Assembly: GCA_949752735.1 (NCBI GenBank) | Contig: OX457037.1 | Location: 64,435,449 to 64,499,448 of the forward strand | Source of the DNA: Lumbricus terrestris | Lineage: Eukaryota > Annelida > Clitellata > Crassiclitellata > Lumbricidae | Reading direction: 5' to 3' | DNA: 64,000 bases | In this document: piece by piece, positions 1-64,000 of the stretch | How the letters are laid out: each line of letters begins with the position of its first letter | Numbering within the stretch: the first letter of the stretch is position 1 | Notes under the pieces: model-generated | What the model was told of the DNA's origin: nothing | What the model saw: only the letters and a program-made list of their open reading frames with translations | The model's database searches: none | Translations under genes and position numbers: made by a program

Positions 1-305
1 ATCGTGCTAACAAACAAATAGAAAGAATGTGAACTAGACCTCTGAGTGAAACTACTCCACCCAACAGTTTTAAACTACTTGCTTATCTGCAGAGGGAGTG
101 TTTGGTTTTGTAGCGCACTTCTCAAAAGAAGGACTGATGGTTATTGATGTAAATCTGTGTTTAGACCTACACCAATTCGTGCAATATCACCACACCTTCC
201 ATTACCTCACATCGCATAATTAAGGCTATATGCTTAGAACAGAGCGATATAACCTTCACCATCACAGAGCAGAAACTAATAATAAATTATTAATAATTAT
301 TTCAG

Positions 306-742
306 ATGAGCATGAATGCAATTTTTGCTGGCCATAACTCGGCCTTTACTAAGTCAGCAGAGCACAATGGCACTTTGTCAGAACACAATGGCACATTGTC
401 TGAATCGCGGCCGTTTCCAGTTGCAACGTCGAACTATGCAAAGGCGGCTATTTTCTGGACGATATTCGTCGTCGGAGTCACCGGTAACCTCTTGGTCATC
501 GCAGTTGGAGTCATAGGTCACCGCAAGGACAAGAAAGGTGAGACTCTGGTGACACGGATGTTCATCTGCTGTCTGGCCGTCTCAGACCTCGGTCTGATGC
601 TGACTGCAACCTGGTCAAACGCCATGCTGGCCATTACTCCCAGCTGGGATTACGGACAGTTTTTCTGCAAATTTAGCAATCTCTGGACGTCTATGGCAGC
701 CAAATCATCCGTAACGATGATGTCGATAGTCGGTGTTGACAG
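306..742 (+). CDS. Class A (rhodopsin-like) GPCR, exon with N-terminus and TM1-TM3
   Basis: Encodes the extracellular N-terminus and first three membrane helices of a rhodopsin-family receptor. Seen: an ATG directly after a 3' splice site (TTTCAG ending at 305), so a 5'UTR intron is likely. Two tandem EHNGTLS heptads give possible N-glycosylation sites at N21 and N28. TM1 carries GN (G60-N61), TM2 has LAVSD (90-94, the conserved Asp), and C121 precedes TM3 where the disulfide Cys is expected. The exon ends at GAC-AG, followed by GTTAGA; the next exon starts A-TAT, so the split codons give the DRY motif (D145-R146-Y147). Reading on past the donor gives a quick stop near 761, which supports splicing. 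Such receptors couple an extracellular ligand to G proteins at the plasma membrane. The ligand cannot be told; a neuropeptide-type receptor is a guess. Confidence 0.85.
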
Positions 743-782
743 GTTAGACAGGAACTGTTAGTTGAATTTAAATATTCTATCT

Positions 783-861
783 CTTTTTTAATCTATCCTA
801 TCCCTGTCTGTCTCTGTCTGTCTCTGTCTCTCTGCCTGTGTGTGTGTGTGTGTGCGCGTGT
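783..861. repeat. CTGT/TG microsatellite in GPCR intron
   Basis: Imperfect (CTGT)n passing into (TG)n between the two GPCR exons. Simple-sequence repeat only. Confidence 0.9.
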
Positions 862-1168
862 CTATTCTTGCAATTACGCTATTGGTAGTTTCAGATTATG
901 CACCAATATTAAGAACTTCAATAAGGGCTTAACTGTTTGATTAGGCTGAACATTGTTGTCGAACATAAATTATTATTCATCGTCGGCCTTTAGACACGTA
1001 TGAAGCAGCGGTCAAGGTTTTGAACCGCTTTCGATAATAATTGTAAATCACGAGTATGTTTCATCAACTAATCGTCTGCTCCAAGAGACCAAGACCACCA
1101 AAACCTGGTGTTCGTTCATGGGAGTCTCAGACGCTATCACCGCTCAATATCTGTTAGGCGTTTTGTAG

Positions 1169-1487
1169 ATATCTTGGACTGAGTCAGCCTGGCACGATGA
1201 GCTTCTTCTCGACACGTACAGCCGCTCTACTGATCACCATAGTCTGGGTGGTTGTCATCTCTGTCTGCATACCAATGTTTCTTTGGTTCGATGTCGTTCG
1301 CTACGGTCCAACGTTCCAGCGGTGTACCACGACAGGAGTCAGCAGTCTCTCAATGTATATCTACACACTGACAGGACAAGTCCTTCTCTTCTACGTTCCT
1401 CTCACTGTGACGCTCGCATCGTACTTTGGAATCTGGTTCAAGATGTACTTCGCAAACAGAAAGGTCAGCAACCGTAGTCAGGGCTGA
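1169..1487 (+). CDS. Class A GPCR, exon with DRY tyrosine, TM4 and TM5
   Basis: Second exon of the receptor that starts at 306, after a 426-bp intron. The acceptor is TTTTGTAG (ends 1168). The first base completes Arg146, then Tyr147 follows, restoring DRY and an ICL2 reading YLGLSQPGTMSFFSTR. TM4 (about residues 160-180, rich in V/I/W) and TM5 (ending FGIWFKMYF) follow, with an ECL2 cysteine (RCTTTG) that could pair with C121. The frame closes at TGA 1485-1487. More likely the exon ends at AAG 1463 before a donor GTCAGC (phase 0), with TM6-TM7 on a later exon. I found no CWxP or NPxxY exon in this window, so the gene is either truncated here or continues through a long intron outside what I can recognise. 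Confidence 0.8.
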
Positions 1488-1984
1488 AAGAGGTTTGAAA
1501 AAGGAGCCGATCTGAGTTCTACGACTTTTCAATTTCTGCTGTATTTGACTAAATGTTGGTAATTATTGGTATCAAATTAATCAAATAATGCACGAAAATG
1601 TGATGAACGCATAGGACCTAGATCTTAAACACGCGACCCGGCTAAGACCCGGCAGTAAAGGTATACGTCGCGAAAATCAATGCCGAGTCGCAGAAACGGA
1701 TAGAACCGGTTCACTGTCAGCCTTGATTGTAGTGCACTAAACAGTGATTAGCATATTGCAATATTGAATATCTGTTACCGTCGATAATAGTAATAATAAT
1801 TATTGTTACAAGCCCTGTGTGGATGAAGTATGCAAGAACAATATACATGTAGGCCTACATGTAGATGATGTCGATTTTTCAGAGGAATTTATTAATGACC
1901 CAATTATGTGTTTTTTAAAGACAAGATAGATAACTGTCTGATCTTCAATAGAACGTAGGTTGATTATCCTATCAAGTTCTGATT
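1488..1984. other. No recognised feature downstream of GPCR exon
   Basis: AT-rich unique sequence with a TAGGCCTA-type palindrome near 1850. I see no exon with GPCR TM6/TM7 character and no repeat family I can name. Confidence 0.5.
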
Positions 1985-2075
1985 ACTCATTGTATTGTAT
2001 TGTATTGTATTGCATTGTATTTATAAATTTATAAAGCGCCTCTAACATTGCACACCAACCAGAGGTGCTCCCAGT
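1985..2075 (-). mobile_element. LINE 3' end with (TACAA)n tail, reverse orientation
   Basis: (TTGTA)n at 1991-2015 followed by ATTTATAAAGCGCCTC. Read on the minus strand this is a GCGCTTTATAAAT box plus (TACAA)n, the same tail as the LINE at 61.1-63.26 kb. A second degraded copy of the box lies at about 2284-2360. Confidence 0.55.
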
Positions 2076-2635
2076 ACGTTAGACCAAGAGAGAAAAATGT
2101 AGTCTTGAGACACCGAAAAAAGGCATTAGGCCCACCAGTTAAAATGGAGGAACGCGTTGAAGGAGGAAGGGGTGGGCTTGTCGTCGTTATTCCATTTTTA
2201 TATCGAGAATGGGTGCACTTCAATTCCAGTAGGCCAATTCCAATCGCCTATGAAAGTTGGATAAAAATGATATGTTGCCTCATCGTTGTATTTAATTGTA
2301 TGCTTTTGTATCTTTAAATTTGTTAAGCGCCTCTCTCATAGCACACCAGTGAGTGGCGCTATTATTGTCGATTATGTCTCGTCTGTGCTTTGCCTGTAAT
2401 TATCACAGGTAACACCATCAGGAGTGCAGAGCCACGACAACACCGCTTCTCGCAAGGTGGCGCGAATGTGTACCGTGATTGTCGCCGTATTTGTCGTCTG
2501 CGTTAAGTGGTTTGTTTGGTCATCTGAACAACGGCATTCATTTAAGTTTAAAATTATTCTTTAATTTATAACATGTTACTATTTTTCTTGACATCCTTAG
2601 GGCAGGTGGGTTATTATCATTAGTTTGTTGCGATT

Positions 2636-2871
2636 ATTTGTAGATAATGCGTTGTGTTGAAAATGATCTGTAATAATTATTATCCGTAGAAACACAATGA
2701 CATTAAATTTACTTATTTCTTGTTACTTTGTACAGATTTTCTGTAACTCGATATTTGGACGATGTGCTCACTTGAAAAACTCAAAAATTCAGACTTCAAC
2801 CATAACCAGTATTTCATAGGCATCACCGACCGACAACTAAGTCTACAGAAGCTTGGAAATCTTGAAGAACA
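2636..2871. repeat. Interspersed repeat, left part of a copy also present at 38.4 kb
   Basis: Shares blocks (for example TATATTTGGACGATG with one change, and AGCTTGGAAATCT) with 38400-38605. The foldback element at 2874-3860 is inserted in this copy and is absent from the 38.4-kb copy, which serves as the empty site. Family not recognised. Confidence 0.6.
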
Positions 2872-2873
2872 TA

Positions 2874-3860
2874 TAGGGTGTGTCGATAGGTCGTGAACGA
2901 TTTTGAATGCAGATAAATATATGTTATACACAAGATAATGTGGAAAGTTTTATACTGGCGGATAGGTTGTTCAAATGAGAATGTTACGCCAAAAAAATTT
3001 GATCAGTAGCTCCCTTATTCAAATTTTAGCGCCAATATACGTGACGTCATCAAATTCGTGCCAAGTAAACGTCCAGTTATATAGGCCGAAAACAATATTG
3101 CACGACCATCATTGTTAATCCACACATAATTAATAAATTAATACAAATAATCATTTAGTATTTAATAATGTTTCCTTTACTCTTTATTACAACCTCAAGT
3201 CGATTAGGCATCGAGCCAATTAGATTTTTCAGAGTTGTCAGAGGTATTGATGTCCATGCCTTACGAAGCCTACGTTTTAAGGTGTTCAATGTCTGGGGTT
3301 CGGGATCGGCATAAACAAAAATATCAATGGCTACATCTCACTGGGGGACTGACCGCCTAATTCGCCGGATTTGTCACCAATAGAAAATGTTTGGAGTATT
3401 ATGGCGGCAACTGTTTATGCCGATCCCGAACCCCAGACATTGAACACCTTAAAACGTCGGCTTCGTAAAGCATGGACATCGATACCTCTGACAACTCTGA
3501 AAAATCTAATTGGTTCGATGCCTAATCGACTTGAGGCTGTAATAAAGAGTAAAGGAAACATTATTAAATGCTAAATGATAATTTATATTACCGTAATTAA
3601 TTAATTATGTGTGGATTAACAATGATGGTCGTGCAATATTGTTTTCGGCCTATATAACTGGACGTTTACTTGGCACGAATTTGATGACGTCACGGATATT
3701 GGCGCTAAAATTTGAATAAGTGAGCTAGTGATCAAATTTTTTTGGCGTAACATTCTCATTTGAACAACCTATCCGCCAGTATACAACTTTCCACATTATC
3801 TTGTGTATAACATATATTTATCTGCATTCAAAATCGTTCACGACCTATCGAGACACCCTA
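2874..3860. mobile_element. Tc1/mariner-derived foldback (palindromic) element
   Basis: Begins TAGGGTGTGTCGATAGG and ends with its inverted complement (CCTATCGAGACACCCTA), flanked by TA (2872-2873 and 3861-3862), the Tc1/mariner target duplication. The arms are not just terminal repeats. Each arm of about 440 bp contains the 3' part of a Tc1-type transposase gene, one on each strand (roughly 3165-3315 minus and 3417-3575 plus), around a unique centre of about 100 bp. The element is therefore an inverted duplication of one transposon end. It is non-autonomous, since the N-terminal and DDE core parts of the transposase are missing. Confidence 0.85.
3371..3574 (+). pseudogene. Tc1-type transposase C-terminal fragment
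   Basis: The frame reads SPIENVW followed by LNTLKRRLRKAW and LIGSMPNRLEAVIKSKG. This is the classic C-terminal end of Tc1 transposases, where the (N/S)PIENxW motif lies near the third catalytic acid. Only about 65 residues remain and there is no DDE core or DNA-binding domain. It lies in the right arm of the foldback element; the left arm holds an inverted partial copy. Confidence 0.85.
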
Positions 3861-3884
3861 TAATTTTGGTTCACTGACATTTGA

Positions 3885-3975
3885 ACGGACGACAAAAGAA
3901 CGTGCGACACTAGAACGGTGACAGTAGAACGGTGTAGGCCTATTAGATGACCGCTGAGACTATGACCGGTGGACA
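3885..3975. repeat. Short degenerate repeat, GACANTAGAACGGT-like units
   Basis: About four loosely repeated units containing GAACG and GACA. They resemble in style, though not in exact sequence, the palindromic arrays at 28.3, 32.5, 35.2 and 37.7 kb. Weak evidence. Confidence 0.35.
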
Positions 3976-4491
3976 AATAATTATTGATCGGCAAAGTTCT
4001 TAAAATTTCAAAGCAATCGAACATTCACTGTCTTATACATGTAGATTCAATGTCTAGTTGTGACAGAAATGGCAGTTGGGGGCAAACACAAAATAATTTC
4101 TGCGTTCTGTAGCTGGCGACTGCACGTGTACCCGTGAGTTTAGGCCAATAATTATTCTCAGTAATTCTTTGTCTCACATGTAAAAGTAAGACTTTGTCAG
4201 TTATGTTAAAATTTAACAGTAGCCTATGCCGCATAAGTAACACTTTGTATAGCTTTTCTCTAATGTTCAGTATCATTAAAGCAACGCCGCGCTCAAAGTA
4301 GGCCTACCCAAAATAGGCTATGCGGTTTCCCGATTAAAATTATAGGCCTACCCCAGCAACAAGTATCATAACTCCGTCAAAACTATTCGTATTTTACTGA
4401 AATATTTTAAACAACAGCGTTAGCCATATAATCACCTAATCCTAACGCCGATTAAAAATTTTCGCGAGTTTGTCAAGTTTATGACCGTTAA
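3976..4491. other. No recognised feature
   Basis: AT-rich unique sequence with several TAGGCCTA motifs. The longest open frame (4025-4276, minus) has no recognisable domain. Confidence 0.45.
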
Positions 4492-4789
4492 CATGGGCGG
4501 AGTTTGGTTTCCGTTTTTGGGGAGGCTAAACACTTGGACCAGAAGATGCGGCGCCGAAAATTTTTAGTTTCGGCCGGAAAAAGTTGATGACTTTTTTTAG
4601 TCGTCAAGTCCAAATCTCATGAAAATGGCTATGTATTTCCCGGCCGAAAAAGTTGATGACCTTTTTCAGTCATCAGTTGGAAGTGCTTGGGGGGCTAAAC
4701 CCAAAAAAAGACCATTTACACGATCAAAAACATGACTATGGGGCTTCTTAGGGCTTTGCCCCCCTAGTCCCTGATAAACTCCGCCCATG
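4492..4789. mobile_element. Non-autonomous hAT element (MITE), 298 bp
   Basis: Terminal inverted repeats CATGGGCGGAGTTT / AAACTCCGCCCATG with a perfect 8-bp target duplication ACCGTTAA (4484-4491 and 4790-4797). An 8-bp TSD with short TIRs is the hAT signature. The interior is non-coding, with internal direct repeats containing AAAGTTGATGACTTTTT. It is inserted in a LINE remnant. Confidence 0.9.
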
Positions 4790-4991
4790 ACCGTTAATCG
4801 TGCATCATCTTTTGATGAACTTTCGTTTTCCCACTTGCAACTGCATGACCTAACCTGGATGGACAACATCAAAGAAGATCTGAGAGAGAAGGGCACCAGC
4901 TTGGCCGAGATCGGAGAAACCATCAGAAGCAGAGAAGTTTGGAGGAAATTCATACAGGCCTCATCGTCATATCGATGACGGAGGAGAAGAT
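4790..4991 (+). pseudogene. LINE-derived tail: end of a retrotransposon ORF
   Basis: The frame reads WMDNIKEDLREKG and later EVWRKFIQASS, then a stop. This resembles the extreme C-terminus seen in many invertebrate non-LTR retrotransposon ORFs (WxDNIxxDL ... WRxxI). It is cut on the left by the hAT MITE and runs on the right straight into (GAA)n, which is probably the expanded 3' tail of the LINE. Confidence 0.5.
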
Positions 4992-5201
4992 AGAAGAAGA
5001 AGAAGAAGAAGAAGAAGAAGAAGAAGAAGAAGAAGAAGAAGAAGAAGAAGAAGAAGAAGAAGAAGAAGAAGAAGAAGAAGAAGAAGAAGAAGAAGAAGAA
5101 GAAGAAGAAGAAGAAGAAGAAGAAGAAGAAGAAGAAGAAGAAGAAGAAGAAGAAGAAGAAGAAGAAGAAGAAGAAGAAGAAGAAGAAGAAGAAGAAGAAG
5201 A
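4992..5201. repeat. (GAA)n microsatellite, about 70 units
   Basis: Nearly pure AGA/GAA triplet repeat of about 210 bp, polypurine on the plus strand. Open frames through it (poly-Glu, poly-Ser) are artefacts of the repeat. It starts right after the LINE-like C-terminal codons. Confidence 0.98.
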
Positions 5202-5404
5202 CCTAACTAGTCTAAAAAACAGTTGCAAAAATTAATCACTTGTTTCAATGAGTGAGGTAGCCGTGTGAGCAGTGCGCCTTTAACGCAATTCACTTTTAAT
5301 TAAATATGTTTATGCCTATAGGGAAATGAAAATCTATGCAACGCCTCACAAACTTTTGAGCCTTCTAGAGGCCGAGAAAGTTTAATTTTTCATTGGGTAG
5401 GCCT

Positions 5405-5640
5405 ATCTAGGCCTATCCTGATTCATCCTCTTCTCATCACATCCCTCGTCATTTCAATTCTAAACATCACCCACCTTTGCCGTCTATCTATCTGCCTGCC
5501 TGACTCTCCGGACTTGACCAGCTGCCTACCAATTTTGTTTTGATTGGGCGCCTGTGAATAAGCTGGTTCCCGCGACTTGGCTTTTGTGGGCGCTGTAGAA
5601 GTCTCGAGATTACGATTACTATTACGATTATATTAATTAT
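5405..5640. repeat. Interspersed repeat, inverted partner at 43.46-43.69 kb
   Basis: Most of this block matches the reverse complement of 43460-43690, including GAATAAGCTGGTTCCCGCGA and CTTTTGTGGGCGCT. No coding or transposon hallmark was recognised. Confidence 0.7.
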
Positions 5641-5890
5641 TAGTAGTATTAGGCCTAATTTTAATTATATAATGGTATTTGGCAGATTAGATTTGATAAA
5701 TATGATGCAATAATATTGAAAAATCCAAAAGACTGATTCATCTTGGAATTCGTCGTACATGTACAATTGTACATTAGTAGCGTAATCACCAGCTTCTCAA
5801 AATTATATATAACCTACGATATATCTTGAATTGAGAGAAAATAATATGAGAGATGTGCTCAGTCATCCGTCGGATGAGGCAGAGTTCAAT

Positions 5891-6081
5891 TTAAGCCAAC
5901 CATCGATTACTCCTGTCTATGTTGTTGCAAAGGCTTGTTGTACATGACCAGAGGCATGTTTTAGAGACCGACTCATCAATCTGGTTGTAATCCACTAAGC
6001 AGAGGTTGGGATAATTAGCCACAGTTCTGTTATGAGCACAGAATCTCGATATTCCGAAGACGCGAAATCGCTGCTGTCCAC
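5891..6081 (-). CDS. Ly6/uPAR-like secreted protein, last exon
   Basis: Minus-strand exon after acceptor GCATTTAG (ends 6082), carrying the second half of a three-finger (Ly6/uPAR) domain: FCAHNRT, LCLVDYN, KTCLWSCTTSLCNN, then a stop ten residues later. The CxxxC...LCNN ending, with Asn after the last Cys, is diagnostic of Ly6/uPAR folds. The frame is phase 1, matching the exon at 8934-9059. With the candidate signal exon (9261-9327) the joined frame is 127 residues, usual for the family. There is no hydrophobic tail after LCNN, so a secreted rather than GPI-anchored product is inferred. The intron before it is about 2.85 kb and holds two transposons. Function in this animal is unknown. Confidence 0.75.
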
Positions 6082-6091
6082 CTAAATGCAT

Positions 6092-6865
6092 GCGGGAAAA
6101 AAACGGTTACCATTTTTAGATGCATTTTTAAACGCGCTTCAACACATAACAATGCTTTTCTGAATAGTAAACCCTTTAAGTTAGCCTATGTGAAAATGAA
6201 CACGCACAGAAGCACCTTATTAATTAAGATGGACTATAACCAGGCAAATGGAAAGTTTAGAAACCACATGGCGAGCACTAGTGTAGGCTATAGTGCTAAC
6301 AGTGAAAGAAGGCGAAACTGCAAACTGTCTGACGAACACAAATAACTGACTGTTCTTCTCGCAGATGATGCAGCTTGCAGCTATCTGGTCTCGAATCACA
6401 TATTTAAAAAAAATATCGTCGCCCTAAACTTTAAGATCCTAAGAAAATTCTACCTCTCACTTCCCGTCATAGACTCATATTCCTTCTGAGCTTCTATTTA
6501 AGCCGTAGTCGGATTTTAAAGGTGAGATGAAGTAACGTTCAAGAGTTAAATTATACAGCACCTTATTCTGTAGCCTATACTGAATTCTTCTAGGCTTGAA
6601 TTTAACGGTTTTATTTTATTCGCAACTGCTGCAGAGCTAGCGACTTCTAATGGTGAGAACATTTTCGAAATTTCATATTAGAGACAGTAAAATATTCAAA
6701 TAGAAACCTGAAAATATCAAAATGGGACATCAAGTAATAATGCGAGAAGGCCAGAGTGACAGAGCAGTAAGTTTATCTAATCTAGGCCCTCTTAATATCA
6801 AGGTTTCTGGAGGGACAAACGAATTCGTCCCACGGGTCTCATAAGGGTGGTACCGTGGTTGCGCC
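6092..6865. other. Intron of the minus-strand Ly6-like gene, no feature
   Basis: AT-rich sequence between exons with no recognisable coding or repeat structure. Confidence 0.45.
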
Positions 6866-7023
6866 CAGTGGCGTAGGCAAGGGGGGTTTCGGGGGAAACC
6901 CCCCCCATTGGCTCCGGAAAAAGGGTTTTTAAGGTTATTTTTCTATTTAAGTAGAAAAAATAGCAAAAAACAGGGTTTTCGGCCATCAACCCCCCCCATG
7001 AAAAATTTCTGGCTACGCCACTG
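6866..7023. mobile_element. hAT MITE, CAGTGGCGTAG type, 158 bp
   Basis: TIRs CAGTGGCGTAG / CTACGCCACTG with a perfect 8-bp duplication GTTGCGCC (6858-6865 and 7024-7031). Related in its termini to the elements at 33597, 33943 and 38130. Intronic. Confidence 0.93.
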
Positions 7024-7031
7024 GTTGCGCC

Positions 7032-7725
7032 TATGATGTGAACCTGCCAAATAAACACTGATTGTTTTCAGTAGCCTATGTGACCGATGGCCGTAGATAT
7101 CACATAAAAAATTGAGAATGGGAGTGTTCCTGGAATTGGACAAAGATGTCTTAGAATAGCGTCAAAATGCTTTTTACTGCACTGAAATTAACAATTGTTT
7201 GGAAAACTTAAATTTGAATGAGAATCAAAATTATTTGTGAAGTAGGCCTATAAATTGGAATTATATATCCAATGTCCATAGCAGTAAAATTCAAGGAAAC
7301 GGAATGAACTATGAATTAGAGTCTATTTTCAGAAGAAAACTATATCACTACTCTTAATTTGCCGAAGTAGCCTATTTGTCTAAATAAAACCTGTGCTGTA
7401 CAATAATATCATTGCGGTGCCGTAAGTAGACGGGAGAAGAGCGTTAGAGGAAGGGATGGTATGGGAAACGAAAATGGGAGAGGTAGGCAATTGTGTGGCG
7501 AAGAGCGGGCGAGGCAGGCGGTAGGGATATCGGAGTTGGAGGTGGATGGGTATAAGAAATGGAAGGAGGGGAAAGAGGGGAGTAGAGATAATGGGGCAAA
7601 GGAAGAGGAATGCATTGATATTAAATTTGCCGAGTTTCTATCACCATTTGTGCATTTCTGCTCGTTAGTAACCTATAATTATGATAGGACCTATCCTCAT
7701 CGAATGAATTTACATAAGACTACTA
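7032..7725. other. Intron sequence, no recognised feature
   Basis: Unique sequence; the stretch at about 7430-7615 is purine-rich, which explains its long open frames. No domain seen. Confidence 0.4.
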
Positions 7726-8889
7726 CAGGGTGCGCCAAAAAAAGACCGCCGTAGGTTTGTGCCAATAATATTTTTACCAAAAGTAAGAATTTTCAAATGA
7801 AATTTTATAGGCTTATAGACAATTCATATTTACACATTATGACCAGATTTCATCAAAATATTTCAAACAGAACAAAAGTTACATCACTTTTACTGAGGTC
7901 ACCCATCGTTTTTTGACGATTCAAAAACGTGACGCAAAAAAAATTAACAAAAATTCAATCTAATTATTCTGGCCAATATCTTGGCCAAAAGTAAGAATAT
8001 CGAAATGTAATTTTACAGGCTTAAAGACAATTCATATCTGCACATGGGGGTCAGATTTCATCAAAATATTTCAAACAGAACAAAAGCTATACCACTTTTA
8101 GGGAGGTCACCCACAGATTTTTGACGATTCAAAAACGAAACGCAACAAAAAAGTAACAAAAACACTAATTTTTTCTCATCTCAAATAATTGGTATCATAT
8201 AGCCTTGATAATGCCAGGTGATCATTATTATTACTATTTAAAAAGAAACAGGGTACCAGCGTAGCTGCGCGTCACTGAGAAGTCACTTAGCAAGATGACA
8301 ATCAAATTGGTAAATAAGGAATCTGTCAAATTAATCAACAATTCCATCAAGAACTTTGCAAAGAGACTCTAAAAAGTTTTGACACGGGTGGTGGGCACAA
8401 TGAACACAAGTTGTGAAGCACTACCAAGTTCATCTGACAAAGTTATTTGAGATGAGACTTAATAAAATCGTATTTTTTAACTTTTTGTTGTGTTTCGTTT
8501 TTGAATCGTCAAAAACGGAGGGTGACCTCCCTAAAAGTGGTATAGCTTTTGTTCTGTTTGAAATATTTTGATGAAATCTGGCCATCATGTGCAGATATGA
8601 ATTATTGTCTTTACGCCTGTAAAATTTAATTTCGAAATTCTTACTTTTGGCCAAGATATTGGCCAAAAACCTAATTTTTGTTGCGCTTCGTTTTTGGATC
8701 GTCAAAAAACGGCGGGTAACCTCACTAAAAGTGATGCAACTTTTGTTCCGTTTGAAGTATTTTGATGAAATCTGGTCATAATGTGTAAATATGAATTGTC
8801 TATAAGCCTATAAAATTTCATTTGGAAATTCTTACTTTTGGTAAAAATATTGGCAAAAAACCTAGGGGGGTCTTTTTTGGCGCACCTTG
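7726..8889. mobile_element. Mariner-like foldback element with doubled arms
   Basis: Ends CAGGGTGCGCCAAAAAA and TTTTTTGGCGCACCTTG, bounded by TA on each side (7724-7725, 8890-8891), fitting Tc1/mariner-type insertion. The inverted arms are about 440 bp, and each arm is itself two tandem ~220-bp units sharing TCATCAAAATATTTCAAACA and GACGATTCAAAAACG. There is no transposase reading frame. A solo arm lies at 10205-10352. It sits in the intron of the Ly6-like gene, about 45 bp from the exon ending at 8934. Confidence 0.85.
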
Positions 8890-8933
8890 TATATAGACAT
8901 TCTAGTGAAATGATCAGGAAATGTATATCCTAC

Positions 8934-9059
8934 ATTTCGGAATAATATAATGAATCAGTGAACCGCAGTGCTGGTAATCAGGACAGTCTTCAGTTAGTAG
9001 ATTGAGTCCTCTGTAGCAAAGATCTGTCGTGGATTCGTTACAGTTGTAGCACTGAATAG
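8934..9059 (-). CDS. Ly6/uPAR-like secreted protein, middle exon
   Basis: 126-nt minus-strand exon between acceptor AATCGTAG and donor GTAGGA, phase 1 at both ends. It reads IQCYNCNE, LCYRG, EDC and QHC: the first-finger CxxC of the Ly6/uPAR fold plus the next cysteines. It aligns well with the plus-strand exon at 26112-26249 (CYQC, ACYRG, EEC, YC). Joining to 6081-5891 forms a Cys codon across the splice. No ATG is needed here because the signal peptide lies on an upstream exon. Confidence 0.75.
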
Positions 9060-9260
9060 CTACGATTAAATAAAAACATAAAAGTCATCAGATATCGCCA
9101 GACAGATAAAGTGATTCAGTTTTTCATTCATCAATTTGAAGATTTTAGATAGAGGCTTTGTTCGCAGATGTTTAGATCCTTATCAGGCTATCAGATATTG
9201 CAATTTCCGTTGCATAGACCTTGTAGCAATACGTGAAAGCTACTTATAATGATCGTTAAC

Positions 9261-9327
9261 GTAGCAAACGCAGACAATACCAGATGAATACGAGCCAAAT
9301 TTTATGACTAAGAACACACAAGTGCAT
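9261..9327 (-). CDS. Candidate signal-peptide exon of the minus-strand Ly6-like gene
   Basis: An ATG at 9327 opens a 22-codon hydrophobic frame (starts MHLCVLSHKIW, then LVFIWYCLRLL) ending phase 1 before GTTAAC. That is the right phase and distance for the exon at 9059. The donor is weak, and a different upstream exon is possible, so this is only a proposal. Confidence 0.35.
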
Positions 9328-10204
9328 TTTATGTTCCACTGAAAACTTTCACACTGCCATGCGAGAGCTAGAAAGCATGCTTAGCATGCATAATTTGCAA
9401 ATAGCACACTTCTAGAAGCCGGCAATTTGCTTCAAGTCGGGGATTCTGCCGGAACAAAGTGCATCGCTTATGGTGTGGGCAAATCATCCATGGATAGTAT
9501 CGAGTACTGCGCCAAAGTAATCACCCCTTTTTCTACCAGGAAAAATAAGCTGCATGGACGGCAGGAGCATTCGCGACATTTGCCTTTTTCCAGCCATAAT
9601 CATGTCCAAGTTGGTGTTGCGTATTAATTTAAAAAAATTAAATTGGTTTCTTATTTTGGCCGAAATTTGCAAGATGCCAAACTGTCTTCTGGTTACTGTG
9701 CTGTGTCTATGAAAATTCATTACAGTCATCTATGGAATACACTATGATTCATGGTCATAGGCTTAATCTTAGCCATTAGGCGGAAGTGGGAGTAGAAATG
9801 GAGTGGGCATTTTCATCAGGGACGACATTAGGTTCAGCTTTGCCAGTGTCTCTTTGGAGGATTAATCTGCGTTGTTCCTCCTGCCATCATGCCCGCATTA
9901 AGGATTTAAGGCACGTGCTAAGGGTGCTGCAGGACCCGGGCCCGCAGTTCTGATGGGCCCGCATTTTCGGAAATGATGAAAGTTCTTAGCGAGAGTGTTG
10001 CATTGTTAATAATTACGAAGTTATTGTCGACGAAATTTTGCCAAACTTTACACACATCATATTTATTAGCTCAAACTAACAGTACTGTTTATGAATTGAT
10101 CGAACTCTCAGGAACCTTGTACTATAATTGTAATTATATCTTTGGAAGTAACCTATGACCTTTTAACAGTGATGCTATAGAGAAAATAGGCTTCGCAAGT
10201 CGAT
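9328..10204. other. No recognised feature upstream of the Ly6-like gene
   Basis: Possible promoter region by position only. Open frames here (9427-9627, 9484-9729, 9973-10158) show no domain. Confidence 0.35.
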
Positions 10205-10352
10205 CATTTTCAATGGGTTTTAGAAATATTTTGATGAAATCTGACCATCATGTGCAGATATGAATTGCCTTTAGGATGTAAAATTTCATTTCGAAATTCT
10301 TAGTTTTGGCCAAGACATTGGCAAAAACCCTATTTTTTGGCGCGCCCTGTAC
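10205..10352. mobile_element. Solo arm of the 7726-8889 mariner-like element
   Basis: Shares AATATTTTGATGAAATCTG, the TGTGCAGATATGAATT block and the terminal TTTTTTGGCGCGCCCTGTA, so it is the right-hand terminal unit of the same family. Confidence 0.7.
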
Positions 10353-10439
10353 ACTGGTGACGTTATACCATACGTTAAAGGAAGAAATCTTCAAGCAAAT
10401 GACGAATACGACTTTTTAAAAGGTCATCAACTATTTTGG

Positions 10440-10975
10440 CAGGGAAAAAGGCATGTTTTTGCAGAATATTTCGACCAAATTATTGGGAAAAGGCCGTCAG
10501 AAAATTTCGTGGATGAAAATGAAAAATGTCGTCGGTAGGCGATTCAGTTGTCCGTCCGAAAATAATGTCGCGCCTCGGCGATTGTCCTTCGGCCGCTCTC
10601 GTTTGTCCCACACAACTTCTAGACCAAGTCTCCGCCTATGCCTACAGGTTCGATGCAATTCAACGGGAAAAGGAGACAGAGAAGACAGAGAGAAAGGCAA
10701 CGTAGGCCTACGACTAGGTCATCAGCTATTTTGAGGGGAAATGGTATATTTTTAAAGACATGGTCTTTTTTCCCAACTGTTCGACCGACGAAATAAAAAA
10801 AGGTCATAGCTTTTCTGGCGCGCAAAGTGGAATATTTTCCCCGACATTTCAACCAAACGGCAAAAATCGTCATATCTTTTGGCCAGAGAACAGCGAAAAG
10901 GTTTTCAGACCCAAGACCCAAAATTTTGACCCCCTCCCTTCGAAAATTTCTGTATCCGCCCCTGTGAACTACTAC
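10440..10975. repeat. Old interspersed repeat debris
   Basis: Contains a ~60-bp conserved block (10585-10650) ending in CCAAGTCTCCGCCTATGCC that recurs at about 21508-21562 and 28104-28172. It ends in a TIR-like AAATTTCTGTATCCGCCCCTG at 10944-10964. The matching left end and TSD were not found. Confidence 0.4.
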
Positions 10976-13250
10976 AGTTAACTCGTACTTCAAAGTCAAA
11001 GTGTTAAGGGCATTGCGCGCTCTTGATCTAAAGCATATCGCTCCAAACAGGACTGCGTGGAATGGAACTTACTAAATTTTAAGTTTGATGACAACTTAGC
11101 TTTTATGGAAAATCCTCAATCATTTTGTGCCCAGTGTTTCATTTGAAGAAGAATTGGTTCTCACTGCAGCTTTTCCTCTTAGGTGTTCTACAATGTTGAA
11201 TTTTAATCCCTCTAGGCTACTCTTTGTCTTTAAATTTGTCCGTCTGCACTGCAGAGCGACGTTAGTAAATTTCGTGTCTTTATCACAGAAATCCGCATTT
11301 ACTATAAGAGTCGATAGGCGCCTCGTCATAAGTTCAAATAATGCTGGATCGGAGCTATTATTTAATAGTGTTCTTTTCCTAATTCTAAGCAGAAATTACT
11401 CGCGTTAATCCATCAGCATAGGTGATGCTAATAGAAGTGGATGGAAATGACAACCTGAACAGTAGACCCTGGTGGGAAAGAATTTGAATGGAGAAATAGA
11501 CCACCAATCCACCATAGGTCCTATTTGACTGATAATGCCTGCAGGGTGTTTCTTCGTAAGGTTTACTTACCTGCAACTGATGTAGAAACCATCAGAAGAC
11601 ACAGACCCTGTATGATGAAGCATGCAGTGAATGCCATTCTTGAACAAGCAGTTGATTTCCTTCGATGACTCTAGCGAAGAACTGATAAAGTTGTTGTGCG
11701 CCGCAAATATATACCTTCCAAAGACATCAATAGTATGTACTCATTTCCGAGCCGAGCGAACAGATTTGAATCAAAAACGATTTGACTTTTGTACATTATC
11801 TTTCCTGTAGCAGATAATCTTTTGGGAGATGAATTCTGCTAAATCCGTTTTCGAAAGATAGGGCCTAAGTGTCGACTCCGTGAAAGGCTGTTCCGTGAAA
11901 ATAACAATAGGCCTACAGATAACAACACAGGAATGGCAATTTTTATTTATGTAGTGTCGGTACCGTAAAGATTATTCTATAGGTCTACATATAGCCTAAC
12001 AAAACAGGAATTGCAAAGTTATTTATGTAGTTTCGGTAAAGATTGGTTAGTCTTTCTCAGTTTATATCAGTAGGCTATTGCATTTGAAGGCCCGTACATC
12101 ATTATATTTCATTGCTATACGATTATATTGGCGAATAAGCTATTTCTCATTCAGACTTTTTATCGGAGTGCGTTTGGATCACGTGAGAAAGCAAGCGCCA
12201 CCTAAACATCTTGAATCGCGTGATCGCATTCAATTGTTGGCTACAGTTCACTTCGGTTAAATCCCGAGGTGGGAATTTTTGCCAAAAAACTTTGGTCGCC
12301 TCATCTTAAGTCTTCACACCTCAAATGCCTTGTGTAACGGAATCCCGGACACTGTCAGAATCATTGTCGTGGGCGCTCGGTGACGGATCCTGCTCTAAAT
12401 TGTCAGGCAAGCAAAAGAGCTTGGTGGATATCAGTCATAACAGCATCCGACATTCTGGACGACTTTATAACTATTTGATAGCAGAGCAGACCCCGTTTTA
12501 GTGGATGTCGTTTCATAAACATGATAAACTGCCAATAAGCATTCTACTGCGGCTGCATTTCAATGGGTATAAAAGCTTTTCCCTTCACAGACTTGAGGTT
12601 TTCGTGGCCTTGAAGTTCTCCCGGAATTGAAGTCCTCACAGTACTTCACAATTCACATAATAACGCCTAGGCTACTTTCGAAAACAGCCTTTACAATTAA
12701 AGTTCATTTATATCGAGTGACTGGTTGGGAGCTGCCGTTTAAAAGTTTTGTACTGGTAGGCGTAGGCCTACAGTTGAACGCCTTTTAAGACCGCCAACTT
12801 TTGATTTTGTTGTGACGCTCATATCACATAATCAGGATTTGGCTTGAATGCATTATTATTTTAATCTGAAAAATCTCCACGGATGCAGGCTTTACTCTCA
12901 GTCATGGTGGGCTGGATATACGTGTAAGTCGAGTGCAATCACTCTCGTCAGCAGACTATCTTTGTCTCAACTGCGGTCACGTGAAAATTGAAAACTTAGC
13001 CTACCTAGTCACCTTGCTGAGACACAGTCCAACAATGTCGTTTGTAACAATACTATCTGTTGAACAGAGTGTACAGCGGTAAAAGTTGATATAATAATTA
13101 ATTTAGAATAACTTAGAATGCTGCTGTCGTACTAAGATAGCTGATTGCACTTTGATTACACTCCAGTGCGTTTTAGTCAATAGGGCTCACAGTCAGCCGG
13201 TCACTGATAAGGAAACCGCAAGATGTTCGTTCAATGTTTTTGAAACGACT
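10976..13250. other. Gene-poor stretch, nothing recognised
   Basis: Unique AT-rich sequence with scattered TAGGCCTA motifs. Open frames at 11120-11408, 12078-12260 and 13152-13343 have no domain, no good splice context and no compositional support. Confidence 0.4.
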
Positions 13251-13560
13251 GAAAATTTAATGTCTTGTTGCATTTTGAATATCTTGATGGAATACCTTGG
13301 ATCTTTTCATACATCGAATAAATCATGCTGTGACAAAATTTAACGTGAAGAAACTCATTTCCAAAAATTATCTGCTGCCGCCAAAATAACTGGCGAAGTT
13401 AAATTGCTCTTGGTGCAATCTCCGATCGAGCGGCTGAGCATGTGAGCAACATAATATAATTTATTTTTATGAGCATAAAATGATTAATATTCGCCGGGCA
13501 GACAACGACGCTATCGGTTCTTTGTTCAAGTCATCCAAAGTTCAGCTGCGTTGGCTGTTT
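13251..13560. repeat. Diverged duplicate of 17.05-17.32 kb
   Basis: Blocks such as ATCTTGATGGAATA, CCAAAAATTATCTGCTGC and ACGCTATCGGTTC recur in the same order and orientation at 17050-17320. This is an old duplication or an unknown repeat family. Coding potential is unclear. Confidence 0.5.
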
Positions 13561-14595
13561 TAAAAAATAATTCCAAATCTTGCACCGGGAAAGTTTTCGT
13601 CGTCGTCGGAGCGTTATGCCGACTTCTGTATCGTTTTGTCTACTTATTTCAAAGTTTTCTGCTCAACCCCGTAGGCCTAGCCGTTGCATGTTAAGCGCTT
13701 GATAATAATAATTTCTCTCTGGTAACGTGCAGGAATTTTTAGGATACTTACATAGCACATACGGTGGCAATTTGTCAACTTTTAGATCTCGGTACGTTTA
13801 ACAAAAACCGCCTATGCATTTTGTTAGTCGCTCAAATAAATTAATTTATTCGTCATCTGCTGTGGGGATACCTTCTTGTTCCACGCAAGTTTTTTGCATC
13901 CCTCTTCAACTTTTGTTACATCTTCCGAAATCCGACAGACTAGTGGTGGGAAGTACCGATTCTATATCTGATATGCTCTCCTCATTAAAAACAATAAGAC
14001 CATACCTTCGGCCATTAACGAATTTGGGTAACAAAGTTCAACGTAATGTTTGAAGTTTACTATCTGGGATGAGGCGCAGTCCTTCCTTGCCGCCGTAAAT
14101 CTCTCCAATAGAAACTATGATGAGTTTTGCAAACTTGACACCTTCGACTTCATGGTGACTTTAGTGAGCATCGCACCTTTTGACGTCAGACCAAACGACC
14201 ACAGCCTGCCTCTTTTCCGACACCTGATTCTGCAGTCTTTTCTAATCAAATCGACCTTATCACTTTCGGGGATTTCGTCCAGGAAAGAATTTTTGCCGGT
14301 TTTTTAGGTTAGCTTGGCGGGGCTAATATCCATTTCCCCTAAAAAAATTCTATAGCCAAATTGTCGTTCATTATAAATAGGCCTACAATTATAGTAGGCC
14401 TAGTTGTCAAGGAATCAACAAGTCTTAAATGCAGACCTAAATGGCACTAACAAGTTCTAGTGATAACCGCGAATGATAATGAAGTCTACCTCTGAATGAA
14501 AGTGACAGGTCTTTATCGGGAAGGCAGGAACAAGATGACACACGAACAAAACCAGGACTATTAAGGTTTTTCAATTAAATGCAGAAATTAGACTA
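13561..14595. other. Unassigned sequence with two adjacent plus-strand open frames
   Basis: Frames at 13814-14053 and 14050-14307 abut, but neither shows a domain I recognise and the second has no ATG at its start. They could be exons or chance. Otherwise nothing is seen. Confidence 0.3.
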
Positions 14596-15394
14596 ATTGC
14601 ACAGAGAGGATTTTGTCCGAGAATAATGTCCTGCGCAAAATCGGGGGAGTTTGTCCAGAGACTTTTGTTCGGCCACACACGGGCTTCTATCCCTATACAT
14701 GGCGGGCGCAGCTTGCGCCCAGTGAAAAATAGGGGGGGAATCAGAAGACAGCCAAAATTCACGTCGATTGGGGGGGAAGGTCGAACATGGAGGGCAGCGT
14801 TCAATCTAGGCATCGCTAGGTGGAAGATCCCCCCAGAAAAATACTTCCCCTCCATTATCCATATAAATTTGGACAAAATGGTAATAGTTTTTAGCAAAAT
14901 GTCTACACTTTATACACTTTGAGTTTTTAGTCAGGCTACTATCTGCATTTTTTAATTACATGAACTGCTACGATAGCTATAATATACCATAATAAAAATT
15001 TCTTATTACATGATTAGAATTATGTTTTTACTATTTTAATAAATAATGCAATCATATTACAATTGAAAAAATAATGTTAATACAAATACTATTTTGTACA
15101 ACTAAATGGCTTCTCTCCAATGTTATCTTTCAAATTTCAGACAGTAAAATTTGGTCCTTGAACACTTAATAAAGCACAGTGATCCGAGGCGCAAAACATA
15201 TGGCTGCCCATTGCCCAATTTAGGCAGCAATTCCTCCACTGAAATAGTAGAGTAATTTTGCTAAGAGGACAGCTTCAAATGCTGAAATTGCAATGCGGAA
15301 ATCGCAAAAATTTCTTATGGGGAGGGCCACATTTCCTCCCCATATATACCAAGTCCCTTCTTGGCGCCACACATGCTTCGGCGATCGTCTGCTG
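14596..15394. other. Repeat debris and AT-rich sequence
   Basis: Contains a GC-rich patch (14690-14840, with GGCGCC/GGGGGG runs) resembling worn hAT ends, then AT-rich DNA. No TSD or complete element was resolved. Confidence 0.35.
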
Positions 15395-16679
15395 CAGTGA
15401 TTTTCAACCGGGGTTCCGCGGAACCCCAGGGTTCCGCGGGCGTCGGTCAGGGGTTCCGCGGCAGTTTGGTAGAAATTTTAGTGCACCGACTGAAATCCTA
15501 AAAGTATCAGCAATAAGTATATTCTTTCCCAGCCTTCAGTCATTCTTGCTTAAAAACATTAATACGTGAATGTATTGTTGTTTTCTATAGGGCTAGGCGA
15601 ATTATGTCGTTCAATACTTGTTTTTCCGAAAGCACACGTATCAAATGGAAATCTATAGGTTTAGATTGCCTACGTTTCCAACTGTCCAGATGGACAGAGC
15701 ATTTTTATCATTGACTTTAAACTATTCGGATACTAGAGATCCGTTCTGACTAAACAGAATGTGCTAAGCACTTAGCCAACGGTTTGTTTGATTTGTTCTT
15801 CATTTGATCAGTTCATTTTGAAGAGCCAGAGGTTAAATTTCTCATCCAGAGGTAGAGGATATTCAAACTTTGGCAAATGTAAAGGCTGAACCTTTAGCAT
15901 ATATTTTGTCTGTAGTATCTTTAACAGACAGGCCAAGGCGATACTCGCTATTTGCTTCTCGGAAAGTCACATTAGATGTAGCCTATGAAATAGGAATCAG
16001 ATATGTGATTATTGTGACAGAAACTCTTTTTCAGGTGCAGGGATAACTGGCAAGCGAAGCTGACGCTCCACAAATAAGCTTAAACCCCTCTGCCCCACTA
16101 CAGCCTCGTGTCACTCACCACACAGTCCACACTCATGACAATAATATTGAGCCCCAAAAGTTACTTTTATGTTGAAGATGAATCATCATGCTTCTGTCTA
16201 TGTGTCTCTCTACGATGCGTCCAAGACTTAAGCCAGGCATAAATTTTCCAGTAAACTGGAAAAATACTTTAGGCCTAATAGGCCTACAACTTGTCCATTA
16301 CACTGATCCAGAATAGAACGCATTTTTATTTTTCAATATTCTATCCGTCTGTCAGATCATCTCAGATGGATTGATAGTTGTTGGGAAATGGAGCGGAAAT
16401 GCATGCAGTTGTTCTCTAACAGTGCTTTGTGTACTGGACCAGTGGATCTGCCCTTCTAGAACTCTAAAGCAAGTATTTGTAATGTGATAGGGCATACTAT
16501 AGACTGCACCAGATGTGCAAGTAACATAACTTACATCTAACTATTACATAATTTCACAATTTGCAACTGTTGGCTATATGTTTTTCTTGAAATTCTGGAC
16601 GGGTGAAATGCAAAGGGTTCGGCGAGCAAAGACGTGCTTCGGAAAGGTTCCGCCACTAGAAAAAGGTTGAAAACCACTG
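15395..16679. mobile_element. hAT (Charlie-type ends) element, 1,285 bp, decayed
   Basis: Begins CAGTGATTTTCAACC with GGAACCCC-rich subterminal sequence and ends GGTTGAAAACCACTG. A perfect 8-bp duplication GTCTGCTG flanks it (15387-15394 and 16680-16687). These ends match the hAT-Charlie type known from animals. The interior has no intact transposase frame, so it is non-autonomous or decayed. Confidence 0.9.
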
Positions 16680-16687
16680 GTCTGCTG

Positions 16688-17049
16688 GATGCTCGTTTGT
16701 TATCCTCCAAACAAACCTTCATTCCCACACTAGAGGAGGGCATGCGCTAGATTACATTATATTGCATACATAGAGGAAGGCCGGTCCAGAAAAGAGGGGG
16801 GGGGGGAAGAAGATGGATTGCGCCCGGTTGCTTAGGGGGGATAGAAGCCCCTGCGGCCACAGTCCGTGGGATAATGTCTATTGAATTTTTTAACGTTTCA
16901 GTAATTTCAGCAATTATAATTACGTTAGGGCCTAACTCTAGCCTTCTTTGATGCTCAAGTGTACCACATAAACGGAATTTACAGCTCACAGTTCGCTATC
17001 ATTATGGAGACCACCAGGTGTTCGGTTCAAGTTTATTAAAATCACAGAA
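16688..17049. other. Repeat debris, G-rich
   Basis: A G12 run near 16797 and fragments resembling 14690-14760. No boundaries resolved. Confidence 0.35.
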
Positions 17050-17320
17050 AGTTAATGTCTTGCCTGTACTCTGTGTATCTTGATGGAATATCTATTTTCA
17101 GGCTGCGAAGTAATCTCTCTGTAGCTAATTTGAAACTACTCGTTTTCCAAAATTTATCTGCTGCAACTGAGATAAAGCGCAACGATAAATGGTTTCTTCT
17201 GATGGAGATCTGTTGGAGCGCTGGAAACAATCCCCCTTAATTTATGTTTTTTTAGAGTATCATAAACGTGTTTTGGACACAAGACGGCGCTGTCGGTTCC
17301 CAGTTGAAGTCAAGGAAAGT
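17050..17320. repeat. Diverged duplicate of 13.25-13.56 kb
   Basis: Same-order matches to 13251-13560 as described there. Several short open frames cross it, without recognised domains. Confidence 0.5.
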
Positions 17321-18382
17321 TCAACTGTGTTGTATTATCGAGAATGGCGATCGGAAGCTTCTGTGCATGGGTCCTGTGTCTTCTCAGGGGTTATTTTAAC
17401 GTGCAGCTGGACACAAAGTGTGTAGTTGGGAAAGAGATTTGTGCAGTTGAAAATCAGATCTTGTGCAGTTACTTTTTGCCTAGTTGCGTGAACTGACGAG
17501 AAGTTAGTGGTAAAAAGATTGAAAAAGTTGGACACAAACATGATAGTAACAGCCCACAGTGAACATATTTGAGGCGGTTTATTTGGGTGATATTTTATGT
17601 TCAGGAAAAGAGCAGGCCTGTTGAAACTTGGCGTGAACTATAATAGATATGGTGATTACATGCAGTTTTCAAGTCAAGCATTAGACCGATACGGCGAAGG
17701 TCACCCGTGTGCATGAAGTAAGAGCGGGGAAAATGGGTGATGTAATCGAAGACAAGGTTCTGCTAAAAATCACACTTAGGCTGCAGACAGAAGAACTTGC
17801 AGTAGGCTTAATGTATGGGCGGATGCAGATTCAAGGCCTGCTGTAGGTTGATATCCTGATAAAGTTGTAAAGGCCGGGGTTATCCTTCATACCATAATGA
17901 CAACTTCTTGGCCATCGTTTACTTTCTCCTGCTTTTGCCGCTTACTCTGACAAGCTGAAGCAGGAAGGTAGGTAGACAGTCGGACGCATAAAGCAAAATA
18001 GTCTGATATAATATATAACAACCCAAGTATCTAACTGGAGAGAGACGATGAAAAGAAAAGAATAATTCAATCAGGCAGACATCCAGACTGAGCTATAGCT
18101 TTTCAGCCACACAGGCTATCCAATACATACATATATTACATACATGATGTAGGATTGTAAGTCAATGCATACTCAAATTTCCTTCCAAATTCTCTATAAT
18201 TATATCCCCATACGCACCCTTTTTGAGTTATGTGATCCCATCCAAAAATCACCATCCTCAGAATCTGAAAGATACACGTAGGCCTATGTTATTGAACTAG
18301 CATCTCGCACAGGGGTGTAGACTTAGATGGGATAGGATCGAGGAACGGAACCCGGAACTTGTTGTGGTGACGGAGATGCTTA
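17321..18382. other. No recognised feature
   Basis: Unique sequence with no coherent exon, repeat or transposon end. Confidence 0.4.
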
Positions 18383-19440
18383 TTGTCACGAATTGCCCTT
18401 GTAAATACCTTTAGACCCATTATTGTAGGTTTATATATTGTTTCTATGTTGTGCTATATCGTAGGCCTATTTAATTATTGTGTGCTTAAATGAATATTGT
18501 GACAAGAGCATAATATAGGCCTATACTTAAATGCCACATAGCAATCTATTAATGTATCGATGGTCGTCGATGGTCGTTGGGTCCCAAAGGTGTGCCGGGG
18601 GCAAAGGTCATCTGTCTGCGAGGCGGACAGGCCTATATAAGCAAGAGCACGGACTGTCTGGGGGTCACTCGTCGGAGGTCAATCGTCAGTCGTCGGAGTC
18701 GTCAGTCGTCGGTTGGAGATGCACGCTGAACTTTACTGAAGACAGTTCGAGCGTAGGGCAACGCACAACGGTGCAAGCAGACTAATACGGAGCACAACCG
18801 TGCTGCCAGGCGAATACGGAGCACAGCGGTGCTACGGTGCTATCAGACGAGGACGGAGTCATCTTCTCCGCCACGTCTACGACAGACGTGGGCGGTGTCC
18901 GAGAGCGGAAACTTCTCCGCCATTTCTACGACAGAGGTGGGCGGTGCCGGAAGGCACTCCTCTACAAGACGCGACCAGCGGTCGTAACTGGAACGCCAGC
19001 AGGACTGGAACCCTCGACGCTGGGTTCTTCTTCCATCCTGGAACGAGGACCAACGGACGAATTCGACTTCAGAACGAGGCAACCGAACCAGACCAGTGAG
19101 CCGACAGAAGCCCTTCGCTGCGTAACACGTAGGACTTCTTCACACCTGCAGAAACTGTCGCCATGCGAACGGAAACGTGAGTCATCGGCCAGTTGTTGGG
19201 TGGGGTCTGGGGGAGGGCACGACCATCGATTAGGGCGCTATAGATTTAGTCTATCGACGATATTGTTTTCTCTAATTGCATATATCTTTCAGTTTAATTT
19301 CAGTTGTCTTTTTACCTTAGCCTAATAATTTCTAAACGAGTTTTGTGCTTTGTTCTATAGTCTAGTACTTTGATAAGTCTTAAACACTCTGGTCCGTAAT
19401 AGGCTAGGGCCTAACTCACCATTAAAGATAACTCATGACA
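18383..19440 (+). mobile_element. Solo LTR of a retrotransposon, 1,058 bp
   Basis: Starts TGTCACG and ends CATGACA (TG...CA termini with short inverted repeats), flanked by a perfect 5-bp duplication CTTAT (18378-18382 and 19441-19445). Inside are a TATA box (TATATAAG, 18634-18641) and, near the 3' end, an ATTAAA polyadenylation-like signal at about 19421. A GC-rich ~60-bp tandem duplication (ACAGANGTGGGCGGTG) lies at about 18840-18950. Long open frames inside are not genes. A 5-bp TSD fits Ty3/Gypsy or Bel/Pao. No internal coding region follows, so it arose by LTR-LTR recombination. Confidence 0.85.
18634..18641 (+). promoter_or_regulatory. TATA box of the solo LTR
   Basis: TATATAAG about 250 bp into the LTR, followed by a GTC/CGTCGG-rich tract likely to be the transcribed R/U5 side. 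Confidence 0.6.
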
Positions 19441-19673
19441 CTTATATCTTAATTCCCCAAATATTTCAGAATTATTATCACAAACATTATTATAGATTTC
19501 TACGGTGTTATCCACTGCTTGTCCATAATAATCAATTTTGATAAAGATGACAGCCTAAACTGCCACCATTACGTTGTGTAAATTTCTAAAAAATCAAGAT
19601 ACAGGTAGGGGGAATTATTCAAGTCTTAAACCACGTCTCTGAGTAGGCCTACCAAATTATGATTGAATTTGTC
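19441..19673 (-). mobile_element. Older hAT copy, part interrupted by a younger copy
   Basis: Matches internal sequence of the CAGTGCCGGCGCTAG hAT family in opposite orientation (blocks such as CCACTGCTTGTCCATAATAA and GATGACAGCCTAAACTG). It continues on the far side at 20972-21430. Confidence 0.6.
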
Positions 19674-19681
19674 AAGGTAAC

Positions 19682-20963
19682 CAGTGCCGGCGCTAGGGTA
19701 CCTGAGGCCCCCCCCCAAAGAAAAACTTGAGGCCCCCCCCATACCTTGAGCTGTCATCTCAGCAAAATTTCTCATAATATAAGTGCTGAAAGACATGGTG
19801 TAAGACTTCAATAAATGTCCCATCCCAATTGTTAATTTTTTTGGAATTTCCATGCTGTAATGGTAGAAATTTTAGGCTGTCATCTTTACAAAAATAGCTC
19901 TTTTTCATTGCTGTTAGTCGTGGTTTAGGACTTCAGAGTGTCCCTCTCCATTGTTTAAATTTATCCAATTTGCCAACTGTAATGGTAGTGTTTATAGGCT
20001 GTCATCTGAACAAAATTGATCATTATTGATGGGCAGTGGATGATACTTATGAAATTTCTGAAATATTGGGGATACAAGGATTCCGTCCCAACCACAAATT
20101 GTGGGGCCGTGCCCCTGTCCACACCCCCAAGTCTCCTCTTTGGTTGAAGGATAATGCTCTATTGGTTTGAGTAATATAATTTTGTATGCTTTGCGTTAAA
20201 ACATAATTCGGTGCGTGGTTTCAGGATTGAACAGTTATGAAAGGTATAATTACCAGCTACATTTGAGGCCCCTTGCAAACTTGAGATCAGACACATACCA
20301 AGGACATCTGGGACCCTACACAAGCTTTAATGTTTGGGTCTCACGCAGGTTTTATTTTGAGACCTCATCGAATTAGCAATTAGAATAAGTTACAATTTAT
20401 AAACGTTGTGTTTGAGAAAGTGGATGAAATTACCTGAGTTAGTTTAAATGGCTTTATACTTACGCCCAAAATCAGTATGATATTTGCATTAGGTCTGCTA
20501 TGGCAGTGCCATATGGTTAGTTGAGACATGCACCAGAACGGATATGCACAGTCACAAAATTAATAGGCATAATGACCAGCTAAATTTTGGGGCCCCTTTC
20601 AAACTCTAATGGCTTTATACTTACGCCCAAAACCAGTATGATATTTGCATTAGGTCTGCTATGGCAGTGCCATATGGTTAGTTGAGGCATGCACCAGACC
20701 GGATCTGTACAGTCACAAATAGGCATAATGACCAGCTAAATTTGGGGGCCCCTTTCAAACTCTAATGGTTATATACTTATGCCCAAAACCAGTATGATAT
20801 TTGCATTAGGTCTGCTATGGCAGTGCCATATGGTTAGTTGAGGCATGCACCAGACCGGATCTGCACAGTCACAAATAGGCATAATGACCAGCTAAATTTG
20901 GGGGCCCCTTTCAAACTCGGGCCCCCCCAATTGGGGGGTACGGGGGTGCTAGCGCCGGCACTG
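19682..20963 (+). mobile_element. Non-autonomous hAT element, CAGTGCCGGCGCTAG family, 1,282 bp
   Basis: TIRs CAGTGCCGGCGCTAG / CTAGCGCCGGCACTG, with a perfect 8-bp duplication AAGGTAAC (19674-19681 and 20964-20971). The interior is non-coding, with a ~158-bp unit (TATGATATTTGCATTAGGTC...) present three times in tandem (starts about 20451, 20612 and 20768). The copy at 61902 has only one unit. C and G runs sit just inside both TIRs. No transposase. Confidence 0.95.
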
Positions 20964-20971
20964 AAGGTAAC

Positions 20972-21430
20972 AGCCTAAAATGCTACTACAACAGTGGGCA
21001 AATGACTTTTTTCAAACAATGGACGAGAAAAGAAAATGATGAGTAATTTTTTCAAATGACAGCTTTAAATGCCAGATTAACAGCGTGCAAATGAAAAAAT
21101 TAAACAATAAGGAGGAGACTCGCTAAACTCTAAAAACCATAGCAGTTAAAAAGAGCAATTTTGTTCAGATGACAGCTACAGTGTGGAAATTCAGAAATGT
21201 AAACAATGGGGAGGGGCATTTATTGAAGTCTCAAACCATGCCTTTTGGCGTGAAATTTGTGAGCAATTAAGATCACAGTCTACAAGTTGCCATTATAATG
21301 TTGTAAAAATATTTAAACAATGCGACTGGACACTTATTAAAGTCCTAAACCATGACTATCAGCACTGAAATGATGAGCAGCCTCGGTAAATTACAACTTA
21401 GAATACCACCAGTGCAGTGTGGAAATTAAA
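20972..21430 (-). mobile_element. Older hAT copy, second part
   Basis: Degraded sequence with repeated AACAATGGGGAGGGGCATTT and GATGACAGCT blocks, matching the family interior in reverse. It flanks the younger insertion. Confidence 0.55.
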
Positions 21431-23662
21431 CAAAATTCGAAAATGGGATTGGTACATCACCTTCCAAAACCCCTACCCAGCTAGGTGCTTGTGCATTGGA
21501 AAATATTGTCCTTCGGTCGCTCGTTCGTTACCACAAACCCAGGACCAAGTCTGCGGCTATGTTCACACACATTCTGGTTCTCATGAATGAATGACACCAG
21601 AGCTTGTAGCATATCAAATTTCCAGCAGTCGTACCCTAAGCCAAGTCATGGTGTGGTAAAATATCATTTACATGTAGATCGGCGACGCGGCTCCTGGTTA
21701 AAACTGCTATTAGCCTAAACAGTACATATTCGTGTTGATGTGGGTGTCAGTATAGGGCTATCGATCAATAATGACCATTTGGGAGGTTTGCTAATGATAT
21801 TTATCGGTCTTACATCGTATTTTGCAGTCAGTGGGTTATATTTTATACAAAATTTGAAATTAGCTCAAATATTTTATTTCTTGGGGAAATAATTATCTCA
21901 TCTTGTCTGCTAGCTTTAGCTTTAGCAAAACAATATCATGTTGATCTTAATGACCAGGTTTCAGAGCAGAAAAGCAACATTTAGACGTACCCTTACATAG
22001 GCCTACTAGCGAAACTTTGGAAGTGTCCAGGAACATAGGATCATTTAACTTTATTACACTTAACAATCTTTCTGAGCTATTTCCAATTCCAGGAACAGCA
22101 GGGGATCTGTAAGGGATCTTTAAGGGATCTCTAGTCGATTAAGGATATTGAAAAGTCTGAACGTCTAAGAACGTCTAGCTGATTTCATTCGTTAATTCAT
22201 TTGGAGATTTTGCCATGATGAACAATTGATTTTGATCTTTAATATGAATTTTTATAAAGTCGGAAAATCTTAATATTCAAACATCTAAAGCTCCAGTCGA
22301 TGGCCAAGCGCAAAGCACCAGCTTATTAACGAGCGCTCACCAAAAGCTGCTTCAGCTTTGGGGGACAAATCCTGGTCAAGGACTTTCTTATGTCCAGTCT
22401 CAAAATACGACATTTTGTGCAGTTGAGAAAATTCCTTAAAATAACCCCTGTGTCTTCTTATGTTCACTTCATCAACAGCAGGTACAGTCAGTGTTTAGTC
22501 TAGTCCGCCTGCGTGGGGAGGGAGGAGATTTCGCGTTTTGGGAGGGGGAGAAAGAAAAGTCGGCGTAGGCAGGACATTTTGGACGGACGGCTGGGTCGCC
22601 GACTCACCGACGACATCTTCATCGGCAAAATGTTCTGGCGACCCTTTTTCTTTTTTGTCATTTCTTTTTTAAAAATCAAGTGAATCTTCAATTTCCGCTA
22701 CTGAAAAACTGATGGCCTTTTTTAGTCTTCTCTTCTATTTTACCAAAATTTACCAACATATCCATAATATTACGCATGGACACAAGTCAGCTCGGTTTAC
22801 CTATAGGAAGAGGAAATTTCTACATACTGACTTTTCTGGAGGGAAAATGATCCGTAGCCTACTTATATAATTATATGCAACACCTCGCGATTTTTCCTGG
22901 AGTTGAATCCATTCCAGGGTATGGAAAACTTCCCCCAGAGACGTCAAGATAAAACACTGGGCACAGTATAATAAACAATTAACTAAGTGCGCAAATGAAA
23001 CCAGTTAACATTGTCTTGCTGCAACTCTAACGCTCGTTACCTCATCCTATGTCACCTCAACTCACCCTAGTTGCGGTTAAGTCAAGTAGCCTACATGTAG
23101 GTTAATGCTATGACTGGCGGTCCATTGTTCAAGAACCGAGTTGAGTGGAGTCTATGAGTCTAGTAGCTGTCGGAAAGCGTCGGAAGTTAAAAGGTGAAAG
23201 CCCAGCCTTTAAACAAAAACTCCAAGTGAAATGCTCCAGGACCTCTTATATCCACGCAGAGGCTGTGGCCTTCTTACTTCCTCGTGTTGATAGCATTCAG
23301 AAACGCGCAAAAGCGATGTGAAAAGTTTGAATATAGCGCTAGAATTCTTCACGTTAGAGTTTAGCTACAGTCGGTCCATCCTCCTGAGCAGCGCACCTAA
23401 AAACCTGTAGTATGGTATGGACTTCTCTGCATGTTTTGCCTCTTTCTGCAAGCGGCTTTGTCTGAATGTAGCTTCAATGTACTAAGTATAAAGCATCTTT
23501 AGTTCTTTACTAAATAAGTAAGTCAGAATATACTTTATTAGACCACTAGCAGACGCATGAACAAAATGATCAAAAAATGAGCATCTGTTAGAAAATTTTC
23601 TGCAATTACCACTACCATTACTTATTAAATAAAAATGTTTAACGACATCCTACATCTACAAT
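21431..23662. other. Gene-poor stretch, worn repeats only
   Basis: Contains the shared ~60-bp block ending CCAAGTCTGCGGCTATG at 21508-21562, and a block at 22270-22340 (CAGCTTATTAACGAGCGCT) similar to 44100-44140. No genes or complete elements seen. Confidence 0.4.
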
Positions 23663-23943
23663 GGCCTAGTAAGCTACACCGGTAAGCGAAAGCGGCATTC
23701 GTCTGTTGGTTGCAACGGACTGCGGTTCAAGTCCCGGGCTGGGAGCTGACATTCAGAGATTTAGATATCTCGGGCTAGCACGTGTGGGACGTGGGGGCGC
23801 AAGCTCCTGCGGAGCGACCTTGGGCAAGTTGCTTACCCATCATTGTCTGTGAGGAAGGCAACGGGAAACCACCTCACTCATCTCATCCCCAGGGGCGTTA
23901 AGCCAATGAACCTGCCTTCGGGCAGAGCACCATCATCATCATC
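23663..23943 (+). mobile_element. tRNA-derived SINE, 281 bp
   Basis: Flanked by an 11-bp duplication ACATCTACAAT (23652-23662 and 23944-23954). The 5' part carries a box-B-like GGTTCAAGTCC at about 23722 within a tRNA-like head. The body has GGAAGGCAACGGGAAACCAC and the tail is (ATC)n. These are SINE hallmarks; the parent tRNA is not determined. Confidence 0.85.
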
Positions 23944-23959
23944 ACATCTACAATAATAG

Positions 23960-25961
23960 CCGCTGACGTCTTCACAGATAATAACACTGTATTTCATTTT
24001 CTTTCATCGATTTTCCGTTCTTTCGACAATAATTTGAATTCTGTCTGGCAAGTTGTTGAATATTAAGAGTAAAATCTAAGATTTTTTTTAATAAGGTAGG
24101 CGGAATAGGTTTAATATCTATTTTATAATATTTCCAATGATCTAATGTCTTAAGGTAATGGTCAATAATAAATTCAATTCCTAAATCAATTGGTATATTT
24201 GTATAAAGTGCTTCCACGTCCATTGTAACTAAGATGGTTTCTCTGGTAATTAATTTATTATATTTATTTATTTTATTAAGGAAATCAGTGGTATCTTTGA
24301 TTAAGTTTGGAATTTGATTTTCTCCTATTTTAAATAATTGCTATATATATTTATGCAATTTATTCGTTAAACTGTTACACTGCGAAATAATAGGTCTAAT
24401 AGGGTTCCCTGGTTTGTGGATTTTTGGGAGACCGTAGATAATTCCTGGTTCATTTTTAATGTTCAATAACCAATTAAATTGCTTTTTTGTGAGGAAAGGT
24501 TTCAGTTCATTAATCAAGAAATAGTATTTGGATTCTAATTCAATATTAAAAAAACTAACTTCTGAGATTTTCAGATAAGTAATACTGCTATTTAGGTGTG
24601 TCAAAATCTTATCTTCGTAGTCGGATATATTCATAATTACAATACCACCACCTTTATTAATTAATTACAAAGCTGTCTGTTCAGTTGGTAGTTAAGTTTA
24701 ATTAAGATTACTGCATAACTTGTAAATGTAAAGCGCAGTGCGTCTTGCAGGCGTTGAATTAAAGAAAAAATATTGTTATTATTATTATTTTATCGGCTGG
24801 TTTAATAATTATGTTACTATTACGTCTAAGTTTATTAAGTGCAGACAATTCATTCTTACTAATATTAGGGGTATTTTTATATTTTCTATTGATATTTTTA
24901 ATTTCATATTTTAGTCTATTACAAAAGGTACTTATGTTAGGGTCTGGTTTAGGAGGGTTCCAATTACTGTTTATTTTAATTGGTAATATATTATTAGAGT
25001 TAATGTGGCAGTTTTCATCTACAATATTATTTACCTTCGTTTCGGGAGGTATAGACCTGTTTCTTCCAAAGAACAACTTAAATTGTAATTTACGTTCAAA
25101 ATTGTCAATCAGTTCTATATTTTATTTTAAATAATTTGTCATACGAGTTGTGTAGACAAAATTTAGACCTTTATTTAACACCAAATTTTCATAATTACTC
25201 AAAGAATAATTTGATAAGTTGGTTAAATTAGAATTTTCTAAAATCGGCAAATTATTAATAAGAAAACGTTTCCTATACCTCCCTCTAATTTTACGTTTTA
25301 AATGAAAATGGGTTCTCACAGCCCTAAACCCAACCAAACCACTTCGTGCACTCGAAGATAGTCAATTGCGGGATTGAGGTAGTCCAGCATTCCTTCTTTC
25401 AGGCGATGGGAGCCGCACTCCCGAAGACTCCCGATGCGGTGTGGAAGGAGGATTCTGCGTAGGAGGCCCCTGAACAGGGGCAGAGGATGACACCGTAGAA
25501 GGGAGCGCAGATGCAGACGTAACCCGAGGGCCTTGAGGTCCAAGTAACGTAGGTTCCATAATGGAATGAGGTTTATAGATACGAGGCGACTCAATGTGAT
25601 GTGTAAAGTTACTATTTGAGGCCCTCAGCCGCTGAGGTAATCCCGTAAGAAGGGAAGGAATAGGGGACGTGGTCATGTTGGTATGATGATATGGAGCTCC
25701 ATGGTGTGTATAGTTCCGGTTCCTGGTTCCATTGTGGTCAGGTTTCCGAGCTATCGATATAGAATGTTGTTTGTAGTGAGTTCTGGTCTTGGTTGGAATT
25801 GGCTTGGATCCCATAAGCACCTGGCTATATAACGGTTTAGACAGTTGTTGGGTAGACGTACCCGAAGTGGTCATTTCATTATTTGTAGGTACGGTAGCAT
25901 GAGTAGAGTATTCTGTCTGCAGGTGGCCGAAATGGATTCCCGGATCAGGTTCAGTATCCAC
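23960..25961 (-). pseudogene. Penelope-like retroelement, decayed and 3'-truncated
   Basis: Minus-strand open pieces, in order: a Pro/Ser/Thr-rich N-terminal region (25961-25362); SNYENLVLNKGLNFVYT (about 25240-25160); ALNKLRRNSNIIIKPADK (about 24850-24795); GGGIVIMN after a SINE insertion; YGLPKIHKPGNPIRPIIS (about 24440-24390); and MDVEALYTNIP (24223-24190, containing the first catalytic Asp). This motif order is that of Penelope-like reverse transcriptases. An in-frame TAG near 24341 and frame changes near 25360 and 25125 show decay. The sequence stops before the YADD motif and no GIY-YIG endonuclease is seen, so it could not be active. The N-terminal region may be part of the element or flanking sequence. 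Confidence 0.75.
24658..24792 (+). mobile_element. 5'-truncated SINE inserted in the Penelope-like element
   Basis: Splits the codons PADK / GGGIVI of the reverse transcriptase. The sequence matches the 3' part of the SINE at 37205-37455 (AAGCGCAGTGCGTCTTGCAG) and ends in (TTA)n. A short duplication TTTAT borders it. Confidence 0.8.
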
Positions 25962-26111
25962 TGGATTACGTTTGAAGAGGTAGCTTCCGGCCTGTGTAGC
26001 GGATTTGAAAAGTTCATCCTTACAAAATCCACAAATTTAACAAAATTCTAATCACTATTATTGACAGATGATGACTGAGTTTGTTTCTGTTTGAAACGAT
26101 TGTGCGGTCAG

Positions 26112-26249
26112 GTCTTAGATGCTACCAGTGCGAGTCAACTGATGGTAATGGAGCATGTTACAGAGGAGGAACTGGTTTGGAGATAGAAGAATGTTCAACG
26201 GATAAATCTTTGTACTGCCTCGCAACCTTGACCTACAAAGCAACTAATG
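26112..26249 (+). CDS. Ly6/uPAR-like secreted protein, middle exon
   Basis: 138-nt exon after GGTCAG (ends 26111) and before donor GTCAGA, phase 1 at both ends. It reads LRCYQCES, ACYRGG, EECSTD and LYCLATLTYK, the N-terminal half of a Ly6/uPAR three-finger domain. The splice to 27036 gives Asn-Asp-Gly and keeps the frame. The signal-peptide exon is not found; the 2 kb upstream is a Penelope-like insertion, so it may lie beyond it or be lost. Exon phases and sizes match the minus-strand Ly6-like gene at 5.9-9.1 kb, so the two are probably old duplicates. The acceptor's pyrimidine tract is weak. Confidence 0.75.
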
Positions 26250-27035
26250 GTCAGATTGCATTCATTCGTATGATCGTTTAATATTTAAAGTCATTCCTTG
26301 ATTTATCGGCTTAGGCCTACTTGTGTAGCGAACTTTTGTAAACACTAAAAAATTGGTGCTTTAATTAACAAAAATGAATTTAAATGAGCTATGAAATTTA
26401 GGTTTGCGTGCCATAATCTCACTTAGGCTACTTATCGAATTCAAATTTAGCCGAATGAAAGGACACGGTCACTGTATTCTATAGCCAGGTGTCAGATGAC
26501 AAAAATACTCACCTTCTCAAAACGTTTACCCATCCCAATCCCGATATCAATAGTAGGCTAAAACAACGACTGGTCTATAGTGTCGTGGACTAAACCAATA
26601 GCTATGTCAAACGGGTCATCCAATTTGCTACTAATGCAAGTGGTCACGGAATATACAAACCGTTCAACCACGTACCGATCCCAACGGGTTGATCTGAAAT
26701 CCGATGGTGATTAAAATTTCGACGTAAGTTCAGCGACGACGACAACTTTCACACACGAGACCCAACTTGTGCGCGAGTGTGGAAGGATGTGAATATTAGG
26801 GTGGAGTGGAACAAAGTCAAATTTTTAGAATCTGAGCGGAATAGTGCCAATGCGTTGCTTTTTGGCATACCGTAGTTAATTATCGTGCAACATTTTTCTG
26901 TTAAAATGTGCTCTCTAGGATGTGAACCAACGAGCTTTAAAATTTGTCAATTATTAAAAAAATTAAAATTAGGCATGCTGACATAATCGTTTGCAAAATA
27001 AATTGTGATCATGGTCTCTGTTATTTTACATTCAG
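26250..27035 (+). other. Intron of the plus-strand Ly6-like gene
   Basis: 786-bp AT-rich intron, GTCAGA...TTCAG. No repeats recognised. Confidence 0.6.
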
Positions 27036-27211
27036 ACGGTACGCAGATTAAAGAAAGGATAAAGAGACAATGCATCGGGGTTCATCCGACAGCCGAGCGA
27101 TGCTTGGTCGGCTACTCCCGCCAAGAAAAATTCATAAGAAAATTTTGTAGACGTTTCTGCACCGAAGCTCTTTGTAACACCGACAATTTCACAGATCCCT
27201 GCGTCTTCTAA
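27036..27211 (+). CDS. Ly6/uPAR-like secreted protein, last exon
   Basis: Starts after ACATTCAG, phase 1, and reads RQCIGVHP, RCLVGYS and KFCRRFCTEALCNTDNF, then stops six residues on. The spacing CxxxC...LCN is the Ly6/uPAR C-terminal signature. With no hydrophobic C-terminus, a soluble secreted protein is inferred. It is basic (several K/R between the cysteines), unlike the minus-strand paralogue. The role is unknown; family members act as receptor modulators or soluble ligands. Confidence 0.75.
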
Positions 27212-27411
27212 ATATGAACTTGCGCATTGCTTATTCTGCACATTTACCTTCGCCAAAATTAAGTAAATTCAGTAAAGCGTTGAGAATTAAGAAAACTACG
27301 TGAGGATGAATGACATCACACACGTTTTGATATTCTGTCCTATGCCTACATTGCAGATAGCTTTTTAACCTACAATATTGATTAATTAAATACACTTGCT
27401 CAGCAGCACTC

Positions 27412-27575
27412 TACTGGTAAAAGTCTAAAAACGACGGTTAATATTCAAGATGTATTGCCATTTCAACGACTGGTAAAAGTCTAAAAACTACGGTTAATAT
27501 TCCAAAGATCTTGCCATTTGAACGACTGGTAATAGTCTAAAGCAACTCTTAATGGTCCAAAAATATTACCATTTG
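27412..27575. repeat. ~60-bp tandem repeat, three copies
   Basis: ACTGGTAAAAGTCTAAAAAC ... TTGCCATTT recurs three times with divergence, just downstream of the Ly6-like gene. Confidence 0.8.
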
Positions 27576-27999
27576 CTCAGTTTCACTATGTTTTTATTAT
27601 AATAAGATCATCGCTTGAAACGTATTGCGCCATTATTTTTGTCTTTATCATGTTATACCTTGGCAATGGGTAGGCCTAAGTGTACCAGCGAATAGTTAGT
27701 TGGTCTAAAAAAAGTTGTTTGAATAATTATCAGCAATCAAGAAACTGGTCGGTATTCGGTAACCAGCCGACCGACCATGTACAATAGAAAATTGCAAAGC
27801 AGATTGTTCTTGAAGTGTAGATTGACGAAGGTCGCAAACGAAGGCATGCAGGAATCAATGATCAGGTTAAGCCTAAGTAGCCTAAGGTAGGTTACTTAGG
27901 CTATTAGGTAGCCTAAGTAGGGACATCTAGAGAATGATTAATTTGTCGTTCGATAGATATATTACTTCTACTTGCAGTTGGTGCCTTGATTATTGCGGT

Positions 28000-28041
28000 A
28001 CCTAATTAATATGACCTAATTAATATGACCTAATTAATATG
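28000..28041. repeat. CCTAATTAATATGA tandem repeat
   Basis: Three perfect copies of CCTAATTAATATGA in a row. Confidence 0.85.
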
Positions 28042-28285
28042 ACGTTTTCGACAATCTTGAGGCACACCCAAATTCTTCTCCCTGTTCGGCTCTTCGCACC
28101 TCAGCGACCATTCTTCGGCCTCTCTTTCGTCTCCCCAAACTCAGGATCAAGTCGTCGCCTATGCCTCATACCTAGCTTTTAATATTTTATGTCATTCCGG
28201 TGCATCAGAAATATACTACGGATTGGTTAGTGCATGGTCTTTATTCAGATGCAGCGCTAAGTGGCTTGTTTGGTCATTTTGTGGG

Positions 28286-28631
28286 TGTCCGGACAATTCG
28301 TCCCCGGACAATTCGGACCGGACAATTCGGACCGGACAATTCGGACCGGACAATTCGGACCCGGACAATTCGGACCGGACAATTCGGACCCGGACAATTC
28401 GGACCGGACAATTCGGACCCGGACAATTCGGACCCGGACAATTCGGACCCGGACAATTCGGACCGGACAATTCGGACCGGACAATTCGGACCCGGACAAT
28501 TCGGACCGGACAATTCGGACCGGACAATTCGGACCGGACAATTCGGACCCGGACAATTCGGACCGGACAATTCGGACCGGACAATTCGGACCGGACAATT
28601 CGGACCGGACAATTCGGACCCGGACAATTCG
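28286..28631 (+). repeat. Palindromic mini-repeat array A (GGACAATTCGGACC units)
   Basis: Twenty-four copies of GGACAATTCG joined by GACC (14-bp unit) or GACCC (15-bp unit); the first joiner is TCCCC. Unit lengths from the left: 15,14,14,14,15,14,15,14,15,15,15,14,14,15,14,14,14,15,14,14,14,14,15. The first sixteen lengths are identical to array D read in reverse, so both derive from one ordered parent. It begins TGTCCGGACA. Long open frames on all strands are repeat artefacts. Confidence 0.95.
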
Positions 28632-29267
28632 TAGCAGCCAACATTAATGAAACTCCAACTTTTAGGCCAGATTTTCATGCTCATCACCATTACCGTATAC
28701 AGATGTCGACCGGAGATACTGCTGCGCGTTAAAATTCAATTCGAAATTGAAAATTATTTCATTGTTCTCAAAGCAAATGTAGGCCTAAACATAATATAAC
28801 ACGTTACCTCACTTGGCTATGACATTAAAGGTATATTTGGAAAGCAATAGGTTGGCCTACTCCAGAATGGACAAGTCACGCATAGACTTACCTCACTTGG
28901 CTATGACGTTTTAAGGTAAAGCTTTATCGTAGCGTCTTTTTAATTTTTCCGTTAATAGGCCTAATTTTAAAGGCTTGATTGCGTTTGTGCGAACCTATAT
29001 TATATAACTCCGTAACTCAGGTACATGTAAGCCAATGCAGGATATCAAAGTCATTATTCAAATTAATCAATTTTGCGCACTACTGTCTATCAGTTTGCGT
29101 GTATGTCTGTGTATGACTGTCTATTTGCCAATTCGTCTATGCGTCTCCGTCTCCCAATCACATTTTATTATGTACGTCAGCCAATTCACTTTGAACTTGT
29201 TCTGCAACCAGAATCCAGCGCTTTGACCTTTTGGATCTTATAATTATATTTCCCACAATAAGTATCT
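28632..29267. other. No gene; short duplication
   Basis: A ~20-bp block (TACCTCACTTGGCTATGAC) occurs at about 28805 and 28891. Otherwise nothing recognised. Confidence 0.45.
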
Positions 29268-29420
29268 GAAGAATAGCTCCAAAACCATCACGTTTAGGAA
29301 ACTAGTCTTTGTGTGGAACCTGCCAAAGAATAGCTCCAAAACCATGACGTTTAGGAAACTAGTCTTTATGTGGAACCTGCCAAAGAATAGCTCCAAAACC
29401 ATAACTGCTCTCATAATATT
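29268..29420. repeat. 57-bp tandem repeat
   Basis: GAATAGCTCCAAAACCAT units start at about 29271, 29328 and 29385. Confidence 0.9.
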
Positions 29421-29679
29421 CAGATTATGAATAGACGTAGCCTAATCTGTCATCATAAATGAATTAGTGTAAATCTTCATTGTCCCACATTGGGAGTGGT
29501 GTAAATCTGTCTTCATAATCGAAATGGCTACTGTGGCGTAAATGTGGCCTGCGAGTTCCGCTACTGCTGGGAAATCGTAGAAGACAATAAAAGCGCATGA
29601 TTAACATTTCTATTGAATGTTAACTAACAAATTTGATCTGAAGATTAAAAAGAATAAAATAAAGTCAAATTACAAGCTC

Positions 29680-29975
29680 AAGAAGTTCTCCAAGCCTCAA
29701 CTTTAATTTGCAGTCAAATGTAATAGTGTCTTAACTACTTTCACCAATGTGTTTAATACAGTGTCTTAACTACTAATCTCAAACAAGACTAAAAGGCATC
29801 AAAGTTACGTTACTAGCACAGAAGTTCTCCAAGTTTCACCCTTAATTTGCTGTCAAATGTAATAGTGTCTTTACTACTTTCACCAATGTGTTTAATACAG
29901 TGTCTTAACTACTAATCTCAAACAAGACTAAAAGACATCAAAGTTACGTTACTAGCACAGAAGTTCTAGAAGCTA
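29680..29975. repeat. 139-bp tandem repeat
   Basis: GAAGTTCT starts repeat units at 29682, 29821 and 29960. The first two units are nearly identical. It lies just 3' of the MULE transposase gene and might be subterminal repeats of that element. Confidence 0.9.
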
Positions 29976-30078
29976 CGAACTTCAGTTCCTGTGATATGTA
30001 ATAACTCTGAAACTAATATTCTGAACACAGATTAACAAACATAGTAAAAACTTATTCTATGTTATTCCTTTAGCTTAA

Positions 30079-31431
30079 TTAATCATTTAAGGTGATGCTG
30101 TGGCTGCATCCGCGCAAGTACTCAATGCACGAGCGGTTACTGTAATCCAGCACCACAGTTCTCAAGCGACGATCCAGGTCCCTATATTTCTTCTTCCTCA
30201 GAGGAGGATCTTCGCCGGCAATAAGACGTTCGACATTCAGTCGATTGATGTTCTGCTCTCGTTGCAGTTTCACAACTAATCGTGGCACAGTTGGATGGGC
30301 TATCTGAACTGATAGTGCGAACGCATTGTGCCAACCCTCGACTGCGTTGTTGGTACGAGGATGCTCTAGACGGACAGCTTCGTAGCAATCCCAAATATGT
30401 GATGGAAAAAGAGCAGCATTTCTTCGTCGTCGTCGCGCTGGTCGTCCTAAGAATGTATCTTCAAAGTATGTTAGCAGTGGATCTACTTCTGGGAATGTTT
30501 CCAGTCGCGTCAATTCTTCATAAGCAGCTACTTTGTCACTGTTTGGGACGTAAGCTAGGGCTACTAGCATTCGGATATGCATTGCGAAGTCGGGTTCGTT
30601 GTTGTATCTTCCAGCAAACCCATACTCCTGAACCCTGCGCCAAATACACTGTCCAAAGTGGAAATGGCAACCATGAATCTCTGTATTATACACATTGGTA
30701 AAAGCCTTCATTGCAGCCATTTCAAAGTCAGTGACTACGGTTGTTGGTTGTAACCCTGGCTGAATCTCCAGCAATTTTCTCAACAGAGCAGTGTACGTAG
30801 CTTCTAGCTTATTCGGCAGTAAAGCGAAAACGCATGGAATATTTATGCCATTACGTGTTCCATGAATAGTGTATAGCTGAGAGTATCCGGCTGGACTAAC
30901 CTTAAAGGTTCCGTCTGCAAACCAGACTTCACAACTGGCGAGGAAATTCAGATCTTCGTCCGCTGCAAAGAGTAGAAAATCAACGTCATTTCTCAAGAAT
31001 GGTTGACCATCTAAGGTATTTCGAAGTTCTGCTGGAAGAATTTCACCATCAGCCTGAGGTGGAAGTTGCCGATATCTCCGGATGTTACGCTTAAAGGTTT
31101 CAATTTTTGGTACAGTTGCTTGCGCTGACGGGCTCAAATTCACCGTAGTTGACTGGACAATTATTCTGGCAGGATCTTCAGAAACCTCTGCTCGTCGCCT
31201 CATGCTGAGTCTAAGTTGAGCCTTCTCTACTTGTGCTGTAGATGCTGCATGCGAATGCTGTGATGGCAACTTCACCATTTCCCCATTGGCTGTATGACAG
31301 CGACCCTTACAAGTACGATCAGAGCATCTCCATATGTCCACCTTTTCCGTTTTCCTGTGTATGTGATACAGATAACCTTGGAAATTCAGCATTCTTTTGC
31401 CTTTCTCTGACTCCAGAAATTGTGCAGCCAT
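30079..31431 (-). CDS. FLYWCH zinc finger plus MULE-type transposase, intact 450-residue ORF
   Basis: A single uninterrupted frame with an ATG start. The N-terminus has a FLYWCH-type zinc finger (W34-R-C36, C41-K-G-R44, H59 and H61). After a basic linker comes a Mutator-like (MULE) DDE domain: D173 in WFADGTFK, D235 in VVTDFE, a CHFHFGQ block (255-261) and E365 in NNAVEGWH. All three catalytic acids are present. FLYWCH binds DNA; the MULE domain cuts and joins transposon ends in the nucleus. No introns or stops occur, so it is either a young autonomous transposase or a domesticated gene. I found no terminal inverted repeats or 8-9-bp TSD, though tandem repeats lie on its 3' side. Surrounding DNA is full of broken elements, which makes its intactness notable. 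Confidence 0.85.
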   Translation of the reverse strand: MAAQFLESEKGKRMLNFQGYLYHIHRKTEKVDIWRCSDRTCKGRCHTANGEMVKLPSQHSHAASTAQVEKAQLRLSMRRRAEVSEDPARIIVQSTTVNLSPSAQATVPKIETFKRNIRRYRQLPPQADGEILPAELRNTLDGQPFLRNDVDFLLFAADEDLNFLASCEVWFADGTFKVSPAGYSQLYTIHGTRNGINIPCVFALLPNKLEATYTALLRKLLEIQPGLQPTTVVTDFEMAAMKAFTNVYNTEIHGCHFHFGQCIWRRVQEYGFAGRYNNEPDFAMHIRMLVALAYVPNSDKVAAYEELTRLETFPEVDPLLTYFEDTFLGRPARRRRRNAALFPSHIWDCYEAVRLEHPRTNNAVEGWHNAFALSVQIAHPTVPRLVVKLQREQNINRLNVERLIAGEDPPLRKKKYRDLDRRLRTVVLDYSNRSCIEYLRGCSHSITLND

Positions 31432-31614
31432 CCTAAATTTTAATTTTTCTCAGTTTGATGCCAATTTCTCACACAGATTTCATTTTTTACCACGACAAGT
31501 CCAAGCCGCTGAATAAATCCCTACAGTAAAAAAAGGTTCAAAATGTGAACTAAAATGTGCAGTATGTTCCATTTCCACTATGAGCTTATGAATGAATTAT
31601 GAATAAATTTGTTT

Positions 31615-32471
31615 ATTGCACATAAAAAAAAGAAATGGTACAAACGTGAGTCAATAAATACAGTGCAATAGGAGTCAGGAAAAGCTAATAGCTTATACTA
31701 CCCGGACCACCTCTTCGTTAACTATTTTCAAGCATGCTATTATTTCACTTAACTAGAACACAACTGATGAAAGTACCAGTTCTAATTATATAATATGAAA
31801 ATAATAGTGAAAATAATAAGAAGAAGAAAAAAGAATAATAATTATAACAATAACATCAAGAAAATATTAGCGCAGCAGTATTTATCAACTGAAACCACAT
31901 TGATATAAAAGACACCAGAAACATAATAATCAACAGCTTGTTAAGTTATACTGACATACAGAGTGTCCAGATACTGCGTGTGTAGAGATGCAGGTATGAA
32001 GACCAAATAGTTAATCAACATCAGTATAGTTTAAAAACAAAGCAGTCTTTTTGACTTTTTCCTTGAAGGTACATAAACTATTTTCCCTCTTCACATCATC
32101 TGACAGTGAAGAATTCCATAAACGAAGACCTAGAATTTGGAAGCAATTAAAGTGACAGGTGGTGCAAGCAAAAGGAACAACATAATTACTCGATCCACGA
32201 GTATAAGTGAAATTGAGCTACCATCACAAAATGCTTTTTAAATATGGGGTCAGACATTAATTCCGAATTTAAACATTAGGATGACAATAGACAAGTAGCA
32301 CATGTCATAAATTCTGAGAATGTTAAGTTTATTGAATAAAGGGCTGGACTGAGATAAAAGAAGAAAGTGAAATATAATACAACATGCAGCTTTCTGAAGC
32401 TTCAGAATGCAGCCCAAGTTGCAAGTTTTGTAAGGAGAAGCCCAAACAACACAACAGTACTTGATGGTGCT
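31615..32471 (-). pseudogene. LINE 3' region: end of reverse transcriptase ORF and 3'UTR
   Basis: Minus-strand frame reads YCCVVWASPYKTCNLGCILK, LQKAACCII, then SPLFNKLNILRIYDM, and after a frame break pieces resembling NNYVVPFACTTCHFN and LWNSSLSDDVKRENS. This is the typical C-terminal tail of Jockey/CR1-type LINE ORF2 proteins. The 3' end, near 31615, has TGCAATAAAC. It is broken exactly where array B begins (32473). Confidence 0.7.
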
Positions 32472-32472
32472 A

Positions 32473-32800
32473 GGACAAAATGTCCCCGGACAAAATGTCC
32501 CGGACAAAATGTCCCGGACAAAATGTCCCTGGACAAAATGTCCCCGGACAAAAAGTCCCCGGACAAAAAGTCCCCGGATAAAATGTCCCCGGACAAAAAG
32601 TCCCCAGATAAAATGTCCCTGGACAAAAAGTCCCCGGACAAAAAGTCCCCGGACAAAAAGTCCCCGGATAAAATGTCCCTGGACAAAAAGTCCCCGGACA
32701 AAAAGTCCCGGACAAAAAGTCCCGGACAAAAAGTCCCCGGATAAAATGTCCCCGGACAAAATGTCCCGGACAAAATGTCCCTGGACAGAAAGTCGCAGGG
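32473..32800 (+). repeat. Palindromic mini-repeat array B (GGACAAAATGTCCCC units)
   Basis: Twenty-two units, each an inverted repeat GGACA-AAA-TGTCC or a variant (GGACAAAAAGTCCCC, GGATAAAATGTCCC). Length order is 15,14,14, twelve 15s, 14,14,15,15,14,15, then a worn end. Array C read in reverse has 15,14,14, thirteen 15s, 14,14, so the two share a parent array. It is inserted at the broken end of a LINE. Confidence 0.95.
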
Positions 32801-32989
32801 TAAAAGTGATGTCCCTACACTACGTCGCATAAGGCCTTTTGTTTATTGTAGATCTATACATGTATCGTTCCATATGAATTTCAGTTATTAACTAATACTG
32901 AGTGATCCTTTACTTCAAGGCATCCGTTTTTAAACTTAGCGTGCCATATGTACAGTTGCCCGAGGGAGGGGGGAAATTTCCTAGTCAAA

Positions 32990-33065
32990 ATGGGGGTGAC
33001 GTCCGGGGATAATTGTCGGGGAATAAGTCCGGAGAATATGTCCAGGGGAAATGTCCGTTCCCCAC
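32990..33065. repeat. Worn relative of the GGACA/TGTCC arrays
   Basis: Irregular units containing GTCCGGGGATAATTGTC, AATAAGTCCGG and AATATGTCC, about 190 bp from array B. Looks like a mutated member of the same class. Confidence 0.5.
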
Positions 33066-33125
33066 CTAAACTACGCATCGCTGTTGGGATTGTGTGCGGC
33101 TGCAGTATCACGCTAGACTGCGTCC

Positions 33126-33561
33126 GTGTGGGAGACTAAGCCTACGTCCAAGATGGACTGTCTTGTCCGACAAGGCCCTCACCTGAAGACAGCCCACCAT
33201 TTGAAACAGCTGTGTAGAATGGCAGAATGGAACCTCTTAACTTCTATCTTAGCGGACCAGGGCCGTGTTCTGAAACCGCTCCTAATCCAAACAGCAGGAA
33301 ATTCTATCATTTTCTCAAATTCTTCTGCGGTAATGCCATTTCTGGAAGGAATTCTCCCTCCATTTGAAGATGCCTAGATTAAACACTGGCCACTGCCTGT
33401 ATATCGGTCGCCCAGTCACTGTCGCCAGCGCAGAGCTCTACTGCCAATTGAAGACATCTGAGTCCACCATCTCAAAGGAGATGCTTGGTGGTCTTGCCCT
33501 TGTGAACAAAATCGAATGCATTGTATCTGACCATTATATTCATCGCTTTTTAATCAAATAG
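33126..33561 (+). pseudogene. Possible hAT transposase C-terminal remnant
   Basis: The frame at 33364-33561 reads RPVTVASAELYCQLKTSE then STISKEMLGGLALVN. This fits the hAT dimerisation-region pattern (PVT..AE..F..LK...RSTM..ERL.GLALL). The upstream frame (33126-33377) is offset by a frame change near 33370 and has no clear domain. Low-grade match judged by eye. Confidence 0.4.
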
Positions 33562-33596
33562 CAGCTAGGGACTTTCAGAAGCGATGCCAGTGCATG

Positions 33597-34733
33597 CAGT
33601 GGCGTAGCAATAGCTTGTGCAGTGCACAAGGGCCCCCGGCGGTTGAGGGGCCCCCCCGGCGGTCAGAGTAATTTTTTATTTTAAGAACTATTCAGAATGT
33701 GTTTATATCTACATGTACGGCGGTGGCGTTGCAATGGATTGTGTAGACTGCACTGTAAGGGCCCCTGGTGGTCAGAGTAAAGTTTTTACATTCAGGATAT
33801 TCAGAATGTAATCAAGTCTACATGTACTGTAGAGATCAGTGCCGATCAGTGCTGAGCAACGACTTTATAGGCTATATAACGGTGCTGTGGTGGTGGTGGA
33901 TATTGACACCGAGCAGAGAAGCGCCTCGGAAACTATGGTGGTCAGTGGCGTAGCCAAAGGGGCTTCGGGGGATAACCCCCATTGGCTTAGGAAAAAAGTT
34001 TTTGAAAGGTTATCCGCTTAAATCAGCAAAACAGAACTGCTTGCAGTAACAATTGTTTTTCTTACTTTATTCCCTTTGTTACTTTATTCCCTTTTTATTT
34101 ACTGTAATACTGTTCGGTTGGTGTCAGGAAGGGCATCCGGCGAGGCCATAACCCCCTCCCTCCATCATAAATTCCTGGCTACGCCACTGATGGTGGTATA
34201 CCAGCTGCATCGCCAAAGGATTCAGGAACGAAGGCATCTCAATTATTTTGGAGCAAGGAAATTCACCCAGATGAACTTTTTACATTTCGGAATTTTCTTC
34301 TTTTAGACTTATCGTAGCAACCGAGATTTAAGTCACTTCACATTATACCAAATTATTTTATTGTTTCTTTTTAGTGAACTAACCCAACTGTTGGACAGAA
34401 TTTAAGCGTGGACTATGATGACTCATGCTTCAACAGATGAAACAATGTTTTTTGATAAATTATGTCAGGTATACCCTACTCGAATTGAATTTTCTCTGGT
34501 AGCCTGAAGAAATAGAAAATGATTATAAAGACTAACGGGAGAAAATAATTAAAATTGTAATGAGTTAATTTTTATTTAATTTCGGGTTCAAAATAATGCA
34601 AATAGAGTCTATCGAGAAAGAGCCAGGCGTTTTTGCACAGCCTTTTTGTTTGAAATCGAGGAGGTTCAAGTAACGAAGGGGCCCACCAACGAAGCCCTGC
34701 ACAAGGGCCCCAAAAAACCTTGCTACGCCAATG
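33597..34733 (+). mobile_element. hAT element, CAGTGGCGTAGC type, 1,137 bp with a nested MITE
   Basis: Ends CAGTGGCGTAGCAA and TTGCTACGCCAATG (one TIR mismatch), flanked by a perfect 8-bp duplication AGTGCATG (33589-33596 and 34734-34741). Subterminal GGGCCCCC tracts. It contains a second, younger hAT MITE at 33943-34189. Inserted on its right side in a LINE fragment. Confidence 0.92.
33943..34189 (+). mobile_element. Nested hAT MITE, 247 bp
   Basis: TIRs CAGTGGCGTAGCCA / CTACGCCACTG and a perfect 8-bp duplication ATGGTGGT (33935-33942 and 34190-34197). Same subfamily as 38130-38387 (shared ACTGTAATACTGTT and TGGTGTCAGGAAGG). Confidence 0.95.
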
Positions 34734-34741
34734 AGTGCATG

Positions 34742-35170
34742 CAATACCTAGAGAATAGGCAGGCTTTAAGATGAGAGAAAGATAACGAAAGACTACTATA
34801 ATAGAGAGAATGACAGAGCGAAGTGATGAGGGGGGAGTCCATTTCATAGGGAGGGACCTTTGCAGGCAAATGATAGGTATAATTGTGCCATGGCGGTCCT
34901 GACGCGGGGAACAAAGCCGTCGAGCCAATCGGAGACCTAAGAGGACGTAACGAAATGGCAAAAATGGAGTGAGTACTGGATCACAAAGATACTCCGGAGC
35001 AAGACCCAATTGGGACTTGACGTTCAGGGGTTGCTGTCCCCAGAAATGGCATTTCCAGCCGCTCGAACTATAGCCATGACAGTGCAGAATCGAGTTATGT
35101 TCGTCTTGGGCCCAGTCCATGATCGGGATAGTGCCGCTATGCATGGCCCTCCGAACCCTTCGGTAGGTCG
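34742..35170 (-). pseudogene. L2/CR1-type LINE ORF2 C-terminal fragment
   Basis: Minus-strand pieces in shifting frames: LGLAPEYLCDP, then LRLARRL, PRVRTAM and LKACLFSRY. The same order of motifs is seen in the LINE at 61.1 kb. Frameshifted and bounded by array C on one side and the hAT on the other. Confidence 0.65.
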
Positions 35171-35188
35171 GGCCTGTAGTTGAATGGG

Positions 35189-35462
35189 TTTTGTCCGGGA
35201 CATTTTGTCCGGGACATTTTGTCCGGAGACATTTTGTCCGGGGACTTTTTGTCCGGGGACATTTTGTCCGGGGACATTTTGTCCGGGGACATTTTGTCCG
35301 GGGACATTTTGTCCGGGGACATTTTGTCCGGGGACTTTTTGTCCGGGGACATTTTGTCCGGGGACATTTTGTCCGGGGACATTTTGTCCGGGGACTTTTT
35401 GTCCGGGGACATTTTGTCCGGGACATTTTGTCCGGGACATTTTGTCCGGGGACATTTTGTCC
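35189..35462 (-). repeat. Palindromic mini-repeat array C (GGACAAAATGTCCCC units, reverse)
   Basis: Eighteen whole units plus a part unit. On the minus strand the order of lengths is 15,14,14, thirteen 15s, 14,14. Most units are GGACAAAATGTCCCC, with three GGACAAAAAGTCCCC variants. The architecture matches array B. Confidence 0.95.
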
Positions 35463-35526
35463 GTCCACGGTACTTGATATATAGTTCCAGTAAGGTATGG
35501 TATAAAAGCTTCAATTTTTCAGTTGG

Positions 35527-35695
35527 TAGCACAATTCCAAAAAAATTAGCAATTGGGAGGGGACATTTCTTGAAGTCTTACACCATGTCTTTCAGCACTT
35601 ATATTATGAGAAATTTTTGGTGAGATGACAGCTCAAGGTATGAGCGGCCTGAAGTTTTTTTGGGGTGGGCCTCAGGTACCCTAGCGCCAGCACTG
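35527..35695 (-). mobile_element. Fragment of the CAGTGCCGGCGCTAG hAT family
   Basis: Reverse-oriented left end of the element seen at 19682 and 61902, ending GTACCCTAGCGCCAGCACTG. The other end is missing. Confidence 0.85.
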
Positions 35696-35723
35696 CACGT
35701 ACACGAGGAAGATGCACATGATT

Positions 35724-35724
<1 letters not shown>

Positions 35725-35756
<32 letters not shown>
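35725..35756. repeat. (AT)n microsatellite
   Basis: Pure AT dinucleotide run between the hAT fragment and the LINE fragment. Confidence 0.95.
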
Positions 35757-35758
<2 letters not shown>

Positions 35759-36520
35759 AATTGTAAGGCTGTCACTGAGAGTAAATCATTTATAAATATA
35801 CAATATAAATAACAAAGTTCCCAATATTGAACCTAGCACTTAAAGACTCGAATTACCTTATCAATTTTAAGTTCAGGAACTTCACATTTAACAGATAGAG
35901 AAGCTGAGGAAGAGTGGTTAACAGAAACATATTGCAACCTATGAGATGAGCTACGGAACCAATTTAGAGGTGAGCCTCGAATTCCATAATGCTCAAGCTT
36001 ATCTAGCAAAATCGTATGATTTCAAAGGCTTTAGCCAGATCTAGGAAAATCCCTATGGTCAGTTGATGCTCATCAATAGATTTGCTCATATTGTCTGTAA
36101 GCTGAAGGAGCGCCATATAAGTAGACAAGCTTTTTTTCTCAAACCAAAATGGCTATATACAAGCAAATCATTCAGAGTTATAAAACTAAGGAGCCTATTA
36201 TAAACAATTTTTTCAACAATCTTGGCAAAGTTGATCAGGAAAGACACCATCAATCAGTGATAGGTTAAAAAATCTCTGATAATACAGGTGACATTTCATG
36301 GGAACAATGTTTTAATATTAATATAGAAATGTTATCGAATACTTCACTGTGAGAATTTTCCAGGGAAGCTACAATATGGGTAATTTCCTGAGGTAAAATC
36401 TGGTTTTAAGAAATGGAATGAGGGAGTCTGGACTTTAAGTTGTCTGTGTGGCCTTCAGGAACTGACAAAATACTCTTGGCAAGCTGAGTACCGTCTCTTC
36501 AATTGACTTACTCAGAGGCG
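35757..36520 (-). pseudogene. LINE reverse transcriptase core fragment
   Basis: Minus-strand translation in several frames gives FLDLAKAFE (catalytic-Asp motif A), LEHYGIRGSPLNWF, and later a worn GxVLGxLLFxxYINDLL motif near 35800. This is the fingers/palm part of a non-LTR reverse transcriptase. It carries stops and frameshifts. It could be the upstream half of the LINE whose end lies at 31615-32471, split by later insertions, but this is unproven. Confidence 0.65.
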
Positions 36521-37204
36521 CTCCCAGCCTAACACTTGCAAATAAAAAGTACGATTTGAGCGACTTATAAAAAGTAGTCGCGTTCACCCTAAGCATCAAT
36601 CGCAAAGCTAATCCACAATCTAACAGGCGGCGCTGCTTTATAGAAGTGCGAGCTCGCGGAACAAAAAATTCTCCTCTGTCGAGACGGGCTGCGAGGTCAG
36701 AGGCAAAGATCAGACATGCACGCTGAAGCGCAATAAAGAAAGTACCGTTTATAGCGTATGGGTTTTGTTAACTGAAATAACATCTCATGAAATTAAATAG
36801 ACAAAAGCATTTCACGTTCGATTGGGGCACCAAAAATTTATTCGTCCATACAACTTCTATTCGACCAACGCTAAAAATCCAAACCCATACAATGGCGAAT
36901 AATTTAGAATGCTAAGAGAATATATAGATTGTGACATAAGATTTGCTGATCTGTCATACCTGCTTAATTCTGTAACCTATTATGCAACAAGTTTAAAGTA
37001 AGACACTGTGAGTGTTAAAAGTTAAAACATCTTCGCAGTTTCAAATTAAGAACAGACGTATGGTGATTTCCGCTCGACCGCTCGATAGAGAAAACATAGA
37101 CTTCATATTATTCGCACCATCATGGGATTGGAAGAAGGCAGTGACGTAGCTAGAAACCAAATTTAACCCCGGGCAGCAGATCAACTCAACCAAAAGAAAC
37201 ATTG
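36521..37204. other. No gene; worn repeats
   Basis: A patch at 36815-36885 has loosely repeated TTCGTCC / TTCGACC units recalling the palindromic arrays. Otherwise unassigned. Confidence 0.35.
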
Positions 37205-37455
37205 GTCATAAGTAATAATAATAATAACAATATCTTTTCTTTAATTAAACGCCTGCAAGACGCACTGCGCTTTACATTGACAAGTTATGCATTAATCTTA
37301 ATTAAACTTAACTATACTAACAGAACAGACAGCTTTGGAATTACACGGCGCTAATAGCAGCCTACACAGCGAATCCGCCCAACGGGGGCTCGAACTCACT
37401 ACCTCTCGCACTCTACGCCAGCGTGTTATCCATTGCACGACCGCTGCCACCTACC
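37205..37455 (-). mobile_element. tRNA-derived SINE, reverse orientation
   Basis: On the minus strand the 5' head has a box-A-like GCAATGG...GCGTAG region and box B GAGTTCGAGCCC, then a body with CTGTCTGTTC and AAGCGCAGTGCGTCTTGCAG, and a (TTA)n tail at the left end. The 24658-24792 fragment is a 5'-truncated copy. Confidence 0.8.
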
Positions 37456-37689
37456 TGAAAAATATTAGCATTAGCCTAACATATTAGCCTATATAACAGG
37501 CCCACATTAGAAACTGCGCAAAATGCAATCAATCTTCAGCTAGCTGAAATAGTTCGAACTATCAGGTCATGCATGCCCAGGTCATAAAGACTATAGGCCT
37601 AGTCTATAGCCTACTAAACGAGTAGCTTACGGTAAGAGAATAAACTTAGAAATGCCGAATTTTGATAGGCTATAGCTAGGCCTATGAGC

Positions 37690-38016
37690 TGTCCGGGTCC
37701 GAATTGTCCGGTCCGAATTGTCCGGTCCGAATTGTCCGGGTCCGAATTGTCCGGTCCGAATTGTCCGGGTCCGAATTGTCCGGTCCGAATTGTCCGGTCC
37801 GAATTGTCCGGGTCCGAATTGTCCGGTCCGAATTGTCCGGTCCGAATTGTCCGGGTCCGAATTGTCCGGGTCCGAATTGTCCGGGTCCGAATTGTCCGGT
37901 CCGAATTGTCCGGGTCCGAATTGTCCGGTCCGAATTGTCCGGGTCCGAATTGTCCGGGACGAATTGTCCGGTCCGAATTGTCCGGTCCGAATTGTCCGGG
38001 GACGAATTGTCCGGGA
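37690..38016 (-). repeat. Palindromic mini-repeat array D (GGACAATTCGGACC units, reverse)
   Basis: Twenty-three copies of GAATTGTCC. Read on the minus strand, unit lengths are 15,14,14,14,15,14,15,14,15,15,15,14,14,15,14,14, then 15,14,15,14,14,15. The first sixteen equal array A, including the unusual TCCCC joiner after the first unit. No common flanking sequence with array A. Confidence 0.95.
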
Positions 38017-38129
38017 ACCCAAGGTCATTCATATAAGCTAAGAATATTAACCTTAAATTTACGACACATAGCCTAATTATATTTTTATGACACCCTTAGA
38101 GCGGTTGAATTAACTTTCTATGTTTTTTT

Positions 38130-38387
38130 CAGTGGCGTAGACAAGGGGTTTAGGGGTTAAACCCCTCTTCCCATTGACTTAGGAAAAAGTTTTTTAAAGG
38201 GTTGTTTATCCACTGAAATAAGAAAAAAGAAAACAATTGCGTGCAGTAACAATTATTTTTCTTACTTCATTCCTTTTGTTACTTTATTCCCTTTTTATTT
38301 ACTGTAATACTGTTGGGTTGGTGTCAGGAAGGACATCCGGCCAGGCCATGACCCCACCCCAATAATAAATTCCTGGCTACGCCACTG
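38130..38387 (+). mobile_element. hAT MITE, CAGTGGCGTAG type, 258 bp
   Basis: TIRs CAGTGGCGTAGAC / GGCTACGCCACTG. The interior matches the nested MITE at 33943-34189. No convincing 8-bp duplication remains, so the flanks may have mutated. Confidence 0.85.
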
Positions 38388-38399
38388 ACTGTATTATCT

Positions 38400-38605
38400 G
38401 CATCAAATGCATTGTGTTGAGAAAGACCGGTTATTGTCAGTTGTAGAAAAAACTGAACGCATTTACTACTTGGTAATATCGTACAGATATTCTGTAGCTC
38501 TATATTTGGACGATGGGCTTGCTTGAAAAGTCATGCCTCATACATGACCAGCAGTTCACAGGTCTCACCGACAACTACAGTTGTAGCTTGGAAATCTGAA
38601 AGGAT
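38400..38605. repeat. Paralogue and empty site of the 2.64-2.87 kb repeat
   Basis: Matches 2636-2871 and continues across GGATATAATTTTTGTTGG, where the 2.8-kb copy carries the Tc1-derived foldback element. It shows the pre-insertion TA site. Confidence 0.6.
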
Positions 38606-38698
38606 ATAATTTTTGTTGGTTTACCGTTGGACAAACAAAGCTTACATTAGACGTTCGTCCTTCCCGTGCAGGACTGTAGCCTACATGTACCGGGCGCT

Positions 38699-39317
38699 TA
38701 TAGGCATTCCCTACCCGATTTCGTAAGCCGGCTATAGAGGAATACAATGATTACATTGTGGAAGACGCGAAGACCATATAGGGGGGAGAAGGTTGTGGAG
38801 TACAATTTCTGACCATCCCTTTCTAAACTGTCAACAACACGTGCGCGTCGGCAAGCTCTCACGATTTTACACGAATTGCAATGTAAAACGTTTCAAATTC
38901 AAATTTCTTACAAATAATTACCCTACGTATGGACGAACATTTAGACAGGTAATTATGTGTCACTTTACGGCTCTTTATAGGTAAATTTAAGCATGGTGTC
39001 GTTGGCGTATAGGGTAAGGTTTCGCGTCGTGAGGGTCGGTTAGGGTTAGTGTTAGGGTTAGTGTCGTCATTAGATTCTTCAGATTTTTGCGTCGTCAGGG
39101 TCGGTTAGGATTGGTATTAGGGTTAGTGTCGTCATTAGATTCTTCAGATTTTTCCGTTGGTTCTTTAGCAGTTGTTGGTGAAGCTAATAGCCTACAGCTT
39201 CACCAATAACTGCTAACATCAACTACCTCCTCCCCCCTATATTCTTCGCTTCTTCCACAATGTAATCATTCTATTCCTCTAACCGGCTTACGAAATCGGG
39301 TAGGGAATGCCTATAAA
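38699..39317. mobile_element. Foldback element with ~100-bp inverted arms
   Basis: 38699-38800 and 39220-39317 are inverted copies (TAGGCATTCCCTACCCGATT, TGATTACATTGTGGAAGA). A second hairpin (AGCAGTTGTTGGTGAAGCT and its complement) lies at about 39165-39215, and a telomere-like tandem repeat lies between. No transposase; TSD not resolved. Confidence 0.65.
39026..39165. repeat. Tandem repeat with TTAGGG-like motifs
   Basis: Two ~65-75-bp units, each with (G)GTTAGGGTTAGTG-type motifs followed by GTCGTCATTAGATTCTTCAG. It resembles interstitial telomeric sequence but is only a few TTAGGG copies. Confidence 0.7.
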
Positions 39318-40187
39318 ATATGCGTACCGGGCAACGCAGCTTCTCTATGCCGTAGCTACTCCAATCACAACCTGGAACTATTCACCAACCTCTCCTCCAG
39401 GCCTCACCGGACATCGGCCACCCTCCAACAAACCAGTTGAAAAAACAACAGAAGCCTCTGATTAAGTCTATAGGCGCATAATTGTGTGTAACGTCACTTT
39501 CCTGGACAATCCATATAGTAATATATAAATCCACTGCTGCAGAGCCCAATAAGTGCAATAACGAATAGATGCCTGCATAATACAAATTATGTTTAGGTCT
39601 ACAGTGAATTTCTAGGTATTGATACGGCCATGCTTTTAATATGGTGCCCCTCGAGTGATATTACACATAGATTTCTACATTTAAGCTTTAGAATAATATT
39701 TATGTGCAGTTCGTCACAATGATCACGCGCTTACACGGTTTGTTGTTGGACCCAACGCAGTCGAATGACCATAGCTGTTTATAAATTTAACAATGGTGCA
39801 TAAAAGCTTGCAATAAAAAAACCGATAATGGTCATCACAAAACGGCCACTCGTGTATCGTAAAGGTAAATATAGTTCGGCAGGTGTAAGGACCGAACTCT
39901 TAGTTATGCTAATTGAATAGGCCTATATCAAAGTAGCCTATGCGTGATTAACAAAACAACATTATAGACAATACATCTACTAAACCTGACAGTTTTTTGC
40001 AACAAACATCGCTTGAAGATTGATATCGTGTCCAGGTTTACAACATTTCTACAAATTGTCTTTTCTTATTGCACTTACATAGGCATAGGCCTACTATATT
40101 TGACCTTGCTGGCTAAGAACTCGTTAGGCCTCGACCGATAGTGAAATATAAGCTCTATTGGTCATTATAATCAGCTCACATTAGAAA
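39318..40187. other. Upstream region of the B-box/NHL gene
   Basis: No recognised exon or repeat. Several TAGGCCTA motifs. The start codon at 40188 has AAA before it, a fair context. Promoter elements were not identifiable. Confidence 0.4.
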
Positions 40188-41325
40188 ATGACTGCGAAAG
40201 ACGACGTTGATTTAAAAAAGCAAGAATTTGACGACGCAACTAGCTGCTGTTTATCTACAGAAATTTTCACCGACTCGAAAACCTTGCCTTGTTTCGATAG
40301 AGTCTGCATTAGATGTCTCGATGAAAATAGACTAAAAATCAACACAATACATGCAGAAGAGATGCCTTGCCCAGTCTGTGGACGATCGTTCAATAATCCG
40401 CCAGTAGGATATCGTGGGCTGTCCAAGAATTCGTCCACGCAGAGCCTGATACAAGTGGTAAATGTTTCGGTCCAGTTTCAGTCAATATCCATCTGCGACG
40501 CCTGTGTAAAGGAAAATAAGGAAGAGACACTCAAGGAAATTGCACCAGTTGACACGTTTTGTGCTCATTGCAACCAAATGCTTTCCGAAGAATTCTGCGG
40601 ACAACACAGTCCGTTGAAATTGACGAAGAATCGCAAACTGATTCCATTTGCTGAACTTGAGGTTGGTCAAATCGCGACTGCAAATCCGACATCAAGCGTC
40701 TGTGAATTGCATGAGCAAAATGCTCTGAATGTCTATTGTACTGATTGCAGGACAGTTGTATGCGCCATCTGCTTCATAGACGACCACAGTAATCATAAAG
40801 GCTCACATGTCACGAAATTCGTGGATGGCTTTCGGAAACAGATTGAGAACATTGTTGAAGCAATAAACGATTGCAAGTCTAGAGTCGAGACAAGAAAGGC
40901 GGAACTCATGAAAGCAAAGAAAGACCTGCATGAAAGAGTTGAGAACTTAGAAAGTGATGTGGAGAAGAGAAAAGATGAATTCAAACAGTTGGCAGAGAAG
41001 CACGCGACTTCTCTTCTACAAAGACTCTACTCGATAAAGGAGAGCAAACTGAAAGAAATCGAAACTACATCAGACGACATTGACACTTATCTATCGAGTC
41101 TCGAAGCTCACAATTCTTACTGTCAAAATATGATGAGTAAAGGAACAGCTACCGACATATGTCTTGCATTTTTAAACTTATCTGCACGAGCGACTGAGTT
41201 GCAAGAACAATGCAAGCCTATAATCGAAGGAGCGATTAAGTCATTCAATTTTAGCCTAAGAAAATCAGAACTTGGCGAATTCGTAGAGGATGATGGCAGT
41301 GACAACTTGATTGGTGAAATTATTG
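40188..41325 (+). CDS. TRIM-like protein, exon 1: degenerate RING, B-boxes, coiled coil
   Basis: First coding exon of an 865-residue protein spliced from four phase-1 exons (40188-41325, 42045-42530, 43123-43227, 44781-45649). Residues 20-64 look like a RING finger (C20, C35, C40, C43, C61, C64), but the second Cys position is Ser23 and the usual His is Asp37, so two of eight zinc ligands are altered. A B-box1-like cluster (C103..C106, C125..C128, C137, H140) and a canonical B-box2 (C172-x2-H175, C184, C187, C192, C195, H200, H203/H207) follow, then a coiled coil (about 210-300). Donor: G-GTAAGT at 41326. TRIM proteins are often ubiquitin ligases or scaffolds in the cytoplasm. Here ligase activity is doubtful because of the RING changes. 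Confidence 0.88.
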
Positions 41326-42044
41326 GTAAGTCTTTGTTACACATTTAACAAAATCTGTTTCTATGCCCATAATCATGCTAAAGATTGAGTTAATCGTTAA
41401 ATGTGTGCTTTGAGCAACAAAGACTCATCCCCTAATCAGGCGCAAGAGATGATGCAGGAAATTAATGCGGAGGATGCTTGTATGATTCTACAGACAACAC
41501 CTTATGTTCACATGCATGAGTCATCACCTCGTTATACAATAATATATACACTTGTAGCATTACAAATTTCTCACATGCGCCTCCAGAATTTAATAAAATA
41601 GTTTGTGATGATAATTTATTCAAATGATGTACATTAGAGTCAATCTATCAGCAGGGTCATTCTCAAAAGCATAAACTGAATCACCGAACAAAATTCTTGT
41701 CCAAAACTGGGAATGGTGTAAATTTAGTCCACCGTTTGCAAATAACATCTACATGTAAGTTACTAGAGTCTGTTGACCTGGTTTTAGGACAAATTCAATG
41801 CAATACTCTCTGTAAGGCTAGCTAGGCCTACAGCCCTACATAGATCACAGATTATCTTTGCAATTGTTGGGTTTTTCGAAAATTACCTGGGGATTTGGGG
41901 AGTTCAACGCTTTAGATTTTTTAGGATTCCACAGTAAAGATTTCTTTTGAAAAATCAGCTCCACGTGGATTAAAGGGTGACACCCCAATTATTTGTCTAC
42001 AATTCTCATACTGGTCGTAATAATTGTAAGTATGTTATTATCAG

Positions 42045-42530
42045 AAGAACGTCAGTCGAAACCCGGGAGAAGAAGGAAACAAAGTCTACTAACAGAACAA
42101 AGTAACGAAATTAGTCGTTTGAAAGAAGAAATTGAAAGTGAGAAGATAAGTAGAGAGAAATTCATGCATGCAAACGAAGAGCTCAAAATTGATATAGAGA
42201 ATGAAGTACAGGCAAAAAGGGTTTTGACAGAAGAACTGATCAAGGAAAGAGCAACCAACGATGCACAAATAAAGAAGCTTGAGCAAGAGTTAGACAACAT
42301 TGAAAAAGCCTGCAACACACTTGAAGCCGCCAACAAGATGCTTAAGCAGGAACTGGATTCCAAGAACGATAGACTGCTAAAGGAACTCAACAACGAGAAA
42401 GTTGTCAACGGTTCCTTTCGAGCCAGTAACAACAAACTCGTGCACGATATGAACACGTATAAAGCAACACTCGGGACATTGGAAGACAACATCGCAACAC
42501 TCAAGCAGGAACTGGAGACAGTGAAAACAG
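42045..42530 (+). CDS. TRIM-like protein, exon 2: long coiled coil
   Basis: 162 codons between acceptor TTATTATCAG and donor GTGAAG, phase 1 at each end. After a basic KPGRRRK stretch, the whole exon is heptad-patterned and charged (SRLKEEIESEKISREK, KKLEQELDNIEKACNTLEAA, LKQELDSKNDRLLKELNNEK). It adds about 130 residues of rod to the coiled coil of exon 1, which is unusual for B-box/NHL proteins. The open frame extends left into the intron with no ATG, so the splice acceptor sets the start. Confidence 0.85.
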
Positions 42531-43122
42531 GTGAAGAAATTAATATGAATTAAATGATTTAGTTTTGTTCGAATTCAGGTTAATTACTTTTGTGACACAG
42601 TAACTATTATGCAGAAGGCACCAATCGCTGGTTGTATATAATGAAGCCATAGTGGACAGTAAGTTGCAGAAGTGCAGTGGAAGATAAAATGATAGGAAAT
42701 TCAGAAGTTCGTGTATAGTGAGCATGCAAAGTGAGGCAGGTAAATATGACTGTATGAATAAGGAGATTGATAGAACGCCAGAGACCGCAACAGTTATTTC
42801 CGTAGCTTCCCACCTAAAAAGAACGCACTATACAATGAAAATCTATCATGGTAACAGACACAATTCAGTATTGCCCCATCTTAAGTACGTACTCGAGCTC
42901 TGTATTCCTCTTTATTACTCAGTGGCCTGCAGAAGTTCAATCTTCATCTGGTTTCACTTGGTCCCGCTAACCCTATCCTCCATTCGACAGACCAAGGTCT
43001 ATAGGTCGTGTGACCCTCCACTTGCAATGTATACTCCATCTTGATTGCGATTGTTACGTAGCGACAGACTATAGCATTCTGAAAGTCGACAGGTGTGACG
43101 TCAGTGAGTGTTGTTATTACAG

Positions 43123-43227
43123 AAAACAGAAATACAATTCTGAACCTTGAAGAGAGACTGAAGCACGAGCAAGTGGAGAAGGAAAAGTTGACGATCGCAC
43201 ACGCAAAAGAGAAGAGAAGATTACTCG
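43123..43227 (+). CDS. TRIM-like protein, exon 3: short coiled coil
   Basis: 35 codons between GTTATTACAG and donor GTAAAA, phase 1 at both ends. Reads NLEERLKHEQVEKEKLTIAH then AKEKRRLL, continuing the heptad pattern of exon 2. Because its length is a multiple of three, it could be skipped without frame change. Confidence 0.78.
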
Positions 43228-43459
43228 GTAAAAGTAAAGTCTGTAGCCTACTTAGATAGGAGTCATAGAAAAAGCCTGATGGCTGAATATGGAATAATTT
43301 TCAAAAACTCAGCTTTTCAACATGTTCAGGTCATTCCAAATTGTGTATAATTGTTGTTATTTTCCCCCACTGGATACGCCCCAGGGTACGACAGCGACAA
43401 TATCGGATTTACTTATTTGGTTTTTTTATCCTGGGGACTACGGTTTGAAATGTTTTGGA

Positions 43460-43690
43460 GGATAATCGTAATCGTAATCTCGAGGCTTCTAGAGCGCCCA
43501 CAAAAGTCAAGTCGCGGGAACCAGCTTATTCACAGACGCTCAATCAAAACAAAATCGATAGGCAGCGGGTCAAGTCCGGAGAGTCAGGCAGGCAGATAGA
43601 TGGACGGCTAAGGTGGGTGATGTTTAGAGTTGAAATGGCGAGGGATGTGAGGAGAAGAGGAAGAATCAGGATAGGATTTTTGAAAGAGCA
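43460..43690. repeat. Interspersed repeat, inverted partner of 5.4-5.64 kb
   Basis: Lies in the last intron of the TRIM-like gene. Matches the reverse complement of 5405-5640. Family unknown. Confidence 0.7.
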
Positions 43691-44780
43691 ATGTTTTCAG
43701 TTTTGAGTGAAAGACCTGTGAGGAGATAGTGAGAGGTGGAGTTTTGGTATAGATTCATTACTTTATGGATGGGGATCTGAACTTCGAAAACAATTACTGC
43801 TCTCCTGTGCAAATAATGAGCTAGCTGTAATCTTTATCACTTTATTGTATTTTGTTAGCCATAAAACACGTACTTGTTAAACCTATAAGTAGACCAAAAT
43901 AATGTATGTCAATGCACGAGGTCGGTGAATGTCTTGCAACGTGATCGACGCATTTTTGGTTACAATGGCACTAAATACTCTGCGTGTCAATGGTCGTCAA
44001 GTGCATTTGACGCACTTTGACCTATGCCTACATCGTTTTGAGTCGATATTTTTTCTATTGTATTCTCGTTTAATCAAACGTCAAAGCGCCACTCGAAAGC
44101 CAAGTGCAGGGCGTCAGCTTAATAACGAGCGCTGCATCGAGTCAGAAGGGTTTCCAAAGAGTGGTTGAAAAGGGGTTCCTAGTCCAGGTTTCAGAAAGTT
44201 AGAACTTGGAACTTGTTGGATCAGGTGACTCGGTGTAAGAGTTGTTAAGAAGGTGAGATTTTACAATGTCATGTAGTTTCGAGATGAAAGTTCTGTGGTG
44301 ATGGCTAGATGGGTCTGAGGCAGAAGATGATGAATGATTGACAATGACGCAGAAGGGACGGAAATTCAGGAGGAAGATCGTTCCAGAAGCGTGGTGCTGT
44401 GTTGGACATGATTCGGTTGGAGAACTTGAGATAAGCAGTGATCGGGAGATTGGGCGCCCGTTGCTCCTTTAAACGCTGCTCCTTTAAACGCTGCTTATTA
44501 GCATGTAATCAGGTTAAGTCAAGTTTAGTATTGTATGACTTTGTTGTGCCTATATCTCTTTGTATTCTTATCTTGAAGTATCTCTCGTATACCTATCTCC
44601 CATGCGTTGATTTGTGTCAATTTCGTTGCCTGCATTGTCATCGCTATAGTGGTGTATCCACTTCAAGCAGTTAATTGCATGTGACAAGTGGACTTAAATT
44701 AGGTCAATCTCAGCATAAAGCGAAGTCTTGTAAATCAAATAATTTTAAAGTTGTGAATGGTGTTTTGCTTTCATTTTCAG
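43691..44780 (+). other. Last intron of the TRIM-like gene, rest
   Basis: Contains a repeated GCTCCTTTAAACGCT at about 44454-44485 and a block similar to 22.3 kb. No extra exon recognised. Confidence 0.45.
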
Positions 44781-45649
44781 CTCAACTTCGATGCAAATCC
44801 GACCTAACCTTAGTCAAGACGATCAGAGGAAAAGACGAAGACGACGATACGATGAAACCCATAATTGGTTTGACCATCGTGGACAACGAATTATTCGCCG
44901 TTAGAGACGAAAGCTCAGAAGTTGAAGTTTACGATTCGATGAAATTCAGTTTAAGTCGTCGATGGAAATTGGACGAACTAATTAATCCAAGGGACATAGT
45001 ATCCTGCAACAGAAATAAATGCATTTATATATTCAACTACAAAAACCACGTAGAGCCGAATGAAATCTTAAGAGTTGATTCTAATGGAAATATAATAAAT
45101 AAGTGGTCGACAGGAGGCGACTGGGGATGGGGTCTGTCTGTCACAGATGAGTCGAATATCATTTTGACTGTTTTTAACAGACACAAATTAAACGAATATT
45201 CGCCAGACGGGCAGTTGATTCGTGAAATAGATCTACTGGCCGACGCAGGTATTCGGTATCCAAACCATGCGATAAAACTGACAACCGGTGATTTTCTGAT
45301 CAGCCACGGCTCAACGAAAGATGATCTGCACAGAGTTTGCGTAGTGGATGCGGAGGGCAAACTTGAGAGGTCATTCGGTGGAAAACGTGGATCCAGAGTC
45401 GGACAACTGGATGTTCCGGTCTATTTGTTTGTCGATGGAACTGGATTCGTGATGGTCGCAGATCAGTTGAACCGTCGAGTCTTGTTATTGGATCCGGATC
45501 TGGAGTTTAGAAGAGAGGTTTTCCCGAAAGAGGACAGGAATGGATCGCTAGTTCCGTGGAGGATTCTTCTGGATGAGTCGAATGATCGACTCTTTGTGGC
45601 TGACAACGAATCAAACAATCAAAGGATTTTTGTTTTCGAGTTTAAATAA
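44781..45649 (+). CDS. TRIM-like protein, exon 4: NHL-type beta-propeller
   Basis: After TTCATTTTCAG, phase 1, about 288 residues to the TAA. Reads as a six-bladed NHL-like propeller with repeated blade patterns: NELFAVRDESSEVEVYD, PNEILRVDSNGNIINKW, HKLNEYSPDGQLIREID, HRVCVVDAEGKLERSFG, GFVMVADQLNRRVLLLD and DRLFVADNESNNQRIFVF. In TRIM-NHL proteins this domain binds partner proteins or RNA. The joined protein thus has the order RING-like, B-box1, B-box2, long coiled coil, NHL. Such genes are expanded in several marine invertebrates; this one has no paralogue in the window. Confidence 0.88.
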
Positions 45650-47140
45650 TTAAGTGGAAAACTTGTTTTACCATTATTATTAGAAAATTAATAGGCTATA
45701 GGTTTTCTGCATCATTTAAATTCATTTCTTTTAAATCATGGCAATTTTCTTTCATGATTCATTAGATTAAAATGAATTTCTTATCAATATTCGAAGCTAA
45801 TCGTTTACAAGTCGAGAAATTTGTTAAAAATAAAAAAGTGCACGTGAGGCCCCTATGTTAACATAGATCTATGCGGGCGCCCATGACAAGAACTATAATA
45901 TAGTCCTTGTAACATAAATATTATATTTATGTATGTGCTGTGAATATATATATATATTTATGTATGTGTTATGAATATATTATATATATGTATGACATTG
46001 TATGTGTTATGAATATATTATATTTATGTATGTGTTATGAATATATTATATTTATGTATGTGTTATGAATATATTATATTTATGTATGTGTCATGCAGTG
46101 TAGTGTATACATTGCATAGCGTATGGATGTGCTTTTCGTTGGCTCATAATAAGACACTGACTTGCATGAGGCAATGCATTCTGCAGTTCTATTATATAAC
46201 TTCGATTTGTATCAACATATAGACTCTATTTCTACACTTTATGCGCCAGATTTGTCGAGAGATCAAAATACGTTTAACACTGTTGTTTGTCACGAATGTC
46301 ACTTCTGTTACAGCTGATGTGTATTGTTCCAGTCGCCACGATGTGTTGACTGGACCATAATCATTGACGTCCGTATTAAACGAAACGGATCAACATACTA
46401 CATGTTCGTAAAATCTGTACCCTGCTAATCGCTCCCATATGAGCTCTGCACCAAAGCGATTTGACCTCTTGCGCATGCGTGTACAGTTGTTCTGCTTAGA
46501 AAATTCTGACATTTAACCTATTTATTACATAGATTTCCTGGCGTTTAATGGTAGGCTATAGGCCTACGCACTGTCAAATTCTTCAACGCAATAAAATATT
46601 ATGATTTGATAAATGTTCAAAGCGAATTGCTCCTAGACAATAAGTCTCTACGAGGCGATCTGTCATACAGAAGATGAAATCAAATCTAGTTATGTTTTCA
46701 TTAACAATAATGATAACGTATTGCTAACAAAAACTGCACCACCACCAAAATGAACGTGCCTATTCTTATATCGTAGCCATCAACTATATTATTCTTAACC
46801 CTTTATTATTCATTTGGTGGATCTACATAATTAATCCATTCATCGAATTCATTCGTTGTCACCGGTGCAATGGGATTGACTGCTCTATAGTTGGAATAAT
46901 CCCAGTATTCAGAAAATTTCTCTTCTCGCTGCATGAATATTTTGCTAGATGGATTCCAGTTTATCTGCAGTCTCAAATCAACTTCGTCACAAAATCAAGT
47001 CTCTGATTTAATGGAGCCCAACAACGAACCTTCTTTTGCTCTGTGTGTTTCCATTGCTGACTCAGTGACTCTTATTTCCATGTGGACTTGATTTTCTGAT
47101 TCCTCCGTGGACATAATATACATTATGTAGGTTTACTTCG
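45650..47140. other. Intergenic, mostly AT-rich
   Basis: Includes the minisatellite below; otherwise no gene or element recognised. Confidence 0.4.
45925..46085. repeat. ~29-bp AT-rich minisatellite
   Basis: About five units of ATGTATGTGTTATGAATATA followed by TTATATTT, about 280 bp past the TRIM-like stop codon. Confidence 0.9.
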
Positions 47141-47149
47141 TCTGGCTAA

Positions 47150-47350
47150 TCCTCTCTCTATCTGTATATGTCTGTCTATCTGTCTGTCTCTGTTTCTCCA
47201 TTTCTCTCTATGTCTGTTTGTCTCTCTCTGTCTGTCCCTCTCTCGGCCTCTATCTGTCTCTCTCTGCCTCTCTGTCTCTCTCTCTGTCTTTCTTTCTGTC
47301 TCTGTCTCTGTCTCTCTTTGTTTATATATATATATATAAATATATATATC
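47150..47350. repeat. CTCTGT microsatellite and (AT)n
   Basis: Imperfect CTGTCTCT repeat running into TATATATATA. The long frames on both strands are compositional. Confidence 0.9.
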
Positions 47351-49300
47351 CACTTTTTCTTCGCCTGCAATTAGATCTGCTCTGCGATTATATTTGTTTT
47401 TGCTTATTCGGAACTCTCTGCCAGAAATTCTATAGGCCTTTGTGTCTTCTGTACCCCAAATATGCAACGTTTCATGGAAAATCTGTTTCTCTGTGTGTCT
47501 GTCTCCTTCTCTGAATTTCAACCTTTTCTTCCTAATTCAATCCTTTTATTCTCCCACTTATGAAACATCAGTCTGTCACAGTGCAACGTTGAGCAACTTG
47601 ATCAATAATGCATCGAATGTGTTCTTCTTTGCTATTCCCTCTAAATCGATGATTAATCGCCTACGAACATGTTTGAACTGCATATAAAAACCGAACAGGC
47701 ATTGCAAGGAACTGCTCTATATCGAAGTGTCTCTGATATAAAAGTTGATCGTTTTAAGATATTACTTATTCAAACCTCATAAATGAATTCAACGAATACA
47801 ATTCGTATGTTTTCTACGAAATCGATTCTAACTTCGCCATCAATTCGGTTTCCTCGTACGATTCGATTGTGTGAGTAGTCATTATTTATCTCTATGCGAC
47901 ATAGTAGTGTAAAATGTTTAGTCACAAGTAGCCTGTATATTCGCACTCTATTATTGCAGACTTAGTGACATACTTATTCATTCATTCGAAAATTTATATA
48001 GCGCTCCTTCCTTCCTAATCCGAGGTGCTCCATACTCTGAACAATTATTTTACGCAGATTAAAATCACGAATAGATTAAAAGAGCAAAGCCAGAGAAATC
48101 GTTTTGATTGATAACCGTTCGCGTTAAAAATCCAATTTGCATTTCCACTCAGATAGGAATCACTGATCTTTGTCATCGTTATCGACTCGGGCGGTGGATG
48201 ACCCGGTGACCTTGTCGACTGAATTCTTAATCGGGTACTTCCATCGAGATGATATGTGCCTCCGGCAGCAGCTGCCCTCAATGACTCCTTAGGCGACGGA
48301 AGACTGGAGCATTCCATTCGGAGCAATTTGCGCAGATTAATGCGATGCCAGTGGATACCTCGAACGCCCCTTATATCGTCCGCTATTCCAGTTCTCGTGA
48401 CCTCGCATCTACATCGCACTCCAGCGTCCAGGGATTGAACTCCCAGGGACCGGTGCGTGTTGAACGAGCGCCGACATGCCAAGCGGAATCAGCAAGTCGC
48501 ATTGGGTGAAATAGGAATCTGATTCGCACCAGTAATCGTGCTTTGATTCCACGATCGTGTCAGCATCGGACTCACCGACCTGATTGACCAATAGCCTGCC
48601 TCTAGTTAACAGCAGTCAACATCTGTTCTATATATACAGCTCTTTAAAGATAGGCTTAAGACTCATAGCTCCAACACAACATGCGAATAAATGCAGAGAT
48701 GGCCCTTAACAAAACAAAAAATATTCATGATATTAATATTGATCCAGTCATTAGCTCTAACCTTAGTTTTGTCTCATCTCCAAATATTACATATTCATCT
48801 AAGACTGAACTAAGTTCTAACTCTAACTAATGGTAACTTTGCACTGACCGCAACCTAGACTGCGTCATTAGGCTACATTTATAAGAACAATAATTATCAT
48901 AGTGAAAACCATTCCTTTTCACCGGCATAATTTAGCAATAGGCCTGAAAGACCGCTATGAATAATTTAAGGACTTCATCCACAGTTGTAGACAAAGTACC
49001 TAAAAGCTTTTGACCTTAACCTTATTTAATTATTATTTTATTCACATTATTTATTTATTTATCTATTTATTGGGATCTTTTCAAAACGCCACTCTCTATA
49101 AAGTTGGATCTGGACCTGGATCTGATTTTGACCAAACATGCCTATCAATTCTGTTTTGACTGTGCGCTTAGTTCAGAAGACTTGTCTTGTAGACCTATTG
49201 ATTGCTGTGGTTCGTGGAAAGCAAAGTATTACGATTACCGTAATCTGTCGTTGTTTACCATTGTCACATCATCATCATCACAAAGCGGGTCAACGTTCAC
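47351..49300. other. Intergenic, with a GC-richer block at 48.17-48.6 kb
   Basis: A LINE-tail-like motif (TATATAGCGCTCC...GAGGTGCTCC) lies at 47990-48035. Open frames at 48045-48482 (minus) and 48256-48438 (plus) overlap on opposite strands and show no known domain. Confidence 0.35.
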
Positions 49301-50017
49301 TCAACCTGCAGCGGGTGTCAGATTCACCAGCCGGTCGATAGACCGGAGGGAGTGGCAGCCGTCAACGCCACCAGCGTCCGCCCGCACGCCCGCACGCGCT
49401 GTTCCAGGAGCGCCTTCATGGCGTTCCCGGCTAAGAGCGTGGCTACGGCTATGCTAATGCAGCGTTCATCGATGGTACACCGCATAGCCTTCCTGGCTCC
49501 TCCGATTAACATAAGCGAGGCCATAATATCACGACGACGACACACGCGATAACCGTGCGCCGCTGCAGCTGTGCAATATCGCGCCAACCACACTGGCTGC
49601 AGCGGTATTAGGGCGCTAGCGTTTAAATCGGTCTGGTAAGATGAAGATATTCCGGGCGTAGACCAAGCGATGTGGAAGGCATAGGAGTTCGTCTCTACGA
49701 TGTTCGGTGGGGCGAGGAATGGTATCGGGTATGAGAGGGCAGTGATGGGGTGATTCACCGATGCTGTCAGTGATCCTGCTGCTGCTCCTGCCTCGTATTA
49801 TAGATAGGACGAGCGTTGAAGAAGCCGTCGTATTACGGTTCGTTTGGATTCGACGACGCTCATATGGCAGGGACCGTTTCGTCTTTCATCCGGGAGCGTT
49901 CCGTAATTGGTCAGAATGGATGACGGCGGCGCTCTGATCGTTTCCGCTCTAACGGTCGTCGAAATTCTCATCGTATGCTACTCAGCGCCAACTGGAAACT
50001 TAAGTCAGTCTATTTCT
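49301..50017. other. GC-rich block with open frames on both strands, unassigned
   Basis: Clearly GC-richer than its surroundings. A 144-codon minus-strand frame (49758-49324) and a short plus-strand frame with a signal-like start (ATG 49761, MLSVILLLLLPRIID, stop 49937) are present. Neither matches a family I know. Could be a first exon or CpG-rich promoter of a gene outside view. Confidence 0.25.
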
Positions 50018-51118
<1,101 letters not shown>

Positions 51119-51829
51119 AGTAGTTGTAATAGTAATCGGTCTACCCCACCTTCCCCCACTAATGAGTAATCGTTCTACCCCACATCCCCCACCCACAATA
51201 ATGTAAGATTTCTACCCCACCTAAAAATAGATCTATGACGTCACTGGGTTAGTAGCGCAGCCACGCCCACTATAACTGGCAAGCCTCCAAATTGACACTT
51301 GACCTGTCAATCAATTATTTGTCTGTGTCTTTGTATGTGTGTCCGACTGTATGCATGATCGTGTCTTTGTATGTGTGTCCGACTGTGTCTGTATGAGTCT
51401 TTGCAGAATCCAAAGCTGTGTGCGGTCATGTATAACATGGACTAATCCATGTGCGCCGGGCAGCCGCAGACCTAACTCCTAACCAATAAAAATCTTCACA
51501 TGCAATTCTGTCGCCGCAGGCACAGTCATGTCAATCCAATTATTGTCCGTGTCATTGTAAGCATTATGCACTGGCATCGGAAACCGTTGTCACATGTGGT
51601 TTTAATATTAACAGTCTTTGAAACGCTCTCTCAACGGTATATTGGTGATTCTATCTCAACCCCCCAGGCAATAGTCACATGTGGTTTTAATATTAGCACT
51701 CTTTGAAATGCTCTCTGGTGTATTACTGTATATCAACGATAAATAGTGGTGGCAGTATTTGAATATTATAATTAAACCATTGTATGTGGCATTGAAAATT
51801 CCTTTAATTTAAGTATTTGTATATACGCA

Positions 51830-52265
51830 TGTACTGGTTCACATACATGAGAAATTTATCTTAAGTGAAAATTCTTAAATTTTCCAAAACAACTTTATTG
51901 TAAGTAGTTACATAACCACATGTTTTGGCTCACATGCATAAAAAATTTATCGTGAAAATTCTTAAATTTTTCAAAAGAGCTTTATTGTAAGTAGTTGCAT
52001 AGCCAAATGTTTTGGCTCACATGCATGAAAAATTTATCATAAGTGAAAATTCTTAAATTTTTCAAAAGAGCTTTATTGTAAGTAGTTGCATATCCATATG
52101 TTTTGGTTCACTTACATGAAAAATCTTGCACATGCAATCGATTTTTCAAAAGTCCTTTAATTTAAGTAGTTGTATATATGCACGCATTGGATCACATACA
52201 TAAAAATTTATCTTAAGTGAAAATTCTTAAATTTTTCAAAAGAGATTTATTGTAAGTACAAATCC
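51830..52265. repeat. Subterminal tandem repeat in the left arm
   Basis: About five ~85-110-bp units with TTCTTAAATTTTTCAAAAGA, TTATTGTAAGTAGTTG and TTTTGGCTCACATGCAT. Confidence 0.85.
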
Positions 52266-52289
52266 ATACATGCAGACTTACTTACTCAC

Positions 52290-54790
52290 CAAATGATAAC
52301 ACTTCAACAGATTTACACATGTGCATGCAAGCACATATTTCCAATTTCTTCACTCATTCAGTTCTTAATACTTGCATCTTCCAAAATCTCACGCATGCAA
52401 TTTCTACAATTCCATACCAACTTACTTACTTATTCACAAAATTTCAGCAATTCATCAGATTTACACATGCACATACATGGTCATATTTCTCATTTCTTCA
52501 AACCGTCAGTTCTTAATACTTGCGTCTTTCAAATTCTCAACCATGCAAATTCCACAATTTCACACCAACTTACTTACTTATTCACAAAATGTGAGCACTT
52601 CATCAGCTTTACACACGCTCATACATGGTCATATTTCTCATTTCTTCAAACCGTCAGTTCTTAATACTTGTGTCTTTCAAATTCTCAACCATGCAAATTC
52701 CACAATTCCATGCCAACTTACTTACTTATTCACAAAATGTCAGCAATTCGTCAGCTTTACACGTGCGCATACATGGTCATATTTCTCATTTCTTCATTCC
52801 TCCATTTCTTAATACTTGCATCTTTCAAATTCTCAACCATGTAATTTCTACAATTCCATACCAACTTACTTACTTATTCACAAAATTTCAGCAATTCATC
52901 AGCTTTACACGCGCACATACATGGTCATATTTCCATTTCTTCAACCCTCCAATTCTTAATACTTGTATCTTTCAAATTCTCAACCATACAAATTCGACAA
53001 TTTCATACCAACTTACATACTTATTCACAAAGTTTCAACAATTCGTCAGCTTTACACGTGCGCATACATGGTCATATTTCTCATTTCTTCATTCCTCCAT
53101 TTCTTAATACTTGCATCTTTCAAATTCTCAACCATGTAATTTCTACAATTCCATACCAACTTACTTACTTATTCACAAAATTTCAGCAATTCATCAGCTT
53201 TACACGCGCACATACATGGTCATATTTCCATTTCTTCAACCCTCCAATTCTTAATACTTGTATCTTTCAAATTCTCAACCATACAAATTCGACAATTTCA
53301 TACCAACTTACATACTTATTCACAAAGTTTCAACAATTCAACAGCTTTACACGTGCGCATACATGGTCATATTTCTCATTTCTTCATTCCTCCAATTCTT
53401 AATACTTGCATCTTTCAAATTCTCAACCATGTAATTTCTACAATTTCATACCAACTTACTTACTTATTCACAAAATTTCAGCACTTCAACAGCTTTACAT
53501 GTGCACGGACATGGTCATATTTCCATTTCTTCAATCCTCCAATTCTTAATACGTGCATCTTTCAAATTCTCAACCATGTAATTTCTACAATTTCATACCA
53601 AATTACTTACTTATTCACAAAATTTCAGCACTTCAACAGCTTTACATGTGCACGGACATGGTCATATTTCCATTTCTTCAATCCTCCAATTCTTAATACT
53701 TGCATCTTTCAAATTCTCAACCATGCAAATTCGACAATTTCACACCAACTTACTTACTTATTCACAATAAGTTCATCAATTCAACAACTTTACACATGCA
53801 CATGCATTATCATATTTCTCATTTCTTCAAACCGACAGTTCTTAATACTTGCATCTTTCAAATTCTCAACCGTGCAAAGTCCACAATTTCATACCAACTT
53901 ACTTACTTATTCACAAAATTTCAACAATTCAACAGCTTTACATATACACTATCCTGCACATATCTGTCATTTCTTCAAACCATCAGTTCTTCATATTGAC
54001 ATCTTTCACCATGTCAACGTTAGAAACTCTACAATTTCTCACATGCTTACTTACTTATTCACAAAAATGTCTACATGCCAAAGTTTTACACAAGTACAAG
54101 CATGCAATTGTTATTCATTTCTGCACTTCTTCAGTTCTTAATACTTGCATCTTTCAACATCTCAAACATGCAAATTCTGAAATTCCATGCATACTTACTT
54201 ACTTACTCACAAAATTTTTGCAATTCATTTGCTTTTCAATTGTACAAGCGTGCGCATATTTCTCATCTCTTCGAGCCTTCATCTCTTGATTCTCACGATT
54301 TTCAACATCTCAAGCTCATCATTCTACAATTTCTCAGCTACTTACTTACTTACTTGCATATGTTGTGCACACCAACAGCTTTACACACGTATATTCCTAC
54401 TCTTATTCTCAAATCTTCATTCCTTCAATTCATACTTTGGACATGTTTCAACTTCTAAATCGCATGCGGTTACAATTCTGCACACACTTGCTTACTCACT
54501 AGTATAAGTTTTACAACCAATCAGCTTTACATGTACAATTATTTCTAATTTCCCATTTCTTCAATACTTCAACTCTTACTTCTTACATGTTTCATTCCCA
54601 CAACATAACAATTCTGCTATTCCACATATACTTAGCTGCATACTTACTTACTTACTTGATGCACAGAACTCTTCAATTGCAAATTCAAGCGTTTGGCTCT
54701 CATTTGTTCAATTCTTCAACTATAACTCTTAATTCTTGCACGTTTCAACTCTACGACTTAGCAATTGCTCAGTTACTTACTTCTTGAAGT
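52290..54790. repeat. ~148-bp tandem array in the left arm
   Basis: Roughly seventeen diverging units marked by CTTACTTACTTATTCACAA (for example about 53459 and 53607) and TTCTTAATACTTGCATC. Within 52740-53340 two units form a ~297-bp higher-order pair that is repeated almost exactly. Non-coding despite a long run of open frames. Confidence 0.9.
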
Positions 54791-55999
54791 ATCAAAAAAT
54801 AAATAAATAAATTGAAGAGTAAGAATCATCATTTTTCTTCGCAAAGTTTCTAAGTCCATACATTTTCTGACACCGAAAGTTTCGAAGTTCCAAAATTTTC
54901 TCCATGTTCATAAAATTTTCTTCACAAATATTCTATGTTCAATCATTTTCTGTCACGAAAAAATTTCTAAGATCGAAAATTTCTTACTTGTTGACAAAAT
55001 TTTCTTCGCACGTGATGTATGAGGAGAATAAGGAAGTTGAAGAAGAGAACAGATATGAGGAGAATGTGAAGGATGAAGATGAGAAGAATATGGTCTTAGA
55101 CGTATGAATTCAAAGTTTCTAATTCTGACATGAAAAGTTTCTAAGTCCCAAAATTTCTTCCATTTCCACAAATTTTTCTTCGCACGAAGATGAGTATGAG
55201 GAGGAAGAGGAAGAAGATGATGATATGGGACTTAGAGGTATGAATTATTGCGATACATAGACGAATTAACGATATGCAAGGCGAATATTTTGGAATGCAC
55301 ATGTGCAAAGCAATGTTTTTGTGAATTTTCTACATTTAAAATGTCAAATGTTGCAGGAATAGTGTGACACATGATGCTCTCATTTGTTTGCATTACTTGT
55401 TTGCATTACTTCTTGAAGTATCAAAAAATTGAAGAGTAGTTACTTTACATTACTTTGTATGGAATCGCAAATTTCAGAGGCAACAGATGGTAAAGTTTGC
55501 AACTCTTAGTCATAAAACTTTTAGTTTGTCAACATATGTAAGTTTAGCTAAGTCAGCACTTTATGCAAGAGTATCGGCTTGCTTTAGCAAAGTCATATAG
55601 GATTGTGAGTTCTCACCTGATGGTACGAGTGCATGAAATTATGCTGCGCAAGTATGTTAGATACATGACTCATTCATTTTCGTTTGGTGAGGCGTATGCA
55701 ATTTTAGCTGAGTCATCAATTTTGCAAAAAGCATGCGTTTGAGTGAATAAAATAACAATGTTGGCTGGTTCAGTAATGCGAACTCTACACCATTTTAAGC
55801 TAAATGCATGTCATTGCAATTGTACGAGTTGCCACTTTAGCAGAAATTCGTGTGCGCAACAATTGCAATTATAACTCCCAACAGTTTTTTCACCAAGTAA
55901 AATCACGATCATACTTAGGAATTCATTGTTGTACGACTTGGTGGCACGCGAGTCTGATGCGGTGGACACACCTGTTCCGGCGGCGGCGGAGGTGTTTGC

Positions 56000-56135
56000 G
56001 ATCTGATCCGTTCCGTCTTTGACGCGCGCAAGTCAGTCGATCTTGCGCAGCTTCAACTCATACTCCACACTTCATACATTACAATTGCGCACGATCGGCT
56101 GACTTGCGCGTGTCAAAGACGGAACGGATCTAGAT
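56000..56135. other. Centre of the giant palindrome: GC-rich stem and 38-bp spacer
   Basis: GATCTTGCGC (ends 56048) pairs with GCGCACGATC (starts 56087) with mismatches, then a long GC-rich stem including GTCTTTGACGCGCGCAAGTC and a GGCGG/CCGCC tract. The spacer 56049-56086 is AT-rich and non-palindromic. Confidence 0.9.
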
Positions 56136-57345
56136 CGCAAACACCGCCGCCGCCGCCGGAACAGGTGTGTCCACCGCATCAGACTCGCGTGCCACCAAGT
56201 CGTACAACATTGAATTCCTAAGTATGATCGTGATTTTACTTGGTGAAAAAACTGTTGGGAGTTATAATTGCAATTGTTGCGCACACGAATTTCTGCTAAA
56301 GTGGCAACTCGTACAATTGCAATGACATGCATTTAGCTTAAAATGGTGTAGAGTTCGCATTACTGAACCAGCCAACATTGTTATTTTATTCACTCAAACG
56401 CATGCTTTTTGCAAAATTGATGACTCAGCTAAAATTGCATACGCCTCACCAAACGAAAATGAATGAGTCATGTATCTAACATACTTGCGCAGCATAATTT
56501 CATGCACTCGTACCATCAGGTGAGAACTCACAATCCTATATGACTTTGCTAAAGCAAACCGATACTCTTGCATAAAGTGCTGACTTAGCTAAACTTACAT
56601 ATGTTGACAAACTAAAAGTTTTATGACTAAGAGTTGCAAACTTTACCATTTGTTGCCTCTGAAATTTGCGATTCCATACAAAGTAATGTAAAGTAACTAC
56701 TCTTCAATTTTTTGATACTTCAAGAAGTAATGCAAACAAGTAATGCAAACAAATGAGAGCATCATGTGTCACACTATTCCTGCAACATTTGACATTTTAA
56801 ATGTAGAAAATTCACAAAAACATTGCTTTGCACAGGTGCATTCCAAAATATTCGCCTTGCATATCGTTAATTCGTCTATGTATCGCAATAATTCATACCT
56901 CTAAGTCCCATATCATCATCTTCTTCCTCTTCCTCCTCATACTCATCTTCGTGCGAAGAAAAATTTGTGGAAATGGAAGAAATTTTGGGACTTAGAAACT
57001 TTTCATGTCAGAATTAGAAACTTTGAATTCATACGTCTAAGACCATATTCTTCTCATCTTCATCCTTCACATTCTCCTCATATCTGTTCTCTTCTTCAAC
57101 TTCCTTATTCTCCTCATACATCACGTGCGAAGAAAATTTTGTCAACAAGTAAGAAATTTTCGATCTTAGAAATTTTTTCGTGACAGAAAATGATTGAACA
57201 TAGAATATTTGTGAAGAAAATTTTATGAACATGGAGAAAATTTTGGAACTTCGAAACTTTCGGTGTCAGAAAATGTATGGACTTAGAAACTTTGCGAAGA
57301 AAAATGATGATTCTTACTCTTCAATTTATTTATTTATTTTTTGAT

Positions 57346-59846
57346 ACTTCAAGAAGTAAGTAACTGAGCAATTGCTAAGTCGTAGAGTTGAAACGTGCAA
57401 GAATTAAGAGTTATAGTTGAAGAATTGAACAAATGAGAGCCAAACGCTTGAATTTGCAATTGAAGAGTTCTGTGCATCAAGTAAGTAAGTAAGTATGCAG
57501 CTAAGTATATGTGGAATAGCAGAATTGTTATGTTGTGGGAATGAAACATGTAAGAAGTAAGAGTTGAAGTATTGAAGAAATGGGAAATTAGAAATAATTG
57601 TACATGTAAAGCTGATTGGTTGTAAAACTTATACTAGTGAGTAAGCAAGTGTGTGCAGAATTGTAACCACATGCGATTTAGAAGTTGAAACATGTCCAAA
57701 GTATGAATTGAAGGAATGAAGATTTGAGAATAAGAGTAGGAATATACGTGTGTAAAGCTGTTGGTGTGCACAACATATGCAAGTAAGTAAGTAAGTAGCT
57801 GAGAAATTGTAGAATGATGAGCTTGAGATGTTGAAAATCGTGAGAATCAAGAGATGAAGGCTCGAAGAGATGAGAAATATGCGCACGCTTGTACAATTGA
57901 AAAGCAATTGAATTGCAAAAATTTTGTGAGTAAGTCAGTAAGTATGCATGGAATTTCAGAATTTGCATGTTTGAGATGTTGAAAGATGCAAGTATTAAGA
58001 ACTGAAGAAGTGCAGAAATGAATAACAATTGCATGCTTGTACTTGTGTAAAACTTTGGCATGTAGACATTTTTGTGAATAAGTAAGTAAGCATGTGAGAA
58101 ATTGTAGAGTTTCTAACGTTGACATGGTGAAAGATGTCAATATGAAGAACTGATGGTTTGAAGAAATGACAGATATGTGCAGGATAGTGTATATGTAAAG
58201 CTGTTGAATTGTTGAAATTTTGTGAATAAGTAAGTAAGTTGGTATGAAATTGTGGACTTTGCACGGTTGAGAATTTGAAAGATGCAAGTATTAAGAACTG
58301 TCGGTTTGAAGAAATGAGAAATATGATAATGCATGTGCATGTGTAAAGTTGTTGAATTGATGAACTTATTGTGAATAAGTAAGTAAGTTGGTGTGAAATT
58401 GTCGAATTTGCATGGTTGAGAATTTGAAAGATGCAAGTATTAAGAATTGGAGGATTGAAGAAATGGAAATATGACCATGTCCGTGCACATGTAAAGCTGT
58501 TGAAGTGCTGAAATTTTGTGAATAAGTAAGTAATTTGGTATGAAATTGTAGAAATTACATGGTTGAGAATTTGAAAGATGCACGTATTAAGAATTGGAGG
58601 ATTGAAGAAATGGAAATATGACCATGTCCGTGCACATGTAAAGCTGTTGAAGTGCTGAAATTTTGTGAATAAGTAAGTAAGTTGGTATGAAATTGTAGAA
58701 ATTACATGGTTGAGAATTTGAAAGATGCAAGTATTAAGAATTGGAGGAATGAAGAAATGAGAAATATGACCATGTATGCGCACGTGTAAAGCTGTTGAAT
58801 TGTTGAAACTTTGTGAATAAGTATGTAAGTTGGTATGAAATTGTCGAATTTGTATGGTTGAGAATTTGAAAGATACAAGTATTAAGAATTGGAGGGTTGA
58901 AGAAATGGAAATATGACCATGTATGTGCGCGTGTAAAGCTGATGAATTGCTGAAATTTTGTGAATAAGTAAGTAAGTTGGTATGGAATTGTAGAAATTAC
59001 ATGGTTGAGAATTTGAAAGATGCAAGTATTAAGAAATGGAGGAATGAAGAAATGAGAAATATGACCATGTATGCGCACGTGTAAAGCTGACGAATTGTTG
59101 AAACTTTGTGAATAAGTATGTAAGTTGGTATGAAATTGTCGAATTTGTATGGTTGAGAATTTGAAAGATACAAGTATTAAGAATTGGAGGGTTGAAGAAA
59201 TGGAAATATGACCATGTATGTGCGCGTGTAAAGCTGATGAATTGCTGAAATTTTGTGAATAAGTAAGTAAGTTGGTATGGAATTGTAGAAATTACATGGT
59301 TGAGAATTTGAAAGATGCAAGTATTAAGAAATGGAGGAATGAAGAAATGAGAAATATGACCATGTATGCGCACGTGTAAAGCTGACGAATTGCTGACATT
59401 TTGTGAATAAGTAAGTAAGTTGGCATGGAATTGTGGAATTTGCATGGTTGAGAATTTGAAAGACACAAGTATTAAGAACTGACGGTTTGAAGAAATGAGA
59501 AATATGACCATGTATGAGCGTGTGTAAAGCTGATGAAGTGCTCACATTTTGTGAATAAGTAAGTAAGTTGGTGTGAAATTGTGGAATTTGCATGGTTGAG
59601 AATTTGAAAGACGCAAGTATTAAGAACTGACGGTTTGAAGAAATGAGAAATATGACCATGTATGTGCATGTGTAAATCTGATGAATTGCTGAAATTTTGT
59701 GAATAAGTAAGTAAGTTGGTATGGAATTGTAGAAATTGCATGCGTGAGATTTTGGAAGATGCAAGTATTAAGAACTGAATGAGTGAAGAAATTGGAAATA
59801 TGTGCTTGCATGCACATGTGTAAATCTGTTGAAGTGTTATCATTTG
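57346..59846. repeat. ~148-bp tandem array in the right arm (mirror copy)
   Basis: Inverted image of 52290-54790, with the same order of unit variants and very few substitutions. Confidence 0.9.
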
Positions 59847-59870
59847 GTGAGTAAGTAAGTCTGCATGTAT

Positions 59871-60306
59871 GGATTTGTACTTACAATAAATCTCTTTTGA
59901 AAAATTTAAGAATTTTCACTTAAGATAAATTTTTATGTATGTGATCCAATGCGTGCATATATACAACTACTTAAATTAAAGGACTTTTGAAAAATCGATT
60001 GCATGTGCAAGATTTTTCATGTAAGTGAACCAAAACATATGGATATGCAACTACTTACAATAAAGCTCTTTTGAAAAATTTAAGAATTTTCACTTATGAT
60101 AAATTTTTCATGCATGTGAGCCAAAACATTTGGCTATGCAACTACTTACAATAAAGCTCTTTTGAAAAATTTAAGAATTTTCACGATAAATTTTTTATGC
60201 ATGTGAGCCAAAACATGTGGTTATGTAACTACTTACAATAAAGTTGTTTTGGAAAATTTAAGAATTTTCACTTAAGATAAATTTCTCATGTATGTGAACC
60301 AGTACA
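59871..60306. repeat. Subterminal tandem repeat in the right arm (mirror copy)
   Basis: Inverted image of 51830-52265. Confidence 0.85.
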
Positions 60307-61139
60307 TGCGTATATACAAATACTTAAATTAAAGGAATTTTCAATGCCACATACAATGGTTTAATTATAATATTCAAATACTGCCACCACTATTTATCGT
60401 TGATATACAGTAATACACCAGAGAGCATTTCAAAGAGTGCTAATATTAAAACCACATGTGACTATTGCCTGGGGGGTTGAGATAGAATCACCAATATACC
60501 GTTGAGAGAGCGTTTCAAAGACTGTTAATATTAAAACCACATGTGACAACGGTTTCCGATGCCAGTGCATAATGCTTACAATGACACGGACAATAATTGG
60601 ATTGACATGACTGTGCCTGCGGCGACAGAATTGCATGTGAAGATTTTTATTGGTTAGGAGTTAGGTCTGCGGCTGCCCGGCGCACATGGATTAGTCCATG
60701 TTATACATGACCGCACACAGCTTTGGATTCTGCAAAGACTCATACAGACACAGTCGGACACACATACAAAGACACGATCATGCATACAGTCGGACACACA
60801 TACAAAGACACAGACAAATAATTGATTGACAGGTCAAGTGTCAATTTGGAGGCTTGCCAGTTATAGTGGGCGTGGCTGCGCTACTAACCCAGTGACGTCA
60901 TAGATCTATTTTTAGGTGGGGTAGAAATCTTACATTATTGTGGGTGGGGGATGTGGGGTAGAACGATTACTCATTAGTGGGGGAAGGTGGGGTAGACCGA
61001 TTACTATTACAACTACTCACAGAGTTTCTGCAATGGCACGCTCCTCAGAGACACGTGTGTGTGTGTTTGTGTTTGCGCGTCTGTGTGTGGGCGCGCGAGC
61101 GTGCATGTGTATGCGTGTGTGTATGTGTTATACCCCACA

Positions 61140-61890
61140 GCCGATCGAATCGTGTGCTACGATCGACTCGACTTCCCACTCTTGTCCTCAATGTACCCTG
61201 ACTTTACATTTTCATCTAGTGTCCGTGATTTGGGCGTCACTCTTGATAGTACCGCTTCATTCTCTGATCACCTCTCACAGATGACACGCTCATGTTATTA
61301 TGACATGAGGCGTCTGAGAGCCATCAGAAGACCTGTTTCCTCTTCTGTATTTAAAACCATTGTTCATGCTTTTATTTGCTGTAGAATTGACTACTGCAAC
61401 TCACTATTTGCTGGGCTTCCCAAAGTTTGCTTATCCTTCCTTCAGCTAGTTATGAACTCGGCAGCCAGACTCATTGCTTGTCTACCTCGCTACTCCCACA
61501 TTTCTACCTACATGACTGATGTTCATCACTGGCTTCCTGTTGCCTCTCGTATCCAATTCAAGGTACTGCTCTTAGTTTCAAAAACTAAAACTGGACAAGC
61601 TCCTAAATACCTTTGTGACTTGATGCATAAACCCCTCTGTGCAGTCTTTTCCCGCCCTCTCCGGTCTGCTGATCGACTAGAATCTTTTGGTTCCAAGGGC
61701 AAGGACTGCCATGGCCCAACACCGTGCCTTTGGCATTGTAGGCCCTTCTATGTGGCATGACCTTCCTCCCACTATCCGCAGTAAGATCTTATTGGGTGTG
61801 CCATCTTCAGCTCTTCGCTACTTAAAGTCTTTTTTATTTCCTCTGGGCTGTCACGCTGAGAGTGCCTTTGAATAGCTAGTCTGTAAGAGA
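61140..61890 (+). pseudogene. L2/CR1-type LINE ORF2 C-terminal half, frameshifted
   Basis: Reads VRDLGVTLDSTASFSDHLS, MRRLRAIRRPVSSSVFKT, AFICCRIDYCNSLFAGLPK, NSAARLIACLPRYSHIS, VHHWLPVASRIQFKVLLLV and GQAPKYLCDL. After a frame change near 61690, PRARTAMAQHRAFGIVGPSM, LPPTIRS and LKSFLFPLG run to the stop at 61875. This is the thumb and C-terminal part of L2/CR1-clade reverse transcriptases. It is 5'-truncated; the left edge has a TG-rich stretch (61056-61130). The 3' end, GACGCTTTATAAA, is interrupted by a hAT and resumes at 63230 with a (TACAA)n tail. Confidence 0.85.
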
Positions 61891-61901
61891 CGCTTTATAA
61901 A

Positions 61902-63229
61902 CAGTGCCGGCGCTAGGGTACCTGAGGCCCCCCCCCCAAAAAAAAACTTGGGGCCCCATACCGCGAACTGTCATCTCAGCAAAATTTCTCACAGTATAAG
62001 TGCTGAAAGACATGGTATAAGACTTCAATAAATTTCCCCTCCCAATTGTTAAATTTTTTGGAATTTCCATGCTGTAATGGTAGAATTTTAAGCTGTCATC
62101 TTTATAAAAAAAATCTCATTTTGCTGCTAGTCGTGGTTTAGGACTTCAGAGGAGTGTCCCCTCTCCATTACTTAAATTTGTCCGATTTGCCAACTGTAAT
62201 GGTAGCATTTATAGGCTGTCATCTTAGCAAAATTGATCATTATTGATGGGCAGTGGATGATAGTTATGAAATATTTCTGAAATATTGGGGATACAAGGAT
62301 TCCGTCCCAACCACAAATTGTGGGCCGTGCCCCTGTCCACACCCCAAAGTCTGATCTTTGGTTGAAGGACAATGCTCTATTGGTTTGCGTAATATTATTT
62401 TGTATGATTTGCGTTAAAACATAATTCGGTGCGTGGTTTGAACAGTCATATAAATTACCAGCTACATTTGAGGCCCCTTGCAAGCTTGAGATCAGACACA
62501 TACCAAGGACATCTGTGACCCTACAAAAGCTTTAATTTTGGGTCTCACGCAGGTTTTATTTTGAGGCCTCATCCAATTAGCAATTAGAATAAGTTACAAT
62601 TTATAAACGTTGTGTTTGAGAAAGTGGACGAAATTGCCTGAGTTATTTGAAATGGTTTTATACTTACGCCCAAAATCAGTATGATATTGCATTAGGTCTG
62701 CTATGGCAGTGCCATAAGGTTAGTTGAGGCATGCACCAGACCGGATCTGTACAGTCACAAATCGGCATAATGACCAGCTAAATTTGGGGGCCCCTTCAAA
62801 CTCGGGCCCCCCCCGGCCGGGGGGTACGGGGAGTGCTAGCGCCGGTGTCACGAAATAAAGTCTCCCCCCGATACAAAGTCTCCCCCCGTAACAGAGTCTC
62901 CCCCTGGCTTAAACTCTGTATTGGAAGACATTTTCTGATGTAAAAGTATATTATATGTTCGTGTTAAATAATTTAGCAACGTAAACAAACGATTTAACCA
63001 GCTCATCTATAAATTTCAGGCGACAGTAGCCGATTTGACGCTCAACGGGGGAGACTTTGTTTCGTAGGCGGAGGAAATATTCTCTCCCCCGGAGACTTTA
63101 TTTCAGAATATAGTCTCCGGGGGGCGAATCTGTTCTGGAACAGATCCGCCGGGGGAGAATCTGTTTCGAAATAAAGTCTCCGGGGGGAGACTTTTAGCGG
63201 GGAGACTCTGTCACGCGACACCGGCACTG
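61902..63229 (+). mobile_element. hAT element, CAGTGCCGGCGCTAG family, with nested insertion
   Basis: Left TIR CAGTGCCGGCGCTAG; the right TIR is split by the element at 62846-63220 (CTAGCGCCGG | CCGGCACTG). A perfect 8-bp duplication TTTATAAA (61894-61901 and 63230-63237). The interior matches 19682-20963 but has a single copy of the ~158-bp unit. Inserted in the 3' end of the LINE. Confidence 0.95.
62846..63220 (+). mobile_element. Ginger-like non-autonomous element, 375 bp, CCGG TSD
   Basis: Starts TGTCACG and ends CGCGACA, with a 4-bp duplication CCGG (62842-62845 and 63221-63224). The uninterrupted hAT end at 20949-20963 confirms that exactly one CCGG is original. TGT...ACA ends with CCGG duplication are hallmarks of Ginger1 transposons. 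Both ends carry inverted arrays of AAAGTCTCCCCCCG-type units (three on the left, several on the right). No integrase frame. Confidence 0.7.
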
Positions 63230-63237
63230 TTTATAAA

Positions 63238-63262
63238 TGCTTATATACAATACAATATTCAT
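63238..63262 (+). mobile_element. Displaced LINE 3' tail
   Basis: TGCTTATATACAATACAATA continues the LINE 3' end after the hAT insertion. Confidence 0.65.
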
Positions 63263-63930
63263 GAATTTCAAGGACTGTAAACTCTCCAATGTGTCTGTTA
63301 AAAATTGTCCGTATTTTTCTGCGAATCCAGGTGGCACAAATAATTTTAGTTTTTGTTTTATTTTATGCATTTTCTATCCGGAAGGCAACAATATAATTAT
63401 GTACTTGTGTTTGTGTAAACACTGTAAAGAGATAGGATGACTAGGTCAAATAGTATTATGAATAATATTGTGTGCGACAGTAGGCATGTAAGTCTGTTGC
63501 CGCTCCCATAAATAGCCGCCTACTCGCTAAGAGAGTGAGAAGTAAAACTATGAAGACCTGTTCTAACGACATACTGTCGAACTTTACGATTAGGGCCTAT
63601 CCGAAAATTGACTTAAGAGCTCACATTTTCGGAAACTAGGGCATGCCTAACGCATTTTTATAGCTCCATTTTCATCGTAAAATTGTGGGGAAGTAAAATA
63701 TCTCTGTAGTCAGTGACTTCCACAGATCCAATAGATTCTAAAACAAAAGCGTCAGCGGCCCAGAGGTTTACTACTTGCATAATTACTCATGTATACAGGA
63801 CATAATTATGTGAGTTGTGACGTAACTGCAAAAAGGAAATAAAATACTTCTAAGTCAAGTTGAGTCAAGGAAACAACGATCGACTCGACCTGGCAAAGCT
63901 AACGATTGACTCGACTGTGGGCATAGTATG
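63263..63930. other. No recognised feature
   Basis: AT-rich unique sequence; the frame at 63237-63440 has no domain. Confidence 0.4.
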
Positions 63931-63939
63931 CGTGTGTGT

Positions 63940-63947
63940 AAGCCTAC

Positions 63948-63985
<38 letters not shown>

Positions 63986-64000
63986 CCGCGCGCGTGTGTG
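63940..64000. repeat. (GT)n microsatellite at the window end
   Basis: GT dinucleotide run with a short CGCGCG interruption, cut by the window edge. Confidence 0.95.

What the first reader, a model, noticed from the sequence alone, without database searches (positions are those of the whole stretch)
51113..61023. A 9.9-kb near-perfect palindrome that looks like a single inserted element
Seen: two ~4.93-kb inverted arms around a 38-bp spacer, ends AGTAGTTG/CAACTACT, and an exact CACAGA repeat abutting both ends. A duplication or assembly fold-back would not create a target duplication at both outer edges. Known: Polinton/Maverick elements have 6-bp TSDs, AG-type termini and terminal inverted repeats, and replicate by protein priming. 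Inference: this may be a symmetric snap-back derivative in which one end of such an element was duplicated in inverted orientation, like the defective symmetric genomes known for protein-primed linear DNAs. No coding gene remains, so it would be a very large non-autonomous element made only of inverted repeats.
Basis: partly seen in the sequence, partly recalled or inferred. Interest (0 to 1): 0.9.

Follow-up and report, generated by a model that had tools for sequence, protein, structure and literature searches.

The report
Gene-less palindromic satellite of split Polintons
This 9.9-kb stretch of a probably animal genome is an almost perfect DNA palindrome without detectable genes, one of a family whose ends and 6-base insertion scars match those of virus-like Polinton elements in the same genome that carry predicted copying genes and predicted inserting and shell genes on separate pieces, and it likely spreads by borrowing the products of both.

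Summary
The palindrome is real and is one inserted element (window 51119-61017, 9,899 bp; arms 4,931/4,932 bp, 36-bp spacer, TSD CACAGA). It is not a one-off. In its own 1.06-Gb genome the arm end finds 21 further loci. Of 27 elements fetched at both ends, 26 begin AGTAGT and end ACTACT, 25 of them with a perfect 6-bp TSD: the Polinton/Maverick signature. Of the first 18, two carry genes; the other 16 look gene-less (15 are 8.4-9.9 kb; 13 shown to have inverted arms meeting at a centre). Fourteen loci share the same core, so one founder palindrome multiplied as a palindrome. Arms are near-identical within a copy though copies differ, but some differences within 75 bp of the loop are inherited from copy to copy. 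The two gene-carriers have the same kind of ends and TSDs: a 10.3-kb element with a predicted DNA polymerase and a PC4-like protein, and a 9.6-kb element with predicted integrase, ATPase, protease and capsid-like genes. Neither holds any of the other's genes. Best reading: a palindromic, non-autonomous Polinton moved in trans by a Polinton split over two elements. Trans-mobilisation is inferred.

The parts
51113..51118 (+). left target-site duplication CACAGA
   Evidence: 6-bp TSD in 25 of 26 elements
51119..56049 (+). left arm, 4,931 bp
51119..51126 (+). terminus AGTAGTTG; AGTAGT at both ends of 26 of 27 elements fetched at both ends
51127..51220 (+). subterminal direct repeats GTAATCG(G/T)TCTACCCCAC at 51132, 51166 and (3 mismatches) 51203
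   Evidence: 6 matches in the window, all in the two ends; 0.08 expected
51236..51243 (+). TGACGTCA in a conserved subterminal block, present in 21 of 22 family ends aligned
   Evidence: alignment; sequence; likeness to a CRE promoter site is recalled
51802..52258 (+). 91-bp tandem array (5.2 copies); also matched by the terminal repeat of the integrase-type relative
52276..54352 (+). 148-bp tandem array (14.1 copies); units 2-11 are 84-100% alike, the outermost and the three innermost 69-81% like the others
56005..56049 (+). left side of the core stem, with loop-near differences from the right side that other copies share
56050..56085 (.). 36-bp spacer (loop)
56086..56131 (-). right side of the core stem
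56086..61017 (-). right arm, 4,932 bp
57784..59860 (-). mirrored 148-bp tandem array
59878..60334 (-). mirrored 91-bp tandem array
61018..61023 (+). right target-site duplication CACAGA

Best explanation
The element is a 9.9-kb palindrome without detectable genes, with Polinton-type ends and TSD, that likely multiplies as a satellite of a Polinton whose predicted genes appear divided between two separately inserted ~10-kb elements with the same kind of ends. Shown: ends, TSDs, family, shared core, palindromic copies, gene content (by homology) of one complete element of each gene-carrying type. Inferred: (1) the polymerase of the replication-type element starts protein-primed synthesis at the AGTAGT ends of the palindrome; (2) the integrase of the other type inserts the copy with a 6-bp TSD; (3) the founder formed when a replicating single strand folded back at the core stem and copied one arm into its mirror image; (4) the same self-primed copying, or mismatch repair in the hairpin, keeps making the arms identical and spares the stem next to the loop, where old differences persist.
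For: AGTAGT...ACTACT and a perfect 6-bp TSD: 18 of 18 and 17 of 18 elements, then 8 of 9 and 8 of 9 (the ninth, C4:36.12 Mb, had no AGTAGT in the fetched stretch, so its TSD was not tested). Paired inverted ends 5.9-10.3 kb apart at 18 loci. The core finds 14 loci at 97-100% identity, each read on both strands over the core. Loop-near A/G at position 12 and the 1-bp indel at 45 are shared, in the same phase to the loop, by 9 of 9 copies compared; T/G at 59 by 7 of 9 (C4 has T/A, C6a no difference) (C18a dropped, stretch too short). Within-copy arm differences over 2,040 bp: 0, 0, 1, 3; between copies 7-28 (four copies). In the window's copy all 11 substitutions lie in the inner 1.85 kb (KS p 1.1e-4). 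Relatives with the same kind of ends and TSD: C7:42753424-42763757 (10,334 bp) has a 1,112-aa open frame matching a phage DNA-polymerase family (E 1.1e-15) and a PC4 protein (E 1e-18); C2:78753274-78762893 (9,620 bp) has an rve+chromo integrase, A32-type ATPase, adenovirus-type protease, RING and a double-jelly-roll-like protein. Neither shows any of the other's proteins at E<=1. End sharing by subfamily over 150 bp: palindromes C19 and C4 with the polymerase element C7 (1.00, 0.99); C6b, C18b, C8b with the integrase element C5:26.1 (0.99, 0.99, 0.97). The first 45 bp of polymerase element C1:84.16 and integrase element C5:22.46 are identical, and palindrome C2b shows the same 45.
Against: No mobilisation was observed. 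The window copy's own subfamily ends (WIN, C9a, C6a: identical over 150 bp) have no gene-carrying partner among the elements examined; the nearest is 0.87 (C12, content unread). The inner arm (148-bp array and inward) was not found in the interiors of the two gene-carrying elements. The double-jelly-roll match is below Pfam's cut-off, and Pfam gave no polymerase match for the 1,112-aa frame; only PHROGs did. The polymerase and integrase searches scored 41 of 1,631 and 113 of 3,379 candidates, so a single element with both modules may exist. The eight substitutions of the window copy outside the 45-bp stem also crowd toward the centre (KS p 0.0013), which stem-priming alone does not explain. 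Three of 16 (C8b, C18b, C6b) have arm sequence at both ends and at the mid-point, but their centres were not read; no gene-less copy but the window's was read in full. Several TSDs lie in simple repeats (GATGAT, TACATA, TACGTA), where chance matches are easier.
Confidence: 0.8

Rival explanations
1. Internal-deletion derivative: a Polinton with terminal repeats of about 4.9 kb lost its whole interior, leaving 36 bp; no snap-back was involved. It would still be a non-autonomous Polinton moved in trans.
For: A centre made of two repeats and a short leftover looks the same; the two gene-carrying relatives do have terminal repeats of ~0.8 and ~0.9 kb, and one shares the 91-bp array with the arm.
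Against: No element with a 4.9-kb repeat and a gene-carrying interior was seen among those read; the 148-bp array and inner arm are absent from the interiors of the two gene-carrying elements. Within the 145-200 bp compared on each side, the shared arm differences lie within 75 bp of the loop, as expected if that stem primed the copying.
Confidence: 0.2
2. The gene split is decay: ordinary single-piece Polintons with the same ends drive the palindromes, and C7 and C2:78.75 Mb are deletion products.
For: Intact vertebrate Mavericks are 12.7-24.6 kb with both modules (PMC8097293); 1,631 polymerase and 3,379 integrase candidate places leave room for such elements. The integrase match of one integrase-type element (C6:48.6 Mb) has a stop inside.
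Against: 37 of 41 listed polymerase and 106 of 113 listed integrase matches show no stop; sizes cluster (two polymerase-type 10.33-10.36 kb; four integrase-type 9.36-9.63 kb with both ends and TSD read); the gene sets of C7 and C2:78.75 Mb are complementary; none of 41 listed polymerase places has a listed integrase within 100 kb (lists incomplete).
Confidence: 0.2
3. A Foldback-type DNA transposon (Mutator or P superfamily) with long, internally repetitive inverted repeats.
For: Anatomy is alike: long inverted arms with tandem arrays (Tetris TIRs to 1,735 bp with ~220-bp repeats, PMC4079207, passages). A MULE transposase between inverted arrays does occur in this window.
Against: Foldbacks have other TSDs (Tetris 8-10 bp; Tm1 9 bp); here 0 of 18 match at 7 bp (at C18b, in a GAT repeat, the 9 bases on each side are also equal). 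The two relatives read in full carry polymerase and integrase, and no MULE or P transposase was recognised in them.
Confidence: 0.02
4. Assembly fold-back or a chimeric join of two copies.
For: Long near-identical inverted arms are a known trap for assemblers (recalled).
Against: Symmetry stops at TSD-flanked edges; 18 loci on 10 contigs show paired inverted ends, 17 of 18 with matching 6-bp TSDs.
Confidence: 0.01

Closest known systems
Polinton/Maverick self-synthesizing transposons (polintoviruses)
   Same: 6-bp TSD, 5'-(AGT)2...(ACT)2-3' ends as published for vertebrate Mavericks (PMC8097293, passages and section 7), terminal inverted repeats; relatives here carry a DNA polymerase, rve integrase, A32-type ATPase, adenovirus-type protease and capsid-like genes.
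   Different: Intact vertebrate Mavericks are 12.7-24.6 kb with all modules in one element and TIRs of 46-1,447 bp; here 4.93-kb arms and no genes, and gene-carrying relatives of 9.4-10.4 kb, the two read in full having the modules apart.
Truncated endogenous mavirus-like elements (EMALEs) of Cafeteria with regenerated TIRs (PMC8547959, passages and section 10)
   Same: Short derivatives in which, as the authors say, terminal inverted repeats must have regenerated after truncation.
   Different: Those are truncated elements with ordinary TIRs; here the inverted end makes up the whole element and has multiplied. TSDs there are mostly 3-5 bp.
Foldback-like Tetris and Galileo of Drosophila (PMC4079207, PMC3573991; passages)
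   Same: Long inverted arms with internal tandem arrays; Tetris repeats seeded a satellite DNA.
   Different: 8-10 bp and 7 bp TSDs, arms up to about 1.7 kb; Galileo has a P-type transposase.
Bidnaviridae and defective symmetric genomes of protein-primed linear DNAs (recalled, no call)
   Same: Bipartite genome with the polymerase on its own segment; symmetric snap-back molecules.
   Different: Viruses or plasmids outside the chromosome; here each component is an inserted, TSD-flanked element.

Membership tests
Polinton/Maverick | 6-bp target-site duplication | tested here: met
   25 of 26 elements tested perfect (C8a 5 of 6 bases); 0 of 18 match at 7 bp
Polinton/Maverick | (AGT)2...(ACT)2 end motif | tested here: met
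   26 of 27 elements fetched at both ends; C4:36.12 Mb had none in the fetched stretch
Polinton/Maverick | terminal inverted repeats | tested here: met
   arms of 4,931/4,932 bp; ~810 and ~915 bp in the two gene-carrying relatives
[quoted passage not shown]
   absent from the palindrome; a DNA polymerase frame is present in the relative C7. Filed as non-autonomous, not as a full Polinton
Polinton/Maverick | own rve integrase, ATPase, protease, capsid genes | tested here: not met
   absent from the palindrome; present in the relative C2:78.75 Mb
Polinton/Maverick | replicates by protein priming | not testable with these tools
   needs DNA from cells
Foldback / Mutator-like | 8-10 bp target-site duplication | tested here: not met
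   TSD is 6 bp
Foldback / Mutator-like | long inverted repeats with tandem arrays | tested here: met
Foldback / Mutator-like | MULE-type transposase between the ends of a family member | tested here: inconclusive
   none recognised among the frames of C7 and C2:78.75 Mb scanned with Pfam; not every frame was scanned and other members were not read in full

The most novel reading that the evidence does not exclude
A segmented Polinton living in the chromosomes: a replication segment (polymerase + PC4-like protein, 10.3 kb), an integration-and-capsid segment (9.4-9.6 kb) and a gene-less palindromic segment (mostly 8.4-9.9 kb), each flanked by its own 6-bp TSD, share ends that change together by subfamily. 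The palindrome is a heritable defective-interfering genome whose second arm is rebuilt from the first by self-priming at its loop in each round of spread; the near-equal sizes hint at a shared packaging limit.
Probability: 0.5. Interest if true: 0.95.

Novelty: new variant of a known kind. Interest (0 to 1): 0.88.

Why it matters
Very long, near-perfect palindromes are expected to be unstable (recalled), yet here they are the inherited and multiplying form of a mobile element. If they replicate through protein-primed hairpins, their arms record the copying: identical arms with a preserved stem at the loop. A Polinton divided over two elements would show how a virus-like transposon becomes multipartite while staying inside chromosomes, and would give a natural system in which helper and satellite share ends and can be tracked by subfamily.

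Tried and rejected
Artefact of assembly: rejected by TSDs and by 18 paired loci. 9-bp TSD / Mutator reading: open from the window alone, rejected by the other copies. Polinton gene remnants in the arm: none found. Window arm repeat frame as a protein: no homologue. Viral contigs and phages: no match. Rfam at gathering threshold: no match in the window. PDB by sequence with the polymerase: only a FYVE-type zinc finger. A blind 200-kb sample (20 stretches within the first 190 kb of two contigs) held no arm match. The 'closest other copy' column is unsound (free end gaps allowed short alignments) and was replaced; only its own-arm column and printed end sequences are used. Waiting scripts: and part of 133. 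A capsid-protein survey of the genome did not complete. In the listings of searches I saw no title or abstract start about palindromic Polintons. Papers opened but not leaned on: PMC5225508, PMC6431247, PMC2836005, PMC4046053 (passages), PMC1978519 (abstract).
Full report
What is there. The element proper is 51119-61017 (9,899 bp). Its arms (51119-56049 and 56086-61017) align over 4,931 positions with 11 substitutions and one 1-bp indel around a 36-bp spacer. Outside the arms symmetry stops at once, and CACAGA stands on both sides. Each arm, from its end inward, has two or three subterminal repeats, a 91-bp tandem array, a 148-bp array of 14 units, an 84-bp repeat and an AT-rich inner part that turns GC-richer near the centre. 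The two arms carry the 148-bp array without a gap between them although its units differ by up to 31%, so one arm was copied en bloc from the other, or the two have been made alike since. No gene was found.

It is a family. The window lies in a genome of 1,056,305,194 bases in 331 contigs (species not identified; taken for an animal from gene content and homologues). The first 588 bp find 66 matches, with 40 of 273 candidates scored: the window's copy and 21 other loci, 17 of them as inverted pairs 5.9-10.3 kb apart. I fetched both ends of the 17 pairs. With the window this makes 18 elements: 18 of 18 begin AGTAGT and end ACTACT, 17 of 18 have a perfect 6-bp TSD (C8a: 5 of 6 bases), none matches at 7 bp, and the TSD sequences all differ. 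A few TSDs lie in simple repeats, where a match is easier; at C18b the nine bases on each side are equal too. A second set of nine (ends) gave 8 with AGTAGT ends, all 8 with perfect TSDs; the ninth (C4:36.12 Mb) had no AGTAGT in the stretch fetched and its TSD was not tested. The ambiguity between a 6- and a 9-bp TSD at the window copy is thereby settled. Of the 18, two carry genes (below). The other 16 have no listed polymerase or integrase match within 20 kb, but only parts of them were read. Thirteen of the 16 show inverted arms meeting at a centre: WIN, C9a, C6a, C10, C1a, C9b, C1b, C4, C8a, C19, C2c, C18a (core), C2b; C19 and C2c are less regular. C8b, C18b and C6b have arm sequence at the mid-point, centre not read.

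Polinton-type ends. In vertebrate Mavericks the commonest end motif is 5'-(AGT)2...(ACT)2-3' with 6-bp TSDs (PMC8097293, passages and section 7). Foldback-like elements have other TSDs: Tetris 8-10 bp (PMC4079207, passages), Tm1 9 bp (PMC3169594, passages), Galileo 7 bp (PMC3573991, passages).

One founder palindrome. The core (window 55940-56210) finds 14 loci at 97-100% identity and more at 70-86%; at each of the 14 the core reads on both strands, as a palindrome does; four of the 14 were not in the end search (40 of 82 candidates scored). The spacer has the same 36 bases in eight of the ten loci examined, one change in C9a and a small insertion at its edge in C1b. Next to the loop the two arms differ, and some of these differences are inherited: A/G at arm position 12 and a 1-bp indel at 45 in 9 of 9 copies compared, T/G at 59 in 7 of 9 (C18a too short; beyond ~70-100 bp the two arms of C4 and C8a no longer align). 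Further out the arms of one copy are almost identical while copies differ: 0, 0, 1 and 3 differences in 2,040 bp within WIN, C9a, C6a and C10 against 7-28 between them; 5 differences in 2,690 positions within the 18 elements over their first 140-150 bp, while ends of different elements fall to 0.55 identity. In the window copy all 11 differences lie in the inner 1.85 kb (KS p 1.1e-4); the eight outside the stem also crowd inward (p 0.0013), which remains unexplained. So palindromes descend from palindromes, and the outer arms are repeatedly made alike while the stem at the loop is spared. The core folds as a 49-pair stem (z -14.8). Not every palindrome keeps this core: C2b is a palindrome (2,114 bp of inverted arm at 100%) that the core search did not list.

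Gene-carrying relatives. C7:42753424-42763757 (10,334 bp, TSD CATGTC, terminal repeats ~810 bp at 91.6%) holds a 1,112-aa open frame that matches a phage DNA-polymerase family (phrog_1907, E 1.1e-15, residues 437-1055) with an endonuclease-VII-like finger, and a 190-aa PC4-type protein (E 1e-18). Pfam found no polymerase match; the motifs KLMNNSVYGK and TDTDS in the frame are recalled as family-B motifs. C2:78753274-78762893 (9,620 bp, TSD GCATAC, terminal repeats ~915 bp at 99%) holds an rve integrase with chromodomain (E 4.3e-12, 3.8e-8), a Pox_A32-type ATPase (1.3e-5), an adenovirus-type protease (4.7e-5), a RING protein (1.5e-11), a double-jelly-roll-like protein (0.0033, below cut-off), and two related proteins (42.6% alike) that I take for minor capsid proteins from recall. 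With all ten proteins as queries, none of the eight of the second element is found in C7, neither of the two of C7 in the second, and none in the palindrome, at E<=1. Both elements were read over their whole length in pieces.

The split recurs in part. A second polymerase-type element (C1:84159552-84169912, 10,361 bp) and three more integrase-type elements (C5:26114720-26124351, 9,632; C6:48608506-48618072, 9,567, one stop in its integrase; C5:22460363-22469721, 9,359) have both ends and perfect TSDs; their interiors were not read. The nearest listed integrase to any of the 41 listed polymerase matches is over 100 kb away, but only 41 of 1,631 and 113 of 3,379 candidates were scored, so this is weak for the genome at large. 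In the lists 37 of 41 polymerase and 106 of 113 integrase matches show no stop.

Ends go together. Palindromes C19 and C4 share 100% and 99% of their first 150 bp with polymerase element C7; C6b, C18b and C8b share 97-99% with integrase element C5:26.1; palindrome C2c shares 94% (140 bp) with integrase element C2:78.75. Polymerase element C1:84.16 and integrase element C5:22.46 have identical first 45 bp, and palindrome C2b shows the same 45. The window's own subfamily (WIN, C9a, C6a) has no gene-carrying partner among those seen.

How it likely works. Inferred, step by step: polymerase from replication-type elements primes at AGTAGT ends; the integrase of the other type inserts copies, leaving 6-bp TSDs; a displaced strand of the palindrome folds into a 4.9-kb hairpin; if one arm is lost or damaged, the core stem primes copying of the remaining arm, which yields identical arms outside the stem and keeps old differences inside it. 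Mismatch repair in the hairpin would act the same way. Virophage relatives of Polintons have regrown terminal repeats after truncation (EMALEs, PMC8547959, passages and section 10). The founder may have been a snap-back or an internal deletion; the data do not decide.

A parallel in the same window. 2872-3862 is a small palindrome made from one end of a Tc1-like transposon (arms 446 bp aligned, 14 differences, 94-bp middle; DDE_3 E 1.6e-4, below cut-off). One-end inverted duplication therefore also happened to a cut-and-paste element here; palindrome birth does not by itself need protein priming.

Verdict. Real and not ordinary: a multiplying family of palindromic Polinton-type elements without detectable genes, with gene-carrying relatives that, where read, divide the Polinton gene set. 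Membership by ends and TSD is shown; trans-mobilisation and the generality of the split are not.

Noticed in passing
window 2872-3862: Palindrome made of one inverted-duplicated end of a Tc1-like transposon: both arms carry the transposase C-terminus, TA at both sides.
   Followed up: partly
window 28282-38021: Inverted arrays of a 14-bp unit enclosing a FLYWCH+MULE transposase frame (30079-31431, minus strand); flanks share GGTCATT. Best hit with a named organism is Sinanodonta woodiana (63% over 66% of the query).
   Followed up: partly
window 32473-35463: Foldback-like element with inverted arrays of a 15-bp unit and a 9-bp direct repeat GTACTTGAT around it, lying inside the MULE element.
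   Followed up: partly
window 40185-45649: B-box (TRIM-like) gene piece followed by a 324-aa frame that looks like an NHL/beta-propeller part (recalled; no Pfam match for the second).
   Followed up: partly
window 297-761: Fragment of a rhodopsin-family receptor gene (Pfam 7tm_1).
   Followed up: no
genome G000: The polymerase family is very numerous and looks young: 1,631 candidate places, 37 of the 41 scored without a stop inside the match.
   Followed up: partly
L084:357-3692 and L090:824-1393: The polymerase frame carries an endonuclease-VII/FYVE-like zinc finger, and a two-stretch PC4-like protein, perhaps a single-strand binder, sits in the same element.
   Followed up: no
C12:37912877-37923200 and C15:26660159-26670252: Two further elements with these ends and perfect TSDs, 10.3 and 10.1 kb, whose content was not read; the first has the size of the polymerase type.
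   Followed up: no
L011 and L013 (first 50 kb of contig C2): Window repeats match both stretches at a constant offset of 4,949 bases with the same identities, which suggests a duplicated segment near the contig end.
   Followed up: no
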